Origin: a virus
Virus record (IMG/VR): IMGVR_UViG_3300025704_000043
Coordinates: 1-43,645 of that record
DNA length: 43,645 nucleotides
Direction: 5' to 3' (one strand)
In this document: one piece after another, positions 1 to 43,645 of the stretch
Numbering within the stretch: position 1 is the stretch's first letter
How the letters are laid out: each line of letters begins with the position of its first letter
Made by a program: the position numbers and the translations under genes
Notes under the pieces: generated by a model
The model's input: the letters and a program-made list of their open reading frames with translations, nothing else
Databases searched by the model: none
Told to the model about the DNA's origin: nothing

Positions 1-97
1 ACGCCGACTTGTATGCAGGTATACCGAAATTGAATACGCGTACGCCAAGCATTTTAGATGTCTTTTTTAGTTTAGAGTTTTGTGTAAGTAAATTCAT
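1..97 (-). CDS. GP88-family protein, 5' part only (runs off window)
   Basis: The reading frame starts at the ATG at 97 and stays open to base 1, so only the first 32 codons are present. The translation begins MNLLTQNSKLKKTSKMLG and continues with VRVFNFGIPAYKSA. The LTQNSKL start followed by a 'FNFGIPAYKSA' stretch matches what I know of the N-terminus of the 'gene product 88' family, whose members carry a Cys-rich core just beyond this point. The Cys core lies outside the window and cannot be checked. The gene follows the 63-aa gene after 2 nt and is probably co-transcribed with it from the element at 312-354. The role of the family is unknown to me. Confidence 0.7.
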   Translation of the reverse strand, partial: MNLLTQNSKLKKTSKMLGVRVFNFGIPAYKSA

Positions 98-99
98 AG

Positions 100-291
100 T
101 TATAAGCTGTTATAGTATTCGTTAAGATCGTCTATTGATTCTATTATGCCTCGACATGCATCATAAATGTCTTCTAGCCAATTATCATTTTTGTAGTCTT
201 CCCATTGATCTAGTGTATCCATGTCGTCTACTTGTTCCATTGTTTCTAGGTCTGCCAACAATTGCTGTAATTCTCGTACTGTGTATTTCAT
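100..291 (-). CDS. hypothetical small acidic protein (63 aa)
   Basis: This 63-residue, strongly acidic protein (many D and E, few K and R) has the predicted-helical segment VRELQQLLADLETMEQ near its N-terminus and a second around EDIYDACRGIIESIDDL. No domain is recognised. It is the first gene downstream of the bipartite promoter-like element at 312-354; its ATG lies about 21 nt beyond the element after an A-rich leader without a Shine-Dalgarno. Its stop is 2 nt before the GP88 start. Small acidic early phage proteins often bind host enzymes, but nothing in the sequence shows a target. Confidence 0.7.
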   Translation of the reverse strand: MKYTVRELQQLLADLETMEQVDDMDTLDQWEDYKNDNWLEDIYDACRGIIESIDDLNEYYNSL

Positions 292-311
292 TTTATTTGT
301 TTTTAGTTTAT

Positions 312-354
312 TGTTTTAATATATTATCTTACCTGTATCGTATTATTTTTGTAA
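312..354 (-). promoter_or_regulatory. bipartite promoter-like element, copy A
   Basis: On the minus strand the upstream block TTACAAAAATAATACG is followed by 10 non-conserved bases and GATAATAT. This copy lacks the GTAAC that ends most downstream blocks (it reads ATTAAAAC). The stop codon of the 115-aa gene abuts the upstream block, and the ATG of the 63-aa gene follows about 21 nt after the element. Direction is inferred from genes starting on that side in nearly all copies. Confidence 0.6.
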
Positions 355-702
355 TTACTCTTCAACTATATTGAATAGCTCTTCAACACTATCTGATATA
401 TATTCAGCAAGGTCATCAGCTGCGTCAAACTCAATATTACTTAACTGTATTCTATTGTCATAATCTATTTCTAACTCATAAGAATAAGAGTCCGATCTAT
501 CAAATTCATAGTTGCTAATTGTTTGGGTAATAGCTTCTCTGATTTCATCTACAGTTTCCTTAGTTATTTTAGGTAGATTAATTTTTTCTAGCGCAATTTT
601 TGCAAGTGATAGCTCTTTACTCATCTGAGTTGAGTCTTGTTTAGCTTGTGTTAACATTGTTTCTAATGTTTGAATTCTGTTTTCTAATGCTTGTTGTTCC
701 AT
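355..702 (-). CDS. hypothetical coiled-coil protein (115 aa)
   Basis: The N-terminal half (about residues 1-45) has regular hydrophobic spacing and no proline, consistent with a coiled coil: MEQQALENRIQTLETMLTQ followed by a Lys/Glu-rich helix. The C-terminal half is acidic and Tyr-rich (SDSYSYELEIDYDN) and ends EELFNIVEE. No family is recognised. It is the last gene of the three-gene run starting at 1153, separated from the 71-aa gene by 9 nt, and its TAA abuts the element at 312-354. Dimerisation through the coiled coil is an inference. Confidence 0.7.
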   Translation of the reverse strand: MEQQALENRIQTLETMLTQAKQDSTQMSKELSLAKIALEKINLPKITKETVDEIREAITQTISNYEFDRSDSYSYELEIDYDNRIQLSNIEFDAADDLAEYISDSVEELFNIVEE

Positions 703-711
703 AATTTAGTT

Positions 712-927
712 TTATTTATTTGATTTTTCTATTGATTCTGTTATGTATTGCCACACTTGCAGCTCTCTTTTTGTTACCTCTAGCATTAATTCTAACTCAG
801 ACATAGTGATTGGACCTGTTATTTTATGCTTTATATCGTATGAAAGCTGCTCAATCTCAATCTTTAGCATTGACATTTTAGCGAAAGCTTTGTTACTTGC
901 TCTGTCATGTAGTTCGTATTTAGTCAT
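712..927 (-). CDS. hypothetical helical protein (71 aa)
   Basis: This 71-residue protein looks almost wholly helical (SMLKIEIEQLSYDIKHKI, then SELELMLEVTKRELQVWQYI), possibly a helical hairpin. It overlaps the end of the upstream 77-aa gene by 8 nt, which suggests translational coupling, and lies 9 nt before the 115-aa gene. No known family is recognised. The compact coupling to neighbours supports it being a real gene. Confidence 0.7.
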   Translation of the reverse strand: MTKYELHDRASNKAFAKMSMLKIEIEQLSYDIKHKITGPITMSELELMLEVTKRELQVWQYITESIEKSNK

Positions 928-1153
928 CTTCTTTGATTAAAATGTTATCTCCGAACCTCATGTCCCAAGCTGATACTCTTAATTTATTTATATTACAAAC
1001 TTCGTATATATCACTTAACTCACTGATAGTCAAGTCACCGTAAAACGTAGAGCTTTCTAGCTTTGCTAACAATCTACTTGAAGTGAAAGAATAGTCACTT
1101 GATTTAATTTTTTTGATGTACTTAGGTTTGATTTTTTGTAGTAATGTATTCAT
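920..1153 (-). CDS. hypothetical protein (77 aa)
   Basis: A 77-residue protein with a basic N-terminus (LLQKIKPKYIKKIKSSDY) and an acidic C-terminus (ILIKEDD). The middle, LTISELSDIYEVCNINK, may be helix-turn-helix-sized but I cannot assign it. The ATG at 1153 lies 16 nt downstream of the promoter-like element at 1170-1212, making this the first gene of a three-gene operon with the 71-aa and 115-aa genes. No family is recognised. Confidence 0.7.
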   Translation of the reverse strand: MNTLLQKIKPKYIKKIKSSDYSFTSSRLLAKLESSTFYGDLTISELSDIYEVCNINKLRVSAWDMRFGDNILIKEDD

Positions 1154-1169
1154 TGTTTTATTTTTATTT

Positions 1170-1212
1170 GTTACGTATATATTATCATACGGTGATCGTA
1201 TTATTTTTGTAA
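1170..1212 (-). promoter_or_regulatory. bipartite promoter-like element, copy B
   Basis: The minus strand carries TTACAAAAATAATACG, ten variable bases, then GATAATAT and a block ending GTAAC. It is a perfect match to the group consensus. The ATG of the 77-aa gene is 16 nt downstream. The upstream block is also translated as the C-terminus (DYKNNTITV) of the 89-aa gene, so the element overlaps coding sequence. Confidence 0.65.
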
Positions 1213-1454
1213 TCTTTATTGTAAGTTGTAGCTAACTCTATGTAGTCTACATCTGACAGGAACGCTCTTGCATAATCTTCTACTAAGTAAGGTGTGTTGC
1301 ATGTATTTGGATTCCTGAACACGCAATCTTCAACTATTTCTTTTAGTTCTGATGGTTGTACTATATAGTCAAAGTCTATGCTTCCAAGTATCTCTGTGTT
1401 TATTTTCCAAGTAGCGTAATTGCTCCAACCGTTGTATTTTTCTAATTTACTCAT
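1185..1454 (-). CDS. DUF7249-like phage protein (NGWSNYATW signature, 89 aa)
   Basis: The chosen start (1454) gives MSKLEKYNGWSNYATWKINT. The N-terminal NGWSNYATW(R/K)-N signature is typical of a small phage protein family that I know as DUF7249; its function is unknown. A longer reading from 1577 exists but would overlap the upstream gene by over 120 nt, and the shorter start lies 1 nt after that gene's stop. The last codons of the gene run through both blocks of the element at 1170-1212, so the C-terminus YKNNTITV is dictated by promoter-like DNA. Confidence 0.75.
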   Translation of the reverse strand: MSKLEKYNGWSNYATWKINTEILGSIDFDYIVQPSELKEIVEDCVFRNPNTCNTPYLVEDYARAFLSDVDYIELATTYNKDYKNNTITV

Positions 1455-1455
1455 A

Positions 1456-1773
1456 TTATTTGTTTCTATAAGGTGTTCGTTCATGATATGCTTCTTTAAA
1501 TTCCTCAATTGTATCTTTTTCAAACTTATTGAAAGAATTGATACCGTATAACTTGTCGTATAACTCTTTGAAGCCATCGTATCTACAGTATTTACCGTTG
1601 ATCTCGTAAGACATTTCTATATCGCTTATTTCGTGCTCGTAAGTGTCTTTTAGTTCATTGTGAATAGTATGACTCCACACAGTTCCTTTTACTGTAAATA
1701 ATCCTAGTTCTTTTGAAAAGCCAGTACTTATACTGTAGCTTACGTCTTCAAAATTCTTAATAATTTCACTCAT
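1456..1773 (-). CDS. hypothetical protein (105 aa)
   Basis: The protein has an N-terminal part rich in beta-type residues (DVSYSISTGFSKELGLFTVK then GTVWSHTIHNELKDTYEHEI) and a helical C-terminus (KFEKDTIEEFKEAYHERT). The pattern suggests a small alpha/beta fold, but no family is recognised. It is the first ORF downstream of the putative ncRNA at 1795-1960 and the element at 1963-2005. It is followed after 1 nt by the NGWSNYATW gene. Confidence 0.7.
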   Translation of the reverse strand: MSEIIKNFEDVSYSISTGFSKELGLFTVKGTVWSHTIHNELKDTYEHEISDIEMSYEINGKYCRYDGFKELYDKLYGINSFNKFEKDTIEEFKEAYHERTPYRNK

Positions 1774-1794
1774 ATCGTTTAATTTAATTTGTTA

Positions 1795-1960
1795 GTAACT
1801 AGTGAGGAATCGAACCTCATACCCGTCGGTAGTCGCGGCGACCGGGGACACCCCAATCCTAAATCCTCCATACCTAGTTTCCGCACCATTCCAGGATCTT
1901 CGTCAGCTTAACAATTTATACTACCATTGCCGTACTGAGCCCCACAAAGTGCTTGTTTTG
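1795..1960 (-). ncRNA. putative structured RNA with tRNA T-arm-like 3' end
   Basis: This 160-nt spacer has no leftward ORF, starts directly after the element at 1963-2005 and is much more GC-rich than its surroundings. Read on the minus strand, it ends in a perfect T-arm: stem TGAGG, loop TTCGATT, stem CCTCA. Just before it is a run of small hairpins: GGGG-TGT-CCCC, GTCG-CCG-CGAC and TACC-GACG-GGTA. Flanking stems GAAACTAG/CTAGTTAC (one mismatch) and TTGTT(A)AG/CTAACAA could close the structure. I could not fit a normal D-arm or a 7-nt anticodon loop, so an ordinary tRNA is not supported. It could be a tRNA relic, a tRNA-like element or a new ncRNA. Ends are approximate. Confidence 0.5.
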
Positions 1961-1962
1961 TT

Positions 1963-2005
1963 GTTACATATATATTATCCTGCTTGTGTCGTATTTTTTT
2001 TGTAT
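1963..2005 (-). promoter_or_regulatory. bipartite promoter-like element, copy C
   Basis: The upstream block is slightly degenerate (ATACAAAAAAAATACG); after 10 variable bases come GATAATAT and GTAAC. It overlaps the 3' end of the 72-aa gene. What follows is not an ORF but the GC-rich putative RNA at 1795-1960, so this copy seems to drive a non-coding transcript that may read on into the 105-aa gene. Confidence 0.6.
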
Positions 2006-2193
2006 TTCTTTTTACCTAAGCTTACATCTTGATACATACGGCTGACTACACGGTGCATAAGTTCGGTGTGTATAGCACTAAACTCATCTCCGTCCTCTAT
2101 GATATGATCACCATCGAGTTCCCATTCACATACGTCTGATAGTTTGTTTAACATCGTAGCGGATATTCTGTTTACTTTCAACTGCGTTTTCAT
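1975..2193 (-). CDS. hypothetical protein (72 aa)
   Basis: The start overlaps the stop of the 96-aa gene (ATGA), so translation is probably coupled. The N-terminus MKTQLKVNRISATMLNKLSD is basic, the middle is acidic (ELDGDHIIEDGDEF), and the C-terminus GKKKYKKNTTQAG is encoded within the element at 1963-2005. It is the last gene of the operon that starts at 2927. No family is recognised. Confidence 0.65.
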   Translation of the reverse strand: MKTQLKVNRISATMLNKLSDVCEWELDGDHIIEDGDEFSAIHTELMHRVVSRMYQDVSLGKKKYKKNTTQAG

Positions 2194-2480
2194 ATTAATT
2201 CTAATTTATCTATTAATTCTTTTGATTTTTTAGCTACCATTGCTTCAATGTAAGACTTTTGTACCGATTTTAAGATAGAGCTCTTAAATCTATACAAATT
2301 CATACATGACGACGAGTGGTGTGAGTGGCTTACAACTTCTTCAGATAGATCAAACCATGACCCGCCGCCGTATTTTTCTTGTAAAAACTCTAACGATTTT
2401 ACAAAGCCTTGTACTATCTGCTCTAGTTCCTCTTCTGCAGATTTTTTTAGTCTTTTTTCTATTTGATTTAAGTCTTTCAT
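2190..2480 (-). CDS. hypothetical helical protein (96 aa)
   Basis: The protein is mostly helical, with an N-terminal Lys/Glu-rich coiled-coil-like segment (LNQIEKRLKKSAEEELEQIV) and a second basic helix near the C-terminus (VQKSYIEAMVAKKSKELID). The middle has an unusual His/Ser-rich SHSHHSSS stretch that could bind metal, but no second ligand cluster is obvious. The start overlaps the previous stop (TAATG) and the stop overlaps the next start (ATGA). No family is recognised. Confidence 0.65.
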   Translation of the reverse strand: MKDLNQIEKRLKKSAEEELEQIVQGFVKSLEFLQEKYGGGSWFDLSEEVVSHSHHSSSCMNLYRFKSSILKSVQKSYIEAMVAKKSKELIDKLELI

Positions 2481-2656
2481 TATAATATTCTTTTTAATTG
2501 TTCTTTAATTGCTAGTATATCTTCATCACTAACTGCTACTTCTTCATCGCTCTCACGTTCCCATATAACATTGTACATAGCGTCGTGGAAGTTATCACCT
2601 ATTATTTCATCTAGGCGATTAGCGATGTCTTTAATTTCCTCCCACGTTAACTTCAT
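2480..2656 (-). CDS. hypothetical small acidic protein (58 aa)
   Basis: The start at 2656 gives MKLTWEEIKDIANRLDEIIG. A longer version from 2725 would overlap the upstream gene by nearly 100 nt, so the shorter one (26-nt overlap) is preferred. The protein is acidic, with the stretch RESDEEVAVSDEDILAIKEQ before the C-terminus LKRIL. It may be a short two-helix protein. It lies between the 98-aa and 96-aa genes and shares TAATG with the latter. No family is recognised. Confidence 0.55.
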   Translation of the reverse strand: MKLTWEEIKDIANRLDEIIGDNFHDAMYNVIWERESDEEVAVSDEDILAIKEQLKRIL

Positions 2657-2927
2657 CTTGACAGTTTTTTTGGTTAAATGCGTACAAGAATTTAATTCTA
2701 TCGACGTGATTTGGAATTGTTTCACGCTTGAAGTTTATCCACTCTGGATTTCTTTCATTTACATACGGTGTTTTCTTGTTGATTTGATAGAACAACGGTC
2801 TTCTGTGATAAAAATTATCTTGTTTGGTATTAACTCGTACATAACCTGACTCAGATACTGTACCTATTCTACCGTCTGACAATTCGAAGTGTAAACTTCC
2901 TTTGCTTGTGATTTTAATTAACTTCAT
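2631..2927 (-). CDS. hypothetical protein (98 aa)
   Basis: This is the first gene downstream of the element at 2944-2986; the ATG follows 16 nt after it, behind a purely A/T leader. The N-terminus (LIKITSKGSLHFELSDGRIG then TVSESGYVRVN) alternates as in a beta-barrel or beta-sheet; the second half is basic and aromatic (YHRRPLFYQINKKTPYVNER). I recognise no family. The 3' end overlaps the next gene by 26 nt. Confidence 0.65.
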   Translation of the reverse strand: MKLIKITSKGSLHFELSDGRIGTVSESGYVRVNTKQDNFYHRRPLFYQINKKTPYVNERNPEWINFKRETIPNHVDRIKFLYAFNQKNCQDEVNVGGN

Positions 2928-2943
2928 ATTATTATTTTTATTT

Positions 2944-2986
2944 GTTACATATATATTATCTAAGAGCGATCGTATTATTTTTGTAA
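2944..2986 (-). promoter_or_regulatory. bipartite promoter-like element, copy D
   Basis: This copy matches the consensus in both blocks: TTACAAAAATAATACG, 10 variable bases, GATAATAT, then ATATGTAAC. The leader after it is AAATAAAAATAAT before the ATG at 2927. The TAA stop of the DnaA-like gene is embedded in the upstream block. Confidence 0.7.
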
Positions 2987-3361
2987 GAAGTAATTCTGTT
3001 GAATAAATTCTATTTGCTCTTCGTTTAAGTCACTCCAGTTAACACCATACTCGACGCTAGCTATAGTGTTTAACGCTTTGATACCGATAGCTCGCCTGCC
3101 GGAGTTATTAATTTGCTGCTTGATGCTTGTGTATAGCACTTGATCCGTCAATGGAAATATCTTATGCACACCATGTAATACAGTTGCATAGTTTTTATTT
3201 AGCTCATTACCTATAGTCTCGAATGTATCGTTAGTATATTCTCGAGATAGCTTGTAAAATAAAGCTCTAGCGTCTGAGTGGTACCGTTTTCTACCCTTGA
3301 TAGCTAAGTCGAAACCTACATTGTCTTCTACTATTGCTCTTATTTGTCTTATGTTAATCAT
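2975..3361 (-). CDS. DnaA domain-IV-like DNA-binding protein (128 aa)
   Basis: Residues 24-68 match the C-terminal DNA-binding domain of DnaA: a basic GRKRYHSDARALFYKLSRE helix, then ETIGNELN, then NYATVLHGV at 57-65. The last corresponds to the DnaA signature motif D/N-H/Y-(S/A)TVLH that contacts DnaA boxes. There is no AAA+ ATPase domain; the full protein is only 128 aa, against roughly 450 aa for DnaA. It probably binds a DnaA-box-like site in the phage or host, as an origin-recognition helper or transcription factor (inference). It overlaps the upstream 105-aa gene by 8 nt. The C-terminus LQK is encoded inside the element at 2944-2986. Confidence 0.75.
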   Translation of the reverse strand: MINIRQIRAIVEDNVGFDLAIKGRKRYHSDARALFYKLSREYTNDTFETIGNELNKNYATVLHGVHKIFPLTDQVLYTSIKQQINNSGRRAIGIKALNTIASVEYGVNWSDLNEEQIEFIQQNYFLQK

Positions 3362-3671
3362 TTGCTTGTATTTTAGCTACTAATGTTTGTAGAAACCAGT
3401 CACAGCTTGTATTGCCGCCAACGCTCCATGTTGTTAAACCATTTTTAGTATATTTCTTATCGTAAGTTTTCCAGTCATACACTCTGAATACTTTGTCAGT
3501 GTATAACACAACCCACTCGTATTGAACCTTGCCGTCACCTGAATCACTTGGTTTGAATGTTGGTTTGCCTAATGCTTTTTTGATTTGTTTGTAAGTAAAA
3601 CCATTTAACTCACCTACCTTGTAACCGTCAAGGTTTACGTTATCTAACTCGTCTATATTTAATTTTCTCAT
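3354..3671 (-). CDS. conserved phage protein of unknown function (105 aa)
   Basis: The sequence has the pattern 'Y-x-x-(I/L)-x-x-x-(F/L)-G-x-P-T-F-x-x-x-D-S-G-D-G-K-V-x-x-E-W', then FRVYDWKTYDKKYTKNG and WSVGGNTS. I associate this with a widespread small phage protein of unknown function. The alternating pattern suggests a small alpha/beta domain with a central sheet. It begins 2 nt after the 59-aa gene and overlaps the DnaA-like gene by 8 nt, so the three genes form an operon from the element at 3869-3911. Confidence 0.7.
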   Translation of the reverse strand: MRKLNIDELDNVNLDGYKVGELNGFTYKQIKKALGKPTFKPSDSGDGKVQYEWVVLYTDKVFRVYDWKTYDKKYTKNGLTTWSVGGNTSCDWFLQTLVAKIQAND

Positions 3672-3672
3672 A

Positions 3673-3852
3673 TTATTCTGCTATCCAAGTTAAACCTTTA
3701 TAATTAAACCACTCTGTTATACCGTCTTTGTCTTCATTCTCATCATAGATGAATGCGAACTTGCTTGGTATTTCACTGATACTATAACCTCTGTATAGTT
3801 TTATACCGTTTAGTATTAATCTTGTTTTGCTTTTAAATTTTAGTGATTGCAT
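3673..3852 (-). CDS. hypothetical protein (59 aa)
   Basis: Translation starts MQSLKFKSKTRLILNGIKLY and ends NYKGLTWIAE. The ATG lies 17 nt downstream of the element at 3869-3911 and the TAA is 2 nt before the next ATG, so the operon position supports a real gene. The segment GYSISEIPSKFAFIYDENED has alternating hydrophobics suggesting beta strands. No family is recognised. Confidence 0.65.
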   Translation of the reverse strand: MQSLKFKSKTRLILNGIKLYRGYSISEIPSKFAFIYDENEDKDGITEWFNYKGLTWIAE

Positions 3853-3868
3853 AGTATATATTTTATTT

Positions 3869-3911
3869 GTTACATGTATATTATCTTACTCATGTCGTAT
3901 TATTTTTGTAA
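3869..3911 (-). promoter_or_regulatory. bipartite promoter-like element, copy E
   Basis: The minus strand reads TTACAAAAATAATACG, ten variable bases, GATAATAT, then ACATGTAAC. It lies between the stop of the 63-aa gene, which is embedded in the upstream block, and the ATG of the 59-aa gene 17 nt downstream. Confidence 0.65.
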
Positions 3912-4091
3912 TTGCTTTGATCTATTTTTTAACTCTGCTAAAGCTTTGTCTGCTATTTCCCAAGCGTCATAGTATCGCTCTCTGTTCTGACTTTCATCTA
4001 GTATATCTCTGATACCATCATTTTTTAATTGCTCCATCAACGCTTCCATACCTAGTATGACTATGTTTAATTCTTTGTTAGTTAATTCCAT
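3900..4091 (-). CDS. hypothetical helical protein (63 aa)
   Basis: A 63-residue protein of two predicted helices: ELTNKELNIVILGMEALMEQ, then a charged linker (LDESQNRERYYD) and AWEIADKALAELKNRSKQL. The architecture resembles many small early phage helical hairpins; no family is assigned. It is the last gene of the operon starting at 4688, and its stop lies within the element at 3869-3911. Confidence 0.65.
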   Translation of the reverse strand: MELTNKELNIVILGMEALMEQLKNDGIRDILDESQNRERYYDAWEIADKALAELKNRSKQLQK

Positions 4092-4105
4092 ATTTATTTA
4101 TTCTA

Positions 4106-4294
4106 TTAGTTTAAGTTAAATACTTTACAAAATATATCTTCTTCGAGTTCTTCAGGTAATTCACCGTCTTCACACTCGCAATCTTCTTTGACAAACTTAG
4201 ATATTAAGTTTATTAATTCTCTTTCACTGACCTCGTTACTTTTTAGTTTGAAGTAGTCTATTGTTTCTTTATTCCACTCGAATACTTTTTCCAT
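4106..4294 (-). CDS. hypothetical small acidic protein (62 aa)
   Basis: A strongly acidic 62-aa protein with a Cys-containing acidic stretch (FVKEDCECEDGELPEELEED). The N-terminal half is helical (WNKETIDYFKLKSNEVSERE). It lies 14 nt upstream of the 63-aa gene and 10 nt after the small membrane protein gene. The charge suggests binding to a basic or nucleic-acid-binding partner, but no family is recognised. Confidence 0.65.
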   Translation of the reverse strand: MEKVFEWNKETIDYFKLKSNEVSERELINLISKFVKEDCECEDGELPEELEEDIFCKVFNLN

Positions 4295-4304
4295 AAATTG
4301 TACT

Positions 4305-4469
4305 TTAGATTATTCCACCGACACTATTAAATGAAGTTGGGTTAGTTACTAGTTTGAATATTAATACAGTGATACCTGTCGCTGCTAAACCTGTTAGTGA
4401 TATCATTATCGCTTTGATAGTTACATCGGTTACTTTTACTAGTAACTTGTGTGTGAATTGTTTTCTCAT
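4305..4469 (-). CDS. small single-pass membrane protein (54 aa)
   Basis: The chosen start at 4469 gives MRKQFTHKLLVKVTDVTIKA followed by a hydrophobic stretch (IMISLTGLAATGITVLIFKL) of about 20 residues and a short polar tail (VTNPTSFNSVGGII). The basic N-terminus suggests the N-terminus faces the cytoplasm. The upstream A/T leader (ATAAATATAATTAAT before ATG) is like those of neighbouring genes, which favours this start over an upstream one at 4523. Function is unknown; it could be a superinfection-exclusion or envelope-modifying protein (inference). Confidence 0.6.
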   Translation of the reverse strand: MRKQFTHKLLVKVTDVTIKAIMISLTGLAATGITVLIFKLVTNPTSFNSVGGII

Positions 4470-4592
4470 ATTAATTATATTTATTAGTTCACGAACAGGT
4501 GCAAAGTTTCTCTTTTCGCCCAAGCTATTTAAAATCTCTTTGTTTTAAATAATTATTCTGTACTCGGTTTTTTTGTTCGCTTTATTTTATTA

Positions 4593-4688
4593 TTATTCTT
4601 CTTCATTGAATTCTGCCCACTCTAGGCAATCTCCACATAGTTCGTCGCTTAAAAAGCTCGGCTCGGCGCCACAACAGTTACTCCACAT
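4593..4688 (-). CDS. 31-aa mini zinc-ribbon-like protein
   Basis: Translation of 31 residues: MWSNCCGAEPSFLSDELCGD then CLEWAEFNEEE. A CC pair (residues 5-6) and C-x2-C (18-21) spaced by 11 residues give four Cys that could bind one zinc ion, and the acidic WAEFNEEE tail is typical of tiny phage zinc ribbons. The ATG follows 20 nt after the element at 4709-4751, behind the standard A/T leader. Despite its size, the ordered Cys pattern and promoter position support a real gene. The partner is unknown. Confidence 0.65.
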   Translation of the reverse strand: MWSNCCGAEPSFLSDELCGDCLEWAEFNEEE

Positions 4689-4708
4689 ATTATTTATATT
4701 TATTAGTT

Positions 4709-4751
4709 TTTACATTTATATTATCTACGAGTAGACGTATTTTATTTGTAG
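4709..4751 (-). promoter_or_regulatory. bipartite promoter-like element, copy F
   Basis: A somewhat diverged copy: CTACAAATAAAATACG, ten variable bases, GATAATAT, then AAATGTAAA. The 31-aa zinc-ribbon ATG follows 20 nt later. Confidence 0.55.
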
Positions 4752-4856
4752 ACAGTGTTTTCACTGACTCTAACACACCGTAACTTGTTTATATACATAG
4801 ATGTAAGAATAGTATATTATTGTTTGTTAGAGGTGTTGTTTTATTTGTTGAAAGAA

Positions 4857-4886
4857 AGAGGAGTAGAGTAGTAACACCACTCCTCT
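4857..4886 (-). terminator. probable terminator after the 75-aa gene
   Basis: An 8-bp perfect stem, AGAGGAGT paired with ACTCCTCT around a 14-nt loop, lies 14 nt after the stop of the 4900-5127 gene. On the minus strand it is followed by a T-rich tract (TTCTTTCAACAAATAAAAC). The rest of the spacer (4752-4856) shows only one small CAGTG-TTTT-CACTG hairpin near 4753 and no ORF. Confidence 0.5.
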
Positions 4887-4899
4887 AAGCACTTAAGAG

Positions 4900-5127
4900 T
4901 TAAATAATTACTTTATCTCTTAGTATTACTGGAATTGAAGAAGAAGAAGTGTATGATTTATACTTTTTAAAACATTCCATTACTTCTAATTTGTCTTTCA
5001 TTATCTCGTAAGCGAGATCGTGGTTGTAAGTAGTAGTTTTTCCATTTTTAAATGTTACTTCGACTACTTGATTTTTTCCAATTAGTGACTTTCTGATTAC
5101 AAAGCGTTTAGATTTTAAGTTTTCCAT
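4900..5127 (-). CDS. hypothetical 75-aa protein, paralogue 1
   Basis: The protein starts MENLKSKRFVIRKSLIGKNQ and ends SIPVILRDKVII. It is a clear paralogue of the protein at 6046-6273: same length, no gaps, 57 of 75 residues identical by eye, with most changes conservative (I/V, S/T). The N-terminal two-thirds alternates as in a small beta-sheet (RFVIRKSLIGKNQVVEVTF then NGKTTTYNHD), followed by a helix. It resembles the small 'KTxTSxF..I..' type single-domain phage proteins only loosely, and no family is assigned. It is expressed from its own element at 5164-5206 and ends in its own hairpin. Confidence 0.75.
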   Translation of the reverse strand: MENLKSKRFVIRKSLIGKNQVVEVTFKNGKTTTYNHDLAYEIMKDKLEVMECFKKYKSYTSSSSIPVILRDKVII

Positions 5128-5163
5128 TGTTTAAGTTATTTAAGTTATTATTATTATTTTTTA

Positions 5164-5206
5164 GTTACATATATATTATCTTAAAGTGGACGTATTATTT
5201 TTGTAA
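5164..5206 (-). promoter_or_regulatory. bipartite promoter-like element, copy G
   Basis: The minus strand reads TTACAAAAATAATACG, ten variable bases, GATAATAT, ATATGTAAC; the ATG at 5127 follows after 36 nt of A/T-only leader. Copy H lies 36 nt further upstream, so the 75-aa gene may have tandem promoters. Confidence 0.65.
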
Positions 5207-5242
5207 CGTTGTCGAGCAGAGCGAAGTGCTATACACAAGAGT

Positions 5243-5285
5243 GTCTATTAGATATTATCTTAAGCGAAGCGTAATTTCTTTGTAA
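5243..5285 (-). promoter_or_regulatory. degenerate bipartite element, copy H
   Basis: TTACAAAGAAATTACG, ten bases, GATAATAT: both blocks and the exact spacing are kept, but the terminal GTAAC is replaced by TAATAGAC. No gene starts directly after it; the next signal is copy G. It could be a tandem or decayed promoter. Confidence 0.4.
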
Positions 5286-5354
5286 AAAGCGAAGTGCTAT
5301 ACACTATGCTATACATAGCGTTTTCTTTAGCAAGAAAAGCTACGTTTCACACAG

Positions 5355-5402
5355 TGTGACATTAGGGTCTTAATATAGACCTAGTAAGGGGCTATTGTCA
5401 CA
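5355..5402. repeat. inverted-repeat element, copy 1
   Basis: TGTGACATTAG at 5355-5365 pairs with CTATTGTCACA at 5392-5402 (one T-T mismatch). Inside is a second hairpin, GGTCT paired with AGACC. The right half AGTAAGGGGCTATTGTCA is identical in copy 2 at 6761-6806. On the plus strand it is followed by GTTTTTATTTG, which resembles a terminator tail, but the element lies just after the stop of the leftward 43-aa gene. Confidence 0.55.
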
Positions 5403-5406
5403 GTTT

Positions 5407-5538
5407 TTATTTGTATTGTTCTAACCATCTTTCGATGCCTTTTTGTTCGTCAGTCATAGGTTTTTCTACTACGTTAATGCGAATACATTTTACGTATTTC
5501 GTACCGTCAGGTCGTGTGATTGTTTTGCTTGTGTACAT
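5407..5538 (-). CDS. hypothetical protein (43 aa)
   Basis: The 43-aa product begins MYTSKTITRPDGTKYVKCIR and ends IERWLEQYK. A beta-hairpin-like start (TITRPDGTKYVKCIRINVVE) precedes a short helix (MTDEQKGIERWLEQY). It shares one base with the stop of the upstream 56-aa gene (TAATG), the last in a run of five coupled or closely spaced small genes from the element at 6302-6344. No family is recognised. Confidence 0.6.
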   Translation of the reverse strand: MYTSKTITRPDGTKYVKCIRINVVEKPMTDEQKGIERWLEQYK

Positions 5539-5708
5539 TATTTGTATATTTTTGGGTTAGTATGAGACATCCATTCGATGTTGTTGATGTCGAAGCCACG
5601 GTCTTCTATGAAAAGCTCTAGGTCTTCACAAGATTGATTTTCTTGGTCGGTAAATTCTAATTGGTGTACTTTACCGTTGGTGAAATTTAGTATTGTTATG
5701 TATATCAT
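5538..5708 (-). CDS. hypothetical protein (56 aa)
   Basis: A 56-aa protein starting MIYITILNFTNGKVHQLEFT. The N-terminal half alternates as in a beta-hairpin; the rest is helical and acidic (CEDLELFIEDRGFDINN). The ending IEWMSHTNPKIYK is typical of a small phage family I recall with an N-terminal 'V-W/H-Q-L' hairpin, but I cannot name it. The stop overlaps the next start (TAATG). Confidence 0.6.
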   Translation of the reverse strand: MIYITILNFTNGKVHQLEFTDQENQSCEDLELFIEDRGFDINNIEWMSHTNPKIYK

Positions 5709-5718
5709 ATTGTTTGTT

Positions 5719-5871
5719 TTAGATTGCTTCCCAGAACAGGTTGCGCTGTTCAGTGGTTAAGCCGATTAGATTGTCTTGTCCGAACATTTCTTGGCAGATC
5801 ACAGTTCTGCGCTCAGACTCTTTAATGTTTCGCATGACTTCGTCCCATGCTTGTTGATTTGTTTTATACAT
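5719..5871 (-). CDS. hypothetical helical protein (50 aa)
   Basis: A 50-aa protein beginning MYKTNQQAWDEVMRNIKESE and ending TTEQRNLFWEAI. It looks all-helical with one Cys. The A/T leader ATAAAAACTAAATATT precedes its ATG, and it lies 10 nt before the 56-aa gene. No family is recognised; operon position is the main support. Confidence 0.55.
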   Translation of the reverse strand: MYKTNQQAWDEVMRNIKESERRTVICQEMFGQDNLIGLTTEQRNLFWEAI

Positions 5872-5883
5872 AATATTTAGTTT

Positions 5884-6006
5884 TTATAGTTTATTAATTA
5901 GTTCGTCTAGTGTTATTTGTAAACTTGTTTTAGTTACATTTCCGTTTAGATATTGTTGAAGTTCATCGATTGTTGCAATTACTTCTACTCTTTGCTCGTT
6001 TGTCAT
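5884..6006 (-). CDS. hypothetical protein (40 aa)
   Basis: A 40-aa protein, MTNEQRVEVIATIDELQQYL then NGNVTKTSLQITLDELINKL, probably a helical hairpin. It has the same leader style (AATAAAAACTAAATATC before ATG) as its neighbour at 5719-5871, suggesting a duplicated translation-initiation region. No family is recognised. Confidence 0.5.
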   Translation of the reverse strand: MTNEQRVEVIATIDELQQYLNGNVTKTSLQITLDELINKL

Positions 6007-6045
6007 GATATTTAGTTTTTATTAGTTATTGTTTTAGATGAGAGA

Positions 6046-6273
6046 CTAGACTATTTCTTTGTCTCTTAAGATTACTGGAATACTTGTTGATGAAGTATAA
6101 GACTTATATTTGATGAAACAGTTCATAGTTTCTAGTTTGTCTTTCATGATATCATATACTTTATCGTGATTGTATGTTACTTGTTTTCCAGATTTGAATG
6201 TTACTTCAATGATTTGATTCTTTCCTACTAATGATTTTCTTACTACGAATCTTTTTGTTTTTAATGTTTCCAT
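6046..6273 (-). CDS. hypothetical 75-aa protein, paralogue 2
   Basis: Paralogue of the protein at 4900-5127 (57 of 75 identical by eye, gap-free). It starts METLKTKRFVVRKSLVGKNQ and ends SIPVILRDKEIV. Residues most strictly kept are KRFV-RKSL-GKNQ, EVTF-GK, TYNHD, IMKDKLE, KYKSYTSS and SIPVILRDK; differences cluster at positions 31-41. It is the first gene after the element at 6302-6344, followed by four even smaller genes that paralogue 1 lacks. Function is unknown. Confidence 0.75.
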   Translation of the reverse strand: METLKTKRFVVRKSLVGKNQIIEVTFKSGKQVTYNHDKVYDIMKDKLETMNCFIKYKSYTSSTSIPVILRDKEIV

Positions 6274-6301
6274 GTTTATTATATTTAATTATTATTATTT
6301 A

Positions 6302-6344
6302 GTTACAGTTATATTATCTAGTTGACTACGTATTTTCTTTGTAA
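6302..6344 (-). promoter_or_regulatory. bipartite promoter-like element, copy I
   Basis: The minus strand reads TTACAAAGAAAATACG, ten variable bases, GATAATAT, AACTGTAAC. The ATG of paralogue 2 follows after 28 nt of A/T leader. It precedes the five-gene run 6273 to 5407. Confidence 0.65.
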
Positions 6345-6353
6345 TGTTCTCCT

Positions 6354-6467
6354 TTATAAAAGGTTAGAACCGTTTTGTAATGTATCAATTAATACTATTA
6401 TAGATAAGAATAGAATAGTTGATAGAGAAATTAATTTGATTACTGAATTAAGATTTAAATGTTTCAT
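6354..6467 (-). CDS. small membrane peptide (37 aa)
   Basis: The product begins MKHLNLNSVIKLISLSTILF and continues LSIIVLIDTLQNGSNLL. A hydrophobic stretch of about 20 residues (VIKLISLSTILFLSIIVLI) is flanked by a short basic N-terminus and a polar C-terminus, fitting a single membrane span. The ATG lies 14 nt downstream of the element at 6482-6524, so it is the leader gene of the whole leftward region. Function is unknown. Confidence 0.55.
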   Translation of the reverse strand: MKHLNLNSVIKLISLSTILFLSIIVLIDTLQNGSNLL

Positions 6468-6481
6468 GTTATAGTTATTTG

Positions 6482-6524
6482 GTTACAGTTATATTATCTG
6501 TGTGCAAGCGTATTATTTTTGTAA
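6482..6524 (-). promoter_or_regulatory. bipartite promoter-like element, copy J
   Basis: TTACAAAAATAATACG, ten variable bases, GATAATAT and AACTGTAAC on the minus strand. It is the first (rightmost) copy, at the edge of the divergent region, and precedes the 37-aa membrane peptide. Confidence 0.65.
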
Positions 6525-6712
6525 AGTTCTCGGCGATAGCGGTGGTATGCTATACATTTTTTCTAAAGAAAAAAAAAGAAATAGCTAGGGAAAAAGCTAA
6601 ATGCTAAGATGTAACACGCTGAAAACCACGTATATATACACGAAAACGTAAATAAAGTTGGGGGACCCGGCAAAATGAAATGCGTTTCCGTAAGTCGTTG
6701 GAAATCAGAGAG

Positions 6713-6746
6713 ATAGGGGGTTACACTATACCCCTATATTTTTAAT
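6713..6746 (+). terminator. possible intrinsic terminator
   Basis: ATAGGGG (6713-6719) pairs perfectly with CCCCTAT (6731-6737) around an 11-nt loop, and ATTTTTAATAAC follows on the plus strand. No rightward gene lies directly upstream, so it may stop antisense or read-through transcripts, or be a structural element of the divergent region. Confidence 0.4.
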
Positions 6747-6760
6747 AACTTTTTAAAAAC

Positions 6761-6806
6761 TGTGACATTAGCCTTATAAGTTATAGAGTAAGGGGCTATT
6801 GTCATA
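6761..6806. repeat. inverted-repeat element, copy 2
   Basis: TGTGACATTAG (6761-6771) pairs with CTATTGTCA (6796-6804), with an inner CTTATAAG palindrome. Both arms are identical to copy 1, while the inner 15-17 nt differ. Here the TTTTTA tail lies on the minus-strand side (GTCACAGTTTTTA), the reverse of copy 1. Confidence 0.55.
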
Positions 6807-6878
6807 CCCCTATTAATTTCGATGCGTGTAAAATGAGCGTCTTTCGTGTAAGTATATAGACTATGTAATTTAAAGAGC

Positions 6879-7151
6879 ATGGGAAAACAAAAACTAAGTC
6901 CAGCGGCAGCGAAAGCCAAAGCTATTAGAGACTTAAAAGCAGCGAACTCACCGGACAGAAAAGAAAAAAGAGCAGATAGTCAGAAAAAAAGGAGAGCAGC
7001 GGCTAAAAAACACGGACCAAATTGGTTAAACGGAAAACACTACGACCATAACACCGGGAGATTTACATCTGCAACGCATAATCTTGGTGGAACACAGAAC
7101 GAGAACTTAAAAGACGGTACAAAAGCCGAAAAAGCACAATCTAAAAAATAA
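6879..7151 (+). CDS. small basic protein, possible DNA-binding (90 aa)
   Basis: A 90-aa protein dominated by Lys, Arg and Ala: AAAKAKAIRDLKAANSPDRK, then a KKRRAAAKKHG segment and WLNGKHYDHNTGRFTSATHN. The N-terminal half should be a basic amphipathic helix. The middle DH-(N)-x-x-x-RF pattern resembles small HNH-like or packaging-associated basic proteins common in marine phages, but the HNH catalytic set is not complete. It is the first rightward gene and ends 3 nt before the first appendage gene. DNA binding is inferred from charge alone. Confidence 0.65.
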   Translation: MGKQKLSPAAAKAKAIRDLKAANSPDRKEKRADSQKKRRAAAKKHGPNWLNGKHYDHNTGRFTSATHNLGGTQNENLKDGTKAEKAQSKK

Positions 7152-7154
7152 AAA

Positions 7155-8189
7155 ATGGCAATAAACTATAGCTATCCAGAAATAGGGGCGTTAGCAACAG
7201 GTGATTTACTAACTGTAGTAGACATATCTAACGGGAACAGAACAAATACGCTAGAAATAGGTGATTTATCTAGTTACATAATTACAACATCGAGCCTTAC
7301 TAACGGCTCTGGTACCGCAGCTGCTATTCCAAAGTGGTCTGATGCAGATACATTGACAGATTCTTTAATGAGTGAAACTGCTTCTAGCATAAACGTAACA
7401 GGTGATTTAAACGCTTCAAACGATTTAATAGCTGGTAGAGATCTTACTGTTACAAGAACTGCTAACATTTCTGATTTAGTTACTACTGGAACAGCCGTTA
7501 TTGGAGGTAATATTACTGGTAACAATAATGTTATAGCCCTTAATAACGTATCTGTTGGTAATGACTTAACCGTTGTTAACGACGTATCTATTAGTAACGG
7601 CCTTGTGGTTACTGGTGGTACTGAGGTAAACGCATTGACTATTAACGCAGCACTGGAAGACGGTTCTGGAACTGAAGGTACTTCTGGTCAAATATTAAGT
7701 TCTACTGGAACAGCTACGCAATGGATAGATGTTGAGGCTCAGACTTTTTCTAGTTTAACCACTACAGGTACTTCAGGCGCAGCTACTTTGGTAGCAGGAG
7801 TTTTAAATGTTCCTCAGTATGTAAGTAGCGCACCAGCATATACTTCATCATTTATATCTATATCTCAGTCAGGTACAGGGGAGCCAACTGCGGCTTTTCT
7901 TTCTAATGATGCAGGACTTGTTCTCGGAACAGATACACGTATGGGTACTGGGGAATATTACTTTACATTTACAGGAACTCCTCCGGATGAAGATAATGTA
8001 ATGATTGTTTTACCTGGCGGTTTACGCAACGGTGGGTACAGCTTTATAACATTAGTTTCTGAATATAGAAATTCAGGTCAATTATTTATAAATTCATATG
8101 GAGTAAATGGTTCTGGAGCGCTAATAGCAACAGATATAGGGTTTGGCGGGGACAACTTAATTATTGTGGAAATAAGAGTATTTAACTAA
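7155..8189 (+). CDS. tail appendage (fibre-like) protein 1, 344 aa
   Basis: A Thr/Ser/Gly/Asn-rich protein with short beta-type repeats (NDLTV-, TGT-, N-VSVGNDLTVVNDVSISNG), typical of trimeric tail fibres or spikes. The segment EGTSGQILSSTGTATQWID, around residues 172-190, also occurs near the N-terminus of the large appendage protein at 10153 (TSGQVLSSTGTGTSWI), so both share a structural module. The C-terminal 130 residues form a globular beta domain of unknown type, probably the receptor-contacting or capping end. The stop overlaps the next start (TAATG). Confidence 0.7.
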   Translation: MAINYSYPEIGALATGDLLTVVDISNGNRTNTLEIGDLSSYIITTSSLTNGSGTAAAIPKWSDADTLTDSLMSETASSINVTGDLNASNDLIAGRDLTVTRTANISDLVTTGTAVIGGNITGNNNVIALNNVSVGNDLTVVNDVSISNGLVVTGGTEVNALTINAALEDGSGTEGTSGQILSSTGTATQWIDVEAQTFSSLTTTGTSGAATLVAGVLNVPQYVSSAPAYTSSFISISQSGTGEPTAAFLSNDAGLVLGTDTRMGTGEYYFTFTGTPPDEDNVMIVLPGGLRNGGYSFITLVSEYRNSGQLFINSYGVNGSGALIATDIGFGGDNLIIVEIRVFN

Positions 8190-8884
8190 TGAGTGGAATA
8201 TCGTCTTACCAATTAAAATCACAACCAGATGGCTCTGATATAGTAATCGGAACATCGGTAGAAAATGGGCAGACTAAAAATTTCTCTGTAGGAGCATTAT
8301 CAAACTACTCGATAAACACTTACCTTAAGAATATTAGCTGGCAATTCATTATATTAGAGCCAGATCCAGTTGAAAGAGCAGTAGGTTCTATATCTTTTGA
8401 GAACTTTGGTGGTCAAGGCACTAATTGGTCCGCTATTACTAGACTATATATAAACACACAGATGCCAAATGGCACAGCTTCAATAAACTACTTAACAAGA
8501 CTTGTAGGAAAAGACATTGTATTTGGTGATAGAAACAATTTAGATGGGTATGGCATCTTTACTCTAACAGCATTAACTCAAGAATCAGGTTCTGTGTACT
8601 ATATGGACCTATCTTATAAGTCAGGTAGTGGAGTTATTAAGGCTTTACATTACTATGGCATACAAATAGACATCGAAGCTGTAGAAAGTGACAAGCATTT
8701 TGTATTTACGCAGCCAACACCTTCTACCTCGTGGACTATAGAACATAACTTAAATAAATTTCCATCTGTATCTGTTGTAAACAACAACAATGTGTTAATG
8801 TATGGAGAAACAACGTATACGGACTTAAACAATTTAACAATAAACTTTTCAGCTGGCTTTTCAGGCAAAGCGTACCTAAACTAA
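8189..8884 (+). CDS. tail appendage protein 2, 231 aa
   Basis: The N-terminus (GISSYQLKSQPDGSDIVIGT) parallels that of appendage 1 ('ALATGDLLTVVD'), suggesting a common attachment domain. The C-terminal about 60 residues (STSWTIEHNLNKFPSVSVVN, ending FSGKAYLN) match a C-terminal domain I have seen on many phage fibres, 'W-T-I-x-H-N-L-x-K-x-P-S-V-x-V', ending in 'F-S-G-K-A-Y-L-N'. It is translationally coupled to appendage 1 and lies 7 nt before appendage 3. It should be a virion surface component. Confidence 0.7.
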   Translation: MSGISSYQLKSQPDGSDIVIGTSVENGQTKNFSVGALSNYSINTYLKNISWQFIILEPDPVERAVGSISFENFGGQGTNWSAITRLYINTQMPNGTASINYLTRLVGKDIVFGDRNNLDGYGIFTLTALTQESGSVYYMDLSYKSGSGVIKALHYYGIQIDIEAVESDKHFVFTQPTPSTSWTIEHNLNKFPSVSVVNNNNVLMYGETTYTDLNNLTINFSAGFSGKAYLN

Positions 8885-8891
8885 AAAAACA

Positions 8892-10133
8892 ATGGCAATC
8901 AATTATTTAAATAGCATTGATCTTAACAGAAACGAACTGCAAGATGCGCAGTTAATAAGATCTCAAGTAGAAAACCAACCAAACGACGCTGCTGTAGGTG
9001 GAACACCTGTAGAAGGTCAGTTATATTTTAACACATCAGACGATGTACTAAAAATTTACGCTAACGGTGCCTGGGTAGAAGTAGGTGGTGGAGTAGAAAC
9101 TCTTACGACTACAGATGGTACTTACATCAATCTAACACCTAACTCTGCAACTTCTGGAGCAGTTACTGTAACAGCGGATCTTTCTGCTATAGATGGAACG
9201 TCAAGCGCAGGTGAAAGATACTTAACTAAAACAAATGTTTGGGCTGAAATAAGCACAATACCAGGAACATACGTATGGGCTATTCAAGGAGACACAGGTG
9301 GTCCAACGTCTGTAACTTCAGGTAGCACTATTGATTTTGAAGGAGGAAATAATGTTACAACTGCTTTAGTAGGTAATACATTAACAATAAACTCTACAAA
9401 TGAAGCAATAACATTAACAGGTGACGTTACTGGCACAGGTACAACATCTATAGCTACTACTATATCCGCTGGAGCAGTTGACTTTGCTATGATAAATCCC
9501 GCGGTTGTAATAACTGAAGCTGAAGGTATTGTAAATAACGACAACGATGTTACATTACCAACTTCCGCAGCTGTAAAAGCTTATGTAGATGATTCAGTCG
9601 CTGGTGGATTAGTATATCAAGGCGGATACAACGCTGCCACTAACACTCCAAACCTAGATTCTCCTCCAACAGGAGCGGTTAATAAAGGTTTTACCTATAC
9701 AGTAACTGCTGACGGATTATTCTTTACAGAGCAAGTTAGAGTAGGTGACGTGCTTATTGCTGAGATAGACACCCCGACAACATTAGCTGATTGGACAACT
9801 GTTCAGAACAATATTGATCTTGCTGATCTAACAACAGTAGGTATTGGTAATGTAAACGCTGGTACTGGTATTAGTGTAGCTTACTCTAATGGAACAGCTA
9901 CAGTAACAAACACACAAACGAACTCAGATAACACTTACGCTGTAACAATAACTGATACAGCTACAATAACGCATGGGTTAGGTACTAAAGATGTTATGAT
10001 TCAACTGTATGACGTAACCACAGATGAAACTGTATATGCTGATGTTGATAGAGCTTCTACAACAACCGCTACAATTACATTTGCTACAACTCCTACAAAC
10101 TCAGTTAGAGTATTAGTGCAGAAGATAGGGTAA
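8892..10133 (+). CDS. tail appendage protein 3, 413 aa
   Basis: The N-terminal domain (MAINYLNSIDLNRNELQDAQ, then GTPVEGQLYFNTSDDVLKIY and GAWVEVGGG) is a common phage-fibre head domain with 'G-Q-L-Y-F-N-T-x-x-x-x-L-K-I-Y-x-x-G-x-W'. The middle contains TLTGDVTGTGTTSIATTI and the AAVKAYVDD motif often found in fibre shafts. The C-terminal domain TYAVTITDTATITHGLGTKD, ending RVLVQKIG, is again a widespread beta capping domain. It is probably a trimeric adhesin on the short tail. Confidence 0.75.
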   Translation: MAINYLNSIDLNRNELQDAQLIRSQVENQPNDAAVGGTPVEGQLYFNTSDDVLKIYANGAWVEVGGGVETLTTTDGTYINLTPNSATSGAVTVTADLSAIDGTSSAGERYLTKTNVWAEISTIPGTYVWAIQGDTGGPTSVTSGSTIDFEGGNNVTTALVGNTLTINSTNEAITLTGDVTGTGTTSIATTISAGAVDFAMINPAVVITEAEGIVNNDNDVTLPTSAAVKAYVDDSVAGGLVYQGGYNAATNTPNLDSPPTGAVNKGFTYTVTADGLFFTEQVRVGDVLIAEIDTPTTLADWTTVQNNIDLADLTTVGIGNVNAGTGISVAYSNGTATVTNTQTNSDNTYAVTITDTATITHGLGTKDVMIQLYDVTTDETVYADVDRASTTTATITFATTPTNSVRVLVQKIG

Positions 10134-10152
10134 TAACAATTAAATACAATAC

Positions 10153-13100
10153 ATGAAGTTTAAAAATGACATAGAGCTACAGGCTGGTCTTGAGGATTTA
10201 TCTGGCTCAACAGGTACCTCAGGACAGGTACTGTCTTCCACAGGGACAGGTACTTCCTGGATAGCTCAAGATGATATAACATCCGCAGCTTCTAAGCTTG
10301 TAGTAATAGCATGTAAAAACACTCATACAGCTACGATATTAAAAGGAACACCTGTTTATCAAACTGGTACGGTTGGAGCAACCGACGTTATAGAGGTTGC
10401 ACCTGCTGATGCTTTAATATCTTTAGGTTACCAACCAGCTGTTGGTTTGCTACAGCAAGATTTAGCTATAAACGGATTTGGTAATGTAGTTATAACAGGT
10501 GAACTACTAAACTTCACAACAGACCCTATAGATGGGTTAACTCCTGTAACAGGGCAAAAAGTATTTTTAAAATCAGGTGGAGGCTTAACCTTAACAAAGC
10601 CAACAGGTGTAACCAACGGTATACAAAACTTAGGTCTTATAGGTAAGGTATCTGGAGGAAGCGCTGGGTCTATTACTGTATCATCTATTATGCGTACCAA
10701 TGATGTGCCTAACCTTACAACAGGTAAGATATGGGTTGGTGATGGAAACACAGTAGAATCTACTGTTGTACACTTGGATGAGGTTAATGGTAGGATGGGT
10801 ATTGGAACAAGTAGCCCTAATGCTGTATTAAATGTAAGTGGTGCTGGTGACTTTTCGGGAGGAACAGTTGTTTCAGGTATAGACAGTCAAACTGATGTTG
10901 GAATTTCTATAGCTAAAGGCAGTTATGTAAAATCTAATGACGGAAATTATTTAAGAAACTTAATTGGTCAACAATCAGGTGGATCTATTGACATTGGTCA
11001 AGGAGGGACTGGTTTGATTTCAAATATAAATTTAAAACCTGGGAGTAGTGGTAATATAGACTTTTTTGGTAGTGGATCTATTGATATGCGTGTAGCTTCC
11101 TCAGGCAACGTTGGTATCGGGACTACTAGTCCTAGCGCTAAATTGCACGTTACTGATGGGAGTGGTGGAGATATAGCAATAGGAACTAATACAACTGCTG
11201 TAAAATATTTAAATTTCGGATTAAACTCAGATTACTCTATACAATCAAATGGAGGAAGTTATTTAAGATTCCATACTGAGGGGTCAGAAAGAATACGTAT
11301 TGATTCCGCAGGTAACGTCGGGATCGGAACGACTGCTCCGTCAATTGTTGGGGGAACTGCAAAAATGACAATTAATGTGGGTGCTTCTCCATCGCCAGTT
11401 TCAATTGTTAATGGAACTACGGACGGTATGTACATTAGAAGGTACGACACTAACGGTCAATATCAAATACAGACAACTGTTGGCACTGGAAATAGTGGTA
11501 ATCTATCTCTTCAAACATATGGTGGCAACGTAGGTATCGGTACGACTAGTCCTGGTTATAAACTTGATGTTTCAGGAGACGCAAGGTTTACAGGTGATGT
11601 AACTGTATCAGGCGGTGACATTACTCTAGGTGGCACAGGGCGTATTCAAGGTATAGACACTGTAAGTGCTGGTACAGATGCTACTAGTAAAACATATGTA
11701 GATAATGCAATAGCGGGTGTGCCGCAAGGAGATATAACTGCAGTAACAGCTGGTACTTTTTTAACAGGAGGAGGTACTTCTGGTAGTGTAACGCTTAATG
11801 CAGATGCATCAAAATTATCTCATATTGTCGATAGTTCTAATGCAAGTGTAACTGCCGGTTGGATAACAGTAGCTGAAGCCGATACAGCAAGACGGGCTGG
11901 AGAGATTTATGTAACAGATGGAGAATCTGGTGATCATTCATTCATTCGTATTGATTGGATGCGTAGTTATGCGGATAGTAACTTTACAGTATTAAATTGT
12001 GGCGGTCACCAAAATAGAATTCAAGGAGTAAGAGTATTACAGGAAACAGCTGATCCCACGTATGGTCCAAAATATTTACAAGTAAAAGTTACAGTAACTT
12101 CTAATTATTATGTTATTATAACTGCTCCTGGAACAATACCTAATTATTCAGACTTTACAGCAGTAACACCTGTATTAGAAGACACTAAAACAGGATATTC
12201 TGTAACAGGAGCTCAGCTGGAGAACCTACAAGATTCAAGCGTGGGTACTCAGGAAGGTATTACAGTTGGAGAAGAACTATATGTTAATGGCGGAGGAAAC
12301 TCTTATTTTCTAGGCAACGTAGGAATTGGTCTGACTAGTCCAACATCGGGGATACACGTTAATACTTCCCAATCAGCTGCTAGATTTATTTCGAGTCAGG
12401 CGACTGGATTAGAAGTGCAAGGAGGTGGAAATAGTCAACCTATAGCAAGTTTTAAAGATACAGCTGCTTCTGAAAAAGTAAGAATATCTTCTACAGGTAA
12501 CGTAGGGATCGGGACGACTTCGCCAGACACGAAGCTAACTCTGTCATACTCGGCTAATGGTGGTTCAGAAGGTCTTAAATTAAATTCAGCGACACGAACA
12601 ACGACTGAAGATAATTTATCTGCCATTGAAGTAGTAGGAAACACAAACTACGGCACTGTATTTAATGTGCAAATGGATGGTCAGATTCAGGTAAGTCCGC
12701 GTGGTACAGAAGCCATGCGTATTGATTCTTCAGGCAACGTAGGTATTGGAACGACTAGTCCTAATACGGCTTTAGAGGTTGATGGTGCAATTTCAACTAC
12801 TACTTCTGATTACGTTCAAGGATCAACTGGTTCAAGATTGTTATTAGAAACATCAGGATCAGGTAATACATATTCATATATACAAGCACAAAATAGCGGA
12901 GGTGCTTCTAGCGCGGAAGATTTAGCCTTACAACTTTACGGCGGTAACGTAGGGATCGGGACAGCAAGTCCTACAACTGTTTACAGTAAAGTTTTACAAA
13001 TCAACGCTTCAGGGAACGGGTCAACCTTAAGACTAACTGACGCAGGAAGCGGCTCTGCAGTAGGCAATGGCTTAGAGCTATTACAGTTTGGAGTGGATTC

Positions 13101-13770
13101 TTATATTATAAATAGAGAAAGTGGAGTAATGCGTTTTTGGAATAATAATGCTTCAAAAATGGTTATTTTATCCAACGGAAACGTAGGTATCGGAACGACT
13201 AGTCCTGATGCTAAGCTACACGTAGAAGGTCCAATAAGTAGTAACGGGCTTATCGCTGATTTTAGTATAAACGGAGGTACTGGCTACGGTATGAATAACT
13301 TGAGGGTAGAAATTCCACAATATGGTTCTGGTATAAGAGTCTATTCACCAACTAGTTCAGGCACTGATAATTCAGCTATGTCGTTTATCCAAGAAACTAC
13401 AAGCGTAGGAGGTATTACTATAAATACTTCAAGCACAAGCTTTAATACAACCTCAGATTACAGGTTAAAAGAGAATAGAGAGGAAATATCAGACGCTATT
13501 GAAAGAGTAAAAGAATTAAGACCTGTAAAATTTAATTGGATTAAAGAGCCAGGTGAATCAAAAGTAGATGGATTTTACGCTCACGAGTTAGCAGAGGTTG
13601 TACCTGAAGCTGTTACTGGTGAAAAAGATGCTTTAGATTGGGAAGGAAATCCTAAATACCAAGCTATTGATCAAGCTAAAATAGTACCTTTACTAACAGC
13701 TGCTTTACAGCAAGCTATAAATAAAATAGAAGAACTAGAGTTAAGAATACAAACAATAGAAAACAATTAA
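10153..13770 (+). CDS. large tail appendage with S74 auto-cleaving chaperone domain (1205 aa)
   Basis: Nine copies of a G-N-V-G-I-G-T-T-S-P type repeat lie between about 10,795 and 13,215, each followed by a KL-V strand and separated by variable insertions, the pattern of a beta-rich fibre shaft. Residues 1101-1205 are a peptidase S74 (intramolecular chaperone) domain: SDYRLKENREEI, RPVKFNWIKEPG, GFYAHELAEVVPEAV, and a terminal coiled-coil helix (AALQQAINKIEELELRIQTI). In this family the domain guides trimer folding and is then released by cleavage between the Ser and Asp of SDYRLK, here Ser1101/Asp1102 at about 13,453. The N-terminus shares the TSGQ-LSSTGT module with appendage 1. Confidence 0.85.
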   Translation: MKFKNDIELQAGLEDLSGSTGTSGQVLSSTGTGTSWIAQDDITSAASKLVVIACKNTHTATILKGTPVYQTGTVGATDVIEVAPADALISLGYQPAVGLLQQDLAINGFGNVVITGELLNFTTDPIDGLTPVTGQKVFLKSGGGLTLTKPTGVTNGIQNLGLIGKVSGGSAGSITVSSIMRTNDVPNLTTGKIWVGDGNTVESTVVHLDEVNGRMGIGTSSPNAVLNVSGAGDFSGGTVVSGIDSQTDVGISIAKGSYVKSNDGNYLRNLIGQQSGGSIDIGQGGTGLISNINLKPGSSGNIDFFGSGSIDMRVASSGNVGIGTTSPSAKLHVTDGSGGDIAIGTNTTAVKYLNFGLNSDYSIQSNGGSYLRFHTEGSERIRIDSAGNVGIGTTAPSIVGGTAKMTINVGASPSPVSIVNGTTDGMYIRRYDTNGQYQIQTTVGTGNSGNLSLQTYGGNVGIGTTSPGYKLDVSGDARFTGDVTVSGGDITLGGTGRIQGIDTVSAGTDATSKTYVDNAIAGVPQGDITAVTAGTFLTGGGTSGSVTLNADASKLSHIVDSSNASVTAGWITVAEADTARRAGEIYVTDGESGDHSFIRIDWMRSYADSNFTVLNCGGHQNRIQGVRVLQETADPTYGPKYLQVKVTVTSNYYVIITAPGTIPNYSDFTAVTPVLEDTKTGYSVTGAQLENLQDSSVGTQEGITVGEELYVNGGGNSYFLGNVGIGLTSPTSGIHVNTSQSAARFISSQATGLEVQGGGNSQPIASFKDTAASEKVRISSTGNVGIGTTSPDTKLTLSYSANGGSEGLKLNSATRTTTEDNLSAIEVVGNTNYGTVFNVQMDGQIQVSPRGTEAMRIDSSGNVGIGTTSPNTALEVDGAISTTTSDYVQGSTGSRLLLETSGSGNTYSYIQAQNSGGASSAEDLALQLYGGNVGIGTASPTTVYSKVLQINASGNGSTLRLTDAGSGSAVGNGLELLQFGVDSYIINRESGVMRFWNNNASKMVILSNGNVGIGTTSPDAKLHVEGPISSNGLIADFSINGGTGYGMNNLRVEIPQYGSGIRVYSPTSSGTDNSAMSFIQETTSVGGITINTSSTSFNTTSDYRLKENREEISDAIERVKELRPVKFNWIKEPGESKVDGFYAHELAEVVPEAVTGEKDALDWEGNPKYQAIDQAKIVPLLTAALQQAINKIEELELRIQTIENN

Positions 13771-13782
13771 ACAATTATAAAA

Positions 13783-14148
13783 ATGGCAACAACTTACAAC
13801 TGGGATTGCAAAACAGTGGATGCTTATCCACAAGACGGAGAGTATGCTGACTTAGTGTACAACGTGCATTGGATAGTTACCGGTATATCAAGCGAATTAG
13901 ACCCTCAAGGTGTGGCTTACAGTGCAACCAACATTGGAACACAAACACTAGACACCAGTGAGGTAACAGATTTTATCCCATTTGAGGATTTAACAAACGA
14001 GCAAGTTGTTACTTGGACAAAAGGAGCGATGGGCGCAGAGCAAGTTGCTTCTATTGAAGCTAGCATTCAATCTCAGATTGACTCATTAATTACACCTACA
14101 ACAGTTACTTTAACTATTGGAGAACCAATACCACCGACTGAAGAGTAA
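13783..14148 (+). CDS. DUF7936-like virion accessory protein (121 aa)
   Basis: The protein has the signature TYNWDCKTVDAYPQDGEYAD-LVYNVHWIVTG near the N-terminus, followed by FIPFEDLTNEQVVTW and a final helix before a Thr/Pro-rich tail. I associate this with the DUF7936 family found beside tail-fibre genes in many marine phages; its function is unknown. The A/T leader AAACAATTATAAAA before ATGGCA resembles those of the capsid gene. It closes the appendage cluster; a hairpin follows. Confidence 0.7.
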   Translation: MATTYNWDCKTVDAYPQDGEYADLVYNVHWIVTGISSELDPQGVAYSATNIGTQTLDTSEVTDFIPFEDLTNEQVVTWTKGAMGAEQVASIEASIQSQIDSLITPTTVTLTIGEPIPPTEE

Positions 14149-14153
14149 TTTAC

Positions 14154-14193
14154 GCTTAAAATGTGTAATGATACTTTAAGCTCTGCTTTGCAG
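14154..14193 (+). terminator. hairpins between appendage operon and GroEL
   Basis: GCTTAAA (14154-14160) pairs with TTTAAGC (14175-14181) around a 14-nt loop, and a second hairpin CTGC-TTT-GCAG lies at 14183-14193. No clean U-tract follows, so this may be a weak terminator or processing site that isolates groEL from the appendage genes. Confidence 0.35.
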
Positions 14194-14228
14194 TATGCTT
14201 AATCAAATTAAATTAAATCAAATTAAAT

Positions 14229-15785
14229 ATGACTGATAAGATTGTCAAGAACTTAAGTTTTGGTGATGACGCTAAAACTAAGGTATTCGAAGGAATAAAC
14301 AAATTAACAAAAGCCGTTAGTTCTACACTAGGAGCTAGTGGCCAATGTGTAATTTTAGAAGACGGTAGCGGAAGACCGGTTATTACAAAAGATGGTGTAA
14401 CCGTTGCTGATTCAATAACATTACTAGACCCAGTAGAAAATATGGGTGCTACGCTTTTAAAGGAAGCTGCTAGAAAAACCGTTAAAGAAGCTGGAGACGG
14501 AACGACCACGGCTACGGTACTAGCGCACTCAATATTAAGTGAAGCTTACGAGGCTTCAAAACAGAATAATATCAGAGTTATAAAAGATGGTATTAACACT
14601 GGGGTTGAGAAGGTAATAAAGTATTTAGAAAGAAAAAGTATCAGCGTCAGTGGTGATATGCTAAAAGACATTGCTACTATTAGTTGTAACAACGAGAGAT
14701 ATTTAGGTGAGATCATAGGTGATGCCTTTGAAGCTGCTGGAGAAAACGGTGTTGTTATAATGGAACAAACAGATACTGAAGAAACTAGCTTTGAGTTAGT
14801 TGATGGTGTTCAGTATGACAAAGGTTTGACAAACTCACATTTTGTGACTAGTCAGGAAAAAAGAATAGCTGAATTAGAAAGACCAGTTGTATTGCTATTA
14901 GAATCACCAGTTGAGTCTGTTAGAAAGATACAATCAATATTGGAATATGTTATTCAAAATAACAAACCGTTATTAGTTATAGGTGATTTAGATCCACAAG
15001 TGATCTCTACATTAGCTATGAATAAGGTTAAAGGAAATATAAAAGTCAACGTGATCAATGCTCCGACATACGGAATAAACAAAAAAGATGTATTATCTGA
15101 TCTAGCTGTATTAACAGGCGCGACAGTAATAAACGAAGATCTTGGAGATGACTTAGACGTCATAAACCCAAGTTTATTAGGTACATGTATAAAGAGTGTT
15201 ACTGATGATTACGAAACTATACTACAAGTAGACAACGAAACAGAAGAAGTTAAAAGTCTGATAGAAGAGGTTAAAAACCAAATCAAAGAAGCAAAAGCTC
15301 CTGGAGATGTTATTAGATTAGAAAAAAGACTATCAAGGTTGTCTGCTAAAGTAGCTATAGTAAAAGTAGGTGCTAACTCAGAAGTAGAGTTAAAAGAAAA
15401 ATCTGACAGAGTTGAAGACGCTATATGTGCTACTAAAGCCGCTATTAAAGAAGGTATAGTATCAGGTGGTGGAATCGCATTGTTAGATGCATCTACAAAA
15501 GTTAAACCAAAGAATATTGGTGAAGAGATATTGCTAGAGGCCATTAAGGCGCCATTTAAGAAGATATTAAGTAATTCAGGTGTTGAATTTCAGGTGTCAG
15601 GAAAAGAAGGCGTAGGAATGGACGTAATAACAGGTAAGATGGTTAATATGATTAAGAAAGGAATTATTGATCCTTTGTTAGTTACAAAAAGCGCCTTGAA
15701 AAACGCTGCTTCCGTTGCAACAACTATATTATCAACTGATTGTGTAATTAATAACTTAAGAGTTGGAGATGAAAGCAATAGGTAA
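14229..15785 (+). CDS. groL: phage-encoded chaperonin GroEL (518 aa)
   Basis: A near full-length GroEL (cellular ones are about 545 aa). All ATPase motifs are present: TLGASGQ with ITKDGVTVAD (Asp55, equivalent to Asp52), AGDGTTTATVLA (Asp90, equivalent to Asp87), and VEDAICATKAAIKEGIVSGG (Asp397, equivalent to Asp398), plus C-terminal SALKNAASVATTILSTDCVI. The apical substrate- and GroES-binding segment differs: the usual Y-x-x-x-Y-F reads GLTNSHF. The Gly-Gly-Met tail is absent, so it ends DESNR. The tail overlaps groES. It presumably folds phage capsid or fibre proteins, alone or mixed with host rings (inference). Confidence 0.93.
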   Translation: MTDKIVKNLSFGDDAKTKVFEGINKLTKAVSSTLGASGQCVILEDGSGRPVITKDGVTVADSITLLDPVENMGATLLKEAARKTVKEAGDGTTTATVLAHSILSEAYEASKQNNIRVIKDGINTGVEKVIKYLERKSISVSGDMLKDIATISCNNERYLGEIIGDAFEAAGENGVVIMEQTDTEETSFELVDGVQYDKGLTNSHFVTSQEKRIAELERPVVLLLESPVESVRKIQSILEYVIQNNKPLLVIGDLDPQVISTLAMNKVKGNIKVNVINAPTYGINKKDVLSDLAVLTGATVINEDLGDDLDVINPSLLGTCIKSVTDDYETILQVDNETEEVKSLIEEVKNQIKEAKAPGDVIRLEKRLSRLSAKVAIVKVGANSEVELKEKSDRVEDAICATKAAIKEGIVSGGGIALLDASTKVKPKNIGEEILLEAIKAPFKKILSNSGVEFQVSGKEGVGMDVITGKMVNMIKKGIIDPLLVTKSALKNAASVATTILSTDCVINNLRVGDESNR

Positions 15786-16032
15786 TAATATTCTTATAGA
15801 TAAGATAAAAGAAGGGCCTGTATCTAAAACAGATGGAGGCTTACTTCTAACGCAGTCTCAGAGACAAGATGTTAGATATAAAAAAGCCAAAGTAATTAAC
15901 TGCGGTGATCAAGTAACTGGTGTTAAAGAAGGAGATTCTATTTTCTACGATAGACACGCTGGTCACAGGATAGAAATAGGTGATGATGTTTATTATGTTA
16001 TTAGATTTCAGGATGTTGTTATAGTTTTATGA
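15769..16032 (+). CDS. groS: phage-encoded co-chaperonin GroES (87 aa)
   Basis: The protein begins MKAIGNNILIDKIKEGPVSK. The mobile loop segment SKTDGGLLLTQSQ corresponds to SAGGIVLT of cellular GroES, with LLL in the place of the IVL triplet that inserts into GroEL. The GD-V-K-EGDSIFYDR, then VYYVIRFQDVVIVL strands match the GroES barrel end. It is slightly shorter than the usual 95-97 aa. The ATG at 15769 is inside the last codons of groL (17-nt overlap) and is preceded by AGTTGGAG; a TTG 6 nt upstream is less likely. Co-expression with groL is certain from the overlap. Confidence 0.9.
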   Translation: MKAIGNNILIDKIKEGPVSKTDGGLLLTQSQRQDVRYKKAKVINCGDQVTGVKEGDSIFYDRHAGHRIEIGDDVYYVIRFQDVVIVL

Positions 16033-16472
16033 GAATAACGCCTGGTGATATCAAAGATCTTAACATCTTTAAACATTATAGGATAGTAAGAAAATGGGCT
16101 TGTAAAAACAACGGTCTTAACGATGCTGATTTAGAGTTATTAATATATCTAGACTGCATGGACTTGTTCTCAAGAAAAGATTTTGAAACAGGTACGTATT
16201 CTTATAGTTGGAACAATAGAAGATGGAATAAGCTTTTACAAGAAGATTGGATTAAAGTATGGAGACCTAGAAATAGGACTACACAGAAATACAATATATA
16301 TAAAGTTTCTTTTAAGGGTAAGCAACTGATACTCAGGATGTATAAAATACTTTTAGGAGAAGAAGATATACCAACTAGTACTAGACGAAATAAAATAATG
16401 AAAGGTCAGTCATACATAGACAAAGTATTGATAACCTCTATTAACAATGTTAACAAAGATAAAGATAGATAA
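16029..16472 (+). CDS. putative winged-helix DNA-binding protein (147 aa)
   Basis: The pattern HYRIVRKWACKNNGLNDADL, a recognition-like YSWNNRRWNKLLQEDWIKVW and the wing-like RNRTTQKYNIYKVSFKGKQL resembles a MarR- or wHTH-type fold: helices, then a beta hairpin ending in 'Y-x-V/I-S-x-K-G-K'. The C-terminus is basic (STRRNKIMKG then DKVL). The start overlaps groES (ATGA), so it belongs to the chaperonin operon. It could be a late regulator. Support is by pattern only; no catalytic residues are present. Confidence 0.6.
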   Translation: MRITPGDIKDLNIFKHYRIVRKWACKNNGLNDADLELLIYLDCMDLFSRKDFETGTYSYSWNNRRWNKLLQEDWIKVWRPRNRTTQKYNIYKVSFKGKQLILRMYKILLGEEDIPTSTRRNKIMKGQSYIDKVLITSINNVNKDKDR

Positions 16473-16474
16473 CT

Positions 16475-16687
16475 ATGAACAATCAATTAATGATAGACCC
16501 GATGACGGGTATGCCAGTTCAGCAAAACGCTGCAATGCCTCCAGTACCTGGTAATGAACTAGGTTACACAAAACCTGTTTTCAATCCTCAAGCACAAGTT
16601 CAAGCTAATGGAGTGTTTGGAGATGTTCAACAGAAAGCAAATTCGGTGAGTCCATTGTTTAAGAAAAGTTGTGGATACAAAAAATAA
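16475..16687 (+). CDS. hypothetical Pro/Gln-rich protein (70 aa)
   Basis: A low-complexity protein with Met/Pro/Gln-rich sequence (MIDPMTGMPVQQNAAMPPVP) and a basic Cys-containing C-terminus (SPLFKKSCGYKK). It begins 2 nt after the winged-helix gene and ends 5 nt before the next, in a tight row of small genes. Disordered character is likely. Small proteins of this style ending in FKK-x-C are seen in marine phage virion regions, but no family is assigned. Confidence 0.6.
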   Translation: MNNQLMIDPMTGMPVQQNAAMPPVPGNELGYTKPVFNPQAQVQANGVFGDVQQKANSVSPLFKKSCGYKK

Positions 16688-16692
16688 AAGAT

Positions 16693-16890
16693 ATGAAAGG
16701 TAAAAACGGAATTGTAGGAGAAAATACTTTATGGGACGGACCATTGAGTCAAGCTGATAGACCACACGGTAAAGGATCTAGCTCTGGAAAAAACGGAATG
16801 AAGATAAAAGTAATGCAACCTTGTGGATGCGTTGGAGACTGCGGATGTGGTGAGTTAAAAGGACCAATCACTCAAAGAGCTAAGGGATAG
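16693..16890 (+). CDS. hypothetical Gly/Cys-rich small protein (65 aa)
   Basis: Starting at MKGKNGIVGENTLWDGPLSQ, the protein has a Lys/Gly/Ser-rich middle and a cluster CGCVGDCGCG (four Cys within 10 residues) followed by ELKGPITQRAKG. The Cys cluster could bind a metal. The in-frame ATG at 16669 overlaps the upstream gene, so 16693, 5 nt after that gene's stop, is preferred. No family is recognised. Confidence 0.6.
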   Translation: MKGKNGIVGENTLWDGPLSQADRPHGKGSSSGKNGMKIKVMQPCGCVGDCGCGELKGPITQRAKG

Positions 16891-16891
16891 T

Positions 16892-17173
16892 ATGGCTTAT
16901 ACTCAACCGGATAGTTCTCCATTTCTTAGGGTTAGAAAAACAACTAAAGGTAAAGGTAGAAACTTCTTATCAACAGAGGAAGGAGCAGGAATGACAGAGG
17001 CCGGAGTTAAGAAGTATAGAAAAGAAAACCCTGGTAGCAAATTAAAAACAGCTGTAACTGGAGATGTAAAACCTGGAAGTAAAGACGCTAAAAGAAGAAA
17101 ATCTTTCTGCGCTAGATCTAAGGGTTGGACAGGTGAAAGAGGTAAAGCTGCTCGTAAACGATGGAAATGCTAA
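16892..17173 (+). CDS. DUF6321-like basic protein (93 aa)
   Basis: Residues 28-93 carry the signature GAGMTEAGVKKYRKENPGSK, then LKTAVTGDVKPGSKDAKRRK, SFCARSKGW and KAARKRWKC. I recognise this as the DUF6321 family of very basic proteins found in marine phages. Function is unknown; the charge suggests DNA or RNA binding or packaging. It lies 1 nt after the Gly/Cys-rich gene, and its stop overlaps the next start (TAATG). Confidence 0.75.
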   Translation: MAYTQPDSSPFLRVRKTTKGKGRNFLSTEEGAGMTEAGVKKYRKENPGSKLKTAVTGDVKPGSKDAKRRKSFCARSKGWTGERGKAARKRWKC

Positions 17174-17490
17174 TGGGCTTCAAGATGAAGATGGGTAAAC
17201 TATCTATGGACAACACTCCGATATATCAAATCGACGAAGAAGAAGGTGTTATGGGTAGAGCCAATAAGAACGGTTCTATCACATTAAATAAAAACCTTAG
17301 TCCAATAGAGCAGGAAGATGTCATAAAACACGAGAAAGTGCACTTAGATCAAATGGAGAGAGGTGACTTAGGTTATGACGACAAGTATGTTTACTGGAAG
17401 GGAAAAAGAATGCCTAGATCTAAGATGGATGAAGGTAATAAAAGTCTTCCTTGGGAAAAAGAAGCATACAAGGCTAATAAACTTAAATAA
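17173..17490 (+). CDS. putative small zincin (HExxH) protein (105 aa)
   Basis: The segment DVIKHEKVHLDQMERGDLGY contains HEKVH (residues 53-57), the HExxH zinc-peptidase motif. A downstream Glu in LPWEKEAYKANK (Glu95/Glu97) could be the third ligand. This fits a gluzincin-like mini-metalloprotease, though the whole protein is only about 105 aa. The start at 17173 shares TAATG with the DUF6321-like gene; an upstream ATG at 17161 would overlap that gene more. Possible roles are prohead or host-protein processing or a lytic accessory (inference). Confidence 0.65.
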   Translation: MGFKMKMGKLSMDNTPIYQIDEEEGVMGRANKNGSITLNKNLSPIEQEDVIKHEKVHLDQMERGDLGYDDKYVYWKGKRMPRSKMDEGNKSLPWEKEAYKANKLK

Positions 17491-17549
17491 GCTTTATTTA
17501 TAAGGGTTTTTTTGTTATATTAGACATTATAAACTTAAATTTAAATAAA
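17491..17549 (+). promoter_or_regulatory. host-type promoter upstream of the secreted-protein gene
   Basis: After the zincin stop there is an A/T-rich weak hairpin and GGG followed by seven T, a possible terminator. The motif TTTG at 17511-17514 is followed after 21 nt by TAAATTTA at 17536-17543. This approximates the Bacteroidota sigma factor consensus (TTTG, then TAnnTTTG 17-23 nt on) with one mismatch (final A for G). The ATG lies 6 nt after the second box, closer than usual. Confidence 0.4.
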
Positions 17550-17909
17550 ATGAAAAACTTATTACTAGTACTAGCTTTAACGATCACATCTTTATCAAAT
17601 TCTCAAGTAAAAGAAATGGAAGGTTCTTGGGTTAGTGAAACATCGTCTTACGTTATGACGATTATAACAAACGAATCTAGACCGGTTAAAGTGTTTAACA
17701 CTAGCTTCTCAGAAAACAAAGTAATTGAAGAATACATTGTTAGTAGTGATAGCAAATCTTTTACCACTAAGTTGCATAATCCAGATAATAACTATTACGT
17801 AGATATAAAGTACGTTTTAAAAGACTCAAACACGTTGCTGTGTTATTATACGGGTGATTTAAATAAAACAGTCGTAGCTAAGAAGCTATCGCATTTTTAC
17901 ATGGAATAA
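17550..17909 (+). CDS. secreted protein with signal peptide (119 aa)
   Basis: MKNLLLVLALTITSLSNSQV is a clear signal peptide, with cleavage likely near the SNSQ. The mature part is about 100 aa, rich in beta strands (GSWVSETSSYVMTIITNESR, then VIEEYIVSSDSKSFTTKLHN, then KYVLKDSNTLLCYYTGDLNK), like a small lipocalin-type domain of Bacteroidota. It differs from all neighbours in being exported and in apparently having its own promoter, so it may be a host-derived cargo gene (moron) altering the cell envelope. Function is unknown. Confidence 0.7.
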   Translation: MKNLLLVLALTITSLSNSQVKEMEGSWVSETSSYVMTIITNESRPVKVFNTSFSENKVIEEYIVSSDSKSFTTKLHNPDNNYYVDIKYVLKDSNTLLCYYTGDLNKTVVAKKLSHFYME

Positions 17910-17934
17910 ATAAATAAATAAATAAACAATTATT

Positions 17935-18441
17935 ATGGCTTACAAGCAAAACCCTGGTCGTGGACCAATGATGAAAACAGGTAAAGGAGTTCCCTCTGCT
18001 TTATTACAAGAAGATCCAACAGATCCTGTTAAAAAGAAAACAGATGAAAAAAGTGGAAACAAACCTTCTTATCCTGGAGAAACCTGGAAACGTCCAGATT
18101 TTACAACTAAAAAAGGCTCTTATTCTAGATTTCAAGAAGCGGAGGCTATAGAGAAGGATTCTATATCAGCCTCTCGTCACGAGAGGGACGCTCTTGCATC
18201 AGGAAGACTACCTAAAGGTGCAAAACCATACCAGCCACGTGGAACTTATAAAGGGCATAAAGGCAAAAATTACAGCACAAATATTGATCCAAAAACCGGT
18301 GACACTACTTTTGGCTCTGGAAGAAGTGATCAAAGACTTACTGTACCTAGAAGAGAGTTAATGACAAGAGCCGCTAGAGGCACTCTGAAGGACTTATTGC
18401 TAGGTAGTTTTAAAGATGATGGATCTTTAAGAAATAAATAA
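17935..18441 (+). CDS. hypothetical basic, probably disordered protein (168 aa)
   Basis: A 168-aa basic, Gly/Pro/Lys-rich protein beginning MAYKQNPGRGPMMKTGKGVP and containing KPYQPRGTYKGHKGKNYSTN. It looks largely disordered except for a C-terminal helix (RRELMTRAARGTLKDLLLGS). The leader has four tandem AAAT repeats, then AAACAATTATT directly before ATGGCT, identical to that of the capsid gene. This suggests high expression as a late protein. No family is recognised. Confidence 0.65.
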   Translation: MAYKQNPGRGPMMKTGKGVPSALLQEDPTDPVKKKTDEKSGNKPSYPGETWKRPDFTTKKGSYSRFQEAEAIEKDSISASRHERDALASGRLPKGAKPYQPRGTYKGHKGKNYSTNIDPKTGDTTFGSGRSDQRLTVPRRELMTRAARGTLKDLLLGSFKDDGSLRNK

Positions 18442-18443
18442 CA

Positions 18444-18842
18444 GTGAAAAAAATATTCCAATGGCTTACAGGCGGCGTCATCAAAAACATAGGTGACGTC
18501 GTTGATAAGCTTACTACCACTGAAGAAGAAAAGCTTACAATAAAAAAGCAGATTCAAGAAATATTAGAGAAAGCTGATAACGATGCACAGACACAAGTTA
18601 CTGAGCGTTGGAAGGTTGATATGCAATCTGATAGCTGGTTAAGTAAAAACATTAGACCTGCTGTCTTAATATTCTTGACAGGTGTATTTACAATACTTTC
18701 CTTTTTTGATGGTAATTTTTATGGATTTCAAGTACAAGAACAATATGTACCAATATTTCAATCACTATTGATCACAGTGTATGGAGCTTACTTTGTAGGA
18801 AGGACTTGGGAAAAAAGTAAACAATCAGGTAATAATAAATAA
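18444..18842 (+). CDS. holin (3TM, gene-transfer-agent type) (132 aa)
   Basis: The protein starts at GTG (18444), 2 nt after the previous stop. The N-terminus is amphipathic (KKIFQWLTGGVIKNIGDVVD), followed by a charged coiled-coil segment and RPAVLIFLTGVFTILSFFDG (TM, about 71-90), then a second hydrophobic segment IFQSLLITVYGAYFVGRTWE (about 103-120). The W-L-S-K-N-I-R-P pattern before the first TM and 'Y-G-x-Y-F-x-G-R-T-W-E-K' after the second match holin families of phages and gene-transfer agents. Release of lysin through the inner membrane is the expected role; no endolysin is obvious in this window. Confidence 0.75.
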   Translation: MKKIFQWLTGGVIKNIGDVVDKLTTTEEEKLTIKKQIQEILEKADNDAQTQVTERWKVDMQSDSWLSKNIRPAVLIFLTGVFTILSFFDGNFYGFQVQEQYVPIFQSLLITVYGAYFVGRTWEKSKQSGNNK

Positions 18843-19112
18843 ATGAAAACAATTAAATTAAATCAAATGGAACACAAAATCACGGCAGAAGAATTAAAAT
18901 TAATTCAAGAGAACCAAAGAAAAATGACTCAAGCGTTATCTCAAGTAGGTGTGCTAGAAACTCAGAAACATGGTTTGATCGCTCAAATTCAAGAGTTCAA
19001 TAAAGAAGTAGAAGACAACAAAAAAGTCTTAGAAGAAAAATACGGAGCAATCAGTATTAATCTAGAAGATGGAAGCTTCGAAGAAATTAAGAAAGAACAA
19101 GTAGAAGCTTAG
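18843..19112 (+). CDS. hypothetical coiled-coil protein (89 aa)
   Basis: The gene starts immediately after the holin stop. Residues about 12-75 form a long coiled coil (ITAEELKLIQENQRKMTQAL, then LETQKHGLIAQIQEFNKEVE), ending in an acidic segment. A prefoldin- or spanin-like helical protein is conceivable, but there is no signal peptide or membrane anchor. Position next to holin and the later virion genes suggests a late role. Confidence 0.65.
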   Translation: MKTIKLNQMEHKITAEELKLIQENQRKMTQALSQVGVLETQKHGLIAQIQEFNKEVEDNKKVLEEKYGAISINLEDGSFEEIKKEQVEA

Positions 19113-19115
19113 TAT

Positions 19116-19343
19116 ATGTCGTCTATTATAAGAAAGATCAGTATAGGTTCTGACTACAAAAATGATGCGATGCATTATGCTGTTGGTCAGTCTGTCTATG
19201 GAGGTCACGAAATATCTCACATACTACACGATGAATCTAACAATTCTTATAGTATACATATAAAGAAAAACAACGAGGTACTGCCATGGAAGAAGTTTAA
19301 CTCTAATATGGCTATATCTGTTGAATATGACTTACAGTATTAA
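19116..19343 (+). CDS. hypothetical protein (75 aa)
   Basis: A 75-aa protein with a compact alpha/beta look: DYKNDAMHYAVGQSVYGGHE, then ISHILHDESNNSYSIHIKKN, then WKKFNSNMAISVEYDLQY. The pattern of alternating hydrophobic residues suggests an antiparallel sheet. It is tightly placed between the coiled-coil gene and the GroES-like gene (TAATG overlap with the latter). No family is recognised, although similar small proteins precede terminase genes in flavobacterial phages, as I recall. Confidence 0.6.
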   Translation: MSSIIRKISIGSDYKNDAMHYAVGQSVYGGHEISHILHDESNNSYSIHIKKNNEVLPWKKFNSNMAISVEYDLQY

Positions 19344-19948
19344 TGAGGAGTGTATTCGATTTTATAGTAAAACCTGTAGAAGGAAGATATGATAATGAAA
19401 TAAAGGTTGGTGACAAGAAGTTGATGTTAAATTCAAGCATCGAAGACTTTAAGTTTATTAGTAGAAAAGCTGAAGTTGTTTCTGTACCTATTGCTTTTAA
19501 TTCATCTATAAATGTTGGTGACACAATAATAATTCACCACAATGTGTTTAGAAGATACTATAATCAAAAAGGCAAAGCCGTTGATAGTAGTAAACTTTTT
19601 AAAGAAAACTTATACTTTTGCCAACCAGATCAAGTCTACTTATACAAAAGAGATAATGAATGGAGACCAATTGGTACTAGGTGTTTTGTAATGCCGATTA
19701 AAAATAACAATCCTTTCTCAATGGATAAAGAGAGAAAGCATATTGGAGTATTAAAAATCGGTAACAAGTCGTTAGAAGCGCTAGGAATAAGCGAGGGAGA
19801 TCTTATAGGTTTTAGACCAAACAGAGAGTTTGAGTTTATAGTAGATGATCAACGACTTTATTGTATGGAATCTAATGATATTTTATTGAAGTATGAATAT
19901 AAAGGAGACGAAGAGGAATATAATCCTAGCTGGGCAAAGAGCAGTTGA
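19343..19948 (+). CDS. two-domain GroES-like (HSP10-fold) protein (201 aa)
   Basis: The N-terminal half has the barrel-like pattern FIVKPVEGRYDNEIKVGDKK, later FNSSINVGDTIIIHHNVFRR. The second half (from residue about 116) reads TRCFVMPIKNNNPFSMDKER, then GVLKIGN, then ISEGDLIGFRPNREFEFIVD and ESNDILLKY, which resembles the 'R-V-x-V-K-P-I ... G-V-x-x-x-G ... G-D-x-V-x-F ... D-I-L' layout of GroES. So it may be a tandem GroES fold, a known theme for T4 gp31-like phage co-chaperonins. It is distant from the groS gene in this window. It overlaps the next gene by 56 nt. Confidence 0.5.
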   Translation: MRSVFDFIVKPVEGRYDNEIKVGDKKLMLNSSIEDFKFISRKAEVVSVPIAFNSSINVGDTIIIHHNVFRRYYNQKGKAVDSSKLFKENLYFCQPDQVYLYKRDNEWRPIGTRCFVMPIKNNNPFSMDKERKHIGVLKIGNKSLEALGISEGDLIGFRPNREFEFIVDDQRLYCMESNDILLKYEYKGDEEEYNPSWAKSS

Positions 19949-20168
19949 GGAATTAATTCAAGTAGCTAAAGAAAAGATAGTTGACTCAGATGATGATATA
20001 TCTGCGGATAGATTAAAGAATGCAGCAGCTACTAAAAAGCTAGCTATTTTCGATGCTTTTGAAATACTCAGTAGAATAGAAGAAGAGGAAAAACTATTGG
20101 AAGAAAAGCCAAAAGAAGTTAAACAGGAAAAGTCTTTTAAAGGCTTTGCAGAAGGTAGGTCTAAATAA
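19893..20168 (+). CDS. putative small terminase subunit (91 aa)
   Basis: A helical 91-aa protein (RNIILAGQRAVEELIQVAKE, then SADRLKNAAATKKLAIFDAF and EILSRIEEEEKLLEEK) with a basic C-terminus. It lies directly upstream of TerL, with one shared base (TAATG), the usual place of TerS. The conserved 'L-K-N-A-A-A-T-K-K-L-A-I-F-D-A-F-E-I-L' segment fits an oligomerising helical hairpin. The 56-nt out-of-frame overlap with the GroES-like gene is unusual for this compact genome. The TerS role is inferred from position. Confidence 0.6.
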   Translation: MNIKETKRNIILAGQRAVEELIQVAKEKIVDSDDDISADRLKNAAATKKLAIFDAFEILSRIEEEEKLLEEKPKEVKQEKSFKGFAEGRSK

Positions 20169-22393
20169 TGTACAAGCAAACATTAATAAGGACAATAGAA
20201 GACCACGTAAAACCTGCTTTACTAAAAAGAAACAATAGAAACAAAAAGTGGGCCAAAGGATACGATAATGACCATGATATGGTTATTATAAGTTCCGATG
20301 GAACCATAGGTGAGATTGTAGAGATACAGAATTTAAAAATTGCTTTACCTGCGGTTCCAAAAGATGTTTATAAATGTTCTGATGAAAAAAAAGAACAAAT
20401 GTGGTCTAAGTTAGAGTACCCTAAAGAACTCGCGAAAATTAAAAGCGTTTTTGATTGGCAAAAATACCCCACTGATTTTCAAGAGAAATGGTATGAATAT
20501 ATTGACAAAGAGTTTGAAAAAAGGGAAAAGGGTTTTTGGTTCTATAATAATGGTAAGCCAACTTACGTTACTGGTACTCATTACATGTACTTGCAGTGGG
20601 CCAAGATTGATGTTGGGGCAGCAGATTATAGGGAATCAAACAGAATCTTCTTTATATTCTGGGAAGCTTGTAAAGCAGACGTCCGTTGTTATGGAATGTC
20701 ATATCTCAAGAACAGAAGGTCAGGTTTTTCGTTCATGGCTTCAGCTGAGACCGTTAACATGGCAACAATATCAACCGATGCACGCTTTGGGATTTTGTCC
20801 AAATCTGGTTCCGATGCAAAGAAGATGTTCACAGATAAAGTGGTACCTATCAGCGTTAATTACCCGTTCTTCTTCAAACCGATACAAGACGGTATGGACA
20901 GACCAAAGACCGAGCTTGCTTACAGGGTTCCAGCTTCAAGGCTCACAAGAAAAAAACTCAACGAAGGTCAAGTCGAAGAAGAAATCGAAGGTCTTGATAC
21001 CACGATTGACTGGAAAAACACAGGGGACAACTCGTACGATGGGGAAAAATTAAAGCTACTAGTACACGATGAAAGTGGAAAGTGGGAGAGACCAGATAAT
21101 ATATTAAATAACTGGCGAGTAACAAAGACGTGTTTAAGATTAGGTAGTAGAATCGTAGGAAAATGTATGATGGGTTCTACCTCAAACGCCTTAGAAAAAG
21201 GTGGTGGTAATTTTAAGAAATTATATTATGCTTCAGACGTCACAAATAGAAACCGCAATGGGCAAACTAGCTCAGGATTATATTCTTTGTTCATTCCTAT
21301 GGAATGGAACTACGAGGGATTCATTGATACTTATGGCTTACCTGTCTTCGATCAACCGAAAAAAGACACAGTAGATCCTAGTGGATTACCTATAACGCAC
21401 GGAGTAATAGAGCATTGGGAGAATGAAGTAGATGGTTTAAAGAACGATCAAGATGGTTTAAATGAATACTATCGTCAGTTTCCTAGAACAGAGAAACACG
21501 CGTTTAGAGATGAAGCTAAGTTGTCTTTGTTTAATTTAACTAAGATATACGAGCAAATAGATCACAATGAAGATTACTTAAATAGTAAATTAATAACTAA
21601 AGGTAGTTTTCAATGGGAGAACGGTGTCAAAGACACTAGGGTTATTTTCACCCCAAACGATAACGGTAGGTTCCTAGTAAGCTGGATTCCATCTACATCT
21701 CATCAAAATCGTGTAATAGTAAAGAATGGAGTAAAGTACCCTGGAAATGAACATATGGGTGCTTTTGGATGTGATAGTTACGATATATCTGGAACAGTAG
21801 ATAATAGAGGTTCAAAAGGAGCTTTACACGGTTTAACTAAATTTAGTATGGACGAACACCCAGCTAATATGTTTTTCTTAGAGTATGTTGCTAGACCTCA
21901 GACAGCTGAGATGTTTTTTGAAGATATACTAATGGCTTGCGTATTTTATGGCATGCCTATACTAGCAGAGAATAACAAACCTAGGCTTTTATATTATTTT
22001 AAAAGAAGAGGTTACAGAGGGTTTTCTATAAATAGACCTGATAAAATCTACGCTAAGCTATCAACAACAGAAAAAGAAATTGGTGGTATACCAAACTCTA
22101 GTGAAGATATTAAACAGGCACACGCCGCAGCAATTGAATCTTATATAAATGATTTTGTAGGCGCTACAGAAAGAGGTTATGGTAATATGTATTTCCAAAA
22201 AACTCTTGAAGAGTGGGCAAAATTTGACATAAACAATAGAACAAAGTTTGATGCGACTATAAGCTCTGGATTAGCTATAATGGCATGCAATAAAAATAAA
22301 TACACACCTGTTTTCAAGGCTACTAAAAAGCCAGTATCAATCTCTTTTGGTAGATACGACAACAGTGGTTATACCTCAAAAATAAAAAGATAA
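20168..22393 (+). CDS. terminase large subunit (741 aa)
   Basis: The N-terminal half is the ATPase: YLKNRRSGFSFMASAE at residues about 179-194 (Walker A-like, with the R-R-x-G-x-S arginine-rich form of phage terminases), LLVHDESGKW at 297-306 (Walker B), and GSTSNALEKGGG (coupling motif). The nuclease half has GAFGCDSYDIS (Asp536), a likely metal ligand, and later aromatic and basic motifs. The segment GFWFYNNGKPTYVTGTHYMY before the Walker motif is characteristic of large marine-phage and crAss-like terminases. It packages DNA into the prohead with portal and TerS. Nucleotides about 20,590-21,045 have a distinctly more GC-rich codon choice than the rest. Confidence 0.9.
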   Translation: MYKQTLIRTIEDHVKPALLKRNNRNKKWAKGYDNDHDMVIISSDGTIGEIVEIQNLKIALPAVPKDVYKCSDEKKEQMWSKLEYPKELAKIKSVFDWQKYPTDFQEKWYEYIDKEFEKREKGFWFYNNGKPTYVTGTHYMYLQWAKIDVGAADYRESNRIFFIFWEACKADVRCYGMSYLKNRRSGFSFMASAETVNMATISTDARFGILSKSGSDAKKMFTDKVVPISVNYPFFFKPIQDGMDRPKTELAYRVPASRLTRKKLNEGQVEEEIEGLDTTIDWKNTGDNSYDGEKLKLLVHDESGKWERPDNILNNWRVTKTCLRLGSRIVGKCMMGSTSNALEKGGGNFKKLYYASDVTNRNRNGQTSSGLYSLFIPMEWNYEGFIDTYGLPVFDQPKKDTVDPSGLPITHGVIEHWENEVDGLKNDQDGLNEYYRQFPRTEKHAFRDEAKLSLFNLTKIYEQIDHNEDYLNSKLITKGSFQWENGVKDTRVIFTPNDNGRFLVSWIPSTSHQNRVIVKNGVKYPGNEHMGAFGCDSYDISGTVDNRGSKGALHGLTKFSMDEHPANMFFLEYVARPQTAEMFFEDILMACVFYGMPILAENNKPRLLYYFKRRGYRGFSINRPDKIYAKLSTTEKEIGGIPNSSEDIKQAHAAAIESYINDFVGATERGYGNMYFQKTLEEWAKFDINNRTKFDATISSGLAIMACNKNKYTPVFKATKKPVSISFGRYDNSGYTSKIKR

Positions 22394-24811
22394 ATGATTT
22401 ACAAAAGCGTAAACAGCACTTTCCCAAGTCAGGTAGTACCGGACGAAGTAAAGCAGAGTTATGAATACGGTTCAGAAGTTGCTAAAGCTATAGAGAACGA
22501 ATGGTTCAAAGGAGATAGAGGAGCTGGTTCTGGTGGTAGATTTGGTAACAACTGGCAAAACTATCATAGATTACGTCTATATGCAAGAGGAGAGCAATCT
22601 GTTCAAAAGTATAAAGATGAATTATCAACTAACGGAGATTTATCTTACTTAAACCTTGACTGGCAACCAGTAGCTGTTTTATCTAAGTTTGTTGACATCG
22701 TTGTTAATGGCATGACTGACAAAGGTTATAAGATAAAATCATTTGCTACAGATCCTTATGCTCAAAAGAAAAGAACAGATTATGCTGGTGCTATCTTAAG
22801 AGATATGCAAGCTAAACCTCTTTTAAACGATATAAAGAACACATTGGGTGTTGATATGTTTTCATCTGACGATCCAACTTCTTTACCTGAGACTAAAGAT
22901 GAATTAGATTTATTTATACAGCTAAATTACAAGCAAGCTGTAGAGATAGCTGAAGAAGAAGTAATAGATAACATACTTGAGTTTAACAGGTATGAAGAAG
23001 TTAAAAAGAGAGTTGCTCAAGATTTAACAGTGCTAGGAATTGGTGTTGTTAAAACAGACTTTAATTTATCAGAAGGCGTTACTGTAGATTACGTTGATCC
23101 AGCTAACCTAGTTTACTCTTATACAGAAGATCCTAACTTTGAAGATGTATACTACGTTGGAGAAGTAAAATCTGTTTCTTTGCAAGAGCTAAAAAAGCAG
23201 TTTTCAAATCTTACGGACGCGGAGCTAGAAGAAATTCAAAAACAACCTGCAAGCTATAATTATACTAGACAATATAACGGTCAAGATGATAATTATGATA
23301 GTGTGCAGGTTATATATTTTGAATATAAAACATATTCGAATCAAGTTTTTAAAATAAAACAAACAGATCAAGGTTTAGAGAAAGCGCTTGAAAAGCCTGA
23401 TACTTTTGATCCACCAACTAACGATAACTTCGAAAGAGTTTCAAGGTCGATAGAGGTTTTATATAGCGGAGCTAAAATACTAGGTCAAGATAAAATGCTT
23501 AAATGGGAGCTAGCTCAAAATATGACTAGACCTTATAGCAACCAAACAAGAGTAGAAATGAACTACTCTATTTCAGCGCCAAGAATGTACAAGGGGCGTA
23601 TTGATAGTTTAGTTAGCAAGTGTATCGGTTTTACTGATATGATTCAAATAACGCATTTAAAAATTCAACAGGTATTATCTAAAATGGTTCCTGATGGTGT
23701 ATTTGTAGATGTTGATGGTTTAGCTGAAGTAGATTTAGGGAACGGAACCAGTTATAACCCACAAGAAGCGCTTAATATGTATTTCTCAACTGGTAGTATA
23801 GTTGGTCGATCTTTAACTCAAGACGGAGACCCTAACAGAGGTAAGGTACCTATTCAAGAATTAAACTCATCATCTGGTATAAACAAAATACAAGCATTAA
23901 TACAAACGTATCAATACTATTTACAAATGATACGTGATGTAACCGGACTTAATGAAGCTCGTGATGGTAGCATGCCAGCTAAAGATTCTTTAGTAGGTCT
24001 ACAGAAGTTAGCAGCAGCTAATTCAAACGTTGCTACTAAGCATATATTACAGTCATTAATGTATGTAACCGTTAGAACCTGTGAGAATATAAGTCTAAGA
24101 GTAGCGGATATGTTAAGCTTTCCATTAACGAAAGAAGCTTTAATGAATTCAATAAACTCAGCTAACGTAGCCACTCTTCAAGAAGTAGGTGATTTAAACA
24201 TGCACGAGTTTGGTATATTCTTAGAACTAGAACCTGAAGAAGAAGAAAAAGCAAACTTAGAAAAAAGTATTCAAATAGCTTTGCAGACAGGTAGTATAGC
24301 TCTTAGTGACGCTATAGATATTAGAGAGATAAGAAACTTAAAGCTAGCTAATCAGTTTTTAAAGCATAGACAAAAAATAAAAAGAGAAGAAGAGCAAAAA
24401 GCTCAACAAGCTAACATTCAAGCGCAGGCTCAAGCTAATGCTGAAGGAGCTGAAAGAGCTGCGATGGCAGAGGTTCAAAAGCAACAAGCTTTAGCTGAAA
24501 CAGAATTACAGATTGAGCAAGGTAAATCTCAGTTTAAGATTCAACAGATGCAACAAGAGGCAGAGATAAAGAAACAGCTTATGGCTGAAGAGTTTCAGTA
24601 TCAAATGCAATTAGCTCAAGTAAGAGCAGGTGCTGAGAAAAATAAGCTTCAAGACATTGAAGATAGAAAAGACGAAAGAACTAAAATACAAGCAACTCAA
24701 CAATCAGAGTTGATTAGTCAAAGACAAAACGATTCATTACCAAAGAACTTTGAGTCAGCTGGTATGGACAATCTAGGAGGTTTTGGGTTAGAGCAGTTTG
24801 ATCCTAGGTAA
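22394..24811 (+). CDS. portal protein (805 aa)
   Basis: The N-terminal domain has RLRLYARGEQSVQKYKDELS, then GDLSYLNLDWQPVAVLSKFV, then DIVVNGM at residues about 60-107, a pattern typical of portal proteins in marine and crAss-like podoviruses. The gene begins immediately after TerL and precedes the scaffold and capsid genes. The last about 170 residues form a long Gln/Glu/Ala-rich coiled coil (AEGAERAAMAEVQKQQALAE), ending GGFGLEQFDPR; this would be the barrel or crown helix facing the capsid interior. It would form the dodecameric DNA-entry vertex. Confidence 0.85.
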   Translation: MIYKSVNSTFPSQVVPDEVKQSYEYGSEVAKAIENEWFKGDRGAGSGGRFGNNWQNYHRLRLYARGEQSVQKYKDELSTNGDLSYLNLDWQPVAVLSKFVDIVVNGMTDKGYKIKSFATDPYAQKKRTDYAGAILRDMQAKPLLNDIKNTLGVDMFSSDDPTSLPETKDELDLFIQLNYKQAVEIAEEEVIDNILEFNRYEEVKKRVAQDLTVLGIGVVKTDFNLSEGVTVDYVDPANLVYSYTEDPNFEDVYYVGEVKSVSLQELKKQFSNLTDAELEEIQKQPASYNYTRQYNGQDDNYDSVQVIYFEYKTYSNQVFKIKQTDQGLEKALEKPDTFDPPTNDNFERVSRSIEVLYSGAKILGQDKMLKWELAQNMTRPYSNQTRVEMNYSISAPRMYKGRIDSLVSKCIGFTDMIQITHLKIQQVLSKMVPDGVFVDVDGLAEVDLGNGTSYNPQEALNMYFSTGSIVGRSLTQDGDPNRGKVPIQELNSSSGINKIQALIQTYQYYLQMIRDVTGLNEARDGSMPAKDSLVGLQKLAAANSNVATKHILQSLMYVTVRTCENISLRVADMLSFPLTKEALMNSINSANVATLQEVGDLNMHEFGIFLELEPEEEEKANLEKSIQIALQTGSIALSDAIDIREIRNLKLANQFLKHRQKIKREEEQKAQQANIQAQAQANAEGAERAAMAEVQKQQALAETELQIEQGKSQFKIQQMQQEAEIKKQLMAEEFQYQMQLAQVRAGAEKNKLQDIEDRKDERTKIQATQQSELISQRQNDSLPKNFESAGMDNLGGFGLEQFDPR

Positions 24812-24843
24812 ACAATTATTTAATTATTTAATTATATTATATT

Positions 24844-25983
24844 ATGTCAGAAACAGTAAAACAAGAAGGAGACTTCAAAATTAAGGCTAAGTCTAAAAAG
24901 CCTAAAAAGTTAGTCACTGATAATGAAGTGATTAAGGTAGAAATACCAAAAGTAAGTTTAGAGCAAGCTGAAAAAGTAGCTCCAGAAATTACAAAGATAG
25001 AGATTAAAACCGATAAAGTAGATCAGATAGAGGAGGTTGTTGTTAAGCAAGATGAACCTACTGTAGCTGAAGACTCGGTTATGCAGGAAATTATTGACGA
25101 AGAAGTAGAGGTTGCTGAAGAGCAAGTTAAAGAGGCTATTCAAGAACTTAAAACAGTTGGAAAAGCTCTACCTGAGAACGTAGAAAAACTAGTTTCTTTT
25201 ATGGAAGAAACAGGTGGTACTGTTGAAGATTACGTTAGATTAAACGCTGACTACTCTACTATAAACGAAGATACTTTATTAAAAGAGTATTATAAGAAAA
25301 CAAAACCTTATTTAGAAGGTGAAGATATAAATCTAATCTTAGAAGATTTTTCATATGATGAAGAGTTAGATGAGGAAAGAGATATACGTAAAAAGAAAAT
25401 TGCGTATAAAGAAGAAGTTGCAAAAGCTAGAAACTTTCTAGAGGAAACAAAGAGTAAATACTACGACGAAATCAAGTTGAGACCCGGCGTAACTCAAGAC
25501 CAACAGAAAGCCACTGACTTTTTCAACCGCTACAACGAAGATCAAGAAGCTGCAAAACAACGGCATAACGAATTTGTACAAAGTACTAAAAACTTACTAA
25601 ACGAAGATTTCAAAGGTTTTGATTTTAACGTTGGTGAGAAAAAATTTAGATACGGAGTTAAAAACGTTAGCGAGGTTGCTGAGGCACAATCTGACATTTC
25701 TAATTTTATAGGGAAGTTCCTAGATAAAAAAGGAAGTATCGCAGATGCTAAAGGTTACCACAAAGCTATGTATGCGGCGCGTAACGCTGACACAATAGCA
25801 CAACACTTTTACGAGCAAGGCAAAGCCGACGCTGTTAAAGATGTTATAGCTAAGTCTAAAAACATAAGCACCGAACCTAGAAAAAACTCTAGCGGAAACG
25901 TGTTTGTTAATGGATTAAAAGTTAAAGCTATTACCGGTTTTGATTCTTCAAAATTAAAAGTAAGAACAAAAAAATTTAACTAA
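24844..25983 (+). CDS. putative scaffolding protein (379 aa)
   Basis: An acidic, Lys/Glu/Val-rich N-terminal 90 residues (KKPKKLVTDNEVIKVEIPKV, later EIIDEEVEVAEEQVKEAIQE) is probably disordered or coiled-coil. Then follow helical segments, and a basic C-terminus ends NGLKVKAITGFDSSKLKVRT. Position between portal and capsid and the charged helical make-up with a basic capsid-binding tail are the hallmarks of scaffolds. No protease motif is seen. Codons for residues about 205-245 (25,459-25,575) are more GC-rich than the surroundings. Confidence 0.7.
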   Translation: MSETVKQEGDFKIKAKSKKPKKLVTDNEVIKVEIPKVSLEQAEKVAPEITKIEIKTDKVDQIEEVVVKQDEPTVAEDSVMQEIIDEEVEVAEEQVKEAIQELKTVGKALPENVEKLVSFMEETGGTVEDYVRLNADYSTINEDTLLKEYYKKTKPYLEGEDINLILEDFSYDEELDEERDIRKKKIAYKEEVAKARNFLEETKSKYYDEIKLRPGVTQDQQKATDFFNRYNEDQEAAKQRHNEFVQSTKNLLNEDFKGFDFNVGEKKFRYGVKNVSEVAEAQSDISNFIGKFLDKKGSIADAKGYHKAMYAARNADTIAQHFYEQGKADAVKDVIAKSKNISTEPRKNSSGNVFVNGLKVKAITGFDSSKLKVRTKKFN

Positions 25984-25997
25984 AAAAAACAATTATT

Positions 25998-27455
25998 ATG
26001 GCTTTAGATCCATTATTTGGTAGTATAGTACCATCTCAAAAACAACAAACATTAGCAACAAACTTTTTAAAGTTTAACGACGGAACAGCAGCTGGAGACA
26101 GTGATACTTTCGCTCAGCAGTATTTACCAGAAATTTACGAACAAGAAGTAGAGCGTTATGGAAACAGAACGTTATCTGGATTCTTACGTATGGTAGGAGC
26201 TGAAATGCCAATGTCTTCTGATCAAGTAATTTGGTCTGAACAAAACAGATTGCACATCTCTTATACAGATGTAACAAATGACCAAGTAAACACTTTAACT
26301 ATTCCTGTTTCTGCTACAGTAAGAAACGTAATTTCTGTTGGATCAACAATCGTTGCTATCGACAAATTAGGAGCTGAATTAAAATGTGTTGTTACTGCTT
26401 CTAACCTATCTACAGGTGCTTTAACTGTTGCTCCTTATACAGCTGCAACCACTGCTACTTTAGCAGTTGATGATATCAAAGTATTTGTATACGGTTCAGA
26501 ATATGGAAAAGGATCAACTACACCTAACTACTCTGCTTCACAAACAGATGGGTATGTAAGTGTAGACCCTGATTTTACACAATTCTCTAACTCACCAATC
26601 ATCATTAGAAACAAATACGTAGTATCTGGATCTGATATGGCTCAAATCGGGTGGGTTGAAGTTGCAACTGAAGACGGAACTTCTGGATACTTATGGTACT
26701 TAAAAGCTGAATCTGAAACAAGATTACGTTTTGAAGACTACTTAGAAATGTCTGTAGTAGAAGGTGAAAAAGCTTCAGCAACAGGTGCTGGATCTGCTTC
26801 TGCAGCTGGATACAAAGGTACTGAAGGTTTATTTGCTGCTATCAAGTCTAGAGGAAATGAAGAAGCTGGGTTTAACGCTGCTGCTAATGCATTAGGGGAA
26901 TTTGATGCTATCTTGAAAAACTTAGATACTCAAGGAGCTATTGAAGAAAACATGTTATTCTTAAACAGACAAACTTCTTTAGGATTTGACGATATGTTAG
27001 CTGGATTAAACGGTGGAAACGCTGGAGCTGGTTCTGCGTATGGTATCTTTGAGAACTCTGAAGATATGGCATTGAACTTAGGATTCTCTGGGTTCCGTCG
27101 AGGTTCTTATGACTTCTACAAGACTGACTGGAAATACTTAAACGATGCTTCTACAAGAGGTGGTGTAACTGAAGCTGCTGCTATAGCTGCTCCTGTTGCT
27201 GCTATCGACGGTGTATTAGTACCTGCTGGAACTTCTACTGTTTATGACCAAGTATTAGGAACAAACATTAGACGTCCATTCTTGCACGTTCGTTATAGAG
27301 CTTCTCAAGCTGATGACCGAAGAATGAAGCAATGGTTAACTGGTTCTGCTGGTGGAGCATACACTTCTGACTTAGACGCTATGGAAGTAAACTTCTTATC
27401 TGAAAGATGTTTATGTGTACAAGGTGCTAACAACTTCGTATTGTTCACTAAGTAA
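25998..27455 (+). CDS. major capsid protein (485 aa)
   Basis: A 485-aa protein located after portal and scaffold, with the strongest codon bias in the window (repeated use of a few codons such as TTA, GAA, GCT, TCT, AAC). It is preceded by the AAACAATTATT leader and followed by a strong hairpin, all consistent with very high expression. Content is beta-rich with Ala/Gly/Ser/Thr stretches (TGALTVAPYTAATTATLAVD), a helical section (ESETRLRFEDYLEMSVVEGE) and a C-terminal VRYRASQADDRRMKQW. An HK97 fold is expected for a tailed phage but I cannot verify it by eye. The size matches MCPs of large short-tailed Bacteroidota phages. Confidence 0.8.
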   Translation: MALDPLFGSIVPSQKQQTLATNFLKFNDGTAAGDSDTFAQQYLPEIYEQEVERYGNRTLSGFLRMVGAEMPMSSDQVIWSEQNRLHISYTDVTNDQVNTLTIPVSATVRNVISVGSTIVAIDKLGAELKCVVTASNLSTGALTVAPYTAATTATLAVDDIKVFVYGSEYGKGSTTPNYSASQTDGYVSVDPDFTQFSNSPIIIRNKYVVSGSDMAQIGWVEVATEDGTSGYLWYLKAESETRLRFEDYLEMSVVEGEKASATGAGSASAAGYKGTEGLFAAIKSRGNEEAGFNAAANALGEFDAILKNLDTQGAIEENMLFLNRQTSLGFDDMLAGLNGGNAGAGSAYGIFENSEDMALNLGFSGFRRGSYDFYKTDWKYLNDASTRGGVTEAAAIAAPVAAIDGVLVPAGTSTVYDQVLGTNIRRPFLHVRYRASQADDRRMKQWLTGSAGGAYTSDLDAMEVNFLSERCLCVQGANNFVLFTK

Positions 27456-27467
27456 GAGTATATTAAT

Positions 27468-27508
27468 GTAATTATTACCCTCGTTATATCAACGGGGGTA
27501 ATTATTAC
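27468..27508 (+). terminator. strong stem-loop after the capsid gene
   Basis: An 18-bp stem (one G-T pair): 27468-27485, beginning GTAATTATTACCC, pairs with 27491-27508 around an ATATC loop. A short CTTTATTAAA follows. It probably terminates or attenuates transcription, or stabilises the capsid mRNA 3' end. Confidence 0.7.
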
Positions 27509-27538
27509 CTTTATTAAATTATCAAATTATATTATATC

Positions 27539-28300
27539 ATGAAAACAAAAGTAATTAAAAATGAAAAGTGGGAAATTAAAGATAGAACCTACTTTGTAAC
27601 AGGATCATATCAACCTTTAACGTTAAGAATACCAGCTAGACATAGTTTAAAGTCGCCAATGCTGTATTATGACGAAGAAACAAATGAACAAAGAGAACTA
27701 AGATACGCAACCAATATGTCATCGCCTTTTAAAGATGAACAAAAAGGAGAGGTAACTTTAGGTCATATCTTATTTAAAGATGGATCTTTGTTTGTACCAA
27801 AAAGAAATCAACAACTACAAAAACTTTTATCACTATATCACCCTTTAAAAGGAATTAGATATACTGAATTTAACGCTGTAGAAGAAGCTGAAGATGAGTT
27901 AGATGTTATGGAGATGCAAATTGAAGCCTTAAATGCTGCTATGTCATTAGACGTAGATCAACAAGAAGCAATATTAAGGGTAGAATTAGGATCCAAGGTT
28001 AGTAACATGTCATCTAAGGAACTTAAAAGAGATTTACTACTATTTGCAAGGCAGAATCCTGCTTTGTTCTTAGAACTCGCTAAAGATGAAAACGTACAAT
28101 TGAGAAACTTTGCTATCAAAGCTGTAGAAGCTAAGATCATTAAGTTATCACAAGATCAAAGATCGTTTTCTTGGGCAAGCAATGGTAAAAAACTAATGAC
28201 AGTTCCTTTTGATGAAAACCCTTACTCAGCTATGGCAGCGTATTTCAAAACAGACGAAGGTGTAGAAGTCTTCAAGTCTATTGAGAAAAAACTTAAATAG
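27539..28300 (+). CDS. hypothetical capsid-adjacent protein (253 aa)
   Basis: The N-terminal about 105 residues form a beta-rich domain (YFVTGSYQPLTLRIPARHSL, then PMLYYDEETNEQRELRYATN, then GEVTLGHILFKDGSLFVPKR). The remainder is helical and charged, with a possible coiled coil (DELDVMEMQIEALNAAMSLD). I associate this layout with a protein next to the capsid gene in flavobacterial phages, function unknown (head accessory, or a shared T4-like structural protein). It lies between two strong hairpins, so its level may be set separately from capsid and adaptor genes. Confidence 0.6.
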   Translation: MKTKVIKNEKWEIKDRTYFVTGSYQPLTLRIPARHSLKSPMLYYDEETNEQRELRYATNMSSPFKDEQKGEVTLGHILFKDGSLFVPKRNQQLQKLLSLYHPLKGIRYTEFNAVEEAEDELDVMEMQIEALNAAMSLDVDQQEAILRVELGSKVSNMSSKELKRDLLLFARQNPALFLELAKDENVQLRNFAIKAVEAKIIKLSQDQRSFSWASNGKKLMTVPFDENPYSAMAAYFKTDEGVEVFKSIEKKLK

Positions 28301-28319
28301 CATGTAATACTAATATAAT

Positions 28320-28351
28320 GGAGATCACTTCGGTGGTCTCCTTTGTATTAT
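28320..28351 (+). terminator. UUCG hairpin terminator
   Basis: GGAGATCAC (28320-28328) pairs with GTGGTCTCC (28333-28341) through nine pairs (one T-G), closing a TTCG tetraloop. A TTTGTATTATA tract follows. An outer TAATAC/GTATTA pair could extend it. This looks like a true intrinsic terminator between the capsid-adjacent gene and the adaptor genes. Confidence 0.7.
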
Positions 28352-28368
28352 AACAAATATAAAAAATA

Positions 28369-29157
28369 ATGGCAATAAACGTAGATACAGTATACAAGAC
28401 AGTTCTGTTAATACTTAACAAAGAGCAGAGGGGTTATATGACGCCTGATGAATTTAATAGAGTAGCTACTCAAGTACAATTAGATATTTTTGAGCAGTAC
28501 TTCGATGATTTAAACCAGCAACTACGAGTGCCACAATCAGATTACGATTACTCAGATAGACAAATGAGTATCGATGAAAAATTATCACCTTTTAAAACTT
28601 CTGGTGCGTGTGTTTACAGCGGTAGTAAGTTTAATTTTCCTGTAATAGAAGCTGGAGGTGGTACAGTTATTTATAATGGCTCAGAACCTACTGGTTCTCA
28701 AGTAGCTTTTCATAGCTTGGGTACAGTACTCTACACGCCTTTGACAGGTTTTCCAACAGAAGTACAAAGGTTAGCTCGTAACGAATTCTACAACATACAG
28801 CAATCTCCTTTAACAGCGTCGACAAAAGACTTTCCTACATATCTATACGAAGGCGGTAAGCTAACAGTTAACCCCTCTTCTATACAATCAGAAGTTAGTA
28901 TTAGTTTCCTAAGAAAACCAAAAAATGTAGTTTGGGGTTATAACTTGGGTTCAGTTGGTCAATACTTATACAGTAACTCTACAACAACAGTGCCCTCTAG
29001 CGGTAAACTATCTCAAAACATTGAGCTAAACACCGGTGAGCAAGTTAATGTTATAACTAGAATTTTATTTTACTCTGGAGTTATTATTAGAGACCCACAA
29101 GTTATACAAGTTGCTGCTTCTGAAATACAACAAAACGAAAATAATAAAAAAAGCTAA
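28369..29157 (+). CDS. head-tail adaptor or ring-like structural protein 1 (262 aa)
   Basis: The N-terminus MAINVDTVYKTVLLILNKEQ, then RGYMTPDEFNRVATQVQLDI and FEQYFDDLNQQLRVPQSDYD is a signature I know from virion proteins of marine flavobacterial phages. The rest is beta-rich (GGGTVIYNGSEPTGSQVAFH) with a Gly/Ser/Thr-rich middle. Position downstream of the capsid and just before the tail-tubular-A-like protein suggests a connector ring or collar. The start ATG follows a UUCG terminator hairpin, 3 nt before the next gene at its end. The role is inferred from order. Confidence 0.6.
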   Translation: MAINVDTVYKTVLLILNKEQRGYMTPDEFNRVATQVQLDIFEQYFDDLNQQLRVPQSDYDYSDRQMSIDEKLSPFKTSGACVYSGSKFNFPVIEAGGGTVIYNGSEPTGSQVAFHSLGTVLYTPLTGFPTEVQRLARNEFYNIQQSPLTASTKDFPTYLYEGGKLTVNPSSIQSEVSISFLRKPKNVVWGYNLGSVGQYLYSNSTTTVPSSGKLSQNIELNTGEQVNVITRILFYSGVIIRDPQVIQVAASEIQQNENNKKS

Positions 29158-29160
29158 TAG

Positions 29161-30366
29161 ATGTCATTAATAACTGAAAACAATAGACAATACTACGAAG
29201 GTGCTGAAGGTTTTAAAGGTGACGGTGTTAAAGTTTCTTTTACTACAACTTTCAATACTGACCTAGAGTGGTACGCTGCCTCAAGTTCTGATATAAACTA
29301 TACAAAAAACAACTTTAAACTATACAGTAGCTCTAATGGTCTTCCAGGTAGCTGGAGTGAAGTTACTACTGGTTATACTGTTTCTGGAAATACTATAACG
29401 TATACAGATGCTCCAGTTAACAACCTTTACATAGTAGCTCAACTAAAGAGACTGGATGGAGGTAATTACGGTAACACGTATGCTGAAAAAGCTGTTGGAG
29501 AAACTGTTGAAAAAAATTATGGCTCATATGCTTACACAAAACTAAATGATATTATAAATAACTTTATAGTTGCTTATGTTGGTGCCGGTAAATTAATTCC
29601 AAGCGCTAAACGTACAGATATTATCTTTCACGCGAAAAGAGCAATGCAAGAGTTTAGTTATGATACATTACGAAGTGTAAACTCTCAAGAACTTACAATA
29701 CCTCATAGCCTTAGTTTAGCTATGCCTCAAGACTACGTGAACTATGTTAGTATGCATTGGATTGATGACCAAGGAGTTAAGCACGTAATGACTCCGACTT
29801 CAATGACAACAAACCCAGGTTCTATGCCTTTGCAGTCTGACAACGGTCAACCTATGCAAGACAACTTTGGTGATAACGTAGACGGAACATCTATAACAGA
29901 AGATAGATGGAGTAATAATGGTTTAAAAAATAGAAGAGATACAATAGATAATAGTGACTTTAGTTGGGACTTATTATACGGTGAGCAATCTTATGGAGTT
30001 GGCCAGCTTTACGGCTTAGATCCTCAAAAAGCTAATATAAACGGATATTTTACTATAAATGATAGAGAAGGTAAGTTTTCTTTTTCTTCTGATCTAATTG
30101 ATCGTATAATCATATTAGAGTATATTTCTGATGGTCTTTCTACAGGAATGGACACTAGAGTCCCTAAACTAGCTGAAGAAGCAATGTACGCTTATATAAG
30201 CCACGCTATTATAGCGTCTAGAATTAATCAGCCAGAGTATGTTGTCAATAGGTTGAAAAGAGAAAAAAGCGCTAAGCTTAGAAACGCTAAATTAAGACTA
30301 TCTAATATCAAGTTGAACGAATTTGTTCAAGTTATGAGAGGTAAGTCTAAATGGTTAAAACACTAA
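29161..30366 (+). CDS. tail-tubular-A-like (T7 gp11/P22 gp4-type) adaptor (401 aa)
   Basis: The region from residue about 150 on has RTDIIFHAKRAMQEFSYDTL, then RSVNSQELTIPHSLSLAMPQ, then DYVNYVSMHWIDDQGVKHVM. The pattern 'I-x-x-A-x-R-A-x-Q-E-x-x-Y-D-x-L-R ... E-L-x-I-P ... P-x-D-Y-V-N-Y' is what I associate with adaptor (gp4/gp11-like) proteins in short-tailed phages. The N-terminal 90 residues form a separate beta domain (VKVSFTTTFNTDLEWYAASS). It probably connects portal to nozzle. The C-terminus is basic. Confidence 0.65.
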   Translation: MSLITENNRQYYEGAEGFKGDGVKVSFTTTFNTDLEWYAASSSDINYTKNNFKLYSSSNGLPGSWSEVTTGYTVSGNTITYTDAPVNNLYIVAQLKRLDGGNYGNTYAEKAVGETVEKNYGSYAYTKLNDIINNFIVAYVGAGKLIPSAKRTDIIFHAKRAMQEFSYDTLRSVNSQELTIPHSLSLAMPQDYVNYVSMHWIDDQGVKHVMTPTSMTTNPGSMPLQSDNGQPMQDNFGDNVDGTSITEDRWSNNGLKNRRDTIDNSDFSWDLLYGEQSYGVGQLYGLDPQKANINGYFTINDREGKFSFSSDLIDRIIILEYISDGLSTGMDTRVPKLAEEAMYAYISHAIIASRINQPEYVVNRLKREKSAKLRNAKLRLSNIKLNEFVQVMRGKSKWLKH

Positions 30367-30371
30367 AATAA

Positions 30372-33300
30372 ATGGCAGAAGTTAAAAACGCGTTCATAAA
30401 ATCTAAAATGAATAAAGATCTTGACAGTAGATTATTACCGTCTGGAGAATATAGAAACGCTATAAACGCGCAGGTTAGTAAATCAGAAGGATCAGACGTT
30501 GGCTCTTTAGAGAACGTGCTAGGTAATTCTTTAGTAGCTACTTTCAGCGAAGGTGTCACCGGTCTATCTTGTATTGGATTTTTCACAGATCAATCTAAAA
30601 GTGATGTATATGTTTTTTTAACAGACAACATTACAGAAATATACAATGAGCAAGGAGTTGGTTCTAATCATTTTATATATAAATACAATACTCAAAACAA
30701 CGATTCGCCAGTGTTATTAGTTTCTGGAGCGTTTTTAAATTTCTCTAAATTAAACCCTATATATGGTGTAAATCTATTAGAAAAACTACTTTTTTGGACA
30801 GATAATAGAAATCAACCTAGAAAAATAAACGTTGAAAACGCCGCTACTATAACAAATTATTACACAACCGAAGATCAAATATCAGTTGCAAAATATTACC
30901 CTTACGAGGTTATAAACTTATTTAAGCAAAGTACTTTAGCTGGCGCAAACGCTGATGGGTCTTTACAGTATGAGTCAACAATGAAAAATGTTGATGACAA
31001 ATTTTTACCAAACGGTGGATCCTGCGATTCAGGTTCAACTGCTATTGTAAATAGCAACACTCTAAGTATTGATCAAATATCAATACCTTACTACCCAAAA
31101 ATCCCTGTAACAGGAATGAAAGTAGAACGTGTTAACTCAGTTGGGGAAATAGTACCTTTGCTACTTAATGGTGTTAATCAAACTATAACTGTTGACCAGT
31201 TTAACACCACTGGTGATGTATTAACTTTAAGCGGTAATGTAGACATAGATAGTAACACAGAATTAATATTTAATTCCAACCCTTATTACTCAAACAATTA
31301 TCCTGGTGATTCTGACTTGAATAAAGACAAATTCATTAGATTTAGCTACAGGTTTAAGTTTAGTGACGGCGAGTACTCTTTGATAGCTCCATTCACGCAG
31401 ATTTGTTTTATACCCAAGCAAGATGGTTATTTTATGACAGATAATGTTACAACTGAAGGTACTGTAAACACGTACGACGGTGATATGAATCAAGCTTACG
31501 GTTCTACTATTGTTGACTTTATGGAAAACAAAGTAGATGAAATAAGTTTACAGATACCTCTACCTTCTATAGCTAGTTCATTAAGTAGTGATTTTCACAT
31601 AGACGAAATAGATATACTGTATAAAGAATCTGATGGTTTAGCTATCCAGGTGGTTGAAACTATTAAAGTTTCTGATCTATCTGATCTTAACTCAAAAGTT
31701 TACGAATATGTGTATCAATCACAGAAACCATATAAAACACTACCTAGTAAAGAAATAACTAGGGTTTATGATAAAGTTCCAGTTAAAGCTCTTGGTCAGG
31801 AAATAATAAGTAATAGAGTTGTTTATTCTAATTTTCAAGACAAGCACACTCCGCCTAGTTCTTTAAACTACAATGTATCTGCTAATTCTAAATCTGATTT
31901 TAACCTTAAAGATGGAGAAGGAACTGTTGCCTCTAATGTCGTTGCCAGCACGATTATACCAATAGCTTTAGATAGTGGCTTTGTTGGTGTTGGATCAATA
32001 GTTACCTCGCCACAGGCTTATCCTTCTCTAAAGTTAACAGTCTTAGAAACTTCTGGAGTACCAGTAAACAGTATAACTGTTAACGAGGCTGTTACATTGC
32101 TAGCAAACGACAACTTGGTGTTTAACCCAGTCTCAAGCGACTCTAATACGACTAGTATTGTAGAATATCCTAGTAGCTCTTTGAAGTCTAATAGAAACTA
32201 TCAAGTCGGTGTAGTATTAGCGGATAAGTTCGGAAGACAATCAACAGTCATACTGTCTAATTCTAAAACACCTATAACAGTGGGTAGTGAAACGTATGTG
32301 GGTTCAACTATATACTCACCTTATAGCCTTATTAATCCTTGGAAATGGGTGGGTAACTCTTTGAAAATGCTATTTAACGAAGGTATCGCTACGCAAGGGG
32401 CTAACCCAGTGTTTAATGAACCAGGTCTTTACAATGGAGAAATAACTAGCGCTGATTATAACCCTTTAGGATGGTACTCTTATAAAATAGTTGTAAAACA
32501 AACCGAGCAAGAGTATTATAATGTTTACACAGCAGGCGCTACTTTAGGTCTACCTTATAATTACGATGGAACTGGAGTTTTACAGAAAAATACTTCATTT
32601 GTAACATTGACGAATGATAATATAAATAAAATACCAAGAGACTTATCAGAGATTGGACCTCAAGATAAGTCTTTTAGAAGTTCCGTTATATTGTACGGTA
32701 GGGTTGAAAATCAAATGATAGACACTGGTACATCAGATCCTAAAAATGTTAACAAGCAGTTTTATCCTTATAAAACTTCTTTCACAACATCTTCTATAGA
32801 AACTCTTTTTGATATTTTTCAAGTTCAAGAATTTGTTGGAGCAGGTACTAATCCAATACCTATTACTGATATATCAAATGCTTTTTCTAGTTTCTATAAG
32901 TCAGATTCTAATCCTCTTATAGCTCAAATAACTACTTCTCAAGATATTGACAAGCAGTTTGGGGCTAGTAACTTAGTAATACCAACAACTTCAGAATACA
33001 AAAATATAACAGCATTAGCTATTTTTGAAACAAAACCGGTAGAATCTAGATTAGATATTTTTTGGGAAACTTCAACTTCTGGTCTTATATCTGGGCTAAA
33101 CGCCTTAGTATTAGAAGACTCTGGAGCCGCTAGTGGTTTTTCTAGCTTTAATACAAGTCTTTTCACTGAAAGCATTGTAGAAGGTGGTGAAATACTTGAA
33201 AATGATATTACACCTGTAGATTCTTTTGGAGTTAATATAGATCCAACTATAATACAAAGCTTAAGTATGTCTGTAACGAATAACAACGGTTTAGACGTAA

Positions 33301-34247
33301 GTAGTTATTTTACTCTAATAGATAAAGATCCTGGTAGCCCTGGTTTTTACAACATAGATGTTACTTCGTATTTTATAGCTAACATGTACTACGGATCAGC
33401 TACTAACACAAGAAACTTTGTTTTTACGTTTACTCTGCAGCTTAATCCAGATCCAGCTCTTCCGCTGCCAGCTCCTAGTGTTTTTAACAAACTAGCAGCT
33501 TTATCAAACGTAGCGCCACTCATAGACAACGGGCAAGGAGACATATCTACTAACGACTACTTTGTTTCAGCTACTTCTTTTGGAAGTCATATAGCTGTTA
33601 ATGGAGCAGCGGATTCTAACCCAAATAAATACTTAGAACTACAATGGGAGTTATCACCTATATCACCAGTTTTACAACCTTACTTTACTATAAATGAAAC
33701 CACTGGGCAAGGCGGTGCACTTGAAACTAATATAATTAGAGCACCACAGACAGGTACTTACCTTCCTGGTGAAGATTTTTCTATGAAACTAAAAGTTACA
33801 GACGCTGGTGGCGCTGGTTTAAGTGATAGCATTATAAGGAATGTTAACACTATTGCTCCTTTAGTAGTGGCTGAATGTAAGGATATATATACTGTATGGT
33901 CACCTACTAATCCAGGTCAATTTGATGTTGATATAATTGCTGAAGCTAGTTTATATAAGGTTGAATTTTTAAACACACCGGCATCATCTAGTGGTAATGG
34001 GTTTTACATTTACACAGGATACTTTAGTGATCTAAGTGGCGGCAACACGCTTAATGATGTTAGGTTAAATAAAACAGGAGCTTCTACGGTTGTAGATCAA
34101 AATGCTGATTGGTTTTTTGCTAGTACAAAGGCCGCTGTTATTTCCTTATACAATCAAAGTATAGCAGGTACATCAAACCAGGGCTCGTACAATAACACGG
34201 AATCAGCCATTCCAAATCTCGGTGATTATACTATAGTCGTAAGATAA
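30372..34247 (+). CDS. tail nozzle/muzzle-like protein 1 (1291 aa)
   Basis: The N-terminus MAEVKNAFIKSKMNKDLDSR, then LLPSGEYRNAINAQVSKSEG and SLENVLGN, followed by LNFSKLNPIYGVNLLEKLLF and WTDNRNQPRKINVEN, matches a family of large beta-propeller-like tail-nozzle proteins (T7 gp12-like) common in marine flavobacterial and crAss-like podoviruses. The C-terminal 400 residues look like Ig-like or other beta domains (TFTLQLNPDPALPLPAPSVF). It is followed by a second protein with the same nozzle features, so the usual single protein may be split. The role is inferred from family and order. Confidence 0.7.
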   Translation: MAEVKNAFIKSKMNKDLDSRLLPSGEYRNAINAQVSKSEGSDVGSLENVLGNSLVATFSEGVTGLSCIGFFTDQSKSDVYVFLTDNITEIYNEQGVGSNHFIYKYNTQNNDSPVLLVSGAFLNFSKLNPIYGVNLLEKLLFWTDNRNQPRKINVENAATITNYYTTEDQISVAKYYPYEVINLFKQSTLAGANADGSLQYESTMKNVDDKFLPNGGSCDSGSTAIVNSNTLSIDQISIPYYPKIPVTGMKVERVNSVGEIVPLLLNGVNQTITVDQFNTTGDVLTLSGNVDIDSNTELIFNSNPYYSNNYPGDSDLNKDKFIRFSYRFKFSDGEYSLIAPFTQICFIPKQDGYFMTDNVTTEGTVNTYDGDMNQAYGSTIVDFMENKVDEISLQIPLPSIASSLSSDFHIDEIDILYKESDGLAIQVVETIKVSDLSDLNSKVYEYVYQSQKPYKTLPSKEITRVYDKVPVKALGQEIISNRVVYSNFQDKHTPPSSLNYNVSANSKSDFNLKDGEGTVASNVVASTIIPIALDSGFVGVGSIVTSPQAYPSLKLTVLETSGVPVNSITVNEAVTLLANDNLVFNPVSSDSNTTSIVEYPSSSLKSNRNYQVGVVLADKFGRQSTVILSNSKTPITVGSETYVGSTIYSPYSLINPWKWVGNSLKMLFNEGIATQGANPVFNEPGLYNGEITSADYNPLGWYSYKIVVKQTEQEYYNVYTAGATLGLPYNYDGTGVLQKNTSFVTLTNDNINKIPRDLSEIGPQDKSFRSSVILYGRVENQMIDTGTSDPKNVNKQFYPYKTSFTTSSIETLFDIFQVQEFVGAGTNPIPITDISNAFSSFYKSDSNPLIAQITTSQDIDKQFGASNLVIPTTSEYKNITALAIFETKPVESRLDIFWETSTSGLISGLNALVLEDSGAASGFSSFNTSLFTESIVEGGEILENDITPVDSFGVNIDPTIIQSLSMSVTNNNGLDVSSYFTLIDKDPGSPGFYNIDVTSYFIANMYYGSATNTRNFVFTFTLQLNPDPALPLPAPSVFNKLAALSNVAPLIDNGQGDISTNDYFVSATSFGSHIAVNGAADSNPNKYLELQWELSPISPVLQPYFTINETTGQGGALETNIIRAPQTGTYLPGEDFSMKLKVTDAGGAGLSDSIIRNVNTIAPLVVAECKDIYTVWSPTNPGQFDVDIIAEASLYKVEFLNTPASSSGNGFYIYTGYFSDLSGGNTLNDVRLNKTGASTVVDQNADWFFASTKAAVISLYNQSIAGTSNQGSYNNTESAIPNLGDYTIVVR

Positions 34248-34285
34248 GGTAGTAGTAATAAGCAAAAAAAATAAGTGATAATTAT

Positions 34286-35707
34286 ATGGGAGCAATAATA
34301 GAAGTAAAATACTTTAACAGCTTTTTGCTAAAAAAAGTTGATGCAGACCTTGGTCTTTCTGATGATTATATACCTTCTTGGAATGGGTCAACTGGTATAC
34401 CTGCAGATATTGGTGGTTATCCTGTTATCAGCGAAGGAAACATTGACAACGGAAGCGACTGGGCCGTAGAAGAAGCAAGAATAAGAGGTGGTTATAACAA
34501 TACAAATGTAGATTATGGTGTTAGAGCCTACTTAGTCGAAGAAGAAGCAAATGCTGTTATAAGAAGTAATTCTTTAATATACTCAGGTATATTCAACTCT
34601 AGGACAGGTATAAATGATACTAATGTTTTTTCTGTCGGTGATAACATTACTAAGTCAGCTGATCCAGCTAACGGAAGTATACAAAAGCTATACGCTGAAG
34701 ATACTAATCTAATTATATTTCAAGAATCTAAAGTGTCTAGAGCTTTGATTGATAAAGATGCTATATACACAGCTGAAGGAAGTAGTAGTATATCTAACGT
34801 AAACACAACCATAGGCACAATACAGCCTTATGGAGGAAATTTTGGTATCAGTAGAGACCCAGGCAGCTTTGCAGTTTATGGATATAGAAAGTATTTTACC
34901 GATAAAGATAGAAACGCGGTTCTTAGATTATCTATGGATGGTTTAACAGAAATATCTAATTACGGGATGTATGACTATTTTAGAGATGAATTTAACGATA
35001 TAGATCAAACAGGTACAGTTGGACAATTAAAAGGAGGATGGGATATACACAACAAACAATATGTTGTATCGTCTCAACGAAGTGTTCTTTCAGATGATGA
35101 TAGTTATAAAACATTGTCTTTTGACGAAAGTGTAAAAGGTTGGACTAGTTTCTTCACGTACAAGCCTGATCAAATGTTTAGTATAAAAAATAACTTCTAC
35201 ACAGTAAAAGACAACGGGTTGTGGCAGCACTACTCTGCTGATGTAGATAGAGGTAGCTTTTATGGAGTAACAACGCCTTCATTAGTTCACTTTGTATTTA
35301 ATAATAGAGTTAGCTTGTCTAAGGTTTTTAAAACAATAAGCTACGAAGGTAGTAATGGTTGGCAGGTTAATAGCTTTATTTCAGATGAAACTGGCCTAGA
35401 TATGGTCAACAGCGGATGGTCAAACTCTTTTGACAGCACTACTTTAGTTAAAAGTTATAACGAAGGATCTTATACTGAAAACAATACAGTATATAGAGTT
35501 GGTTTTGATAGAAAAGAAAACAAGTATCATGCTAATTTAATAAACAATTCTGAACCCACTGCTGGCGAGGTTTCTTGGGGACCAAGTATGTCTGGCGTAA
35601 AAGGCTTTTTTGCTAATGTGGTGGTTTCAACAGATTCAACTACAGATCCAGGAGGTCCAAAAGAGCTTTTTGCAGTTTCATCTAACTATATAGAATCATC
35701 TTATTAA
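34286..35707 (+). CDS. tail nozzle-like protein 2 (473 aa)
   Basis: The protein has the signature ARIRGGYNNTNVDYGVRAYL, SLIYSGIFNSRTGINDTNVF, GSIQKLYAEDTNLIIFQESK, VSRALIDKDAIYTAEG and FAVYGYRKYFTDKDRNAVLR. In related phages I know, these blocks occur in the second half of the nozzle or muzzle. It starts 38 nt after the 1291-aa protein in another frame, so the pair are probably partners in a beta-propeller ring at the end of the tail. The gap (34248-34285) is non-coding. Confidence 0.7.
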   Translation: MGAIIEVKYFNSFLLKKVDADLGLSDDYIPSWNGSTGIPADIGGYPVISEGNIDNGSDWAVEEARIRGGYNNTNVDYGVRAYLVEEEANAVIRSNSLIYSGIFNSRTGINDTNVFSVGDNITKSADPANGSIQKLYAEDTNLIIFQESKVSRALIDKDAIYTAEGSSSISNVNTTIGTIQPYGGNFGISRDPGSFAVYGYRKYFTDKDRNAVLRLSMDGLTEISNYGMYDYFRDEFNDIDQTGTVGQLKGGWDIHNKQYVVSSQRSVLSDDDSYKTLSFDESVKGWTSFFTYKPDQMFSIKNNFYTVKDNGLWQHYSADVDRGSFYGVTTPSLVHFVFNNRVSLSKVFKTISYEGSNGWQVNSFISDETGLDMVNSGWSNSFDSTTLVKSYNEGSYTENNTVYRVGFDRKENKYHANLINNSEPTAGEVSWGPSMSGVKGFFANVVVSTDSTTDPGGPKELFAVSSNYIESSY

Positions 35708-35726
35708 AATATAAAAACATAAAACT

Positions 35727-36413
35727 ATGCCATTAATGACAGCAGGCCTCATAACAGGAGGTATACAAGCTTTAACAGGTCTTTTCGGTGCTTCGGCTGC
35801 TAAAAAAAGACAAGCAGCCGCAGCGAGACAAAAAAGAGCTGCACAGACGAAGTTACAGAACCTAGAAGACAATAGGCAAGCTATTATAAATCCATATGAA
35901 AGTATGGAGGATTTATCTTCTACTATTCAAAACCCTTTTGAAAATCTAGGCGTAGCGACTCAAGCTGCAGAAATGCAAGCTGAAGAAGCTGATATCGCTT
36001 TAGCTAATACGTTAGACACTATAGCTGCTACAGGAGCAAGCGCTGGTGGTGCAACTGCTTTAGCTCAAGCTGCTTTACAATCTAAAAAAGGTATTTCTGC
36101 TAACATAGAGCAACAAGAAGCTAGTAATGAAAGAGCTAGAGCTCAAGGACAGCAACAGCAACAGCAGCTTATTATGGCTGAAAAGCAAAGAATTCAAGGC
36201 GCGGAAGCTAAAGGTGCTGAGTTTATGTACAGAGAACAAGAGAGCAGAGATCTAATGCAAATGGATAGGTTATCTGCTCAAATAGCAGGTTCAGAAGCTA
36301 GAGAAATGCAAGCAGGCGCTGATAGAAGTAATGCTATCGCAGGCGCTGTTGGTGGAATAGCTTCAACTGTTGGAGGAATGTATAAAGCAGGTGCTTTCGG
36401 AAAGGGAAAGTAG
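35727..36413 (+). CDS. internal virion protein, 0-frame product (228 aa)
   Basis: The N-terminus (MPLMTAGLITGGIQALTGLF then GASAAKKRQAAAARQKRAAQ) is a hydrophobic, possibly membrane-inserting segment followed by a basic Ala/Gln-rich coiled coil; the C-terminus is GGIASTVGGMYKAGAFGKGK. The composition and place before two larger internal proteins resemble T7 gp14-type ejection proteins. The last codons include GGGAAAG in the correct frame for -1 slippage, directly before TAG; the extended product is listed separately. Confidence 0.7.
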   Translation: MPLMTAGLITGGIQALTGLFGASAAKKRQAAAARQKRAAQTKLQNLEDNRQAIINPYESMEDLSSTIQNPFENLGVATQAAEMQAEEADIALANTLDTIAATGASAGGATALAQAALQSKKGISANIEQQEASNERARAQGQQQQQQLIMAEKQRIQGAEAKGAEFMYREQESRDLMQMDRLSAQIAGSEAREMQAGADRSNAIAGAVGGIASTVGGMYKAGAFGKGK

Positions 36414-36484
36414 CAACACCGGTAAGTGGTAAAACTGCAGACGTACAATCAGTATCATCTTACGACACAGATTTAATCGTTTAA
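35727..36484 (+). CDS. predicted -1 frameshift product of the internal virion protein (252 aa)
   Basis: The 0-frame ends in AAG GGA AAG TAG. The heptamer G GGA AAG (36404-36410) is of the X XXY YYZ type and is the same heptamer as the lambda G/GT tail frameshift site; A AAG GGA just before it (36401-36407) is a second possible slippery site. A -1 slip reads through 24 more codons to the stop at 36484, adding GKGK followed by VATPVSGKTADVQSVSSYDT and DLIV. Otherwise 36414-36501 would be an unexplained gap in a tight gene row. No clear downstream pseudoknot is visible. A sequencing error is the alternative. Confidence 0.5.
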
Positions 36485-36501
36485 AAAAGAAAAACAAAAA
36501 A

Positions 36502-38016
36502 ATGAGTTATAGAAACCCACAACAAAACGTAGATACTCAGTCCGCTCAAGGGATTGCTAATCTACAGAGAACTATTGCTGGTACTTTTGGAGGTGTTGTT
36601 CAACAAGAATTACAGACACAGAAAGAGTTAGGAATACAGCAAAAAAAATTAGCAGATAAAAGAGCTAAGGAGTTAAAAGAGTACGAGAAACTAGAAGAAC
36701 AGGTTGCTCTGGGTATAAAGAACTATGAGATTGACAACCCTGATTTAAAAATAGGTGACTCTATGGCTCCTTTGGTTGACTCTTATAGCGATATAATGAC
36801 TAGAATAAACTCAGGAGCAGTAACTGATCCTAAGGAAATAGCTGCTCTTAGATCACAAGCATCTGATATTTTAACTATGCCTAAAAGAATAGGTAATATG
36901 CTAGAGAGCATTAGTGCAACTGATCTGTTAATGACAGAGACAGAAAAGAGATCTGGAAGAATGGGTGGACTAGATCCTTCTCAAGACAGTAACATGCCTG
37001 AGGTAATGAGAGTTTTAATGAACAAAGCTAAAGGTAATAGATCTACAAGGGTTGAGTTTGAAAATGGAAAATATAAAGCATATATAGACGTAACTCCAGA
37101 AGGTAGTAAAAAAACAACACTTACAGAAGAGCAGCTAGCAGATTACTTAAGTGGTAAAACGCAAGGTGTTCAGATTATACCTAACGCTACAGAAGCTATG
37201 GAGAATCTCAAGAACACTCATATACAAAGCATAGATTCAGAAGGTAAAAAAACATATATAAAGTCCGCTTTTGGTGAAGAAACAACTAGAGAAATTAAAA
37301 AAGACGGTAATGTAATTAGGATAGAGACTTACAAGCCTTTAAAAAGAGACTATTTAGCAAGTGCTGGAAAAGCTGTTATTGAAAGTGAGATTGCAGCAAT
37401 GAGTGAAACTGAAAAAGTAGCTTTTATGAATAACATTATTGAACCTGACACAAAAGGTTATACAATTGAAAATATAAAAGGAGAGAAAGAAAAGAAAGCT
37501 TTACTAAAGGGCTACACTGATTATTGGTTAGATAACTTTGCTCAAGATCAAGTAATTAGCACTAGAAACGTAGCTTTACCTAAAGAGAGTAAACCTACTC
37601 CTTCTGAAAAAAAGGAAGCGAAAGTATATAAAGACATAGAAAAAGACCTATCTGTGTTAACTAGCTCTGCAATAGGCGATATAAACAGAACTAACATAAC
37701 TTCTTTAGCTCAAAAAATAGGAGTAGCAGTGAATCAAGACGATGTTGAAACAGCTAGTGGCAAAAAAAGTTATAATTTACCTATCAAAGGCGGTAAGGGC
37801 TTTTTAACTATTACACCAGACGCTTCTGATAAAGACGTTTTAAAGTTGATATTAAAAGCTAAAGGATATAAAAGCTCTGATGTTGACACGTTCATTGAAA
37901 CTTTTTACAAAAAAGAAAAAGAAAATGTGCAAGGAACAGGACCTTTAAGTAACGATTTTACAAACCCTGAATATTTTACAAAGAGTAGTGTAAATAGCGC
38001 AGCTAGATTCAACTAA
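36502..38016 (+). CDS. internal virion / cargo protein (504 aa)
   Basis: The N-terminal 70 residues are Gln-rich and basic (NVDTQSAQGIANLQRTIAGT, then a Lys/Glu coiled coil KKLADKRAKELKEYEKLEEQ). The middle and C-terminal parts are charged and helical, with SMAPLVDSYSDIMTRINSGA and KSYNLPIKGGKGFLTITPDA. No catalytic motif is recognised. Its place between the gp14-like protein and the giant protein matches T7 gp15-type internal core or cargo proteins, ejected with the DNA. This is inferred from order. Confidence 0.6.
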   Translation: MSYRNPQQNVDTQSAQGIANLQRTIAGTFGGVVQQELQTQKELGIQQKKLADKRAKELKEYEKLEEQVALGIKNYEIDNPDLKIGDSMAPLVDSYSDIMTRINSGAVTDPKEIAALRSQASDILTMPKRIGNMLESISATDLLMTETEKRSGRMGGLDPSQDSNMPEVMRVLMNKAKGNRSTRVEFENGKYKAYIDVTPEGSKKTTLTEEQLADYLSGKTQGVQIIPNATEAMENLKNTHIQSIDSEGKKTYIKSAFGEETTREIKKDGNVIRIETYKPLKRDYLASAGKAVIESEIAAMSETEKVAFMNNIIEPDTKGYTIENIKGEKEKKALLKGYTDYWLDNFAQDQVISTRNVALPKESKPTPSEKKEAKVYKDIEKDLSVLTSSAIGDINRTNITSLAQKIGVAVNQDDVETASGKKSYNLPIKGGKGFLTITPDASDKDVLKLILKAKGYKSSDVDTFIETFYKKEKENVQGTGPLSNDFTNPEYFTKSSVNSAARFN

Positions 38017-38031
38017 AAACAAGAATAAGAC

Positions 38032-41000
38032 ATGAACGAAGAAGCATTACTACATTCATTTGAGTTATTTTCTAAAGATGGCTATGAAGGAAGTATAAAA
38101 GATTATAAAGAGTTAATAAAAACAAACAAAGAAGCTTTAAAACACTCTTATGATCTTTTTTCTAAAGATGGTTACGAAGGTGACGAGTATAAATTCCAAG
38201 ACTTAGTTGGTGTTGAGCTAGTAAAGACAGAAGCTGTTGCAACGGAAACTGCACCTGTAACAGCGGGGAATCAAGCAGTAGATACGGGTTTAGAATCGGG
38301 AGATGGTTTATTGGCATCGTCAAGTGATAAGTTCAAGAACTTTTTAGCAAATCAAGGTGTTGAGCCTCAGAAAGATATAACACCTGATGAGTTTGAAAGC
38401 TTTTTAGATGCCGCTGATGGTATTTCACCAGGAGCTAAGCTAGATCTTAAAACAGCTAAGTATAAGCAAGAAATTCAAGATGAAACAAAGTCTATATTAA
38501 ATAATAGATCAGCTCAACTTCCTAAAACAGAATTAGGAACCATTAATTTTGATGATAAAAAAGCTATTGAAAAATTTAGAAAAGACGCTCTTTTAGATTT
38601 CACCTCTAGCAATAGCACTATACAGAATAAAATTATACCTAGTATAAAAAAAGCTATAAAACCAGCTGTTGACACTTATGTGCAAGAAGCTATGGTTAAA
38701 TACAAGCTAAACGACCCGAGCAGCGTAACTCAAGAAAACCTTGACTCTTTCAATAAAGATGTTAATTCTTTCTATAATGAGTTAATGAAAACCAAAATAT
38801 CAAACAATACTGACTTTAAAGCTTTAACAGCGGCTTTTGAAGAATCCGTAGACGATAAAGCTGCTGATCCTTTAAAAAGCTTCGTGCAGTCAAAAGATAT
38901 GCCTACATTGTATCAAATGGGTCAAACGGCAAAGAAAATAGGCTTTGGAGCTCCAACAGTTGTTAAGTCTATGGCAGTTGCTGTCACTGGTCTTAGAGGT
39001 GTTAACGAAGGCCTTAAAGAGTGGGCTAATAACGCTAGTTACAAACAGGTTATAGACAAAGTTGTTTCTTTTGAAGAAAACGAAACTCGTGCTAAAAAGT
39101 ATAATTGGAGCGATAACACTGAAGGTTATTTTATAGAAGACAAAACAAACGAAAAAGGTTCTTATAGGTTTAAGCCTAGGTTTACAGGAGCTTTAAAATC
39201 AAAGGACGGTGTTTCTTATAGAGACGTTAATGAGTTAGTAGAGCAACCAAAACCTGGAGGTGCTAAACCTATAACTTGGGGTGATTTTAAGCTTAAATTT
39301 AAACAATACGAAAAAGAACAAGACGAAAAAGCATTAAAAGCTTTTGCAGATATTCAGAATGAGCAATTCATACTTTCTAACTACGATAAAGGTGAATTAG
39401 ACAAGATATTTAAAGGTGAAGATATTATAGCTAATTCTATACTTCTAACAGCTGAACAACTTTCTCAAATGGCTTTAGCGTATATTACATTAGGTGCTTC
39501 TGGTGCCTTACAGATGGGTGGTGATATATATACTCAAGGTATAGATGTCGAAGCTAGAAAAAGGTTTGACTTGTCTGAAGAAGATAGAGTTACTTTAGAT
39601 ATGAAAAAAGAAATATTTAAAGACAAAAAGTTTATGGATTCTTTAGAGGCTAAAAGTGTCGCTGGAGGATTTGCTGCAGGTCAAATGGAACGATTTGGTG
39701 CTGGTAAAACATTGAAACCTTTTATTACAGGACTCAATAAATCCTTACTAAGAAGTGGTTACAAGAACTTTTTAAAAGACGCAACAAACAAGCTTGTAGC
39801 AAACGCCCAGAACTCTAGCATAGAAGCTATAACAGAGACAGGTCAAGAAATAATAACAGCAGCTGCTTCCGGTGGAGAATTAGACGCTAAGCAACTTTTT
39901 GATGCCGGTGCTACTGGTTTCATATCCTCTTTCACTACAGGTATAGGTGGTAATATAGGAAATCAATCTATATCCGAAGCAAAAGCTTTTAGCAAGATTA
40001 TAGCAGGGAAATTAAACTCTAATAGCTCTGAAGCTATGTTTAATTTTAAAATAAAAGAAATAGAAGATCAAGCTAAAAAAGAAACTAAAGCTAATGTTAA
40101 AAAAGATTTACTAGAAAAAAGAGACGCTATCATAGAGGTTCGAAACGCTGGTTTATCTGTGCCTAAAGATTTTAGCAGCGATTCTAAAAGTAAAGCTATA
40201 GATCTTATAATTAAGAAAAAACAACTAGAAAAAGACATAGAAGGGAAAGAGCCTGAATTAGTTACAAACCAAAAAGAAGAAATAAAAAAGATTAATACCG
40301 AGCTGCAGAAAGTGGCTGCAGATAATACGCTTGAAAAAACAACAAAATCTATAGAAAAACTAGCTGGTGACATTAAAGGTGTAAATGTTAAGTCATTAGA
40401 TAATGCAAAAGCTATAGACGACTATATAAAAGAAAATAACTTAGATATAGACAAGAAAGCTTCTGAACAGCAAGGTTTTATATTTCAAAACAAAGAAACA
40501 GGTGAGCAAACTATAATAATAAACAAAGACGTAGCTGCTAAAGAACAAGCTGTAAACGTTGCTGCCCACGAATTTCTACATGCATTACTCTTTCAGACAG
40601 TAAAAGATAGTCCTACTACACAAGTGTCTTTAGGTAACTCTTTAAAAAGCTATTTAGATAAAGTAGATGCTGATCAAGTAAAAGATAGTAATTTCGCTAA
40701 AAGGCTAGATCAATACAAGCAAGATCCAAACAATGTAAAAGCAGAAGAAGTTATAACTTTATTCTCTGACGCTTTAGCTACTGGAGACATCAAGTTCAAC
40801 GAAAATGTTTTTACTAAAATAGGTGATGTTATCCGTAGAGCATTGCAATCTGTAGGTGTCAGCGTTAAGTTTAACAATGGTAAAGACGTATACAATTTTG
40901 TTAAAGATTACAATAAAAGTGTATCAAAAGGAAAGCTTACTAAAGCACAAATAAAAGCTTCTAAAGGAGTTAAAGGTAGTTTAGTTGCTGAAGGTGTGAC

Positions 41001-43645
41001 AACCGCTTCTAAAACCGTTTCAAAAGAATCAAGCACATCTTTTAGTAAAGCTGATGAAGACCTTAAAATTAAAGAGTCAATAAAGAAAAAAGGAAAAGAA
41101 ATATCTGCTTTGGTTCCAGAAGGAACTACTAAAAAACAATACGATAGAAGAATAGTTGGAGATGTATACCAGAAGTTAATAGCCACAGATTATTTAGACA
41201 AAACTATAAAGAATCAATTTCGAAAAAACAATATAATAGTAGAAAATGGTAAAGTATATGATGTAGATATAGACACGGTTATAGAAGACATAAAACAAAA
41301 ACTTCTTGAAAGTACTATACTTAGGTTTAATCCAGAAGTAAACAAAGACTTTGGTGGTTTTCTAATGAGTGAATTGGTTAATTACAGGATTGGTGACGTA
41401 ACAAATAAACTTAAACCTAAGAAAGGAACTAAAAGAATAGATGCCGAAGCAGGGACTGTAGGTTCTATCTCAGAGATAGCTGATAATTCAATGAGTATTG
41501 AAGATCAAATCGATTTAGATGCTGCGCAAGCGAGTTCTGAGACTAGATTAATTAAAGCAACTAAAATACTATCAAAAGAGCAGTATGATAAAGTTTTCAA
41601 GGAAGTTGAAGCAGCTGTACAGAATATAGATCCTAAAGACTTAAGTTACAAAAATGTTAAAGAATTTGGAGCTGAAGTTTTATCTGAAATTACAGGTGTT
41701 CCTGCTGAAAAAATATTAGACACTAGCAAGAACTTGTCTAAAGGACAAGCTACTAGCGCGGCTATGTTTATTGAAAATAACGTTGACTATATTAGAAAAA
41801 CATTACCAAAAGGAGCTGTAACAGAAGCTGCAAATGAAGATCTAATGAACACAGCAACCAATCTTCCTAATAAAGTTCTTAAAAAACTGTATAATAAAAA
41901 TCCTAGAATTACTAAGAAAGAAGGTTTATCTCCTTATACTTTAAAGCCAAACTTGAAAAATCAAGATATACTAGATGCTATAGGTAGATTTAAAAGAGCA
42001 GATGGTAAAAAATTCCAAATAAACCCTAGAACACCTGAAGCTGTAGCTATGCAAGGTTTATTAAACATAGTAGAAAGAAATATCTCTAACGAGCTTGTTA
42101 GAACTGTGCCTAGCAATTTAACTCTTGAGCAAAAACAAGATGTTGCTGCCGGTAAAAGTAATTTAATGTTTTCTAAAAAAATAGAAAATGCTACAAGCAA
42201 AGATTTCTTAAGTAGCAAAGTGTCTGAAAAAGCTAAAACTTCTATAATTAACAACATTAGCAATGTTTTGGTCGGTTCTAAGGCAAGCGACACATTGATG
42301 ACTGAGCTTAACAACGCGATATCTAAAAGAGTTGAAGAGTCTAAAAACATGGGTCAAGTTTTAGAATCAATGTTTGAAGAATCTGAAAGAATATTAAGCA
42401 CTAGGCAGTCTAGAGAGCTTCAAGCTAAGTTGGTTGTTGCTGTTCAAGATAGCTTTACTGAAAACCAAAACAATAGATCTTTAGTTTATAGCGCTGCTAA
42501 ATCCATAAGAACATTTTTCAAATATCAAAGAGAAATAATAGGTTACGGGTATATAAAAAACAAACTAAAAGAAGACGTTAGTAAGTCTAAAACTTTAGAA
42601 GAAAAAATTAAAGTTATTAAAGAGTTTTTAGTTTTTGGTAGTAGATCTATAAGAACATCTAAGATTGACGGTATAACAACTAATAAAGAGATTTTTAATA
42701 AAATAATTAAACCATTAAAAGACGCAGACAAAGACTTAAAAGGTTTTAAAACTTTTACTAGAAAAAATAGATCTTATATCACTTACAACGGCAAAGTAGT
42801 AGCCGGTTTATCTAGCATATACGACATTAAAAACGATTTTGCTAATAGTGAAAATTTAATAAATAACGAAGCAGAAACTTCTAGAGAGTATATTGTAAAA
42901 CAAATAGATCAAGCTAGAAGTAACAATGATATAGATGGGGTCATAGCTATGCTAGCTGTGCTTTCGTCTGATCAAAGAGGTGCTTTGAGAAAGTCTTCTA
43001 AAGCAGGTTTCTACATTGAGGGTATTGCTTCTGATAAACTTATATTAGAGCACGAAATGGAAGCTTTTTCAATACACGAGTCTTATGTGCAATATGCTAA
43101 AGATGGTGATATAGTTAAACTAAAAGAAGCGCTTTCTGAAGCATACATTAATTCTATACCTAAATACTTGGATGCTTTGTTAAATTTTAAAGGCAATAAG
43201 TTATCAAACATAGAAAGATACAAAACAAAAAAGATTGTAGACGAGTTACGAAGTCTAAACGATCAAGGTAGATTGAAGAACTTTGATCAATCAAGATACG
43301 GTGTTAAGCTTAGCAAATCTATAAACTTAGACAAAGAGTTTAACGATATTATAGAAAATAAAACAGGTATAGAGTCTTATAAAGATTACAAAAGAGTTAA
43401 AGCTCAAGTAGTTGGATCAAGTAAAGGTAAGTTTAACTTCTTTATCGCTCCGTCAGCTGAGGACTTTGTTGGGTTACTATATAAGACTTTAGGTAAAGGC
43501 AAGATTGGAGACGCTCAAATGGCTTGGTACAAGGAAAACCTACTAGATCCATACGCTAGAGCTATGGAAAAAGTATCTAGAGATAGAAACTTTATGGCTA
43601 GAAACTTTTTAGCTATAAAGAAAGAACTTAAGATCGTGCCAAAAA
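38032..43645 (+). CDS. giant internal virion protein, 5' part (at least 1,871 aa; runs off window)
   Basis: The ATG at 38032 opens a frame to the window end. The N-terminus has a tandem repeat, LFSKDGYEG at residues 12-20 and 42-50, an N-terminal motif I know from giant virion proteins of marine flavobacterial phages. Residues 844-854 read AAHEFLHALLF, so 846-850 is the HExxH zincin motif; Glu905/Glu906 in AEEVITLF may be the third ligand. A Gly/Ala-rich amphipathic stretch (about 470-640) could insert in membranes. Near the end, YKTLGKGKIGDAQMAWYKEN then LLDPYARAM is typical of the same family. A T7 gp16-like ejection role with peptidase activity is inferred; the 3' end is missing. Confidence 0.75.
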   Translation, partial: MNEEALLHSFELFSKDGYEGSIKDYKELIKTNKEALKHSYDLFSKDGYEGDEYKFQDLVGVELVKTEAVATETAPVTAGNQAVDTGLESGDGLLASSSDKFKNFLANQGVEPQKDITPDEFESFLDAADGISPGAKLDLKTAKYKQEIQDETKSILNNRSAQLPKTELGTINFDDKKAIEKFRKDALLDFTSSNSTIQNKIIPSIKKAIKPAVDTYVQEAMVKYKLNDPSSVTQENLDSFNKDVNSFYNELMKTKISNNTDFKALTAAFEESVDDKAADPLKSFVQSKDMPTLYQMGQTAKKIGFGAPTVVKSMAVAVTGLRGVNEGLKEWANNASYKQVIDKVVSFEENETRAKKYNWSDNTEGYFIEDKTNEKGSYRFKPRFTGALKSKDGVSYRDVNELVEQPKPGGAKPITWGDFKLKFKQYEKEQDEKALKAFADIQNEQFILSNYDKGELDKIFKGEDIIANSILLTAEQLSQMALAYITLGASGALQMGGDIYTQGIDVEARKRFDLSEEDRVTLDMKKEIFKDKKFMDSLEAKSVAGGFAAGQMERFGAGKTLKPFITGLNKSLLRSGYKNFLKDATNKLVANAQNSSIEAITETGQEIITAAASGGELDAKQLFDAGATGFISSFTTGIGGNIGNQSISEAKAFSKIIAGKLNSNSSEAMFNFKIKEIEDQAKKETKANVKKDLLEKRDAIIEVRNAGLSVPKDFSSDSKSKAIDLIIKKKQLEKDIEGKEPELVTNQKEEIKKINTELQKVAADNTLEKTTKSIEKLAGDIKGVNVKSLDNAKAIDDYIKENNLDIDKKASEQQGFIFQNKETGEQTIIINKDVAAKEQAVNVAAHEFLHALLFQTVKDSPTTQVSLGNSLKSYLDKVDADQVKDSNFAKRLDQYKQDPNNVKAEEVITLFSDALATGDIKFNENVFTKIGDVIRRALQSVGVSVKFNNGKDVYNFVKDYNKSVSKGKLTKAQIKASKGVKGSLVAEGVTTASKTVSKESSTSFSKADEDLKIKESIKKKGKEISALVPEGTTKKQYDRRIVGDVYQKLIATDYLDKTIKNQFRKNNIIVENGKVYDVDIDTVIEDIKQKLLESTILRFNPEVNKDFGGFLMSELVNYRIGDVTNKLKPKKGTKRIDAEAGTVGSISEIADNSMSIEDQIDLDAAQASSETRLIKATKILSKEQYDKVFKEVEAAVQNIDPKDLSYKNVKEFGAEVLSEITGVPAEKILDTSKNLSKGQATSAAMFIENNVDYIRKTLPKGAVTEAANEDLMNTATNLPNKVLKKLYNKNPRITKKEGLSPYTLKPNLKNQDILDAIGRFKRADGKKFQINPRTPEAVAMQGLLNIVERNISNELVRTVPSNLTLEQKQDVAAGKSNLMFSKKIENATSKDFLSSKVSEKAKTSIINNISNVLVGSKASDTLMTELNNAISKRVEESKNMGQVLESMFEESERILSTRQSRELQAKLVVAVQDSFTENQNNRSLVYSAAKSIRTFFKYQREIIGYGYIKNKLKEDVSKSKTLEEKIKVIKEFLVFGSRSIRTSKIDGITTNKEIFNKIIKPLKDADKDLKGFKTFTRKNRSYITYNGKVVAGLSSIYDIKNDFANSENLINNEAETSREYIVKQIDQARSNNDIDGVIAMLAVLSSDQRGALRKSSKAGFYIEGIASDKLILEHEMEAFSIHESYVQYAKDGDIVKLKEALSEAYINSIPKYLDALLNFKGNKLSNIERYKTKKIVDELRSLNDQGRLKNFDQSRYGVKLSKSINLDKEFNDIIENKTGIESYKDYKRVKAQVVGSSKGKFNFFIAPSAEDFVGLLYKTLGKGKIGDAQMAWYKENLLDPYARAMEKVSRDRNFMARNFLAIKKELKIVPK

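Follow-up and report, generated by a model that had tools for sequence, protein, structure and literature searches.

The middle promoters of phage T4 combine a MotA box near -30 with a -10 element. Phages that pair a sigma factor of their own with cognate promoters are also already known, such as phiEco32 and 7-11, in which the consensus is 9 bp long (TAATGTATA) and drives middle and late genes, the upstream part being left to host promoters (PMC4331800). Among bacterial sigma factors, sigma-28 (FliA) recognizes promoters of the form TAAAGTTT-n11-GCCGATAA, in which GCCGATAA is the -10 consensus (PMC2859248). Flavobacterium psychrophilum, a member of the Bacteroidota, has no FliA/sigma-28-type sigma factor; its sigma-dependent motifs comprise TAnnTTTG, TAnnTTGY, a sigma-54 motif and a CGT box, and its transcripts have a median leader of 24 nt, with 5.5% leaderless mRNAs (PMC9723704).

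Here, we analyzed a 43-bp bipartite element in one linear IMG/VR record (IMGVR_UViG_3300025704_000043), whose entire 43,645 nucleotides are referred to as the window. The terminase, portal and virion proteins place the window near podoviruses of Bacteroidota, with MW202828 (portal 51% identical), Maribacter phage Panino, the Flavobacterium elemo phages and Cellulophaga phages as relatives, and the owners of the element form an uncultured marine podovirus family whose hosts are probably Bacteroidota. Small leftward genes (1-6524) and rightward structural genes form two opposed arms, labeled early and late from their gene content. As in phiEco32 and 7-11, two opposed gene clusters go together with a phage-encoded sigma factor and phage promoters that are short and conserved (PMC4331800), but the element is longer and bipartite, is confined to the early arm, and host-type boxes are missing. 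Like T4 middle promoters, it has a conserved box around -30 at a fixed distance from a -10-like element; unlike them, the box sequence is unrelated, no MotA-like protein was identified, and a sigma gene accompanies the element. What is new is the family, the 43-bp bipartite element with its rigid spacing, the early-arm restriction, a phage-specific base at -13 and the loss of host-type promoters; we found no prior description of the element in the openly licensed literature.

Ten copies in the early arm

Ten minus-strand copies with a spacer of exactly 10 nt had been reported in the initial annotation, and a pattern search bears this out: TTACAAAAATAATACG-N10-GATAATAT, with up to three mismatches, matches the window exactly 10 times, always on the minus strand, and has no match in 100 dinucleotide-preserving shuffles of the window. 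The shorter pattern TACG-N10-GATAATAT occurs 10 times in reverse and never in forward orientation in the window, where the pattern read backwards is likewise absent, and a weight-matrix scan of the window found no weaker eleventh copy. The predicted promoter elements, numbered from the left end, and their surroundings are as follows.

1-6524, minus strand: early (leftward) arm with all ten elements
312-354, minus strand: promoter element 1, predicted +1 at 316; gene 100-291; without GTAAC
1170-1212, minus strand: promoter element 2, predicted +1 at 1174; gene 920-1153
1963-2005, minus strand: promoter element 3, predicted +1 at 1967; noncoding tRNA-like stretch 1796-1967, then gene 1456-1773
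2944-2986, minus strand: promoter element 4, predicted +1 at 2948; gene 2631-2927
3869-3911, minus strand: promoter element 5, predicted +1 at 3873; gene 3673-3852
4709-4751, minus strand: promoter element 6, predicted +1 at 4713; Cys-rich open reading frame (ORF) of 30-odd residues, ATG at 4688
5164-5206, minus strand: promoter element 7, predicted +1 at 5168; gene 4900-5127
5243-5285, minus strand: promoter element 8, predicted +1 at 5247; tandem upstream copy; without GTAAC
6302-6344, minus strand: promoter element 9, predicted +1 at 6306; gene 6046-6273
6482-6524, minus strand: promoter element 10, predicted +1 at 6486; next ATG ORF from 6467
6760-6805, plus strand: dyad 5' of the first late gene (6879), kept in relatives; candidate late control site, separate from the element

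The second block had been described as usually followed by GTAAC, which holds for seven of the ten copies, and most copies as lying just before an operon start. More exactly, eight copies reach a gene start no more than about 40 nt from the predicted +1. The gene served by the copy at 5164-5206 has a second promoter further upstream, the copy at 5243-5285. The claim that the spacer sequence varies freely stands only in part: conservation is low, but across phages position -22 is mostly A, position -14 is mostly T and almost never G, and base -13 is nearly fixed within each phage (A in 8 of the 10 window copies).

Recurrence in related phages

The motif search that had been proposed for the genome and related phages found the element recurrent, one-stranded and tied to gene starts, with at least 542 occurrences in related uncultured phages. 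It is carried by 33 of the 36 viral records examined, nearly always on one strand, and a control pattern gave no match. With a weight matrix, 190 copies were scored in 19 records, 188 of them on the majority strand of their record and none in the reversed sequence; the same type of scan found no copy in MW202828. When 301 pairs of blocks were scored independently, 295 had a spacer of 10.

Eighty contigs were retrieved by their sigma gene, and 65 of these carry a total of 375 elements, every one of them on the strand of the sigma gene, whereas the 837 kb (0.84 Mb) scanned around 80 late-arm portal loci contain none. Such co-occurrence of promoter and sigma gene resembles phage sigma-dependent promoters of the SPO1 and phiEco32 kind, with one lineage (loci L340 and L344) as the exception. 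Elements are missing from 15 sigma loci; in 12 of these, the sigma gene lies at most about 2.1 kb from a contig edge, and the other three are L340, L344 and L369. Both L340 and L344 encode the sigma factor and the helix-turn-helix protein described below, yet the element was not detected in them, and a search for a diverged motif in the two loci gave nothing convincing, although the same method recovers the element in record G013. The element-free locus L369 looks rearranged.

Anatomy and predicted start site

Over 542 distinct copies, with positions numbered by inference from the sequence, the upstream block consists of TTACAAA at -38 to -32 and AATACGA at -28 to -22, followed by GATAATA at -12 to -6, in which GATAA is invariant; -1 favors T, and +1 is G or A in 99% of the copies. 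The upstream block holds two direct half-sites, TACAA and TACGA, whose distance of 11 bp suggests two contacts on one face of the DNA. As far as can be judged from sequence, this anatomy is that of a sigma-type promoter, and promoter function of the element is nearly certain.

Transcription probably starts at the purine 12 bases 3' of the G in GATAAT. In 46 copies, representing 17 protein families, an ORF-opening ATG falls exactly at this position: 46 of the 47 ATGs at +1 open an ORF, as against 9 of the 180 ATGs that lie two bases earlier. Start codons follow +1 at a median distance of 19 nt, and the short leaders, the AT-rich context and the lack of Shine-Dalgarno motifs, which occur at chance level in these phages as in Bacteroidota, are shared with Bacteroidota sigma-A promoters. 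A counter-signal comes from five copies before one gene family, in which the start codon lies at -6 from the predicted +1 and in register with its homologues; these genes would need read-through, which upstream promoters could supply.

Pooled over all copies, base -13 has a nearly even distribution of the four bases (entropy 1.95 bits), yet it is almost fixed within many genomes (e.g., 15 of 15 T, 10 of 10 C, or 9 of 9 G). Its mutual information with genome identity is the highest of all columns (1.42 bits, z 37.6), and we consider it a probable phage-specific discriminator. As the base is fixed per phage and differs between phages, its natural reader would be a factor that itself changes from phage to phage. 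Covariation with -13 amounts to 0.72 for the sigma factor, 0.74 for the helix-turn-helix protein and 0.60-0.72 for control genes.

Host-type promoters

The initial annotation had judged that the element does not fit the Bacteroidota TTTG/TAnnTTTG promoter, and indeed GATAATAT occupies -12 to -5, where a TAnnTTTG box would sit. This distinguishes the element from Bacteroidota sigma-A promoters, as does the near absence of TAnnTTTG close to starts in element genomes: boxes occur at 4 of 345 starts in eleven such genomes (control 6), and the six relatives examined that lack the sigma factor have them at 51 of 216 starts (control 9). Cultured relatives that lack this sigma do not carry the element. 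The box counts show a clean exchange of promoter type among related phages, host-type promoters being nearly gone where the sigma gene is present and used where it is not. A scan of 84,980 species genomes of bacteria and archaea found the element in just 10 stretches; most of these lie on contigs of this phage family that ended up in mixed bins. The host thus appears not to use it.

A FliA-like phage sigma factor

All 17 element-bearing records that reach the relevant region encode a sigma factor of about 250 aa and a conserved helix-turn-helix protein of about 206 aa on the element strand. The window and record G005, which have neither gene, are fragments that end short of this region; collinearity with record G011, to which the window is mostly 80-86% identical at the DNA level, places both genes about 2-3 kb past the left end of the window; in G011 the sigma gene spans 10097-10852. 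Profile searches found neither protein in MW202828 or Panino.

The phage sigma matches the PHROG sigma factors (phrog_351, 5.5e-24), and its best PDB match is FliA (residues 28-242, 3.4e-12). Region 2 is present, including the core-binding stretch DLIQEG..GL.AVDK in alignment with SigA and FliA. The region 4 helix-turn-helix is covered by the FliA alignment, which reaches residue 242, and scores 20.5 bits against Pfam Sigma70_r4, under the cut-off of 24.1. The top Foldseek matches of the predicted structure are sigma factors (E 3e-5), for a model of moderate quality (pLDDT 72) with TM-scores that are low over the multi-domain chain. No close relative was found in 50,697 deposited phage records, and a fold search with the helix-turn-helix protein gave no match below E 0.28.

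Across regions 2 to 4, FliA is the protein to which the phage sigma aligns best, and the element resembles sigma-28 promoters in that its -10 begins with GATAA and its upstream block is centered around -30, not far from where sigma-28 promoters have their -35 octamer. Of the -10 sequence GCCGATAA, the element keeps GATAA invariant, but the preceding GCC is replaced by free spacer and the phage-specific base; the -35 sequence TAAAGTTT at 11-nt spacing is unmatched, as the upstream block, TTACAAA...AATACGA, measures 17 bp and is spaced differently.

Proposed mechanism and alternative readers

The suggestion of a new phage-specific promoter class is supported by the recurrence of the element, its confinement to one strand, its link to gene starts, the +1 signature, its absence from hosts and its co-occurrence with the sigma gene. 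A phage sigma, RNA polymerase or activator had been put forward as its reader; the sigma is the best supported of the three. Neither a T7-like nor a multisubunit RNA polymerase was found. Judging from sequence comparisons, the class is probably read by host core RNA polymerase together with the phage FliA/sigma-28-like sigma, and the sigma is its likely reader. This factor would steer the host core enzyme to the element, with GATAATA serving as the -10 element, while the helix-turn-helix protein, whose gene lies close to that of the sigma, may contact part of the upstream block, and the two may act together; sigma binding to the element and a role for the helix-turn-helix protein are what we infer. 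Since the sigma operon lies downstream of most elements, the circuit would be self-amplifying, and the first sigma molecule would need another source, for which virion-borne sigma, leaky starts and an unseen host promoter are candidates. Against a reading by the sigma speak the L340/L344 lineage as the clearest exception, the element-free locus L369, the undecided covariation at -13, the unmatched sigma-28 -35 sequence, the downstream position of the sigma gene and the five start codons at -6.

The helix-turn-helix gene co-occurs with the elements exactly as the sigma gene does, and the main rival reading, conceivable if unlikely, is that the elements are promoters to which this protein or another activator redirects the host sigma-A holoenzyme in a T4 MotA-like manner, with the phage sigma serving late genes. 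The upstream block covers the MotA position around -30 and includes a direct repeat, the position of the sigma gene 3' of the elements would suit a factor that acts later, the covariation at -13 is equal for both proteins, and L340 and L344 keep the sigma without elements. However, GATAATAT at -12 to -5 is a poor match to the sigma-A box, whereas a GATAA -10 suits a FliA-like sigma; moreover, no solved fold matches the helix-turn-helix protein with confidence, and the conserved control region of the first late gene is different from the element and lacks GATAA. No early promoter lies further upstream than the elements, and some reader is needed before phage proteins exist, which could be host RNA polymerase with a host sigma reading the element as a strong early promoter, making any phage factor unnecessary. 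We regard this as very unlikely, given that the element is essentially missing from the species genomes and outside the F. psychrophilum sigma-dependent motifs (PMC9723704), that base -13 is phage-specific and that cultured relatives have plain host boxes; the genome scan and the motif paper together led us to reject a host promoter.

It is highly improbable that a phage RNA polymerase, single-subunit or virion-carried, reads the element, in which case +1 would be the G of GATAATAT. Promoters of phage T7 contain TAATACG, as the window copies do, so that AATACGA resembles their left half; a giant late protein could be injected, and the shifted register would fit the few start codons that lie 5' of the predicted +1. 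Against this, the bases beside that alternative +1 are unconserved, unlike in known single-subunit promoters, and the only early proteins of at least 300 aa are a primase-helicase, ribonucleotide reductase subunits and one unassigned family of about 620 aa. A T7-like RNA polymerase was rejected on the absence of PF00940 from six element genomes, in a search where the T7 and N4 positive controls match, and from a wider set. The same holds for a multisubunit or two-barrel polymerase, with the giant late protein among the candidates: a search for the RNA polymerase beta-prime domain found none, and a conserved DxDxD motif is missing from the giant protein. Multicopy, intergenic and phage-specific as it is, the element might also recall stoperators, but that it is a repeated binding site (operator, origin or mobile repeat) and no promoter is scarcely credible in view of its strict orientation with genes (375 of 375), the short median distance to the start codon, the purine at +1 and the leaderless starts in register.

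Returning to host core polymerase directed by the phage sigma, the circuit may go further. The family might have left host sigma specificity altogether, with the early genes, including that of the sigma, expressed only from its own promoters and the sigma delivered by the virion, unless rare leaky starts set the loop going. This is a tentative proposal and rather doubtful; if true, infection would begin in a new manner, with a sigma factor brought in by the virion. An early promoter class that would depend on a factor encoded downstream poses a testable question in itself, and the phage-specific base at -13 makes co-evolution of promoter and factor directly testable. With the element, a large phage family obtains a transcription system whose start sites are predicted, and the pair of sigma and promoter could become an orthogonal tool for Bacteroidota. 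The late promoters, which do not contain the element, have conserved sites of their own.

Further noncoding and coding features

Further features of the window are as follows.

1796-1967, minus strand: noncoding stretch with a tRNA-like end, starting at the inferred +1 of element 3 (the third copy of the two-block element)
4900-5127 and 6046-6273: two genes of one duplicated protein family of ~75 aa
5357-5403 and 6760-6805: a long dyad that occurs twice, TGTGACATTAG...CTATTGTCA
14229-15785: phage-encoded GroEL-like chaperonin, late arm
about 27465-27510: hairpin, TTACCCTCGTT...ACGGGGGTAA, ahead of the late gene at 27539
38032-43645: giant late protein gene, continuing past the window end

The noncoding stretch terminates in a tRNA-like T-arm, GAGGTTCGATTCCTC. 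Of the query used for comparison, the first 127 nt are 98% identical in the element-bearing fragment G005, and the farther relative L143 shares a 43-nt 3' piece at 100% identity. Neither Rfam nor ARAGORN made a call on this stretch, and its folding was not in excess. The ~75-aa family was found in 16 element-bearing records and had no match to a known family; none was present in MW202828 or Maribacter phage Panino. In the single lineage formed by contigs L340 and L344, both the sigma and the helix-turn-helix genes are present, elements were not found, and host-type promoter boxes (TAnnTTTG) numbered at most one.

A candidate late control site and other late-arm features

In most relatives the long dyad is kept ahead of the first late gene, and it is a candidate late operator or activator site. 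The hairpin is kept in 11 genomes, each time ahead of the late gene that stands at 27539 in the window. The giant late protein reaches about 2,200-3,860 aa in relatives; most members of this protein group carry an HExxH motif within an otherwise highly variable sequence.

Follow-up and report, generated by a model that had tools for sequence, protein, structure and literature searches.

A conserved RNA domain resembling the upper half of a tRNA, and its exchangeable hairpins, in relatives of flavobacterial phages

Comparative analysis of the IMG/VR virus record IMGVR_UViG_3300025704_000043 (43,645 bases, analysed at its full length and referred to here as the window) shows a conserved RNA domain with the architecture of a tRNA's upper half and no anticodon arm. 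A structured RNA lies on the minus strand at 1945-1796, behind an early-promoter repeat, and its 3' part (1879-1796) was named TLD1 (Table 1). The same comparisons show TLD1 to be a dock for exchangeable hairpins, with one held in its D-like loop and others in the 5' leader. An earlier note on this DNA had reported a structured RNA here; its coordinates and strand were correct, and the observation is confirmed and proves to have been underestimated.

The left end of the window is a run of small minus-strand genes with a repeated promoter-like motif (AATACG, a spacer and GATAATATATATGTAAC), of which there are nine minus-strand copies (at 327, 1185, 1978, 2959, 3884, 4724, 5179, 6317 and 6497). 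A copy directly upstream of the RNA, as had been proposed, is indeed seen, and the same motif precedes the RNA in many relatives. It is solely from this repeat, a putative early promoter, that we infer early expression of the RNA. Just past the copy near 1978 sits a GC-rich island in AT-rich DNA, again as first described (GC 0.50 at 1795-1960; the window as a whole has 0.349 and positions 1-6500 have 0.32); equally GC-rich stretches make up 0.01% of the 166-nt segments sampled along the record. Elsewhere in the window, a DnaA C-terminal helix-turn-helix domain (PF08299, E 1.8e-9) is found in a small early protein encoded on the minus strand at 2975-3361, and 38016-43645, which holds no long closed ORF, is probably a giant gene leaving the contig end, as in MW202828.

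Table 1. Features of the structured RNA and its promoter-like repeat in the window.
Feature	Coordinates	Strand	Evidence
Early promoter-like repeat (ATACAAAAAAAATACG, spacer, GGATAATATA, then TATGTAAC)	1971..2005	-	Motif copies in the window and relatives
5' leader hairpin module F5, three stacked helices	1888..1945	-	Common to relatives
tRNA-like domain TLD1, whole	1797..1879	-	Covariance model R1, 71.5 bits, E 5e-13; the window is one of the model-building rows
Acceptor-like stem, 5' strand AACTAG	1874..1879	-	6 pairs, 100% paired (55 rows), double changes in 4/6
D-arm-like element	1832..1873	-	GU (1873-1872) and AC (1833-1832) around AUGG and the inserted hairpin
Foreign hairpin in D-like loop, GAUUGGGG-UGU-CCCCGGUC, exchangeable position	1840..1858	-	Folding; other hairpins there in relatives
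UACC-GACG-GGUA tetraloop hairpin replacing the anticodon arm	1820..1831	-	4 bp, 100% paired
T-arm TGAGG-TTCGATT-CCTCA	1803..1819	-	Found in the letters, the open scan and the alignment
Acceptor-like stem, 3' strand CTAGTT	1797..1802	-	Same covariation count as the 5' strand (55 rows)
Discriminator-like A, then C	1796..1796	-	A in 55/55 rows, then C in 55/55; the AC trailer was demanded by the script picking the first rows, and not in the open scan or for model-added rows

The T-arm that first drew attention to the region is present as described. The four small hairpins reported with it are real, but their arrangement differs: they are F5, the D-loop hairpin, the GACG hairpin and the T-arm. Among the long-range stems said to flank them, the AACTAG/CTAGTT acceptor is supported by relatives, whereas the outer GUAAC/GUUAC stem of the single-sequence fold was dropped; its GTAAC belongs to the promoter repeat. 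The statement that neither a D-arm nor an anticodon arm could be fitted holds for the anticodon arm, but a reduced D-arm does fit, with a stem of 2 pairs (double changes in both; 99.1% of cells paired over 55 rows) and a loop GG that is invariant (55/55 rows). The description 'T-arm but no tRNA body' was therefore nearly right, in that there is no anticodon, but an acceptor and an elbow exist. In the GACG hairpin, the closing pair is C-G in 27, U-A in 25 and U-G in 2 of the 54 lettered rows, and the first pair is U-A in 50 rows and A-U in 5.

Relatives (their loci carry L numbers) were collected with several patterns. Forty viral-contig stretches contain the exact 20-mer GAGGTTCGATTCCTCACTAG, and in 39 of them it lies in the same wider context, including L041, which is truncated upstream, and L010, L011, L013 and L032, which differ in the middle; the match in L040 belongs to an ordinary tRNA array and is not TLD1. 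A second pattern with an open T-stem returned 31 stretches and a looser third pattern 67. The covariance model R1 was built from 36 rows, including the window, and matches all 48 virus records reached via the loci (the window and 47 others), although the records that supplied rows match by construction; the weakest match is the truncated one (E = 0.005). Of the 26 loci that the third pattern added, R1 matches 22, the remainder (L115, L124, L131 and L133) being chance matches. A quite different, tmRNA-like motif yielded 19 stretches, three of them chance matches (L144, L146 and L148), and R1 matches 5 of the 11 loci that it newly fetched. The T-loop was part of the first three patterns and absent from this last motif, which still gave TLD1. 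Altogether, TLD1 is carried by about 74 IMG/VR records, redundant ones included.

The carriers are one phage lineage: the terminase of the window is encoded in 40 of 47 carrier contigs (62-82% identity); the contigs without it are short for the most part. The terminase, portal and groEL of the window fall into PHROGs 6681, 6547 and 5725, respectively. By terminase, the closest named relative is an uncultured podovirus from Manatee Spring (64%), followed by Flavobacterium elemo phages (46%) and, behind them, phages of Cellulophaga, Maribacter and Tenacibaculum; the cultured cousins of the TLD1-bearing phages are flavobacterial phages. Comparison of 1700-2060 with named phages by blastn gave only a weak 37-nt match, in Cellulophaga phage phi10:1, and the RNA of a relative gave none. 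R1 had no match at E < 0.05 on the whole genomes of MW202828, elemoA 13-1A, Panino, phi38:1, phi19:3, Gundel_1 and Calle_1, with weak scores on phi38:1 (E 0.057, on an annotated tRNA-Thr) and Gundel_1 (E 0.073). The ARAGORN call of a tRNA-Thr at L013:1499-1571 (minus) is a TLD1 variant and likely an annotation trap.

The case for the structure is comparative. In alignment A4 (55 rows), 99.8% of 934 cells are standard pairs, and 9 of 17 pairs show a change on both sides, spread over all four helices. None of 500 shuffles reached any of five measures, and slid versions were at most 62% paired. An earlier count on 36 rows had given 99.8% pairing, with 7 of 17 pairs changed on both sides. Acceptor stems include the forms AACTAG/CTAGTT, AGCTAG/CTAGCT, GGCTAG/CTAGTC, AACCAG/CTGGTT, AGACAG/CTGTCT and AGATAG/CTATCT, and T-stems in loci fetched with the tmRNA-like motif are lengthened to 6 bp on both sides together (TGAAGG/CCTTCG, TGAGGG/CCCTCA). 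The cells hold 27 G-U and 1 A-C combinations (55 rows), and therefore the minus-strand RNA is the selected form; this ratio speaks against a DNA structure or an RNA of the opposite strand. Thermodynamics alone would have missed TLD1, given that single-sequence folding does not stand out for either the whole stretch (z = -0.85) or TLD1 (z = -0.51), and that in the window the covariation structure (-22.5 kcal/mol) lies 4.9 kcal/mol above the MFE (-27.4 kcal/mol).

Several rows were left out of A2 and A4: the four forms with another middle part in place of the GACG hairpin (L010, L011, L013 and L032), the truncated L041, L009, which has a double insert, and L049, which MAFFT misaligned in A1; these last two were part of A1. 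Identical or same-scoring repeats were dropped (L002, L017, L028, L031, L038, L039, L120, L121, L126, L128, L129, L136, L137, L138 and L149). One extra T stands ahead of the T-arm in L033.

Two origins raised in the earlier note lose ground here, namely a decayed tRNA gene and an attachment site, in which the 3' end of a tRNA serves as the integration core. Phages often carry pieces that resemble the 3' half of a tRNA, and the T-loop and acceptor of TLD1 have that resemblance. However, the compensatory changes in all four helices disfavour a relic. Furthermore, 294 of 295 Bacteroidia genomes have no R1 match, the sole exception being a 63-kb phage contig in a Sphingobacteriales MAG, on which the window's terminase is encoded as well (73%). 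The 28 distinct window proteins scanned, which are part of its ORFs, included no integrase. Both origins are thus highly improbable.

TLD1 is filed as neither tRNA nor tmRNA because the defining tests of both failed. ARAGORN and Rfam (gathering thresholds) found no tRNA or tmRNA in the window, the tmRNA model RF00023 gave no match there above its gathering score, and a permissive Rfam search of the region returned only a tRNA-Sec (14.5 bits, E = 4). These searches reject the idea that the window hides a tRNA or tmRNA, and the domain is strongly conserved with compensatory changes; the outcomes that the earlier note had listed as refuting its proposal thus did not arise. TLD1 resembles canonical tRNAs (RF00005) in its T-arm consensus (TTCRANY loop), the GG of the D loop, the discriminator A, a trailer of the phage tRNA type and its position beside tRNAs. 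It differs from them in its 2-bp D-like stem, the missing variable loop, a 4-bp GACG-tetraloop stem where an anticodon arm with a 7-nt loop would be (54 lettered rows), and an acceptor of 6 bp rather than 7, although 5 of 55 rows could form a seventh pair (T-A).

For tmRNA, the comparison set comprised the TLD-only tmRNA of the Mycobacterium phage DS6A and the tag-less mitochondrial tmRNAs of jakobids. TLD1 shares with tmRNA the acceptor stem and T-arm, a deformed D region and the lack of an anticodon, and the DS6A form is likewise phage-borne. However, TLD1 lacks the D-loop signature, the 5' signature and the tag reading frame of tmRNA, its middle being a variable hairpin of 2-67 nt (parsed rows); it carries exchangeable hairpins, its T-arm is preceded by a GACG tetraloop hairpin, and its rows have the alanine pair (G-U as the third acceptor pair) only exceptionally. 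Anticodon-less tRNA-like structures are known from plant RNA viruses. GOLLD and ROOL are also structured RNAs found with phages and tRNAs; they are large, whereas TLD1 is small, is a modular mosaic and has no Rfam match. Searches of the open-access literature returned no DNA-phage family with a tRNA-like dock for exchangeable hairpins, which is weak evidence of absence. Among the proposals of the earlier note, a new RNA class made early in infection fits best, with 'early' taken from the promoter repeat alone.

Comparison between genomes shows that the hairpin modules inside and ahead of TLD1 are swapped. The content of the D-like loop ranges as widely as given above and is usually a hairpin, the minimal form L011 holding none, and for 53 inserts the folding advantage over shuffles is slight (mean z -0.67, with negative values in 42). 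Across 44 regions compared, module GTAAACGTTTTCACG was found within TLD1 in 9 and outside it in L024; GGCGTAAGCAAAGGT within TLD1 in 5, and besides in another module (L035) and in a T-arm RNA beside TLD1 (L022); and CGCTCGTGCTGAAAA within TLD1 in 3 and outside it in L009. An alignment of one recurring module over 18 sites shows 97.2% of cells paired and 21 cells with double changes; its covariation score was reached by 0 of 500 shuffles and its 4 double-change pairs by 144 of 500. The leader module F5 recurs in 11 distinct sequences, of which alignment A5 holds 9 (7 distinct rows; L018 and L141 were out for length). In A5, 97.8% of cells are paired and 4 pairs change on both sides; the covariation score was reached by 0 of 500 shuffles, the pair count by 51 and the pair types by 354.

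The reading that we favour, with a probability of roughly 0.5, is that maturation by tRNA enzymes punctuates early transcripts and frees a stable RNA with trans-acting modules. Transcription would start from the early promoter, and the host enzymes of tRNA maturation would take TLD1 for a tRNA. RNase P would cut its 5' edge, RNase Z would cut after the A and the CCA-adding enzyme would finish the end, as the latter two act on tRNAs. These cuts would punctuate the early transcript in the manner of tRNAs within tRNA-mRNA operons, setting the downstream mRNA free with a short leader, and the stable RNA released would act in trans on host factors through its hairpin modules. The best pointers to such maturation are the invariant A-C trailer, which occurs also after true tRNAs of these phages, and the tight packing of TLD1 against true tRNAs, with gaps of 6 nt to a tRNA-Met (L118) and 5 nt to a tRNA-Gln (L135). 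TLD1 adjoins other T-arm RNAs too, a few nucleotides apart. Also counted in favour are the covariation, the excess of G-U over A-C, the modules that recur inside and outside TLD1, and the range of unrelated genes downstream. In addition, the similar domain of tmRNA is described as a substrate of RNase P (PMC3985003). However, the RNase P site is unclear because no base pair continues the 6-bp acceptor: in 50 of 55 rows an A faces A, C or G at position -1. Also counted against maturation are the predicted folding of TLD1, which is no better than that of shuffles and has a different MFE structure, the slight folding advantage of the D-loop inserts, the four forms without the GACG hairpin, and the conservation of T-stem and tetraloop sequence, which a pure processing signal would not need.

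Several other T-arm RNAs accompany TLD1. Tag-less 80-nt 'mini-tmRNAs' above the Rfam tmRNA gathering score were found at 3 loci and then at 12 of 13 others (the miss is L139), and in several genomes TLD1 is followed by one within about 300 nt. They have a short P2 hairpin and lie at L012:754-834 (+), L045:4146-4228 (-) and L050:724-805 (-), with further loci in L113, L123, L125, L132, L138, L140-L143, L145, L147 and L149. Across 11 distinct mini-tmRNAs all 230 cells pair and the third acceptor pair is G-U (G3-U70) in 11/11; double changes occur in 4 pairs, and 19 of 500 shuffles get to this number too. They are much closer to the DS6A form than TLD1 is. The tmRNA of DS6A is described as approximately a TLD alone, and a similar molecule as a strong inhibitor of tmRNA, perhaps by titrating SmpB (PMC4131195, PMC11915505); the mini-tmRNAs probably inhibit trans-translation as DS6A-like molecules.

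The chief rival to the maturation reading, though a doubtful one, is a decoy; it comes first among the rivals on account of the TLD-only tmRNA of DS6A and the inhibition of tmRNA by a similar molecule. TLD1, like the mini-tmRNAs, would imitate a tRNA, or the tRNA-like domain of tmRNA, and so occupy a host factor, for which SmpB, RNase P, the CCA-adding enzyme or a toxin attacking tRNA ends are candidates. The G3-U70 mini-tmRNAs that pass the Rfam cut-off near TLD1, and a DS6A tmRNA that is little more than a TLD, argue for this. However, the window itself has no match to the tmRNA model, TLD1 has no tmRNA-type 5' signature and as a rule no alanine pair, and the hairpin inserts would stay unexplained by a decoy.

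Longer and smaller T-arm RNAs were also observed. Phage phi38:1 (KC821614) has a full-length tmRNA by RF00023 at 26803-27164 on the minus strand (87.6 bits), where the annotation of 26300-27700 gives no tmRNA feature and places a CDS, gp041, on the opposite strand inside it. Calle_1 has a full-length tmRNA as well (RF00023), and the Calle tmRNA has already been published (PMC8776804). Another T-arm RNA type lies up- or downstream of TLD1 in L019, L044, L022, L009 and L127, with an acceptor like GGGCGTG/CACGTCC, a D-like AAATGGTT, a variable insert and AAC before the T-arm; the tmRNA model gives it 25-40 bits, below the cut-off, in four of these genomes. A third type, with the acceptor GCCCAAG/CTTGGGC, occurs at L016 (~804-1100, minus) and L034 (~9010-9215), and in L016 it has an open, coding-like stretch mid-molecule that is reminiscent of the tmRNA layout. 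Very small elements consisting of an acceptor, a AATGGTTAAC-like link and a T-arm were seen at L005:1208, L027:2215, L029:8894 and L039:3119, the one in L005 directly ahead of a start codon.

The genes beside TLD1 bear on a further rival, in which the domain acts in cis from the 5' UTR and raises or switches translation of the following early gene. In the window, a 105-aa ORF (1456..1773, minus) has its ATG 23 nt past the TLD1 acceptor strand; it matched no Pfam family and has relatives at 4 other TLD1 loci, and an ortholog in L002 is 61% identical. An ORF start lies 15-27 nt downstream in 13 of 55 rows, the window included and L044 and L118, whose listed ORFs overlap the next RNA, not counted. 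Such a leader also has a parallel in the yjdF riboswitch, whose fold is tRNA-like, and the grafting of tRNAs into the leaders of mRNAs is described as boosting translation (PMC9142559). As with yjdF, a tRNA-like structure precedes a start codon; TLD1 differs in having no Rfam match, no fixed gene family and often no gene next to it. Over the 55 rows, the next element downstream is an ORF start in 29, a T-arm RNA in 21, another element in 3, a promoter in 1 and the locus end in 1, and the promoter-like motif intervenes in at least 10 of the 29 ORF-start rows. Moreover, downstream proteins (ORFs of at least 45 codons) form 10 unrelated clusters among 28, and thus TLD1 is untied to any one gene. 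A cis-acting leader is therefore an unlikely general account; by analogy with yjdF, it could apply to copies beside a start codon, and not to those before RNAs or promoters.

If TLD1 is matured as a tRNA, these phages gain a way to cut and stabilise early RNAs using host enzymes. With the co-encoded mini-tmRNAs, the inhibition of trans-translation by phages would become testable in a marine phage group, DS6A being the only named precedent found. At its most speculative, the whole may be a modular RNA weapon system, with a host-matured tRNA-like chassis, hairpins swapped between genomes by recombination, each directed against a different host factor or defence, and mini-tmRNAs blocking trans-translation. 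The module swaps look like an RNA-level arms race.

Follow-up and report, generated by a model that had tools for sequence, protein, structure and literature searches.

The small gene behind the muzzle gene of a crAss-like phage, contained in a 43,645-base virus record that was analysed over its whole length (the window), very probably ends in a genuine programmed -1 ribosomal frameshift site. In this and related uncultivated crAss-like phages the shift, falling within the final codons of a predicted small ejection protein, would give rise to a short and a long form. The features that point to this, namely the slippery heptamer, the stop codon, the tail in the -1 frame, the filling of the gap before the next gene, the conservation of the tails and the placement of a hairpin in the family, are apparent from the sequences themselves.

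Slip site and tail of the 228-amino-acid protein

The 0-frame ORF (35727-36413, + strand) codes for 228 amino acids, the last of which are FGKGK (TTC GGA AAG GGA AAG TAG). The heptamer G_GGA_AAG (GGGAAAG) is located at 36404-36410 (+), directly followed by the TAG stop codon (36411-36413, +), and as GGA and AAG are both 0-frame codons it is in the right phase for a -1 slip. From 36410 the -1 frame reads VATPVSGKTADVQSVSSYDTDLIV, comprising 24 codons and ending with a TAA codon at 36482-36484 (+), 17 nt upstream of the next ATG (36502). The tail (36410-36484) would extend the protein from 228 to a predicted 252 amino acids, and the tryptic peptides predicted from it include VATPVSGK and TADVQSVSSYDTDLIV. 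Direct reading of the sequence bears out the initial annotation as to the heptamer at the end of the ORF, its coordinates and a -1 frame that is open for 24 codons to 36484. The overlapping second heptamer that it proposed, A_AAG_GGA, is present at 36401-36407 but lies outside the conserved pattern.

A stop-free run of 24 codons in a wrong frame has a chance of about 0.06 in the window genome and is weak evidence by itself. The tail has a coding score of 8.3, compared to an average of 7.0 for the true genes of this genome. All 46 wrong-frame stop-free stretches score lower than the tail, whose codon usage is that of genuine genes. Upstream of the TAG codon the -1 frame is open for eight codons only and contains no ATG, GTG or TTG, so that the shift must fall in the last few codons of the gene. 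This bears on the idea that the tail represents an independent small gene, translated from its own start codon or by termination-reinitiation, with which the normal distance between the tail ends and the next gene would agree. However, aside from the missing start codon in the window, most of the related sequences described below also lack a suitable start before the tail, and a separate gene would leave both heptamer and hairpin unexplained, making it an exceedingly unlikely explanation.

Genomic context and identity of the protein

The gene directly upstream (34286-35707, +) encodes a crAss muzzle-like protein (PF25729 crAss_MUZ_C, 41.1 bits against a cutoff of 27), by which the window phage is assigned as crAss-like, with a Crassvirales-type virion. 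PF25729 matches are above cutoff in the window and six relatives, five of which carry the heptamer, with L012 as the sixth, and the portal and terminase of the window match phage head-and-packaging PHROGs. Downstream are genes coding for a 504-amino-acid protein in the gp15 position (36502-38016, +) and a protein of >1871 amino acids in the gp16 position (38032-43645, +) which runs off the window, both assigned by position and size only. The ejection-position genes behind the muzzle gene (228, 504 and >1871 amino acids) thus occur in a small-medium-large order, as do the ejection genes of known systems (PMC8954989), and the gp14-gp15-gp16 order of T7 is matched by these three genes after the nozzle gene. 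In the giant gp16-position protein (38032-43645) a HEFLH motif like that of zinc metalloproteases was spotted by eye. Elsewhere in the window (14229-15785) a 518-amino-acid chaperonin of the Cpn60/TCP-1 family is encoded (PF00118, 195 bits).

The AlphaFold model of the 228-amino-acid protein is all helix (pLDDT 75, pTM 0.43), and its best match among the viral models of BFVD is A0A218MMJ5, annotated 'Internal virion protein' (E=2e-6); other gp14-type matches were weak. The ORF, its neighbours, the model and the BFVD match suggest that it is likely the gp14-position, probable small ejection protein. Alignment with T7 gp14 using hhalign detected no sequence match (probability 0.2%), and the protein is therefore labelled gp14-position rather than a proven gp14 homologue. 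Sequence and fold searches of the PDB with the window protein returned no significant match, Pfam and PHROGs yielded no family for it (other members of the gene family matched weakly), and tblastn with the window protein and that of L010 gave no match among 50,697 phage records, so that no cultured representative was found.

Recurrence of the heptamer and tail among relatives

Scans of viral contigs and genomes identified the gene in 583 sequences including the window, of which 257 remained after removal of duplicates. A mechanical criterion, a slippery heptamer at most three codons from the stop together with a -1 extension of 12-60 codons, selected 27 non-redundant members, 26 of which are considered genuine. 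The -1 frame of the remaining one, L473, merely overlaps the next gene and it was excluded; in L011, L014 and sequences like them, long -1 extensions run into the start of the next gene and were likewise rejected as tails. A heptamer within the last three codons and a -1 tail of 15-49 codons are thus found in 26 of the 257 non-redundant relatives, including the window, and heptamer and tail are strongly associated (Fisher p=6e-14, on counts that include the spurious L473). The heptamer is GGGAAAG or GGGAAAA in 18 of these, AAAAAAG in four, GGGAAAT in three and GGGAAAC in one. In bacteria, G_GGA_AAT and G_GGA_AAC should be less efficient slip sites. Among 59,711 interior codons of the gene family, in-phase GGGAAAR occurs three times, as opposed to 18 of 257 gene ends. 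TAG is the 0-frame stop in 21 of the 27 listed heptamer members as against 20 of the 230 others.

The initial annotation had also noted that the tail fills what would otherwise be an odd gap, and the same is observed in most of the 26 heptamer relatives. Between the 0-frame stop and the next gene there is a median of 104 nt in the heptamer members versus 11.5 nt in the rest, and the -1 tails mostly terminate 4-20 nt before the next ATG, an ordinary intergenic distance. Exceptions are L182, in which tail and next gene share 8 nt, L340, where the tail runs near the contig end, and L076 and L227, in which no long ORF begins directly downstream. Gaps exceeding 55 nt are otherwise confined to four members, including L012 and L460 with -1 tails of 34 and 31 codons. 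In these two, L012 (5648-5766) and L460 (near the gene end), T_TTT_TAA or T_TTT_TAG is found at the stop and the tails fill gaps of 104-122 nt, possibly through slippage of the phenylalanine tRNA at the stop codon.

Reading of TAG as glutamine is known in some crAss phages. For the window such recoding was rejected: the genes further on are read in the standard code, 0-frame readthrough would encounter TAA four codons on, and the stop is TAA in six of the 27 listed heptamer members.

A hairpin downstream of the heptamer

When perfect stems in the 26 members were scored by their distance from the heptamer, a single peak was obtained at 4-7 nt, sharp at 5 nt. The summed stem score at 3-8 nt is 315, compared to a mean of 149 (maximum 219) in 500 base shuffles; at a control position located further downstream it is 116. 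The stems vary in sequence (CCCC/GGGG in L198, GGGGC/GCCCC in L204 and GCCC/GGGC in L330), with strong hairpins in L204 and L199. In the window, the weak candidate stimulatory hairpin ACCG-gtaag-TGGT is located 7 nt past the heptamer (36418-36430, +). It has only the stem ACCG/TGGT with a score of 8.8, among the lower ones of the set, and the window sequence folded alone is no better than its shuffles, making the stimulator in this virus uncertain.

Slippage of the polymerase on the A/G run during transcription would yield the same long form, and a few members do have longer A runs (AAAAAAG). The runs in GGGAAAG are, however, no longer than three nucleotides, and a run of three is too short for polymerase slippage. 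The hairpin, at a distance typical of ribosomal sites, fits a ribosomal slip, and a transcriptional origin of the long form has hardly any probability.

An assembly or sequencing indel, by which a base was lost or gained in the heptamer run of what is truly a single-frame gene of about 252 amino acids, must also be considered, since the relatives closest to the window (L002, at 88% identity, L003, L004 and L029) have in-frame tails and total lengths of 246-262 amino acids, similar to that of the long form. A second contig (L001), which differs from the window at 17 sites about 4 kb downstream, is nevertheless identical to it at the slip site, and 26 non-redundant members are laid out alike, each with an in-phase heptamer by the stop. 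An indel would neither place a hairpin 4-7 nt downstream nor enrich TAG stops, and is considered very improbable. The comparison of homologues proposed in the initial annotation has a mixed outcome, in that the closest relatives lack the heptamer and the early stop, but the signal reappears many times further out in the family. Its central claim, that a -1 shift provides an ejection-type protein with two C-terminal versions, is strongly supported by the comparison of relatives.

Selection on the tails

Judging from the substitutions between pairs of relatives, the -1 tails are conserved at the amino acid level, with pN/pS values of 0.16-0.6 in most pairs. Between the L198 and L199 tails pN/pS is 0.16 in the -1 frame, and 0.93 and 5.2 in the other frames. 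Values for L034/L091 (0.16), L010/L399 (0.28), L044/L091 (0.30), L034/L044 (0.37), L330/L328 (0.42), L203/L010 (0.44) and L163/L182 (0.57) are, like the preceding ones, purely descriptive counts on short tails. Two pairs show no clear purifying selection, L165/L227 (1.16, on five changes only) and L076/L245 (0.89), and are uninformative. The most telling case for the tails as protein is that of L330, whose -1 tail PPVEVGEEWGSYTPSL matches the in-frame tail PPTEVGETWGSYTPTL of its sister virus L328. As the nearest relatives of the window have in-frame tails, there is no close pair from which selection on its own tail could be estimated.

The occurrence of in-frame tails in sister viruses and the scattered distribution of the trait (about 16 changes on the protein tree) could also mean that the ancestor had an in-frame tail which a frameshift mutation has recently severed from the gene, so that an untranslated pseudo-tail remains. 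The -1 tails, however, keep their amino acids, with an excess of synonymous change over substantial divergence, the spacing to the next gene is preserved and slippery heptamers are enriched at the joint relative to the gene interior. It is accordingly highly unlikely that the tails are decayed remnants.

Variation and evolution of the C-terminus

When the trait (the 26 members together with L012 and L460) was mapped on a tree of the 257 proteins, about 16 changes were required, where 27 are expected at random (minimum 23 in 500 shuffles). Judged by this distribution, the frameshift arrangement is heritable but often gained or lost, the scatter over the tree implying repeated gain and loss. L203 and L204 have nearly identical 258-amino-acid bodies with unrelated -1 tails, and it is with L010 and L399, which are distant from it, that L203 has a similar tail; by these likenesses, tails seem to move between backbones.

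Besides viruses with in-frame or frameshift tails, there are relatives that lack a tail altogether and others with a long end that matches the S74 chaperone domain (L031, E 0.097, weak and below cutoff). L031, L054, L129, L139, L350, L565 and L567 share this long C-terminal domain (GLNIYSFEY...GVYQGVMSDE...DRVDYSKIDVEFK), whose weak, below-cutoff match is to the S74 endosialidase chaperone domain. Such an end would be unusual for a protein with a predicted role in ejection. At the gene end of L180 the 0 frame continues into sequence similar to the beginning of the following gene (MSYRNPQIIVDRSAEIW...), which suggests a gene fusion or a contig indel. The presence of in-frame, absent, S74-like and frameshift ends among relatives indicates that the C-terminus is an exchangeable slot, with frameshifting as one way of adding a tail.

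Proposed mechanism and comparison with known systems

A programmed -1 ribosomal frameshift would operate here as follows. A ribosome at G_GGA_AAG, with the stop codon next, would in some fraction of passes slip in tandem one base back, assisted in most relatives by the hairpin 4-7 nt downstream, and would then read 15-49 further codons (24 in the window). The resulting 228- and 252-amino-acid forms would be identical over the entire helical body, the C-terminal tail being the sole difference. We infer slippage in the host, its efficiency, the ratio of the two products (supposed to be fixed in the initial annotation), the entry of both forms into the virion and a function of the tail. Most plausibly, though this is a guess, the tail acts as a docking or assembly peptide that only some of the subunits require, as when the components of the ejection complex do not match in copy number or symmetry. 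A broader proposal, possible but rather doubtful, is that the C-terminus is a swappable slot which may be empty or hold an in-frame, an S74-type or a frameshift-dosed tail, and that the frameshift sets the fraction of subunits bearing the docking peptide, solving such a mismatch. A recurrent hairpin-assisted frameshift would result in an ejection complex built from two versions of its small subunit. Since the -1 tails escape ordinary gene calling, annotations of these proteins are likely to be wrong across the group.

Among phage virion genes, those coding for the capsid, the tail tube and the tail chaperone are known to use frameshifting. In phage lambda, the G/GT shift is likewise in the -1 direction and takes place at the heptamer G_GGA_AAG. 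The lambda shift differs in that it fuses a second domain and that both products leave the particle, whereas in the window family the gene is in an ejection position behind the muzzle gene and the tail comprises 15-49 residues. The neighbours are muzzle and ejection-position genes, rather than the G-T region before the tape measure gene of a long-tailed phage. Of the lambda-type signal named in the initial annotation, the slippery heptamer therefore stands, but the layout is that of a short C-terminal extension resembling T7 10A/10B, not of a two-domain G/GT fusion. G_GGA_AAG is highly shift-prone in E. coli (PMC5009743).

C-terminal extension of virion proteins by frameshifting is known in T7, T3, A2 and PSA (PMC5009743). 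Gene 10 of T7 and T3 (10A/10B) resembles the window gene in that a -1 slip near the end of a virion gene produces a C-terminally extended second form (PMC5009743); it differs in coding for the major capsid protein and in its slip site, the window family consisting of a small ejection-type protein with very short, interchangeable tails. In the Alteromonas phage vB_AspP-H4/4, a putative -1 frameshift yielding an internal virion protein is annotated for gp39/gp40, but in this single-genome annotation the shift links an endolysin frame on the 5' side to a long protein in the gp16 position, rather than adding a C-terminal tail to the small one (PMC5658483). The ejected cargo proteins gp45 and gp46 of the crassvirus PhicrAss001 are numbered after the muzzle gene, behind which the window gene also lies, but are much larger (90.8 and 60.2 kDa), with no frameshift reported (PMC10172136); the word 'frameshift' is absent from the crassvirus structure paper, and a review of ejection proteins (PMC8954989) does not mention frameshifting. 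In the open-access literature that was searched, no frameshift on a small ejection protein or in crassviruses was found, nor a description of the two-form small ejection protein to which the sequences of these crAss-like phages point.

In its size, helical nature and place in a small-medium-large ejection gene order the 228-amino-acid protein resembles T7 gp14 and P22 gp7 (PMC8954989), although it has no detectable sequence match to T7 gp14. Eight copies of gp14 are present in the T7 virion and six are resolved in the ejected channel, the rest being unexplained (PMC11784390). It may be speculated that a two-form subunit serves a symmetry mismatch like that of T7 gp14, and the presence of two forms in the crAss-like phages would make a copy mismatch of the T7 gp14 type directly testable.
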